From a virus, in IMG/VR virus record IMGVR_UViG_3300025898_000036, positions 1-23,502 of that record: 23,502 bases of DNA. The stretch is one strand, 5' to 3'. Both the position numbers and the translations under genes were made by a program. The notes beneath the pieces are model-generated. The model was not told the origin of the DNA. It made no database searches and worked only from the letters and a program-made list of their open reading frames with translations. Below are positions 1 through 23,502 of the stretch, piece after piece; position 1 is the first letter of the stretch; each line of letters begins with the position of its first letter.

Positions 1-80
1 TACTGGGCTGGTTCGCCCGCATCCTGCGGGAGCAGGACCAGGCGAGTGACCGGCGTCTCAAGCTCCCGAAGAAGAGGTGA
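1..80 (+). CDS. C-terminal end of an unidentified protein (partial)
   Basis: The frame starting at base 3 is open from the window edge to TGA at 78-80 and gives 25 residues ending in a basic tail (RRLKLPKKR). The start lies outside the window, so no function can be given. It is taken as real because its stop overlaps a GTG at 77 (GTGA), the same junction style used by most genes over the next 3 kb, and because the next gene has a ribosome binding site inside its last codons. Confidence 0.5.
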   Translation, partial: LGWFARILREQDQASDRRLKLPKKR

Positions 81-85
81 CACCC

Positions 86-331
86 ATGAAGTTCGAGCCC
101 TGGTTCCATTACGAGGTCGTCAACTCGGAGCGGGACGGATACCCCGAGGTGCGCGCCAAGGCCGTCTGGCATGCCATAACTTGGCCGCAGTCAGCCCGCC
201 CGGTGGAGCTGACGGAGGAGACGCTGCCAGGGCTGATCGCCGACGCCGCTGACTGGGCTCAGGAGACACTGATCAGCCTCGCCGGCATCACGGCCTGCCC
301 GAGATGCTCTCGTACTTCGTGCGCATCATAA
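86..331 (+). CDS. Small hypothetical protein, 81 aa
   Basis: Not recognised. The product starts MKFEPWFHYEV and is mixed in charge with several Trp residues and no membrane segment; the C-terminal end contains two Cys (CPRCS, TSC) but no clear zinc-binding array. ATG 86 is preferred because GAGG at 74-77 lies 8 nt upstream. An in-frame GTG at 77 would add three residues and overlap the previous stop by four bases. The TAA stop shares one base with the ATG of the next gene (TAATG), so the two are probably translationally coupled. It belongs to the chain of small genes upstream of the terminase. Confidence 0.6.
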   Translation: MKFEPWFHYEVVNSERDGYPEVRAKAVWHAITWPQSARPVELTEETLPGLIADAADWAQETLISLAGITACPRCSRTSCAS

Positions 332-480
332 TGACGGTGCTCGACGCTGACGGCAAGGCGAAGACGGTCACGCTCATTGACCGCATGAAAGACGGCGGGG
401 TCGTCCTGGACGGGACCGAGCGTCTCACCTGGGAGGAGTTCGCCGCCAAGCTCTACTTCGGAGGATGGAAGCTCCCATGA
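331..480 (+). CDS. Small hypothetical protein, 49 aa
   Basis: A short ORF placed by its junctions: ATG 331 overlaps the preceding TAA by one base and its TGA (478-480) overlaps the next ATG at 477. It starts MTVLDADGKAKTVTLID and ends FAAKLYFGGWKLP. The alternating hydrophobic pattern suggests a small beta-rich fold, perhaps SH3-like, but that is only an impression. No family is recognised. It is short, but both ends fit the overlap pattern of its neighbours and the composition looks like protein. Confidence 0.55.
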   Translation: MTVLDADGKAKTVTLIDRMKDGGVVLDGTERLTWEEFAAKLYFGGWKLP

Positions 481-665
481 ACCGCTGTCGCTTCTGCCGC
501 ACCATCGATGCCGGTTACTCCGGCTTCTGCGACACCCACAAGCGGGCTCGGGTCAACTACGACTGCCCCAAGGGCCTGCGGGACGCCATCACCGCCATGG
601 CCGCCGCCACCGGGGCTGACATCGAGGTGGAGACGAAGGGCGAGCCGGAGATCATCGTCCGATGA
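477..665 (+). CDS. Small zinc-ribbon-like protein, 62 aa
   Basis: The N-terminus has a CX2C-X10-CX2H arrangement (Cys4, Cys7, Cys18, His21), as expected of a small treble-clef or zinc-ribbon knuckle. The rest is a short helix rich in Ala followed by an acidic strand (DIEVETKGEPEIIV). ATG 477 is chosen because it makes an ATGA overlap with the previous gene, with GGAAG at 468-472 as a close ribosome binding site; ATG 465 directly after GGAGG is the alternative and adds four residues. Function unknown; small Cys-cluster proteins of this kind are common in phage accessory blocks and may bind nucleic acid. It is one of three Cys-rich mini-proteins between here and the terminase. Confidence 0.6.
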   Translation: MNRCRFCRTIDAGYSGFCDTHKRARVNYDCPKGLRDAITAMAAATGADIEVETKGEPEIIVR

Positions 666-1468
666 CGCTGCACGCGCTTGGCTGCATGTACCTGGGCGGG
701 ATGGCCGCGTGGACGGCCGTTACAACTGGGCTGGCCTGGCGCCGCGGCGGACAGCTACTGCTGCGCTTCGCGCTGGTCTCCCCTTCCTGGCCCCTCCTGG
801 TCATCCTGGCCTTCACCGACAACCGCAAGCCGCGCCAGCTCTCCACCCCAGCAGCTCCCGACCCCCTCGCCCCCTACATGCTCGAAGCCATGCGGGAGGT
901 AGACGCGATCACCCCCCAGGTCCCTAGGCTGGCCCCACCCTCCGGCCCCACCGCCTCCGCCTTCCTGGGCACCCTCAACGCCCGGGTGCTAGCCCTCCGT
1001 GACGAGTCCGCCCGTCGGGTGCTGCAAGGCCGCTCGGTTCCCGAGTGCCAGGTCATCCGCAACATGCGCGGCGATGTCATCAGGGTGTGGAATGAGCAGT
1101 GTCAGCAGTATGACCAGATCCCGGCCGAGCAGTACCTGCCGAGCCTCACTCATCTGCAGGCCAACCTCGGCCTCCAACAAGCCCAACACGCCCTTAATGC
1201 TCGCCAGGCGCTCCAGCTTGCGCAAGGCGCATCGAACGCCTACCTACAGGCCCAACAGGCCAACTCCCAGGAATGGACCCGCCGCCGCGAGCTAATGCAG
1301 CGGTACGACGAGGCACGGCGCCGGGCAGCCATCGCCCAGCTCAAGTCGTGCGAGCGGGAGGATCGGGAGCAGTCCGCGCAGCAAGCTGACCTCTGGGACC
1401 GCCTGTGGCGCAAACAGCAGGAGATGCGGCGCCAGCTTGAAACCAAGCCCGACGAAGATGTAATTTGA
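662..1468 (+). CDS. Membrane-anchored coiled-coil protein of unknown function, 268 aa
   Basis: Two hydrophobic stretches lie at residues about 9-26 and 32-51, separated by a short basic loop (RRGG), so a helical hairpin in the inner membrane is likely. A Pro-rich linker follows, and from about residue 165 the protein is a long helical region rich in Gln, Ala and Arg, with a strongly charged end (RKQQEMRRQLETKPDED), typical of a coiled coil. ATG 662 overlaps the previous stop (ATGA). No homologous family is recognised. Lysis, exclusion or an assembly role at the membrane are all possible; the sequence does not decide. It is the largest unidentified gene upstream of the terminase. Confidence 0.65.
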   Translation: MTLHALGCMYLGGMAAWTAVTTGLAWRRGGQLLLRFALVSPSWPLLVILAFTDNRKPRQLSTPAAPDPLAPYMLEAMREVDAITPQVPRLAPPSGPTASAFLGTLNARVLALRDESARRVLQGRSVPECQVIRNMRGDVIRVWNEQCQQYDQIPAEQYLPSLTHLQANLGLQQAQHALNARQALQLAQGASNAYLQAQQANSQEWTRRRELMQRYDEARRRAAIAQLKSCEREDREQSAQQADLWDRLWRKQQEMRRQLETKPDEDVI

Positions 1469-1475
1469 ATTACAT
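1458..1475. promoter_or_regulatory. AT-rich 18-bp palindrome, operator or packaging-site candidate
   Basis: ATGTAATTTGAATTACAT has two perfect 8-bp arms around a central TG. It is conspicuously AT-rich in GC-rich surroundings. It covers the last codons and stop of the 662-1468 gene and the first base pairs of the next gene's ATG (1474). A 2-nt centre is too tight for an RNA hairpin, so a dimeric DNA-binding protein is the better guess. Because the next gene may be the small terminase, a terminase-recognition site is one option; a repressor operator is another. Confidence 0.4.
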
Positions 1476-1884
1476 GGCGAACGATGGCGGAACCACACCG
1501 GCTGCGCCGGCACTGAGCGACCCCAGATACCGGGGACTCAAGCCATTCCGCCCCGGCCACGACCCCCGCCGGGGCATGGGCGCCCTCAGCCCCCAGGAGC
1601 GGGAGTTCAAGCGCTTCCTGGCGGAGAAGCAGATCCCCAAGGCCAGCAAGGCCGTAGAGGCGCTCTACACCGAGGGGATGAAGTGGCTGAAGAAGGGCAA
1701 GGAGGGCCCCCTCCTGGCCTGGTTCAAGGTGTGCGGCCTGATCCAGAAGCCCACGGACGCGGCAGCCATCGCCGAGATGGCCCGGGCGTTCCTGGGGGAA
1801 ATGATCCAGGAGGCCCAGGCCCGCCGCGCAGCGGACGCCGAGCAGGCCCAGCGCCAGATCACGGACGTCGGGACCGAAGAGTAG
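1474..1884 (+). CDS. Possible terminase small subunit, 136 aa
   Basis: After a flexible N-terminus the product has GLKPFRPGHDPRRG, which resembles the short basic KPFxxGxSGNPGG lead-in of DUF5681-type DNA-packaging proteins. A helical region then reads KAVEALYTEGMKWLKKGKEG, followed by more helix and a Glu/Ala/Gln-rich end. Its position, some 1.3 kb upstream of the large terminase on the same strand, also fits a DNA-recognition subunit. No helix-turn-helix could be confirmed by eye, so this is tentative. ATG 1474 is preferred; TTG 1465 would overlap the previous stop (TTGA), like other junctions here, and add three residues. No Shine-Dalgarno is visible for either start. The start lies inside the AT-rich palindrome at 1458-1475. 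Confidence 0.45.
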   Translation: MANDGGTTPAAPALSDPRYRGLKPFRPGHDPRRGMGALSPQEREFKRFLAEKQIPKASKAVEALYTEGMKWLKKGKEGPLLAWFKVCGLIQKPTDAAAIAEMARAFLGEMIQEAQARRAADAEQAQRQITDVGTEE

Positions 1885-1887
1885 GAC

Positions 1888-1906
1888 GCCCGGGTATATT
1901 CCGGGC
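1888..1906 (+). promoter_or_regulatory. Hairpin with 7-nt loop in the gap after the possible small terminase
   Basis: GCCCGG-GTATATT-CCGGGC is a perfect 6-bp stem with a 7-nt loop, placed three bases after a stop codon and directly abutting an ATG at 1907. That ATG is in frame with the next gene (preferred start 1961). The loop contains TATATT, close to a -10 box, but no -35 partner is apparent. It could be a weak terminator without a T tract or a translational element. Confidence 0.35.
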
Positions 1907-1960
1907 ATGCGAGACCCTCGGCTTGCCGCGCGAGACGGACGCCAAGAAGGGGTTGGCCTC

Positions 1961-2164
1961 GTGAGCGCTGCCGCCATCGACCCCGGCGAGCTCCGGGACC
2001 TGGTGGATCGGATCGAGGGGGCGATCTCGGATGCTCGCCGAGCTGTCGCCAAGGACCGCCAGGTCACGAGCGACCGGGACCTCATGGACGCCCGGGCGCA
2101 CCTGGACAAGGCCCTCCTGGCCATCGCTGACGCCCGCCGGGCGGGGACGGTGCCGCGGTGGTAG
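1961..2164 (+). CDS. Small helical hypothetical protein, 67 aa
   Basis: Not recognised. The product is almost wholly helical and charged (DPGELRDLVDRIEGAISDARR and similar), with a heptad-like pattern of Leu, Ile and Ala that suggests a small coiled coil. GTG 1961 is chosen because AAGAAGGGG lies just upstream and because the extra N-terminal residues from ATG 1907 (MRDPRLAARDGRQ) look like translated leader. With the longer start the protein would be 85 aa and begin directly after the hairpin at 1888-1906. It overlaps the next gene by seven bases. Confidence 0.55.
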   Translation: MSAAAIDPGELRDLVDRIEGAISDARRAVAKDRQVTSDRDLMDARAHLDKALLAIADARRAGTVPRW

Positions 2165-2424
2165 CCGTCGGGGACGTGATGGTGGTGCGCTTCAAGCCCC
2201 CCACGTGGAAGTCGGCGGGGAACATCCGCATCGCCCAGGTGGCCCGCCTGGAGCCGCTGGGCATCCAGCTCCTCGGCGGTTCCGCCCCCGGGTGCATCAC
2301 CGCCTCCGGAGCCAAGACAAAGTTTCGGCCCAAGTTCATGGCCAAGGTCCACGACGTGGGGCCCGAGGTCTTCATTCGCCCGGCCACCCGGCGGGAGATG
2401 GTGCTGGGGATGGCGCTGCCGTGA
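2158..2424 (+). CDS. Small basic hypothetical protein, 88 aa
   Basis: GTG 2158 overlaps the previous TAG in the sequence GTGGTAG. The product has the pattern of a small beta protein (VAVGDVMVVRFKPPTW, NIRIAQVARLE) followed by a Lys/Arg-rich middle (KTKFRPKFMAKV) and a C-terminal strand-helix unit. Net basic charge would allow nucleic-acid binding, but no family is recognised. An internal ATG at 2179 is a possible alternative start. Its TGA overlaps the GTG of the next gene (GTGA). Confidence 0.55.
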   Translation: MVAVGDVMVVRFKPPTWKSAGNIRIAQVARLEPLGIQLLGGSAPGCITASGAKTKFRPKFMAKVHDVGPEVFIRPATRREMVLGMALP

Positions 2425-2777
2425 GGGGCCACGGGAAGGTCATCTGCCGGAAGTGCGGGGCGATCGTTCATGAATGCCGATGCACGAGCCCGGATGCGAA
2501 GCTGGTCAGGTACGTGATGTGCCAGGCCTGCGAGGAGAAGCGAGAGCAGGAGGAGACGAAGATGGCGGACGAGAGCGAGATCAAGCCTGGCGACCTGGTG
2601 TGCCTCAAGGGAACGAACACGCCCAAGATGGTGGTGGGCGTCATCCTGGGTACGGACGGCACTCTAAAGGCCGAGTGCTGGTGGTCGGATGCGGCGTCGT
2701 TCTACGCCAACGGCGGTCCGATGGTGACGTCCCTGAAGAATCAGGACATCCCGGTCGCCGCCCTGGTGAAGGCGTGA
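2421..2777 (+). CDS. Zinc-ribbon fused to a DUF2158 (YodC-like) domain, 118 aa
   Basis: Residues 9-37 carry CX2C, CXC and CX2C pairs (Cys9, 12, 19, 21, 34, 37), enough for one or two zinc sites. A Glu-rich linker follows. From residue about 54, PGDLVCLKGTNTPKMVV and then ECWW match the pattern of DUF2158 (compare E. coli YodC: a GD-V-LK-GG-P-M-V strand pair, then C-W-), a small SH3-like fold of unknown function. GTG 2421 overlaps the previous stop (GTGA). An in-frame ATG at 2562 (residue 48) sits 8 nt after a strong AGGAGG, so a second 71-aa product consisting only of the DUF2158 part is likely to be made. Confidence 0.6.
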   Translation: MRGHGKVICRKCGAIVHECRCTSPDAKLVRYVMCQACEEKREQEETKMADESEIKPGDLVCLKGTNTPKMVVGVILGTDGTLKAECWWSDAASFYANGGPMVTSLKNQDIPVAALVKA

Positions 2778-2920
2778 CCGTCAAGGAGGCCCTGGACTTC
2801 CTGGCGGTGATCTCCCGCCTCATGTGCGCCCTGCTGGGCCACTACTTTGCTCTTCCGCCGGGCGTCCTAGCCTTCACGCTCCCCGCCCGCTGCTGCAGGT
2901 GCGGTAAGCTGGTCGAGTGA
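2774..2920 (+). CDS. Cys-rich mini-protein, 48 aa
   Basis: GTG 2774 overlaps the previous stop (GTGA) and the TGA at 2918-2920 overlaps the next GTG at 2917. A hydrophobic helix (LDFLAVISRLMCALLGH) is followed by a C-terminal RCCRCGK. Cys18/His23 together with Cys40/Cys43 form a CX4H ... CX2C pattern typical of very small zinc-binding phage proteins. Function unknown. The length and double overlap argue it is a real cistron. Confidence 0.5.
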   Translation: MTVKEALDFLAVISRLMCALLGHYFALPPGVLAFTLPARCCRCGKLVE

Positions 2921-3189
2921 GCCAGAAGTACCCGCATCCCAAGGCGCGAGGGGGGCGCTACTGGGCCGACATGGTGGCTAGCGGTTTACGCGGCATGGTC
3001 GTACCGCCTCACTTCTTCGGCCTAGGCTGGCCCACATCGACCCGCCGTCGCTGGGCCCAACTGGTCGGGGTCAAGATGCGGCGAGAGCTGCCCCACCCGC
3101 GCCCATGGGAAGGACCGCGGTGGCCGTTCGAGGGCCTGTTCAGGACAACGGCAGAGCCCATGTTGACGTCGAGCTGGTTGGGTCCGTGA
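2917..3189 (+). CDS. Hypothetical protein directly upstream of the large terminase, 90 aa
   Basis: The product is basic and rich in Trp, Pro, Gly and Arg (GGRYWADMVASGLRGMVVPP, PTSTRRRWAQLVG), without a recognisable domain. It overlaps both neighbours by four bases (GTGA at each end), so it is probably translated in step with the terminase. Small proteins in this position sometimes take part in packaging, but nothing in the sequence shows that here. It could also be a weakly conserved ORF kept for coupling. Confidence 0.5.
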   Translation: MSQKYPHPKARGGRYWADMVASGLRGMVVPPHFFGLGWPTSTRRRWAQLVGVKMRRELPHPRPWEGPRWPFEGLFRTTAEPMLTSSWLGP

Positions 3190-4859
3190 GCGCGCTCGAT
3201 GACCTCTACGCCGACGTAGAGCGGCTGGTAGGGCTGACCGACGCGGGGTTCAAGAAGCCGGTGGCGCCCCCGCCAGAACAACGCCTGGTCTTCACGGCCG
3301 ATGAGTTCTGCGGCACCCACTCCGACCAGCTCGCCGCCATCAAAGACCGAGAGCAGTTCCAGCACTGGCTGTGTGCCCGTCAGGCGGGGAAGACCTGGGG
3401 GGCTGACGGTGCGATGTTCGAGAACGCCCAGAACTACCCCCGCTCCCTCAATGTGCTCCTTCACCTGACGGGCCCGGCGGTCAAGATCGCCAACTGGGTC
3501 CCGGTGTGGCAGCAGGGCTTGTGCGAGCGCTACGGCATCCCCGAGCGCTGCCACAACCAGGGGATGATGATCACCACCTTCCCCAACGAGGCCCGGGTGA
3601 TGTTCGCGGGGACGGACGACCTCAAGCACGTCAAGAACTTCCTGGGGAACCGGCTCGCCAACGGGATCATCTGCATCGACGAAGCGCAAGACCAGCCCCC
3701 CCATGTGCTGGAGTACATCCTCAAGGTGATGTTGCCCCCCATGCTCACCCCCACCACGCGGGTGATCCTGCTGGGGGTGCTTCCCGACATGCCGTCGGGG
3801 AAGTTCCTGGACCTCGCAGCCTACGACCCGGAGAGCAAGACCGGGGGCAAAGAGGGGTCGCAGGCCTACAGCCATCACGAGTGGGCCCGGGCCGCCAACA
3901 TCCACACTCCCGAGGCGATGGCGCAGCTGCACGAGTACCTGCGCAAGCACAGCATCAGCATCGACGACCCCCAGATACAGCGCGACTGGTTCCGCAAGCG
4001 CATCTGGTCCACGACAGTCGGTGCCTACGGGTACGACGCCAGCCGGAACGCCTATCAGCCGGCTTGGCCCAAATGGCTGACCGAGCTCTACGCCACGTAC
4101 TCGGCCGGGCCGGCCGCTGGCCCGCATCTCATCCCCTACGCCCACCCCATCCAGACGGACAAGGAGGACGGCGCACGCTTCGGCCTGATGGCGGCCGAGC
4201 CCCCGCCCGGGGTGAAGTTCTTCGCCCTGGCGCTGGACCCAGGCGGTGGTGACCGCTGCGCGGTGGAGGGCTGGGGGTGGGGGACGGACTCCCGGGACGT
4301 CTGGCACCTATTCGACTGGTGCTCGCCTAGGAACGCCAACCTCACCACAACCCCCATGTACTCGGTCCTGGGCCTGGCCTACCGGGTGTTCCTGGGCTAC
4401 GCCACCCAGCGGGGTGGGGCCTGCTTTCCCCCGCGGCAGGACACCCAGAGCCAGCAGGAGATCGACAACCTACAGAAGGACTTCGGGATCCCCCTCGTGA
4501 AGGCCGCCAAGAAGACGGACCTGAAGGGCCAGGTGGAGCGCAACCGGGACCTCCTGCATGAGGGCCGGGCCCACATCATGGCGGGAAGCCCGCTCGAGCA
4601 GGACTACCAGCGGACGAAGTGGGACCCGGACGCGCGGGCCAAGGGGATCTACCGCTGGCCTCGCGGCGCCGGTCACCCGGACCCCTCGGAGGCCGGCCGC
4701 TACGGCTTGGGGGACTACTTCGACGCCTTCGAGGCCCAGCCCGAAGAGCCGAAGACCGACATCGAACGTCACCGGGCCGAGGTGAAGGCGGCCCTTGCGG
4801 AGGTGCGGGAGCGGGACGAGGAAGACGAAGACGGGACGCGCGGGATGGGTTGGGGGTAA
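3186..4859 (+). CDS. terL: Terminase large subunit, 557 aa
   Basis: The motor and nuclease that pumps phage DNA into the procapsid through the portal and cuts it. The ATPase domain has a Walker A (ARQAGKT, residues 64-70, Lys69) and Walker B with catalytic Glu (ICIDEAQD, Asp165 and Glu166). The C-terminal RNase H-like nuclease begins with ALDPGGGD (Asp351) and ends with a GLGDYFDAF segment (Asp510/Asp513), the usual position of the last acidic metal ligands. The last 45 residues are a highly charged tail. The frame stays open up to 3105, but GTG 3186 is chosen because it makes a GTGA overlap with the previous gene and gives a normal N-terminus (MSALDDLYADVERL). Length fits the family. The protein-free, RNA-structured gap follows. 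Confidence 0.93.
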   Translation: MSALDDLYADVERLVGLTDAGFKKPVAPPPEQRLVFTADEFCGTHSDQLAAIKDREQFQHWLCARQAGKTWGADGAMFENAQNYPRSLNVLLHLTGPAVKIANWVPVWQQGLCERYGIPERCHNQGMMITTFPNEARVMFAGTDDLKHVKNFLGNRLANGIICIDEAQDQPPHVLEYILKVMLPPMLTPTTRVILLGVLPDMPSGKFLDLAAYDPESKTGGKEGSQAYSHHEWARAANIHTPEAMAQLHEYLRKHSISIDDPQIQRDWFRKRIWSTTVGAYGYDASRNAYQPAWPKWLTELYATYSAGPAAGPHLIPYAHPIQTDKEDGARFGLMAAEPPPGVKFFALALDPGGGDRCAVEGWGWGTDSRDVWHLFDWCSPRNANLTTTPMYSVLGLAYRVFLGYATQRGGACFPPRQDTQSQQEIDNLQKDFGIPLVKAAKKTDLKGQVERNRDLLHEGRAHIMAGSPLEQDYQRTKWDPDARAKGIYRWPRGAGHPDPSEAGRYGLGDYFDAFEAQPEEPKTDIERHRAEVKAALAEVRERDEEDEDGTRGMGWG

Positions 4860-4885
4860 ATTTACAGACAGTCCTCCATCAACCC

Positions 4886-4902
4886 GACGCCTGACCGGCG
4901 TC
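4886..4902 (+). other. Hairpin just upstream of the tRNA
   Basis: GACGCC-TGACC-GGCGTC is a 6-bp perfect stem with a 5-nt loop, 27 nt after the terminase stop and 2 nt before the tRNA acceptor stem. It has no T tract, so it is a poor intrinsic terminator; a processing signal for releasing the tRNA is possible. Confidence 0.4.
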
Positions 4903-4904
4903 AC

Positions 4905-4977
4905 TGCGGGGTGGGCCATCGGCCGGCCACCTGGCTCATAACCAGGTTTTAGGCGAGTTCGACTCTCGCCCCCGCAA
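4905..4977 (+). tRNA. tRNA with CAT anticodon (Met, or Ile if the C is modified)
   Basis: A full cloverleaf can be drawn: acceptor TGCGGGG (4905-4911) with CCCCGCA (4970-4976); D arm GGCC/GGCC with a 7-nt loop holding the GG pair; anticodon arm CCTGG/CCAGG with loop CTCATAA (anticodon CAT at 4937-4939); a 6-nt variable region; T arm GCGAG/CTCGC with loop TTCGACT; discriminator A4977. CCA is not encoded (CTG follows). The anticodon stem lacks the three G:C pairs of initiator tRNA, so it is elongator Met or the lysidine-modified Ile type. The D loop is short. It lies between terminase and portal, in the sense direction, so it is probably cut from the late transcript. Confidence 0.85.
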
Positions 4978-4979
4978 CT

Positions 4980-5052
4980 GGAGACGCCGCGGGAGTTCGC
5001 TTCGCGCCCGCGGCCGGGATGTGCGGGCCGCCCGTCCTTTCACCCCGTCTCC
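4980..5052 (+). ncRNA. Possible structured RNA closed by a 7-bp stem
   Basis: GGAGACG (4980-4986) pairs perfectly with CGTCTCC (5046-5052). Inside are CCGCGGG/CCCGCGG (4987-4993 with 5007-5013, 13-nt loop) and a small CGGG-CCG-CCCG hairpin (5024-5034), which together would make a three-way junction. Total length is 73 nt, tRNA-like in size, but no T arm or anticodon arm can be formed, so it is not a normal tRNA. It begins 2 nt after the tRNA's discriminator base. GC-rich DNA forms stems easily, so this is only a candidate. Confidence 0.35.
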
Positions 5053-5080
5053 CCGGGGTCAATCCGCATGGAGAGCCGGG

Positions 5081-5102
5081 ACCGCCAGCGGCATCTGGCG
5101 GG
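5081..5102 (+). other. Strong hairpin upstream of repeat copy 1
   Basis: ACCGCCAG-CGGCAT-CTGGCGGT is an 8-bp perfect stem with a 6-nt loop, flanked by GAGAG (5071-5075) and CTCTC (5112-5116), which could extend the stem across an internal loop. There is no T tract. It ends 20 nt before the first copy of the repeated 18-nt element. Confidence 0.4.
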
Positions 5103-5122
5103 TAGTTCCTCCTCTCGGGGAC

Positions 5123-5140
5123 ACCGGGCACAAATCCCGG
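5123..5140 (+). repeat. Module-boundary hairpin element, copy 1 (before the portal block)
   Basis: ACCGGGCACAAATCCCGG, identical in all four copies: stem CCGGG/CCCGG with 7-nt loop CACAAAT. Five bases (CACCT) separate it from ATG 5146, which opens a 10-codon ORF; the gene proper starts at GTG 5150 in the +1 frame. There is no Shine-Dalgarno for either start. The copy separates the packaging module from the portal module. Confidence 0.8.
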
Positions 5141-5145
5141 CACCT

Positions 5146-5178
5146 ATGAGTGCCGCCCACCGTCGTAGCCCTACCTGA
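5146..5178 (+). other. Short ORF of 10 codons at repeat copy 1
   Basis: ATG 5146, 5 nt after the hairpin, opens MSAAHRRSPT and stops at TGA 5176-5178, overlapping the start of the 111-aa gene in another frame. It is listed because its start is at the same distance from the repeat as at the other three copies. Whether it is translated is unknown. Confidence 0.25.
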
Positions 5179-5485
5179 CCCTGTTCAGCTGGCCGCGGTC
5201 CTGAAGGCGGCTCGCGAGAATGGCGTCACCCACCTGCGGGTCGGCACCTTCGAGTGCGACATGGCCCCCTTGGGCGTGGTCGAGGCGATCAACCGAGTGG
5301 CGCCGCTGCCGGCGGACCCCTTCGACACCATCCGCCAAGCTGCGGCCGGCGGCATTGGGGCGGCCGATGCGGCCCGCGCGCGCCAGGCGCAGGCACTGGC
5401 CGGTGGCGAGAGCCGGCCGGACATCCTGCAGGCCCTGGCGGACGGTGCCCGACTGGTGAACACGGGCGACCCCACCCAGGCGTAG
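5150..5485 (+). CDS. Hypothetical protein upstream of the portal, 111 aa
   Basis: The product starts MPPTVVALPDPVQLAAVLK. The first part has a helix then a strand-rich segment (GVTHLRVGTFECDMAP), a layout often seen in small uncharacterised proteins just before phage portal genes. The second half is Ala-rich and probably helical. No catalytic motif is visible. GTG 5150 is 9 nt after repeat copy 1 and lacks a Shine-Dalgarno, so its translation probably depends on that element or on the overlapping short ORF at 5146. It ends three bases before the portal start. Confidence 0.6.
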   Translation: MPPTVVALPDPVQLAAVLKAARENGVTHLRVGTFECDMAPLGVVEAINRVAPLPADPFDTIRQAAAGGIGAADAARARQAQALAGGESRPDILQALADGARLVNTGDPTQA

Positions 5486-5488
5486 CCC

Positions 5489-7393
5489 GTGAACCAGGAG
5501 ATCACCCAATGGACCACCGGGCGCTGGTGGGACTCTGACGAGGGATCCCTTCCGACCGCCCTGGCCGGCTGGGCCGCCTACCTCGAGAGCTTCGACTTCG
5601 AGCGGCGCACCAAGAATCTGGTGTACGCCCGTCTCGCCACCAACCGGGACCTTCCGAACATCTACGGGCTGGCCCTCACCCGCTCGTCGATCTCGGCCCT
5701 CGACTTCCGGGAGTGGAAGGCCCCCGTATTCAACGTGGTGGGGTCCTCGGTCGAGACCCTCACCAACAAGGTGGGGCGAAACAAGCCCTGGATCCTGTTC
5801 CTGACGGACGGCGGTGACTTCTCGGCCCGCATGACGGGCAAGAAGAAATCCCGCTTCATCGACGGGGTATGGCACGAGACCCAGACCTATCGCCTCTCCC
5901 GCCAGATGTTCACCGACGCCCTCACCTACGGGGACGGGTTCATCAAGGCCAGCCCAAGCGCGGACGGCAAGCGCATCGTCCATGACGTGATCTTGGGGGA
6001 CGAGCTCCTGGTGGACCCCTGGGACGCCCTCTACTTCGGGAAGTGGCCCCGGTCGCTGATCCACCGGACGTTCATGTCCAGAGGGGAGTTGCTGGCCATC
6101 TACGGGGACGACCCCGAGATGCGCATGGCCATCGAGACCGCCCCCGGCTCCTTCCAGGGCCCAATGTGGTTCGGGATGACGTCCTCCAGCCACACCAGCA
6201 TGGTGGCCGTGCTCGAGGGGTGGAAGCTGCCCGAGCCGGACGGGACTCCAGGCCGGCACGTGCTCACCATCTCCGACCGGATCGCCTTGGTGGACGAGAA
6301 GTACACCCGCAAGCGCTACCCGTTCGTGAAGCTGTCGTGCGTCTCGGCGGGGCGGGGCTTTTGGAACATCGGGATCCCGGAGATCCTCGGGTCCTTCCAG
6401 GCGAACATCAACAAGACGCAGCAGGTCATCGACCAGTGCCAGGATCGCATGGCCGCGGGCCGCTGGCTCGTCCCCACCGGATCTGGCGTCACGGACGACG
6501 CCCTGGGGCGCAAGGCCGCCGGGATCATCCGCCACCAGCCCGGCATGCCTCCCACGTTCATCACCCCCCAGGCGGTCCCGCCGGAGCTCTACCGGCACCT
6601 GGAGGACACGATCGAACGGGCCTACAAGCGGGTGGGGATCTCCGAGCTCGCCGCCCAGGCCATGAAGCCAGCCGGCCTCAACAGCGGGGAAGCCCTGCGC
6701 GCCTTCGAGTCAGCCGAGAGCGAGCGCTACGTCACCCTGGGGATGCAGCTGGAAGACGCCATGGTGGACCTGGCGGAGCTGGACCTCGAGCTGGCGGCGG
6801 CGATCCAGCCGCGGGTCAAGGCGCCATACCGGGGCGGGATCGACGTCATCGACTGGAACGACCTCAAGGGCCTCAAGGACGACAAGGCGATCTTGAAGGC
6901 CTTCCCGGTCTCCAGCCTCCCCACCTCCCCGGCGGGGCGTCTCCAGCGGGCGGCGGAGATGTTCCAGACGGGTCAGATCTCGAAGGACGATTACCTCCGC
7001 CTCATCGACTACCCCGACACGGATGCCGTGATCGAGCTGAACACCGCCAGCCGGGACGCCATCGATTGGATGCTGGATCGGATCGTCGAGGATGGAACCT
7101 ACGAGTGCCCCGAGCCCTACATGGATCTCAACATGGCCATGACGGTGGCGCAGAACCGCTACCTGCGGGAGCGGATCCAGGGGTGCCCCGAAGACCGGCT
7201 GGAAGACCTCCGCCGCTTCATGGAGTCGTGCAAGCAGCTGCAGGCCAAGGCCCAGGCGCCAGCGGCAGCGCCCCAGATCAACCCGGCCCAGGCCCAGGCG
7301 GCTGGCCTTCCCCCGCCCCAGGCCCCCGTCATCGGCACCCCCACCCCGGGCGGGCCGGAAGCAGGTACCAGCCAGATGCCCGTCGCGGCATAG
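5489..7393 (+). CDS. Portal protein, 634 aa
   Basis: The ring at the capsid vertex through which DNA enters and leaves and to which terminase and adaptor bind. It follows the terminase and precedes scaffold and capsid, the usual place. The central region (FQANINKTQQVIDQCQDRM, then ELYRHLEDTIERAYKRVGIS and ALRAFESAESERY) has the long helix, wing and crown-like pattern of podovirus-type portals, and the N-terminal part carries the expected Trp/Arg-rich segment. The last 70 residues are a Pro/Ala/Gln-rich flexible tail. The length is normal. GTG 5489 has no clear Shine-Dalgarno and starts 3 nt after the previous stop, suggesting coupling. Assigned by pattern and position, not by a database search. 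Confidence 0.85.
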   Translation: MNQEITQWTTGRWWDSDEGSLPTALAGWAAYLESFDFERRTKNLVYARLATNRDLPNIYGLALTRSSISALDFREWKAPVFNVVGSSVETLTNKVGRNKPWILFLTDGGDFSARMTGKKKSRFIDGVWHETQTYRLSRQMFTDALTYGDGFIKASPSADGKRIVHDVILGDELLVDPWDALYFGKWPRSLIHRTFMSRGELLAIYGDDPEMRMAIETAPGSFQGPMWFGMTSSSHTSMVAVLEGWKLPEPDGTPGRHVLTISDRIALVDEKYTRKRYPFVKLSCVSAGRGFWNIGIPEILGSFQANINKTQQVIDQCQDRMAAGRWLVPTGSGVTDDALGRKAAGIIRHQPGMPPTFITPQAVPPELYRHLEDTIERAYKRVGISELAAQAMKPAGLNSGEALRAFESAESERYVTLGMQLEDAMVDLAELDLELAAAIQPRVKAPYRGGIDVIDWNDLKGLKDDKAILKAFPVSSLPTSPAGRLQRAAEMFQTGQISKDDYLRLIDYPDTDAVIELNTASRDAIDWMLDRIVEDGTYECPEPYMDLNMAMTVAQNRYLRERIQGCPEDRLEDLRRFMESCKQLQAKAQAPAAAPQINPAQAQAAGLPPPQAPVIGTPTPGGPEAGTSQMPVAA

Positions 7394-7402
7394 GAGATCG
7401 TC

Positions 7403-7705
7403 ATGGACGAGAAGCTCAAGGAACGAGTCATCAGCGTGGTTCGGCAGGCTGTGCGGGATGCCCGATCGGGCGACTTCAAGCTGGAGGCCGCAGCCGTGCT
7501 CGAAGAGCTGACTGTGGGCACCTCCACCCTGGAATCTGCGGTGGTGGAGAAGGCTCTGGAGGCCGGCTTCGTCGGGGTCGGGTCCACGGCTGTCGTCCCG
7601 GGGGCCGATCTGCGGGCCAGCGTCCAGACCAGCACCGCAGCCGCGGAGACGAAGGCCTACCGCCGGGCCAACACCGGCAAGCGGGACGAAGGGGACGGCG
7701 AGTAG
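7403..7705 (+). CDS. Hypothetical protein between portal and scaffold, 100 aa
   Basis: ATG 7403 follows AGGAGA with good spacing; that ribosome binding site overlaps the portal's stop. The product begins with an amphipathic helix (MDEKLKERVISVVRQAVRD), continues as a mainly helical middle and ends in a disordered, charged tail (RRANTGKRDEGDGE). No family is recognised. Proteins of this size between portal and scaffold may be minor head or assembly proteins, but this is inferred from position only. Confidence 0.65.
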   Translation: MDEKLKERVISVVRQAVRDARSGDFKLEAAAVLEELTVGTSTLESAVVEKALEAGFVGVGSTAVVPGADLRASVQTSTAAAETKAYRRANTGKRDEGDGE

Positions 7706-7709
7706 GGCC

Positions 7710-7889
7710 ATGCCCCTCAAGCACGGGCCGGGAGCCGTCAGCTCCAACATCCGGGAGCTGTACCAGGCCAACGCGGACAAGCCGGCCGACAAGAAGCGGC
7801 CCCGCAAGCAGATCATCGCCATCGCCATGGCCGAAGCCCGAAAGAGCGGCGGTAAGCGCCCCCGGCTCAAGCACTACATCGCCCCGTAG
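7710..7889 (+). CDS. Small basic phage protein, DUF6496-like, 59 aa
   Basis: ATG 7710 starts MPLKHGPGAVSSNIRELY. The C-terminal half (KKRPRKQIIAIAMAEARKSGG) closely follows the R/K-K-Q-A-I-A-I-A-L/M-x-E-A-x-K-S pattern of a very common small protein family found beside phage structural genes (DUF6496-type). The family has no established role; strong positive charge suggests nucleic-acid binding. It follows the preceding stop by 4 nt, with only a weak AGGG as ribosome binding site. After its TAG come two stacked hairpins, including repeat copy 2, before the scaffold gene. Confidence 0.7.
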   Translation: MPLKHGPGAVSSNIRELYQANADKPADKKRPRKQIIAIAMAEARKSGGKRPRLKHYIAP

Positions 7890-7890
7890 G

Positions 7891-7909
7891 GTAGCGTAAG
7901 CCCCGCTAC
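7891..7909 (+). promoter_or_regulatory. Hairpin stacked directly onto repeat copy 2
   Basis: GTAGCG-TAAGCCC-CGCTAC is a 6-bp stem with a 7-nt loop. The next base (7910) begins the extended stem of repeat copy 2, so the two helices could stack end to end. It begins one base after the previous gene's stop codon. Confidence 0.45.
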
Positions 7910-7912
7910 GGA

Positions 7913-7930
7913 ACCGGGCACAAATCCCGG
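7913..7930 (+). repeat. Module-boundary hairpin element, copy 2 (before scaffold)
   Basis: Same 18-nt core as the other copies. Here the stem is longer: GGAACCGGG (7910-7918) pairs with CCCGGTTCC (7926-7934), nine perfect base pairs around the CACAAAT loop. TTCCT separates the core from GTG 7936, the scaffold start; because TTCC is in the stem, the start codon is 1 nt from the helix. No Shine-Dalgarno is present. Confidence 0.8.
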
Positions 7931-7935
7931 TTCCT

Positions 7936-9144
7936 GTGATGGACACCGGTTCCCAAGATGGCGGGGCCGTCACCACGACGGCAGGAAACGAACCAGGAGC
8001 AACGGAGGCAGGCGTTTCCGCCACCGCTGCGACCGAGGCCGCAGGCCAGACCGAGGGCGGCGCTACGGGCCAGCCAGGCGGCCAGGCGGAGGCGGGGTCT
8101 GCGGGCCCCAAGCTGACGACAGACCCCCTGAAGGAAGCCCTGGAGGGGACGGACCCCGGGGACGGGCAACCGCCGGCCGACGCGAGCGGCAAGCCAAGGG
8201 TCAACCTGACGGCCCGGCTGGCTCAGATCAGCGCCCAGCGCCGGCAGGAGAAAATCGCCGCTCGCCAGGCCCTGCAGGAGGCCTCCCAGGCCCGGCAGCA
8301 GGCCGAGGCCGCGGCGTCCGACTTCCAGGCCCTGGTGGCCAAGGCCAAGAACCCGGAGACTCGGGGCGAGGCGATCGACGAGCTGTACTCCCGGTTCGGG
8401 ATCTCGTTCGAGGCCATCGTGGACCACGAGGCCAAGCGGGACGCCCAGCTGACGCCGGAGCAGCGCGCGGCCAACGAGCTCGACGCCCTCAAGAAGCGCC
8501 TGGAGGACCAGGAGCGGCGCGCGGCGGATCGCGAGAAGCAGGAGGCCGAGCGGAACGCCCAGGCCATCCGGGCCTCCCACATCGCCGGGATCAAGGGCGA
8601 GATCGCCCGCCAGGCCGAGACCTACGAGCTCTGCGCCAGGAATCCCGACGAGGCGGCCGACGATGTGATCGCCACCGTGACCAAGGCCTGGGAGAAGGCC
8701 GGCAAGCCCAAGCTCGAACAGGGCGAGTTCGAGGAGGCGGTCCAGGAGGCCATCAAGGTCGTGGAACTCCGCCTCGAGCAGCGGGGCAAGGACGCCGTCA
8801 AACGGTACATGAAGGGCCAGGGCAAGACCCCGCCCGCGGCGGCGCCAGCGAACGGCGCGGCCAAGACGGACGGGGCCGCTCCCGCCGCCCGTTCCCCCAA
8901 GACTTCCGATCTACCCGAGGGATTCATCTCGGGTCAGCTGAGCGACAAGGACGAGGAATTGATCAGAGGGCTCATCGACAGAACGGCCCCCGCGGACACT
9001 TCGGCGCGAGCCAGGCCGCGGACGATCAGCAGCGAACTGGGAGGCGCGGCCCCGCCGCGAAGCCCGGTCAACGGCGCAATGGACCCACGTGACGCACTCA
9101 GGGAAGTCACGCAAGGTCTCGTCGGGCGAAACCCGGCCGCCTAA
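7936..9144 (+). CDS. Scaffolding protein (probable), 402 aa
   Basis: Directs capsid assembly and is then released. It lies immediately before the major capsid gene. Sequence features fit: a disordered Gly/Ala/Thr-rich N-terminus, a long charged helical centre (for example LDALKKRLEDQERRAADREK) with coiled-coil periodicity, and a further helical region ending in a basic segment (DAVKRYMKGQGKT) followed by a flexible end. Scaffold proteins share these properties rather than a catalytic motif. GTG 7936 and ATG 7939 are adjacent start codons; GTG keeps the fixed 5-nt spacing from repeat copy 2. No Shine-Dalgarno is seen, unusual for a protein needed in large amounts. Confidence 0.75.
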   Translation: MMDTGSQDGGAVTTTAGNEPGATEAGVSATAATEAAGQTEGGATGQPGGQAEAGSAGPKLTTDPLKEALEGTDPGDGQPPADASGKPRVNLTARLAQISAQRRQEKIAARQALQEASQARQQAEAAASDFQALVAKAKNPETRGEAIDELYSRFGISFEAIVDHEAKRDAQLTPEQRAANELDALKKRLEDQERRAADREKQEAERNAQAIRASHIAGIKGEIARQAETYELCARNPDEAADDVIATVTKAWEKAGKPKLEQGEFEEAVQEAIKVVELRLEQRGKDAVKRYMKGQGKTPPAAAPANGAAKTDGAAPAARSPKTSDLPEGFISGQLSDKDEELIRGLIDRTAPADTSARARPRTISSELGGAAPPRSPVNGAMDPRDALREVTQGLVGRNPAA

Positions 9145-9175
9145 CCCCTCGTTCACCTGAGAAGGAAGCCGCGCA

Positions 9176-10408
9176 ATGCTCGCGGATATCGTCGCCAACA
9201 TCGAGCCGATCTACAAGCAGTGGTACGCCAAGTCGTACGTCAACATGTTCTACCGCGACCGCCCCGCCATGGGGATGATCGCGAAAGAGCGCTCCGGCGG
9301 TGAGCAGGTCAAGCAGGCGATCAAGATCTCCCAGGGTCCTGGTCAGTCCGCCACCTTCACGAACGCCCTCACCAACGTGGGCCTGTCGGTCCGCCGGCCG
9401 TTCCTCGGGGACTGGGGCCTGGACTACTCCCTGGCCCAGGTCAACAACAGCCTGATCGAGCTGTCGGAGACCAACCAGGGAGCCATCGTCAAGGCCCTGG
9501 CCGACGAGACGGAGTCCGCGGTGGACGCCCTGGCGCAGCGGTTCGAGAAGGACTTGTTCCGCTCGGGCTACGGCGACCTCGGGGTGGTCTCGGCGGTCTC
9601 CACCACCACGGTCACCCTGACCCTGCGGGCGGACGCGCAGAACTTCTTCCCGGGTCAGGTGGTGGTCTCCTCGACGGCCGTCAACTCGGGCGTGCTCGAC
9701 AACTCCGGCGCCACCGCGGTGGTCTCGGCGGTCGATCGCGACGCGGGGACGGTCCTGAGCGCCACGAACTGGACGGCCCAGATCGCCGCCCTGGCCGCCA
9801 CCCACGTCCTGTTCCAGCAGGGCGACCGCACGTCGGCCGCGACTCCGGCTCCCCTCAAGGTGGTCGGGTTCTCGGGCTGGCTGCCGCTCACCGCCCCTAC
9901 CCCGGGTGACTCGTTCTTCGGGGTGGACCGGTCGCTGGACCCGGTCTCGCTGGCTGGCGTGCGCGTCTCGGGGATCGGCAAGCCGGTCTCCCAGGCGATC
10001 TACGACCTGGCCGTCCGCATCGGCGAGAACGGCGGGGCGCCGGATGTCTGCTTCGTGTCGTTCGACTCCTTCGGGAAGCTGACGACCGAGCTGGACAACC
10101 GGGCCATCTACGAGAACATCCAGGGCGCCGGGATCACGGTGAACTACGAGGCCGTGACGGTGGCGGGCCCCAAGGGCCGCATCCGGGTGTTCCCGGACAC
10201 CTACTGCCCCATGGACCGCTTGTTCGTGCTCACCAAGCGCGACTGGACGATCTACTGCGGCGGCGGGTCCAACCCGATGTACCCCTCCCTCAAGGGCGTC
10301 ACGATGCTGGACGTCTACAACGCGGACGCGGTGCAGATCCGCCACAAGACGCTGGCGCAGCTGATGTGCGCTGCCCCCGGCCACTCGGGGGTCTCGCAGC
10401 TCCAGTAA
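9176..10408 (+). CDS. Major capsid protein, 410 aa
   Basis: Forms the icosahedral shell. It follows the scaffold and has a strong ribosome binding site (GAAGGAAG, 7 nt before ATG 9176). The N-terminal helix segment (IEPIYKQWYAKSYVNMFY), the QGPGQSATFTNAL loop, a middle domain with many Thr/Val strands, and a late APDVCFVSFDSFGKLTTEL helix followed by PDTYCPMDRLFVLTKRDW fit the HK97-fold capsid proteins of podoviruses. A Val/Thr/Ser-rich stretch at about residues 140-220 may be an inserted beta domain on the capsid surface. A stem-loop terminator follows the stop codon, as often found after capsid genes. Confidence 0.88.
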   Translation: MLADIVANIEPIYKQWYAKSYVNMFYRDRPAMGMIAKERSGGEQVKQAIKISQGPGQSATFTNALTNVGLSVRRPFLGDWGLDYSLAQVNNSLIELSETNQGAIVKALADETESAVDALAQRFEKDLFRSGYGDLGVVSAVSTTTVTLTLRADAQNFFPGQVVVSSTAVNSGVLDNSGATAVVSAVDRDAGTVLSATNWTAQIAALAATHVLFQQGDRTSAATPAPLKVVGFSGWLPLTAPTPGDSFFGVDRSLDPVSLAGVRVSGIGKPVSQAIYDLAVRIGENGGAPDVCFVSFDSFGKLTTELDNRAIYENIQGAGITVNYEAVTVAGPKGRIRVFPDTYCPMDRLFVLTKRDWTIYCGGGSNPMYPSLKGVTMLDVYNADAVQIRHKTLAQLMCAAPGHSGVSQLQ

Positions 10409-10414
10409 GCGGTC

Positions 10415-10449
10415 GCGCGGGGCTGGGTGACTGGCCCCGCGCTTCCCTT
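10415..10449 (+). terminator. Probable leaky terminator after the capsid gene
   Basis: GCGCGGGGC (10415-10423) and GCCCCGCGC (10434-10442) form a 9-bp perfect GC stem with a 10-nt loop, followed by TTCCCTT. It lies 6 nt after the capsid stop. The weak T tract suggests partial termination, giving more capsid mRNA than downstream mRNA. Confidence 0.6.
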
Positions 10450-10475
10450 GCCTGCGACTCACAAGGAGAACGCAC

Positions 10476-10886
10476 ATGAGCAACATGAAGGTCTGGGAAG
10501 AGCGCGGATCGTCGGCCACCGGCATCGAGCGCCTCTTCCTGCGCATCCCGATCGGCGCCACCGGTGCTCCCGGGACGGCGATCCAGTCGTGGGGCTTCGG
10601 CGCCACGCCGCTCACGCGCACCGGGGTCGGCGTCTACACCGTCAACCTCGGGCACGCCTATCCGGCCACCACGTCCCTCCGTTCCTACACGGCCAACACC
10701 GTGCAGAGCACGGTCACGGCCGGGGACGGGGTCATGGGGGTCATCACGGCGGAGGCATACAACCAGGCCACTCCGACGCTCACTCTGACCATGATCTCCA
10801 GCAACACCGGAGTCGCGGCGGAGATCGCAAACGGGGCCACGCTCCTCATGGAGCTGGTGTTCAAGAACACCGCCGTCAACCCCTAA
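10476..10886 (+). CDS. Probable capsid decoration or minor head protein, 136 aa
   Basis: ATG 10476 follows AAGGAG with ideal spacing. The product is rich in Thr, Gly, Ala and Val and shows repeated strand-like segments (GVGVYTVNLGHAYPATTS, SYTANTVQSTVTAGDGV, TPTLTLTMISSNTG), so a small beta-sandwich is likely; only the first 20 residues look different. A small beta protein directly after the major capsid gene with a strong ribosome binding site is the usual profile of a head decoration protein. This is inference from position and composition; no family motif was recognised. Confidence 0.55.
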   Translation: MSNMKVWEERGSSATGIERLFLRIPIGATGAPGTAIQSWGFGATPLTRTGVGVYTVNLGHAYPATTSLRSYTANTVQSTVTAGDGVMGVITAEAYNQATPTLTLTMISSNTGVAAEIANGATLLMELVFKNTAVNP

Positions 10887-10895
10887 GGAGCGGCC

Positions 10896-11207
10896 ATGCT
10901 GACCAGCAAGGAACGCAAGCCGCTCTCGGTCCTAATCGCGATGGACGCCGCGAAGCTGCACCCCCATTCGGAGCACGACGAGCCGGACGGGGACGAAGGC
11001 GACGCGGAGCCCGACCCGCGGCACGAAGATGAGGACATGCTGCAGGCGTGCCAGGACGAGATCGACGCCTACCGCAAGGGCGACGCTCAAGCCCTGAACG
11101 CAGCCAAGATCGCCTGGTGCAAGCTGTACGCCTCCAAGGAGCCCGACGAAGAGAAGGGCGAAGGGGAGTACGGCGGCAGCGGCGAGGGTGGCGAAGAGGA
11201 GTCGTAA
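10896..11207 (+). CDS. Acidic hypothetical protein, 103 aa
   Basis: ATG 10896 follows AAGGAG, which overlaps the preceding stop codon. After a short basic start (MLTSKERKPLSVLIAMD) the product is extremely acidic (HDEPDGDEGDAEPDPRHEDED), has one helical segment in the middle (LNAAKIAWCKLYASK) and ends in Gly/Glu repeats. Such charge suggests a disordered DNA-mimic or assembly helper, but no function can be assigned. It lies between the decoration-like protein and the head-tail adaptor, so a role in head completion is possible. Confidence 0.65.
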   Translation: MLTSKERKPLSVLIAMDAAKLHPHSEHDEPDGDEGDAEPDPRHEDEDMLQACQDEIDAYRKGDAQALNAAKIAWCKLYASKEPDEEKGEGEYGGSGEGGEEES

Positions 11208-11213
11208 CAGGTT

Positions 11214-11280
11214 CGGAGGCCCCGGCCACCCGAGTTGACGCCATCTCTCGGACGTCGGGGCCTCCGGTTCTTTCGGAGGC
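11214..11280 (+). promoter_or_regulatory. Two mutually exclusive hairpins before the adaptor gene
   Basis: Segment A CGGAGGCCCCG (11214-11224) is complementary over 11 bases to segment B CGGGGCCTCCG (11256-11266). B also pairs with segment C CGGAGGC (11274-11280) through GCCTCCG, with 7-nt loop GTTCTTT. C contains the GGAGG ribosome binding site for GTG 11284. A:B pairing frees the site and, with GTTCTTT after it, resembles a terminator stem; B:C pairing hides the site. Confidence 0.5.
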
Positions 11281-11283
11281 AAC

Positions 11284-11988
11284 GTGTCTCATACCCTCGC
11301 TCAGCTCCGCGCCTCCGCCCAGCAGCGGGCCAACCAGGAGAACAAGACCCTGGTTTCCACCTCCGAGTGGAACGAGTACGTCAATCTCGCCATCTCGGAG
11401 CTCTACGACCTCATCGTCGCGACGAATCCGCACTTCTACGTCAGCTCCTCCGCGTTCACGCTGTCGTCGTCGAACCTCTTCGACCTGACGACGCTCTCCC
11501 CGGTTTTCTACAAGATGCGGGGGGTGGACAACACCACCGGCGGATCCAGCCAGCCGGTTTCGGTCCGCCCGCTCAACTTCCAGGAGCGCAACCGGTACCA
11601 GCCGATCAACTACCAGGGCACCTACGTGATCTGGTACACCCCCGTTCCTCCCGTGCTGGTGGCCGACGGGGACACCCTGGACATCATCCTCGACGTCTGG
11701 TCGGAGTTCATCACGGTCCACGCGGCCATTGCGGGGGCCATCAAGGAAGAATCGGCCGCCCTGGCCACCAACCTCTCGACGGTGCTCCGGGGCACAGACG
11801 GCAACGGCGGGATCGTCGGCCGCATCAACAAGGCGGCCAGCAACCGGGACGGCGAGGCGGGGCAGGCGGCCGATCTCATGTTCGGCGCCGGCTACGCCTA
11901 CCCCTGGGCCGGCGGCGGGGCCTTTCGCTACATGCTGGAGGGCACCAAGCTCACGCTGCTCGGCACCGACGCCATGCTGTGGGGTTAG
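11284..11988 (+). CDS. Head-tail adaptor (tail tubular A-like), 234 aa
   Basis: Adaptor proteins form a ring under the portal and connect it to the tail nozzle. The N-terminus (LAQLRASAQQRANQENKTLVS then WNEYVNLAISELYDLIV) has the helical pattern typical of podovirus adaptors, followed by a Ser/Thr/Phe-rich strand region, an NTTGGSSQPVSVRPLNFQERN loop region and a second helical half (WSEFITVHAAIAGAIKEESA). Length and its position before a 981-aa nozzle-like protein both fit. GTG 11284 is 4 nt after GGAGG; this site can be hidden in the hairpin described at 11214-11280. Only 3 nt separate it from the next gene. Confidence 0.75.
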   Translation: MSHTLAQLRASAQQRANQENKTLVSTSEWNEYVNLAISELYDLIVATNPHFYVSSSAFTLSSSNLFDLTTLSPVFYKMRGVDNTTGGSSQPVSVRPLNFQERNRYQPINYQGTYVIWYTPVPPVLVADGDTLDIILDVWSEFITVHAAIAGAIKEESAALATNLSTVLRGTDGNGGIVGRINKAASNRDGEAGQAADLMFGAGYAYPWAGGGAFRYMLEGTKLTLLGTDAMLWG

Positions 11989-11991
11989 CCG

Positions 11992-14937
11992 ATGCTCGGC
12001 CCTGACAAGCGCGTCGTCCCAATCCTGCTCCAGGGCCTCGACCAGAAGCAGCCCAGGCAGGCGGGCGGCTCGGGGGTCCTGCAGTCCCTCACCAACATGG
12101 TGGTCTCGAAGGCCGCCCAGGGGGGATACGAGTTCGTCCCTCGTCCCGGCTCGGCCAGCGTATCCAAGACCGCCGACACCGGCTCCATCACCACCGGCCA
12201 GCGCCTAGGTGTACTGGGCCAGCAGCTCCTCCTCCTCACCGGGACGTCCGCCTACCGGAAGGCCACCGACAAGTGGCACCTAGTGGACGCTACGGCCCCC
12301 ACCTTCGGGGTGCAGACGAGCCCGATGGTGTCGAACTCCACGGCCGCCTACAGCGCCGGCTCTGTCTACGCCAACGGCTATCGGGTGAGCGCGGCGATCG
12401 TGCTGGCTGTGAGCGGGCGCCAGCTCCTGGTCAGCATCTCCGATGCCTCCGGCGTGGTGGTGACGTCGGCCGTGGTCGCCACCGGCGCCGCCCTCTCCGC
12501 CGTGCGGGTGGTTGCCTGCGGGAACAACGTGGTGGTGGTGTGGCAGCAGGCGACGCTCAGCCTGATGGCCGTCAAGGTCGACACGACCGTCCCCGGCACC
12601 ATCTCAGGACCCACCACGATCTCGTCGACCGCAGCCGTGGGAGTATCGGCTGCCGATGTGCAGGCCGTGGGCAACTCCCCGACCCAGGTCGCCATCGCCT
12701 ACCTCTCCAGCTCCACCAGCACCTGGCACCTGCGCCTGCTCACTCCCTCGAGCATGACCCTGGGGACCGACGTCGACACGACGATCGCCGGCGTGCCCGC
12801 CTTCAGCTTCCTGGCCAACGACTGGAGCACGTCGGAGCTCTTCGTGGGCTGGGGCGGGGGCGGAGCCGGGCTTTCCGTGACGAAGTTCAACGCCAGCACC
12901 CTGGCCACGGTCGGAACGTCGTCCTACGACCCGGCGATCACTTTCGTGAACAGCATCACCGGCACCCGGGCCGGCTCCAGTGTCGTGCTCCTCGCCACCA
13001 CCACCCCGGACGGGACGATCGCCACCGCCAGCGCCCCCGCCTACGACATCCGGGTGGTGAAGAGCACCGGGGGCGCCGTCACCGACCTCATGCGGTCGGT
13101 CTCCCTGGCCTCGAAGGCCATCGCCGCCAACGGGACGGTCTACGTCATGGTGCTCTACGGCGGCCCTCTCCAGGGGACGCTGTTCCTGGTGGACGCGGGG
13201 GCCAAGAAGCTGGTCGGCAAGGCGCTGCCGGACGTGGCCGGGGTGGCGGGGATGATCCCCAACAACGAGCTGCCCGAGCTGGCAACCACCGGCAACGCCA
13301 GCACCTGGCTGACGGCCGCGATCAACGTCATCGCCGACACCTCCACGGTCGGATCGACCGGGGCTTACACGGGCGCGGTGTCGCTGACCTGGACGCTGGA
13401 GGACAGCACCGTGGACCGGCCGGTGGAACTCAACGGCCTGCACATCCCCGGGGCCCTGCCCTGCTTCTACGATGGCCAGGTGGTGGTGGAGGATGGCTTC
13501 CCGATAGCTCCCGAGCAGGCGGACACGCCGGTGACGGCAGCACCGGGGTCCAAGACCGCCGGGGCCTTCTACATCTACCGCTACTGCTACGCCTGGCCCG
13601 ACGCTCTCGGGAACCTCCACCGCTCGGCACCGTCGATCATCGGCCAGAAGGTCACGCTGGGCGGCTCTGACCACGAGGTGACCCTGGCGATCCCTACCCT
13701 GCGCGCCACCCGGCGGACCAACGTGACGGTGGAGATCTACGAGACCCCCGTCAACGGCGACGGGACGGTCTACTACCTCATCGGGTCGGTGCTCAACAAC
13801 CCGGCCGTGGATCGGGTGACCTTCACCGACAGTGGTGTCGATGCCGACATCGTGGGCGGAGAGCCGCTCTACACGAACGGCGGGATCCTCGACAACATCG
13901 CCCCTCCGCCCTGTAAGACCATGGCGAAGCATCGGGGCCGCCTGCTCATCGGTGGGGTGGACAACGACCCGCAGGCCGTGTGGTTCTCCAAGAACGTGGG
14001 CCCCGGCTTCGGGGTGTCCTTCTCGGATGGTCTCGTCTCCCGGCTCAACCAGACAACCGAGATGGTCACCGCTCTCGGCTCCATGGACGCCTACGCCGTG
14101 GCCTTCACCGCCGGTACCACCTGGGCGAGCGGCAACGACTACCCCGACGACACCGGACAGCAGGGCGTCCTCTCCTTCCAGCAGTACAGCGAGTCGACGG
14201 GGGTCGCGCGCGCGGGCCTGGCTGGGCGGACCGACCAGGGGATGCTCGTCTATGCCAGCAACCCGAAGGGGGCCTGGCGGCTCTCTCGCGGAGTGACCTA
14301 CGACTACGTGGGATCCGCGATCGAAGACGACATGGCCACGGTTAGCCCGGTGGCGGTGATCGCTGTGGGCGGCTTCAACCAGGTCCGCTTCGTGGCTGGG
14401 ACCACGGTACTCGTCTACGAGACGCTCTATGGGACCTGGGCCACCTGGACCTACGCCCACACCCCGGCGCCGTTTGTGGACGCGACCGTGTGGCAGGGGC
14501 AAGTGGCGTACCTGTGCTCGGACGGGACGGTGGTGCTGGAGAGTCAGGCCGTCCTGGACGACAACGGCCTGCCAGATTCGGTCCAGCACGTGGTGGCCTT
14601 CGCCGGCTTCAACTTCGCCGGGATCGCCGGCTTCGCGCGCCTCTTTGGGACCCAGCTCACCGGGAGGCTCTTCGGCGTGGCCGGCTTCACGATGACCTTC
14701 ACCCAGGCCTTCGATGGCGTCAGCATCCCCAACAAGGCCATGGTCTACACCGGGGCCGAGGCGGCGCTCAACGTCGAGGTGGATCCCGGGCCATCGGGGA
14801 AGTGCTCGACTTACACGCTGACGATCTCCGACTCCGCCAACGGGGCCAACTCGGGGTTCTCGCTGGTGGCCATCACCGCCCTCATCGGGATCGAGGCCGG
14901 ATTGGCCAAGCTTCCCCCCGCCCGCCGCGCCACGTAG
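11992..14937 (+). CDS. Tail nozzle / stabilisation protein (tail tubular B-like), 981 aa
   Basis: The N-terminus (VVPILLQGLDQKQPRQ, then LTNMVVSKAAQGGYEFVPRPG) matches the characteristic start of the large tail proteins that close the portal-adaptor channel in short-tailed phages, where a beta strand, a conserved Gly/Asn loop and an xRPG motif occur early. The remainder is a long succession of Thr/Val/Ser/Gly-rich strands, consistent with the beta-propeller and beta-sandwich make-up of such nozzles. Later segments (CKTMAKHRGRLLIGGVDNDPQAVWFSK and EMVTALGSMDAYAVAFTAG) look like propeller blades. The last gene of the head-tail block; repeat copy 3 starts 3 nt after its stop. Assigned by pattern and position. 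Confidence 0.78.
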   Translation: MLGPDKRVVPILLQGLDQKQPRQAGGSGVLQSLTNMVVSKAAQGGYEFVPRPGSASVSKTADTGSITTGQRLGVLGQQLLLLTGTSAYRKATDKWHLVDATAPTFGVQTSPMVSNSTAAYSAGSVYANGYRVSAAIVLAVSGRQLLVSISDASGVVVTSAVVATGAALSAVRVVACGNNVVVVWQQATLSLMAVKVDTTVPGTISGPTTISSTAAVGVSAADVQAVGNSPTQVAIAYLSSSTSTWHLRLLTPSSMTLGTDVDTTIAGVPAFSFLANDWSTSELFVGWGGGGAGLSVTKFNASTLATVGTSSYDPAITFVNSITGTRAGSSVVLLATTTPDGTIATASAPAYDIRVVKSTGGAVTDLMRSVSLASKAIAANGTVYVMVLYGGPLQGTLFLVDAGAKKLVGKALPDVAGVAGMIPNNELPELATTGNASTWLTAAINVIADTSTVGSTGAYTGAVSLTWTLEDSTVDRPVELNGLHIPGALPCFYDGQVVVEDGFPIAPEQADTPVTAAPGSKTAGAFYIYRYCYAWPDALGNLHRSAPSIIGQKVTLGGSDHEVTLAIPTLRATRRTNVTVEIYETPVNGDGTVYYLIGSVLNNPAVDRVTFTDSGVDADIVGGEPLYTNGGILDNIAPPPCKTMAKHRGRLLIGGVDNDPQAVWFSKNVGPGFGVSFSDGLVSRLNQTTEMVTALGSMDAYAVAFTAGTTWASGNDYPDDTGQQGVLSFQQYSESTGVARAGLAGRTDQGMLVYASNPKGAWRLSRGVTYDYVGSAIEDDMATVSPVAVIAVGGFNQVRFVAGTTVLVYETLYGTWATWTYAHTPAPFVDATVWQGQVAYLCSDGTVVLESQAVLDDNGLPDSVQHVVAFAGFNFAGIAGFARLFGTQLTGRLFGVAGFTMTFTQAFDGVSIPNKAMVYTGAEAALNVEVDPGPSGKCSTYTLTISDSANGANSGFSLVAITALIGIEAGLAKLPPARRAT

Positions 14938-14940
14938 CGC

Positions 14941-14958
14941 ACCGGGCACAAATCCCGG
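14941..14958 (+). repeat. Module-boundary hairpin element, copy 3 (before the ejection block)
   Basis: Identical 18-nt core. A small GCGC-CACGTA-GCGC hairpin (14927-14940), which includes the previous stop codon, abuts it on the 5' side. Five bases (TTCCG) separate the core from TTG 14964, which opens a 10-codon ORF; the real gene starts at ATG 14971 in the +1 frame. No Shine-Dalgarno is present. Confidence 0.8.
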
Positions 14959-14963
14959 TTCCG

Positions 14964-14996
14964 TTGAGCGATGAGCTGGACCGATTACCTGGTTGA
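14964..14996 (+). other. Short ORF of 10 codons at repeat copy 3
   Basis: TTG 14964 opens MSDELDRLPG and stops at TGA 14994-14996. It overlaps the start of the following gene in another frame. As at copy 1 it has exactly ten sense codons and lies one frame behind the real gene. No evidence of translation other than the conserved distance from the repeat. Confidence 0.22.
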
Positions 14997-16305
14997 CTCC
15001 ACGGGCATCGGAGCCGCGGGGTGGCTCTACGGCAAGGCCACCGGACAGTCCAACCCCGTCACCGCCGCCTTCAACCAGATCAACCCGTTCTCCCAGCCCT
15101 CCACGGCCGGTGTTCAGCAGGCGGCGACCGACGCCCAGAACATCCAGAACCAATTCTTGGGCCAGTATTCGGCCCTTCAGCCCGGCCAGGCGCCCACGAT
15201 GTCCGCCGCGCAGCTATCGTCCGCCCAGGCCGCCGCCGCCAACCCGGTAGCCGCGCAGCAGATGCAGGCCGCCCAGCTCAACGCCGCGCAGAGCGCCCAG
15301 GACCGCGCCTCCCAGCTGGCCCTGGCCGGTTCCCTCCAGGGAACGATCAACGGTACGGCCCCCAGCGTGGCCCAGCAGCAGCAGGCCCTCATGTTCCAGC
15401 AGCTGGCCGCCCAGCAGGCGGGACAGGCCGCCGCCGCCGGCCGCGGGGGTAACCAGGCCTTGGCCGCGCGCACGGCCGCCCAGAACATGGCCCAGCTCGG
15501 AGGACAGGCCGGCGCCCAGGCCGCGCTCCTGCGCGCCCAGGAGGTCCAGGGGGCCCAGGGGCAGCTGGGGGGGCTGCTCTCCAACGTCTCGGGCCAGGAT
15601 CTCTCCCTGGCCGCCCAGAACGCCCAGCTTGCCCAGCAGGCCGGCCTCACCAACGCCCAGCTCGGGCAACAGGCCGCCTTCCAGAACCAGGCGAACCAGC
15701 AGGCGGTCAACCTCCAGAACGCCCAGAACGCCCAGGCCTCGCTCTCCCAGAACGCCCAGCAGCAGCAGCAGGCCAACGCGGCGAACCAGGCGGCCCAGCT
15801 CCAGACGACCAACCAGTACATCCAGCAGCAGCAGAACCTGGGAAGCCTGGCCAACACCGCCAACTCCAACCAGGTCAACGCCCAGGTGGGGGCCCTGAAC
15901 GCCCTCAACCAGCAGAAGCAGAACTCCAACAACCTGCTCTCCACCGGGATCTCCGCTGCCGCTCTGTCCGACCGGGAGGCCAAGACGGACATCCACCCCC
16001 TGGACTCGTCCGCCTTCGACGAGATGGCCTCCCAGATCCAACCCGCCACCTGGCGCTACAGGAACGCGCCTGCGGGCTCCGGGCGCCTGCCGGGGGCCAT
16101 TGCCCAGGATGTGCAGAAAAGCCGCCTGGGCGCGATGCTGGTGCGCGAGACGCCGTCCGGCAAGGCCATCGACCTCCCCAGCACGACCAACGCCCTCCTG
16201 GCCATGGTCTCGGACCTCTCCAGGCGGGTCCAGGCCGTGGAGGGTAAGGGTCCGCCTGAGGTGCGCAGGCCCCAGCCAACGGCGGCCGGCCGAAAGGCCG
16301 CGTGA
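14971..16305 (+). CDS. Ala/Gln-rich virion protein with C-terminal peptidase S74 chaperone domain, 444 aa
   Basis: Residues about 40-325 are low-complexity helix made largely of Ala, Gln and Asn, with recurrent NAQ and QQA units, like a phage ejection or pilot protein. The C-terminal part begins LSDREAKTDIHPL and continues ATWRYRN, a match to the intramolecular chaperone (peptidase S74) that trimerises a protein and then cuts itself off; Ser333 and Lys338 form the expected S-D-x3-K dyad. The end carries a leucine-rich helix (NALLAMVSDLSRRVQAVEG), as usual for the domain. S74 normally ends tail spikes and fibres, so its place at the head of the ejection block is notable. ATG 14971 is used; an in-frame TGA lies two codons upstream. 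Confidence 0.75.
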   Translation: MSWTDYLVDSTGIGAAGWLYGKATGQSNPVTAAFNQINPFSQPSTAGVQQAATDAQNIQNQFLGQYSALQPGQAPTMSAAQLSSAQAAAANPVAAQQMQAAQLNAAQSAQDRASQLALAGSLQGTINGTAPSVAQQQQALMFQQLAAQQAGQAAAAGRGGNQALAARTAAQNMAQLGGQAGAQAALLRAQEVQGAQGQLGGLLSNVSGQDLSLAAQNAQLAQQAGLTNAQLGQQAAFQNQANQQAVNLQNAQNAQASLSQNAQQQQQANAANQAAQLQTTNQYIQQQQNLGSLANTANSNQVNAQVGALNALNQQKQNSNNLLSTGISAAALSDREAKTDIHPLDSSAFDEMASQIQPATWRYRNAPAGSGRLPGAIAQDVQKSRLGAMLVRETPSGKAIDLPSTTNALLAMVSDLSRRVQAVEGKGPPEVRRPQPTAAGRKAA

Positions 16306-18281
16306 GCCCCCAGGCCGAGCCCCTCTTCGACGATCTCGACGAGGAGACCCCTGTGGTGGCCCCCACGGTCGAGGAGGGAGGGTCAGCCCTGCCCGCGGGC
16401 ACCGATGTCCCGGGCGGCCAGCTGACGCCCGAACAGCTCATGGCCGCCGCCACGGGCGCCTCGAGTCCCCAGGGCGACGCCGTGGACAGGCTGTTGGCGG
16501 CCAACCCGGATGCCGCCGGCTCCCAGGCCCCGCTTCTCCCCGGCGCCGCGCCCGTTGGCCCCGGCGCCCCCGGCGCGGTACCCTCGGCCCTGCCGGGGGC
16601 TGCCGCGGGTCCCGTGGCCAATGGCCCAGTGGTCCCCCCAGGATCGCCCGTGGCGGCCCCCGGCTCTCCGCAGGCGGCGGAAACGGCCCTCATCCCCGGG
16701 ATGAACGCCAACGCCATCCAGGGAGAGGACGCTCTGCGCCGGGAAGGTGCGGCAAAGGTGGGCATGGCGCAGGCGGACGCGGATGCCGCGCGCGCCGCGG
16801 CCCCGATCCTCGAGCAGGCAGCCCAGGACCAGACCCAGATCGTCGAACAGGGGAACCGGGCCACCCAGGCCTGGATGGACAAGGCCCAGCAGTACACCCA
16901 GCAGTACCAGCAGCTCGGATACCATGACTTCTGGGCGGACAAGGGCACCGGCAACAAGGTGCTGGCCGGGATCGCCATGCTCTTCGGGGCGAACACCGGA
17001 CGGGCGGAGAACCCTGGGCTTCAGATCATCAACCAGGCCATCGATCGCGACTTCCGCCAGCAGCAGGCGGCGATCGAGAAGGCTGGCAAGAATGCGGAGA
17101 TGGCCCAGGGCCAGGCCCGCTTCGGCCTCTCGGTCACCCAGGAGCGCTTGGCCCAGAACGAGCTCAAGAAGGCCGCCGCGCTGGACGCCGCGGCCGGCAA
17201 GGCGCTGTCCCTCAAGCTCCAGCAGGGCGTCCCGCTTGCTCAGGCCCAGAACGACCAGGCGATCGTGGCCCTCCGCCAGCAGGCGGCCCAGACCCGCATG
17301 GGAGTCTTCCAGGCCGTCCACAAGCAGAACATGGAGGACGCCAAGCTCGCGATCGACCAGGAGCGGGCCGACGCCCTCATGCTCAGGGCCCAGAAGTACA
17401 AAGGCAAGGGAGCGGGCGGGGCGGGCGGTGGGCGCGCTCCGGCGTATCAGAAGTTCGTGGACGCGATCGGGCAGGTGCCCCCCGGACAGCCGGTGCCGGG
17501 CTCGGTCGCGGCGCTCGGGATTCAGGCTGGGATCAAGCCGGGACAAATTGGGGCCGAGATCGATCGCATCCGCGAGTCTTCGGCCAAGCTCGCCAAGCTG
17601 AGCGGCGCCGGGGGTGGAACCGGTGCTGGAAGCGTTCGCCAGAACGCCGTCCTTGGGAACTTGGCCGAGGCGGAGAAGGCCGCGAAGGACATCAAGGTGG
17701 GTGGGGTCTCCCCGGAGACGATCGCCAAGCTCCAGTCCAACGAGGAGCGCGCCCACGCGGCCCACCACGCCGCAGAGAGCGGAGCCCTGGGATCCCTGAC
17801 TGCCGGGGCCATGCGCACGTTCGGGATCGCCCCCCGCGGCCGATATGACGGCATTCCCGAGGAAGAGCAGAAGCGAATCACCGCCGCCGAGCAGGTGATC
17901 ACCCACCTCACGGAGATGCAGCAGGGGAAGAACATCGAGACGCTCGAGCAGTACCGAGAGCGGTACTCCCCCTACATCCCCGGCTTGTCCCCTGAGGAGG
18001 TGCGGCGCCGGGAGAAGGCCCTCCCGGGCCTGGTGGCGGAACAGCGGGCCATCCAGGATCCCCAGGGGGTTGGCACCAAGCGCCAGGCCGCCGCAGGCGA
18101 GGGGAGCGACGTCGCAAAGAAGATCGCGGCAAAGGTCAAGGCATCCCAGGATGTCCTGAATGACCCCAAGAAGTCCGCACTGTTGGCTCCGCTGGAGCGA
18201 GCCAAGCTCATGAAGTTCGTTCGCGAGAACAAGCCTCCGGCCTCGAACGGCATGAGCCCAATGAACGACCTGACGCTCTAG
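16302..18281 (+). CDS. Probable ejection (internal virion) protein, 659 aa
   Basis: GTG 16302 overlaps the previous TGA (GTGA). The first 130 residues are disordered and Pro/Ala/Gly-rich. Then comes a long helical region rich in Ala, Gln and Lys, interrupted by a hydrophobic segment (VLAGIAMLFGAN, around residues 219-230) that could insert in a membrane. A second part, after a Gly-rich hinge (GKGAGGAGGG), is again helical. Long helical proteins with a single apolar patch, placed between tail nozzle and receptor-binding genes, are typical of proteins ejected with DNA to build a channel through the cell envelope. No lytic transglycosylase motif was seen. Function is inferred. Confidence 0.6.
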   Translation: MSPQAEPLFDDLDEETPVVAPTVEEGGSALPAGTDVPGGQLTPEQLMAAATGASSPQGDAVDRLLAANPDAAGSQAPLLPGAAPVGPGAPGAVPSALPGAAAGPVANGPVVPPGSPVAAPGSPQAAETALIPGMNANAIQGEDALRREGAAKVGMAQADADAARAAAPILEQAAQDQTQIVEQGNRATQAWMDKAQQYTQQYQQLGYHDFWADKGTGNKVLAGIAMLFGANTGRAENPGLQIINQAIDRDFRQQQAAIEKAGKNAEMAQGQARFGLSVTQERLAQNELKKAAALDAAAGKALSLKLQQGVPLAQAQNDQAIVALRQQAAQTRMGVFQAVHKQNMEDAKLAIDQERADALMLRAQKYKGKGAGGAGGGRAPAYQKFVDAIGQVPPGQPVPGSVAALGIQAGIKPGQIGAEIDRIRESSAKLAKLSGAGGGTGAGSVRQNAVLGNLAEAEKAAKDIKVGGVSPETIAKLQSNEERAHAAHHAAESGALGSLTAGAMRTFGIAPRGRYDGIPEEEQKRITAAEQVITHLTEMQQGKNIETLEQYRERYSPYIPGLSPEEVRRREKALPGLVAEQRAIQDPQGVGTKRQAAAGEGSDVAKKIAAKVKASQDVLNDPKKSALLAPLERAKLMKFVRENKPPASNGMSPMNDLTL

Positions 18282-18288
18282 GAGCCTC

Positions 18289-20031
18289 GTGGACGACATC
18301 GAGGCGATCTTGGCCAAGGCGGGCGGCGGGGCTGGGACGGCCGCATTGGAGGCCAGCGGAGACGACGTGGACGCCATCCTGGCGAAAGCCGGAGGCGCAC
18401 CGCCGCCGGTAGCTGCTGCCCCGCGCGGCCGCGGGCCGAACTTCGACCCCGCTCAGGAGCTCGAAGGCGAGGACCAGCCGGCGGCTCCTCCCCCCACGCC
18501 CGGAAGTCTCTCGCGCCTGGCCTCCCAGGCCGCCCAGCCATTCAAAGACATCGGTCACGGCGTCTCCCAGGCCAATCAATTCGTGGCCAACGCCATGGCC
18601 CATCCGGTGCAGACCTACCGGAACGTGGCGGCCAACCCGGGGGCCTACGGCCGGGAGGCCCTGCGCGGCATCAACGACAACATCCCATTTGCGAACCGCT
18701 TCGCTGCGGCTCACGGGGGGATCCCGGAGTTCTCGGCCGAGGACACCGCGGCAGCTCCTGGCATGCGCGCCACGGGCGGGGTGGCCGGGATGCCGCTCGC
18801 CAACATGGTCGGGGGGGTCGCCGCGAAGGGCATCGAGGCGGTTTCTCCTCTCCTCGGCCGCGCCACCCAGCTCCTGGCCGACCGGGCCCAGGAAGCCCAG
18901 ATCGCCCGGACCGCCGAGCGCCTGGAGACCAAGGTCAACAAGACTACCCGTGCCGGGATGCGCTCGGACGCCGTGGCGAACGCCATCCGCGAGAACCCCG
19001 AGCTTCGCAAGGCGGCAGGTAACGATTCCGCCGTGGCCAAGGCCACCGAGATCATGGCCAAGAAGGCCCAGGCCGAGTTGGCCCCGATCTACAAGGCCAG
19101 CGGACCGGCCGTGGACGCTGCCGCCAAGGCCGTGGCGAACGTGGACGATCGGATCGCGATGCTGGCCAAAGGCGACGTCAACCAGGCTGCCGCGGCCAAG
19201 AAGCTCAAGACGCTGCGGGAGGAGTTCAACCACCGCATCAGCGCGGACATCAGCCCGGAGCAGCTGCGCGCGGAGCAGAGCGCTTACCAGAAGAACGGCT
19301 ACGCCAAGAACATCGCCGGCGACCCCGATGTCACGGCCACCATCCTGGCCCACCGGGAGATGTCCAAGGCCGTGGGGGATGCCCTCATCGAGCACGTGAC
19401 GGGGATGAAGTACACCGACGCTCTGGCGGAGGCGGCACGCAACCCGAAGAGCCTGGCCGGGCGTCTGCTCAAGGCCAACGAGCAGATCAGCGCCGCCCAC
19501 AAGATCGAGGCCGGGATCGCCGATCGCTCCACCCGCGTGACTCCCAAGCACGGCCTCGCCAAGACCATCTCCGAGATCAAGCACAGCCCCACCGGCTGGG
19601 CCCTCAGCAAAGCCCCCCAGGCCCTCCAGGCCACGGGCAACGCCTTCGTCGACACCTTCGCCAAGCTGGGCGCCGAGCGGGGATCCCCGGCTCTGGATGT
19701 CACCGGATCTGCGCCGCCGGTGCCGCCAGCCCAGCCCGAGCGCACCCCCACGCTGGCCCGCCCGGCGGCCCTGGCCAACAGCATCATGGCGCTCACCCGC
19801 GCCGGAATTCCCCCCGAGACGGCCGCCCGAGTGGCCCAGCAGCAGGCTGCCGGTGGCGACATCGAGCCGCAGTACGCCGGCCTCCTCGGCCCCGGCATGC
19901 TCCCAGATGAAGAGGAGCCCCCGACCGAGGCCCCGCCAGCCGCAGGCACCGAAGAGCCGAAAGAACCGGCGCCACCGCCCGAGAAAGACGAGCTTGACCG
20001 CGAGCTCGATCGGGAAGAAGAAGAGCCATGA
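18289..20031 (+). CDS. Probable ejection (internal virion) protein with duplicated N-terminal motif, 580 aa
   Basis: GTG 18289 follows AGGAG, which overlaps the previous stop codon. A 12-residue motif occurs twice at the N-terminus: DDIEAILAKAGG (residues 2-13) and DDVDAILAKAGG (25-36). A Pro-rich linker follows, then an Ala-rich helical core and a very acidic C-terminus (ELDRELDREEEEP). The centre has a Gly/Ala/Met segment (GMRATGGVAGMPLANMVGG) that might be membrane-active. The gene sits between two other unidentified proteins of the ejection block, supporting a virion-internal role. The short repeated motif may be a docking tag for packaging the protein in the head. No enzyme motif was seen. 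Confidence 0.55.
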   Translation: MDDIEAILAKAGGGAGTAALEASGDDVDAILAKAGGAPPPVAAAPRGRGPNFDPAQELEGEDQPAAPPPTPGSLSRLASQAAQPFKDIGHGVSQANQFVANAMAHPVQTYRNVAANPGAYGREALRGINDNIPFANRFAAAHGGIPEFSAEDTAAAPGMRATGGVAGMPLANMVGGVAAKGIEAVSPLLGRATQLLADRAQEAQIARTAERLETKVNKTTRAGMRSDAVANAIRENPELRKAAGNDSAVAKATEIMAKKAQAELAPIYKASGPAVDAAAKAVANVDDRIAMLAKGDVNQAAAAKKLKTLREEFNHRISADISPEQLRAEQSAYQKNGYAKNIAGDPDVTATILAHREMSKAVGDALIEHVTGMKYTDALAEAARNPKSLAGRLLKANEQISAAHKIEAGIADRSTRVTPKHGLAKTISEIKHSPTGWALSKAPQALQATGNAFVDTFAKLGAERGSPALDVTGSAPPVPPAQPERTPTLARPAALANSIMALTRAGIPPETAARVAQQQAAGGDIEPQYAGLLGPGMLPDEEEPPTEAPPAAGTEEPKEPAPPPEKDELDRELDREEEEP

Positions 20032-20858
20032 TCGGCGAACCGCTTCCCGAGAGCCTCCTGGCCGTCACCGGCATCCGCGAGATCCTGGCCGACAGCCCCC
20101 CGCGCATCACCCAGGCGATGAAGGCGGAGGCCGAGATGCTGCCCCGGGACTTTCGCCGGGAGCTTCGCCGCTTCGTCACCTTCGACGAGTCGCCGCGGGG
20201 GCGGGCGGTCCCGCCCTTCGACTACCGGAGGTATCTCGGGCAGTTCAGCGAGGCGCTCGACACTGAGACGGGGACGGTTTCCCCCCAACTCCTGGAAAAG
20301 ATCGCCGACGGGTTCCGGCCGGAAGACTCCGACCTCGCCGCCGGATACGGCGCTTGCGTCGCGCGCGTCCTCCCCTACCTCCAGGGACTCATGCCGGTGC
20401 GGACGGAGCTGACGGTGGCAAAAACCTACAGCTTCGATCCCAGCGACACCGAGATCGCCGCCTTCCGCCGAGCCTTCGACGTCGCCAACGACCCGCGGGT
20501 CATCCTGCGGGACATGGCCGGGGGAACGCTCATCCCCGACCAGGTCGGCCACTTCGCCGCCTGCTACCCGGACATGTACTCCGCCACCAAGACCATGCTG
20601 GGCCTAGCCATGGCCGACGCCCTGGCAGCAAAGAAGAGTTGGCGCCTGCCCTGGAAGAAAGAGCTGATGGTGCAGTGCCTCTTTCAGACGGACACTTTCA
20701 CCCCGGGGATGTTGGCGGACCTGCAGAGCCGATTCGCCAAGCCCCCGTCCAAGCCACAGGCTCCCCAGAGCGCCCCCTCGAAGGCGACCGGGAAGATCGC
20801 CTCCATGTTCCAGCCGGCCACGTCAGCAACGGCTGACATGGATCTGGCCAAGGGCTGA
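20028..20858 (+). CDS. Hypothetical protein of the ejection block, 276 aa
   Basis: ATG 20028 overlaps the previous stop (ATGA). Unlike its neighbours it is not low-complexity: it looks like a compact helical protein with regions such as RDFRRELRRFVTFDES and AAYGACVARVLPYLQGLMPV-type helices, plus an Arg/Asp-rich centre. The last 50 residues are a Pro/Ser/Ala linker and tail. No domain or catalytic motif is recognised. Coupled translation with two ejection-type genes suggests it is a minor virion protein, or a helper for them. A small GTCAGC-AACG-GCTGAC hairpin lies in its last codons (20822-20837), and repeat copy 4 starts 2 nt after the stop. Confidence 0.6.
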   Translation: MIGEPLPESLLAVTGIREILADSPPRITQAMKAEAEMLPRDFRRELRRFVTFDESPRGRAVPPFDYRRYLGQFSEALDTETGTVSPQLLEKIADGFRPEDSDLAAGYGACVARVLPYLQGLMPVRTELTVAKTYSFDPSDTEIAAFRRAFDVANDPRVILRDMAGGTLIPDQVGHFAACYPDMYSATKTMLGLAMADALAAKKSWRLPWKKELMVQCLFQTDTFTPGMLADLQSRFAKPPSKPQAPQSAPSKATGKIASMFQPATSATADMDLAKG

Positions 20859-20860
20859 GC

Positions 20861-20878
20861 ACCGGGCACAAATCCCGG
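20861..20878 (+). repeat. Module-boundary hairpin element, copy 4 (before the adsorption block)
   Basis: Identical 18-nt core, 2 nt after the previous stop. Five bases (ATTTT) separate it from GTG 20884, which opens a 12-codon basic ORF ending just before the next gene. No Shine-Dalgarno lies between element and GTG. This copy separates the ejection proteins from the receptor-binding proteins. Confidence 0.8.
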
Positions 20879-20883
20879 ATTTT

Positions 20884-20922
20884 GTGAACCGCAAGGCCCG
20901 TAAGAAGGGCCGTAACCCGTAA
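20884..20922 (+). CDS. Possible 12-aa basic leader peptide
   Basis: GTG 20884 opens MNRKARKKGRNP, stopping at TAA 20920-20922. Seven of the twelve residues are Arg or Lys. The start has the same 5-nt distance from the repeat as the scaffold start at copy 2. Its codons run through the two small hairpins at 20895-20928, and its stop lies within the ribosome binding region of the next gene, as in translation-controlled leaders. No direct proof of translation. Confidence 0.35.
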   Translation: MNRKARKKGRNP

Positions 20923-20928
20923 AAAGGG
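20895..20928 (+). promoter_or_regulatory. Two near-identical small hairpins before the first adsorption gene
   Basis: CCCGTAAGAAGGG (20897-20909) and CCCGTAAAAAGGG (20916-20928) differ at one base. The first lies in a GGCCC/GGGCC stem (20895-20911) with loop GTAAGAA; the second is a 3-bp stem with loop GTAAAAA and contains the AAGGGG ribosome binding site for ATG 20935. Ribosomes translating the short leader ORF would unfold both. Confidence 0.45.
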
Positions 20929-20934
20929 GCGTCC

Positions 20935-21321
20935 ATGAAAGCTCAGACTCTGTTCGTCGAGACGATCACCGTCTCCGGGGCCGCGACATACCTCTCCACC
21001 CCCGTGAATACGGCGGTCATGGACGTGGTCAGCTACGCCGTGCGAGCGGGTGCTGGCCCGGTCACCGCCACCGCGCCGGCCTGGCTCTATTCGAATGACT
21101 ACCAGCCCGCGCCGCCCGGGGACACCAGCCCCGATCAGCTGACCGACCTCACGAAGTGGGACACCTACACGTTCTCCAGTCCTCCGCCAGTGCTGAGCGG
21201 GGCGGGGCAGAAATTCGGGGTGTCGGTGGTGTTCTATGAGTACCGCTGGGCGCGCCTCCAGTTCGTGGTCACGTCGGGATCCGGGTCCATCCTGATCGCG
21301 TACAGCGGGAAGACCGCGTAA
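20935..21321 (+). CDS. Small beta-rich virion protein, probably tail-fibre associated, 128 aa
   Basis: ATG 20935 follows AAAAAGGGG with 5-nt spacing. The product begins with a strand-turn pattern (FVETITVSGAATYLSTPVN) and ends with WARLQFVVTSGSGSILIAYSG; the arrangement of an opening vtvsg strand, a variable middle and a closing arLqf-vt-gSGs-l-ay motif is common in small beta-sandwich proteins encoded near phage receptor-binding genes. No transmembrane segment or enzyme motif is present. It is the first gene after repeat copy 4 and is followed 5 nt later by the lectin-like protein, so it probably belongs to the adsorption apparatus. Role inferred. Confidence 0.55.
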   Translation: MKAQTLFVETITVSGAATYLSTPVNTAVMDVVSYAVRAGAGPVTATAPAWLYSNDYQPAPPGDTSPDQLTDLTKWDTYTFSSPPPVLSGAGQKFGVSVVFYEYRWARLQFVVTSGSGSILIAYSGKTA

Positions 21322-21326
21322 CACGC

Positions 21327-22091
21327 ATGGCGACCTACGGACGCCCATGGAGCATGGGCCTGATCCGCCACGGAGGAAGTAGCATCGGACCTCCGAGGAC
21401 TGGTCTCGTGGCCTGGTTCAAAGGCGACGCGGGCATGACGGTTGTTGGCCCGAACGTCACCGCCTGGGCCGATCAGTCCGGAAACGGAAACGATGTCAGC
21501 GCTGGCGCCACGGCCCCCTTGCTTGTTGGCTCAGCGATCAATGGGATCGCGGGAGCGAATTTCAATAGCCCGTCTGGTCCGATCCTCCAGAACACGACGA
21601 CGAACCTGCTTACGGCCGGATCCGCACGATCCGTGATCGTGGTGTGCAAGCCGACCTCCGGACCTGGGACGTACACGGTCGGGGGTAATGCCGTTGTCTT
21701 CCGGTTGCACACGGCGGCGTTCGGCATGCTTGTCGCCAGCGTGGGCGGGTCCACCTACGGCTACACCAGCGAGTCGGCGTCGGCGGCCTTGGCGTCTCCG
21801 CCGGCCATCACGGACGTGTCGCTGGTGGCCGAGATCTACTCGACGGGGACAGGATCCACGCCCACGTTCGCCATCAACGGCACGAACTACACGGTTGCCG
21901 GATCGCCGACAGTGGCGGCCGAGAATGGTACGACGGGGTTCTCGATCGGGAACTTCGCCCAGGCGCTGACGCAATTCTTCACTGGTTCGATCTGCGAAGT
22001 TCTGATCTTCGACCACGCGCTGGTCGCGGGAGAGGTGACTACTGTCCGGCAGTACCTGCAGCCGAGGTACGGGATCAACCTGGGTGTGTAA
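21327..22091 (+). CDS. Concanavalin/LamG-like lectin-domain protein, 254 aa
   Basis: From residue about 26 the product follows the LamG-type jelly-roll pattern: GLVAWFKGDAG ... VTAWADQSGNGNDVS near the start and ITDVSLVAEIYSTG ... FTGSICEVLIFDHAL ... YLQPRYGI at the end. These are the usual landmarks of concanavalin-like lectin domains that bind glycans and are found in phage tail fibres and adhesins. It probably recognises a cell-surface polysaccharide. There is no collagen-like or trimerisation segment, so it may be attached to another fibre subunit. Its stop is directly followed by the GTG of the next gene. ATG 21327 lacks a strong ribosome binding site. Confidence 0.7.
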   Translation: MATYGRPWSMGLIRHGGSSIGPPRTGLVAWFKGDAGMTVVGPNVTAWADQSGNGNDVSAGATAPLLVGSAINGIAGANFNSPSGPILQNTTTNLLTAGSARSVIVVCKPTSGPGTYTVGGNAVVFRLHTAAFGMLVASVGGSTYGYTSESASAALASPPAITDVSLVAEIYSTGTGSTPTFAINGTNYTVAGSPTVAAENGTTGFSIGNFAQALTQFFTGSICEVLIFDHALVAGEVTTVRQYLQPRYGINLGV

Positions 22092-23502
22092 GTGCCGAAG
22101 TTCGACCGCATCACCTTCGACCACGATCACGTTCTGACGGGGGACGAGGCCAACCGGCTCCAGGAGAACATCGAACGGGCCCTGGGGACGCTCTCGTCTG
22201 CGCTCTCCACCCAGATCACGAACATCATCAACGGCGGCTCGGGGGGCGGGACGCTCGGTCCGGGACTGAACGGCGCGATCCAGTACGTCAGCCCCACCGG
22301 CAGCGACCTAAACGATGGCCTGAGCTGGGAGAAGGCCAAGCGGACCGGGTACGCCGCGGCGAAGTACCTCTCTGACCCAACTACCCCGGCGCCAGGGGGC
22401 CAGGGCGGCACCGTCTACGTGGCGTACGGCACGGAATGGGCAGGGCCTATTCCCGGTCAAGGTGCATGGTTCACCAGCCTGGTAGGCCTTCCTGAACTCG
22501 GCGTCGGATACCTCTATGGACCACCGATCGACTTCATCGGCATCGGCACCTCACACGCTGCCGGCCTCCCCACTCCGTTTCAGGGTAACGGCGTTGCCGT
22601 CATGTACGGCGGATCCAACGTGGCTGGCGACTACGACACCAAGCCGGCGGTCCTGTTGTCCTCGACCTTCCTCAAGATCAATTTCTACAACATCCAGTGG
22701 TTGCCCGCGAAAGGCTTCGAGGGTCCATACAACGGCGCGCCCTTCGTGCAGTACCGAATGGGGATGGACTTCCGCCGCAACTGGACGCCGATCTCCTCCG
22801 GCGGAGACGGACACATCACGTCGCAGACGATCACGCAGGCGCAGCGCTCCGGTTCGGCTGGCGCAGGGACGAACGTCTTCAACGTCTCGCTGATCGGACC
22901 CATCCCGATCGCCTCCGCCACGCGAGCCTTCAACGGCACGTCATGGGTGACGACCTTCACGATCAACCGATCCGACTCCTGGACACCGCCATGGGAGACG
23001 GGGACGGCGGTCTGGTTTACGGACACCAGCGGCCACTTCACGAGCGGTCAATACGTCGTCGGGGAAGATCTCCAGACCACGATCGACAACACAGCGCCGT
23101 GGGGGTTCAGCATCGTCGACGGGCAGACAACGCCGATCGGTCCCATCGCCAACCCCGGCAGCATCTCCTCCGTCTATGCCTACCCGGGAGGCCGGGTCAG
23201 CGTGCAACTCCCAGGCAACCCCGACTTCTTGTCGACATCGTATCCGGTGACCGCGGTGTCGGCGACGAGCTCGACGACAGGGACGATCTCGGTCCGTGAC
23301 ATCTACAACGACGGAGTGGCGCACGCGTGGGGGACGATCCCGGTCACCACCGGTGCCGAGGCCACGCCCGGTGGCAAGCTGATCGTCGAGGAGCGCAGCT
23401 GGCTTTGCACCACGGGGTGGACGCTAGAAAACTGCGCCACACGCGCTTGCCAGGACCCGGCGCAGCTGGCTCGCATGCGCCCTGGCGTGGACATTGGCGC
23501 CA
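22092..23502 (+). CDS. Tail spike, pectate-lyase-like beta-helix (partial, runs off the window)
   Basis: GTG 22092 directly follows the previous TAA and the frame stays open to the window end (470 codons). The N-terminal 60 residues (MPKFDRITFDHDHVLTGDEA, a helix, then a Gly-rich hinge) look like a virion-attachment part. QYVSPTGSDLNDGLSWEKAK at residues about 64-83 is the classic opening of right-handed parallel beta-helix proteins of the pectate-lyase superfamily, as in phage depolymerases and tail spikes. The visible remainder is rich in Thr, Ser, Gly and Ile with repeating strand pattern. Catalytic residues cannot be identified, partly because the C-terminal part is missing. Likely receptor-binding and possibly polysaccharide-degrading. 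Confidence 0.7.
   Translation, partial: MPKFDRITFDHDHVLTGDEANRLQENIERALGTLSSALSTQITNIINGGSGGGTLGPGLNGAIQYVSPTGSDLNDGLSWEKAKRTGYAAAKYLSDPTTPAPGGQGGTVYVAYGTEWAGPIPGQGAWFTSLVGLPELGVGYLYGPPIDFIGIGTSHAAGLPTPFQGNGVAVMYGGSNVAGDYDTKPAVLLSSTFLKINFYNIQWLPAKGFEGPYNGAPFVQYRMGMDFRRNWTPISSGGDGHITSQTITQAQRSGSAGAGTNVFNVSLIGPIPIASATRAFNGTSWVTTFTINRSDSWTPPWETGTAVWFTDTSGHFTSGQYVVGEDLQTTIDNTAPWGFSIVDGQTTPIGPIANPGSISSVYAYPGGRVSVQLPGNPDFLSTSYPVTAVSATSSTTGTISVRDIYNDGVAHAWGTIPVTTGAEATPGGKLIVEERSWLCTTGWTLENCATRACQDPAQLARMRPGVDIGA

Follow-up and report, generated by a model that had tools for sequence, protein, structure and literature searches.

A candidate leaky terminator at the boundary of head and adaptor genes in an uncultivated phage

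In the virus record of 23,502 bases analysed here (hereafter the window), a long hairpin fills most of the spacer before a predicted head-tail adaptor gene, and its 3' arm could also pair with the Shine-Dalgarno sequence of this gene. This raises the question whether the hairpin serves to terminate transcription between the head genes and the low-copy adaptor, whether it is one state of an RNA switch that additionally controls translation, or whether it has another purpose. The preliminary description of the locus had favored the switch, in which segment B pairs either with segment A, forming a terminator and leaving the ribosome site free, or with segment C, abolishing the terminator and covering the site. 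All three segments are present on the plus strand, and C indeed holds the GGAGG that precedes the GTG start codon (Table 1). Our analyses indicate that the element is probably a leaky hairpin of the intrinsic-terminator type that separates the minor head genes from the adaptor gene.

Table 1. Positions of genes and predicted RNA elements around the adaptor-side hairpin (window coordinates).
Feature	Position	Strand	Remarks
Major capsid gene, 410 aa	9176-10408	+	Weak matches to SU10_MCP and to PHROG major head protein
Second terminator-like hairpin, between capsid gene and next gene	10415-10442	+	12 pairs, 4-nt loop, tail TTCCCTT
Gene for 136-aa protein, between both hairpins	10476-10886	+	Same place in all seven capsid-related loci
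Upstream gene, 103 aa	10896-11207	+	Stop codon TAA 11205-11207, 5 nt before stem
A arm, 5' side of terminator-like stem	11213-11226	+	Holds CGGAGGC 11214-11220
Inner stem-loop within 27-nt loop	11230-11251	+	11230-11234 pairs with 11247-11251 (5 bp)
B arm, 3' side of stem	11254-11267	+	Holds GCCTCCG 11260-11266
T-rich tail TTCTTT	11268-11273	+	Directly 3' of stem
C segment CGGAGGC	11274-11280	+	Contains Shine-Dalgarno GGAGG of adaptor gene, 11275-11279
Head-tail adaptor gene, 234 aa	11284-11988	+	GTG start; SU10-adaptor-like fold
D segment GCCTCCG, fourth copy	11311-11317	+	In adaptor coding region; can pair with C

Gene order and identity of the adaptor

The genes in this part of the window are arranged in the order capsid, 136-aa protein, 103-aa protein, hairpin and adaptor, followed by a gene for a 981-aa protein. 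The 234-aa protein scored 19.2 bits against PF24175 (SU10_adaptor; E 0.0018), which is below the cut-off of 27, and the portal and capsid proteins of the window likewise reached scores below the cut-off to SU10_portal and SU10_MCP. In the three relatives scanned for PF24175, two distant and one close, L020 gave 50.5 bits and L041 and L001 no match. A structural model of the 234-aa protein, derived from an alignment of 49 sequences (pLDDT 83.6), retrieved four chains at E ≤0.001 with Foldseek. They come from portal-tail complexes (cyanophage A4, phage GP4) and from the SU10 tail (7z47_B, E 3.5e-05, TM 0.54; 7z47_A, E 2e-04; TM about 0.55, 12% identity). The sequence of 7z47_A is that of SU10 gp11, the chain is named 'Adaptor protein', and gp11 is called the adaptor in the SU10 structure paper (PMC9509320). 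Because the predicted fold matches this chain, the name head-tail adaptor is sound as far as fold and gene order are concerned, and the same two lines of evidence confirm that the hairpin lies between head genes and adaptor gene.

Close relatives were found through the capsid protein, for which both the initial search and the alignment search returned the same seven loci. Five of them are distinct for the present purpose, since L001 equals L002 and L005 equals L006 in the spacer, and the capsids of the distinct close relatives show 82-85% identity. According to tblastn, the capsid gene, the 136-aa gene, the adaptor gene and the 981-aa gene are kept in all seven loci and the 103-aa gene in six, the exception being L003, where a 91-aa ORF occupies that place. 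L003 also carries about 500 additional bases (6692-7211) between the adaptor gene and the homologue of the 981-aa gene. A first adaptor alignment yielded nine loci, including the distant L016 and L017, whose adaptor genes leave no space for a hairpin in front of them. No match was obtained in the annotated phage collection for DNA 8000-14000, the adaptor or the capsid, in viral contigs with a single-sequence scan for the adaptor or with the 981-aa gene, or in bacterial genomes with the capsid alignment.

The hairpin in the window and in related loci

The preliminary description had correctly recognized the pairing of A with B, but its 11 base pairs were too few, as the stem consists of 14 contiguous pairs with one G-U pair among them. 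For the region 11200-11310 a minimum free energy (MFE) of -47.8 kcal/mol was calculated (z -2.86), which was equalled by none of 200 dinucleotide shuffles, so that the hairpin possesses the stable, GC-rich stem expected for an intrinsic (Rho-independent) terminator. The tail is less typical, as the 8 nt that follow the stem include five T but no T run longer than three. Because the loop comprises 27 nt, the hairpin was missed by two terminator scans, a simple one limited to loops of 3-8 nt and a strict one limited to loops of up to 10 nt. Only 16 nt separate the stem from the GTG start codon, leaving no room for a promoter. A scan of 9000-13500 detected no sigma-70-like site, which says little because only 0.3 sites were expected by chance and the scan was confined to this promoter type.

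In all five distinct close relatives, the same spacer contains a hairpin of 11-23 pairs with a different sequence. Covariation could be read between L004 and L005 only, because MAFFT did not align the six spacers well enough to count pairs; these two loci differ at four stem pairs, each of which can still form, and show no differences outside the pairs. Over the six members of the clade, which are not independent of each other, 23 of 48 positions in the 8 nt after the stem are T, at a background frequency of 0.157. Individual tails are weak, with three T out of eight in L005 and a single T out of eight in L007, which argues against a terminator. In the strict scan, L003 alone of the window's clade passed, while the other members have long loops or weak tails.

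An adaptor alignment that included the distant L016 gave 195 matches, the best 80 of which were evaluated. After dropping L002 (identical to L001), L008 (the window itself) and L009-L015 and L017-L019 (same records or copies), 86 sequences including the window were left. L024 was dropped as well (no start in the record), and removing adaptor genes more than 90% alike reduced the 85 loci to 70. The gene caller had misjudged some spacers, namely those of the window (a spurious GTG), L005 (later corrected by homology) and L016 (start called one codon early). Among these 70 non-redundant loci from the best 80 of 195 matches, the spacer before the adaptor gene measures 25-150 nt in 32 cases and less than 25 nt in another 32, and in six no upstream gene was called within 150 nt. 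Folding at z -2 or lower, relative to mononucleotide shuffles, was predicted for 25 of the 32 spacers of 25-150 nt within the same best 80 of 195.

Several loci, e.g. L020, L031, L040, L060 and L088, carry textbook terminators with T tracts before the adaptor gene. The strict scan found a hairpin plus T tract within 100 nt upstream of the adaptor gene in 18 of the 70 loci (best 80 of 195 matches), whereas the frequency of such hits on this strand in the remainder of the same loci predicts 1.9; this enrichment of about nine times was obtained with thresholds chosen after a looser scan, which had detected 19 of 70 loci, about 2.9 times the rate elsewhere. Against the terminator reading, strict hits over the whole loci of this set, drawn from the best 80 of 195, were hardly rarer on the opposite strand (144) than on the adaptor-gene strand (160). 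On an adaptor tree constructed with a quick method, 11 changes are required to explain the distribution of the hairpin, and at least four if well-supported branches alone are counted. The 29 hairpin rows of this tree were labelled by eye and represent 27 loci plus SU10 and phiEco32, a different set from the 29 loci of the pairing tests below; L039 and L048 were scored as lacking a hairpin. These observations suggest that the adaptor-side signal comes and goes within the family.

The very stable stems and the short or poor T tails of the GC-rich clade, the poorest being that of L007, would also suit a hairpin that stabilizes or marks the end of the capsid messenger after cleavage by an RNase, with little termination. 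However, relatives of lower GC content that are more distant carry T tracts downstream of the stem at this position, and because a protector of 3' ends needs none, these tracts speak against a purely protective or processing function, which we consider rather unlikely.

Alternative pairing of the B arm

Pairing of B with C exists in the window as the preliminary description had claimed, with seven Watson-Crick pairs, or eight if a G-U pair is counted, so that the sequence permits both pairings. In the free ensemble of 11200-11319 its probability is 0.00025, corresponding to a cost of 5.1 kcal/mol, and it did not exceed 0.0003 at any of the nine 3' ends tried between 11290 and 11450. It had also been proposed that the A:B form exposes the ribosome site. 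This was contradicted by the model, in which the GGAGG is mostly paired at all nine 3' ends (mean unpaired fraction 0.00-0.14), predominantly with the start region 11281-11300 and, when the fold ends at 11319, with the D segment. Thus, in the model the first of the two states would not leave the site free.

The switch was not dismissed outright because a ribosome positioned at the stop codon of the 103-aa gene would have a footprint reaching to about 11217-11219. Such a ribosome might perhaps act as trigger by hiding part of the A arm. Hiding the first 10 nt after the stop codon gave B:C a probability of 0.94 in the fold ending at 11319, compared with 0.001 when nothing was hidden. However, the effect varied with the chosen 3' end: with A hidden to 11217, B:C probabilities ranged from 0.04 to 1.00 over six 3' ends, and with A hidden to 11219 they were at least 0.93 in all six. 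The resemblance between the A arm and the tail was analyzed with shuffled sequences. A shuffled A arm shared at least 7 nt with the tail in 0.4% of trials and at least 9 nt, as in the observed TTCGGAGGC repeat, in 0.02%. When the A arm was kept and the tail was shuffled around a kept GGAGG, a match of at least 7 nt arose in 32% of trials.

The pairing tests in relatives were carried out with 29 hairpin-bearing loci, as no hairpin was obtained for L028 and L032, which are among the 32 loci with spacers of 25-150 nt, and that of L036 is weak. Picking of the arms was imperfect in four of them: the stem swallowed the tail in L052, L085 and L089, and the inner part of the stem was chosen in L084, for which reason the 6-nt run of L084 is doubtful. 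B:C pairing of each locus with its own tail was compared to pairing with the tails of other loci, with P values derived from duplex energy and from the Watson-Crick run and with GC content uncontrolled. For all 29 loci, B:C pairing was above expectation (P 0.013 by energy, 0.007 by run; an initial version of the test, with 27 loci, gave 0.002 and 0.022). The values were P 0.036 and 0.031 when the window was left out, 0.059 and 0.006 when the L080 group was collapsed, 0.15 and 0.019 when both were done, and 0.10 and 0.14 for the 23 distant loci (energy first in each case).

Folds with the bases behind the upstream stop codon masked were compared in the same way. In six of the 23 loci with a Shine-Dalgarno-like stretch (the window, L040, L080, L083, L091 and L094) the probability of B:C exceeded 0.5, and L033 (0.50) and L060 (0.48) came near this value, which is in favor of a switch. 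Relative to swapped tails, however, the six loci observed compare to 4.9 expected (P 0.34 for the count, 0.05 for the mean over 23 loci). The corresponding P values were 0.55 and 0.15 after collapsing related loci, and for the mean 0.44 when the window was omitted in addition. Moreover, two of the five close relatives, L001 and L007, have no Shine-Dalgarno-like stretch of at least 3 nt in the tail, and that of L003 is limited to TAA. To judge from the sequences, the B:C excess is at most a weak tendency, as expected where purine-rich arms meet purine-rich ribosome sites, and the match between A arm and Shine-Dalgarno sequence that makes B:C pairing possible is most likely incidental.

A two-state switch requires that both pairings are conserved, as the preliminary description itself had laid down. 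Seven Watson-Crick pairs between B and C were reached by the window alone among the 29 hairpin-bearing loci (best 80 of 195 matches), and the close relatives keep one pairing, the A:B hairpin. By this standard the reading as a switch fails, and we regard it as very unlikely. Attenuators and riboswitches can cover a ribosome site by alternative pairing, and the A/B/C arrangement of the window as drawn resembles them; in contrast to such elements, its alternative pairing is not kept in relatives. In 10350-11450 no Rfam family reached its gathering score, and the single match, on the opposite strand, scored 18.4 bits against the 70 required. A purine-rich terminator arm can evidently imitate a Shine-Dalgarno site and thereby hint at a switch that finds little support in relatives.

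Similarly, we consider it highly improbable that a relay gated by ribosomes operates at this locus, in which the ribosome ending the 103-aa gene would hide the start of A, free part of B to cover the adaptor site and shorten the terminator stem. If this were true, each terminating ribosome would raise readthrough yet delay translation of the adaptor. Such a mechanism would be peculiar to this phage, although L040 and the L080 group might offer a parallel. That the hairpin is a chance structure in GC-rich DNA is hardly credible, for while an MFE this low or lower was found in 14 of the 1233 76-nt windows sampled elsewhere, A:B is the longest uninterrupted stem in the whole window (scan allowing loops of 3-30 nt), and all six clade members have a hairpin in this spacer despite diverged sequence.

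Known and predicted terminators at the head-adaptor boundary and further elements of the window

A comparable arrangement is found in phage SU10, whose record (KM044272) has a terminator annotated at 8934-8970, between gp10 and gp11. It consists of a hairpin followed by TTTTTT, and the same hairpin is present in phiEco32, where the record has no annotation. In the SU10 genome description, possible terminators between CDS 10 and 11 and between CDS 5 and 6 are software predictions checked by eye, and the late-promoter motif also occurs between CDS 10 and 11 (PMC4281155). As in the window, a hairpin followed by T is situated between the adaptor gene, here gp11, and a small gene behind the capsid gene. 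The two loci differ in the tail, which is TTCTTT in the window, in the number of small genes between capsid and adaptor, which is one (gp10) in SU10 and two in the window, and in the spacer, which in SU10 has 101 nt with the late-promoter motif TAATGTATA behind the hairpin, whereas the window offers no space for it. The adaptors of SU10 and the window are far apart in sequence.

Phage T7, in which gene 11 encodes the adaptor, provides a second parallel. There, the terminator Tphi follows capsid gene 10 as the sole terminator of the phage polymerase, and the downstream genes 11 and 12 are expressed by readthrough only (PMC5592923). Tphi differs from the hairpin described here in that it acts on the single-subunit T7 polymerase; PF00940 had no match in the 13 records searched, nor in any control genome. 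Because the predicted SU10 terminator and Tphi occupy the equivalent place, the window hairpin is, in the best reading of the sequence, probably a signal of the same kind as these terminators at the head-adaptor boundary. In this respect the preliminary description has held up well, as synteny, the clear terminators of distant relatives and the predicted SU10 terminator all lend good support to a terminator-like element that could set head genes against a low-copy adaptor.

RNA polymerase coming from the capsid gene would encounter the GC-rich stem with its short T-rich tail, where part of the transcripts would end or stall, while the remaining ones would continue into the adaptor gene and from there into the downstream gene for the 981-aa protein. 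Thereby, head proteins would come to outnumber adaptor and tail proteins. Termination at the hairpin, which we infer from its structure and position, would probably be partial because the tail is short and interrupted. By analogy to T7, transcripts of the adaptor gene likely originate from readthrough, and from this an influence on the ratio of head to adaptor proteins can be inferred. Leaky termination would offer a simple account of head-to-tail protein ratios within one gene run, and the findings suggest that, among uncultivated phages, those with SU10-like heads share with T7 and SU10 a layout with a stop signal between head and adaptor genes.

The capsid gene of the window is followed by a terminator-like hairpin of its own (Table 1), and the spacer that holds it folds at z -3.3, with one of 200 shuffles being as good. 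Such signals appear to be more common behind the capsid gene than before the adaptor gene: in the 65 loci with placed capsid and adaptor genes (best 80 of 195 matches), the strict scan detected a terminator in the 150 nt behind the capsid gene in 47, of which 17 also have one before the adaptor gene and 30 do not. Of the other loci in this set from the best 80 of 195, one has the adaptor-side terminator alone and 17 have neither. Four of the five close relatives are among these 17 by the strict scan, yet L001, L004 and L005 have strong stems at this position. With hairpins on both the capsid and the adaptor side, expression along the gene run may therefore step down twice, from the capsid gene to the genes for the 136- and 103-aa proteins and from these to the adaptor and tail genes.

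A 17-base hairpin motif, CCGGGCACAAATCCCGG, occurs in four exact copies on the plus strand of the window (5124-5140, 7914-7930, 14942-14958 and 20862-20878), when 0.2 matches with up to three mismatches are expected by chance. It forms a 5-bp stem with the loop CACAAAT, extended to 8 bp at 7911, and its copies are embedded in 29-nt repeats that are 79-86% alike to the first. Two copies lie 3-4 nt behind stop codons (14937 and 20858), and ORFs start shortly after each copy, at 5150, 7936, 14971 and 20935. The motif is far from the adaptor gene, and in the loci of the adaptor survey sites with three mismatches were found in L005 and L006 only. Among viral contigs, eight loci hold CCGGGCACAAATCCCGG, including L106 and L107, which are near-copies of the window with 99.3-99.7% identity over about 3186-7720 and 2216-7485 that end before the adaptor spacer. 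CCGGGCACAAATCCCGG may be a phage promoter, an operator or an RNA element; if it marks promoters, the adaptor gene would lack one of its own, in agreement with expression by readthrough.

Some further features were noticed in the course of the analysis. The window contains a tRNA-Met (CAT) gene at 4905-4978, between the terminase and portal genes. At both ends of a relative's record, G003 (L111, 3-327, and L113, 11529-11805), a 13-mer recurs every 24 bases in 14 and 12 copies, respectively, and these are perhaps terminal repeats. The strongest predicted structure among the sampled 76-nt windows falls at 16531-16670, in the Pro/Gly/Ala-rich part of a 659-aa gene, and is probably due to composition. 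The 444-aa protein encoded at 14971-16305 has a Peptidase_S74 (chaperone of endosialidase) domain in residues 333-383, a domain that occurs in tail spikes and fibres.
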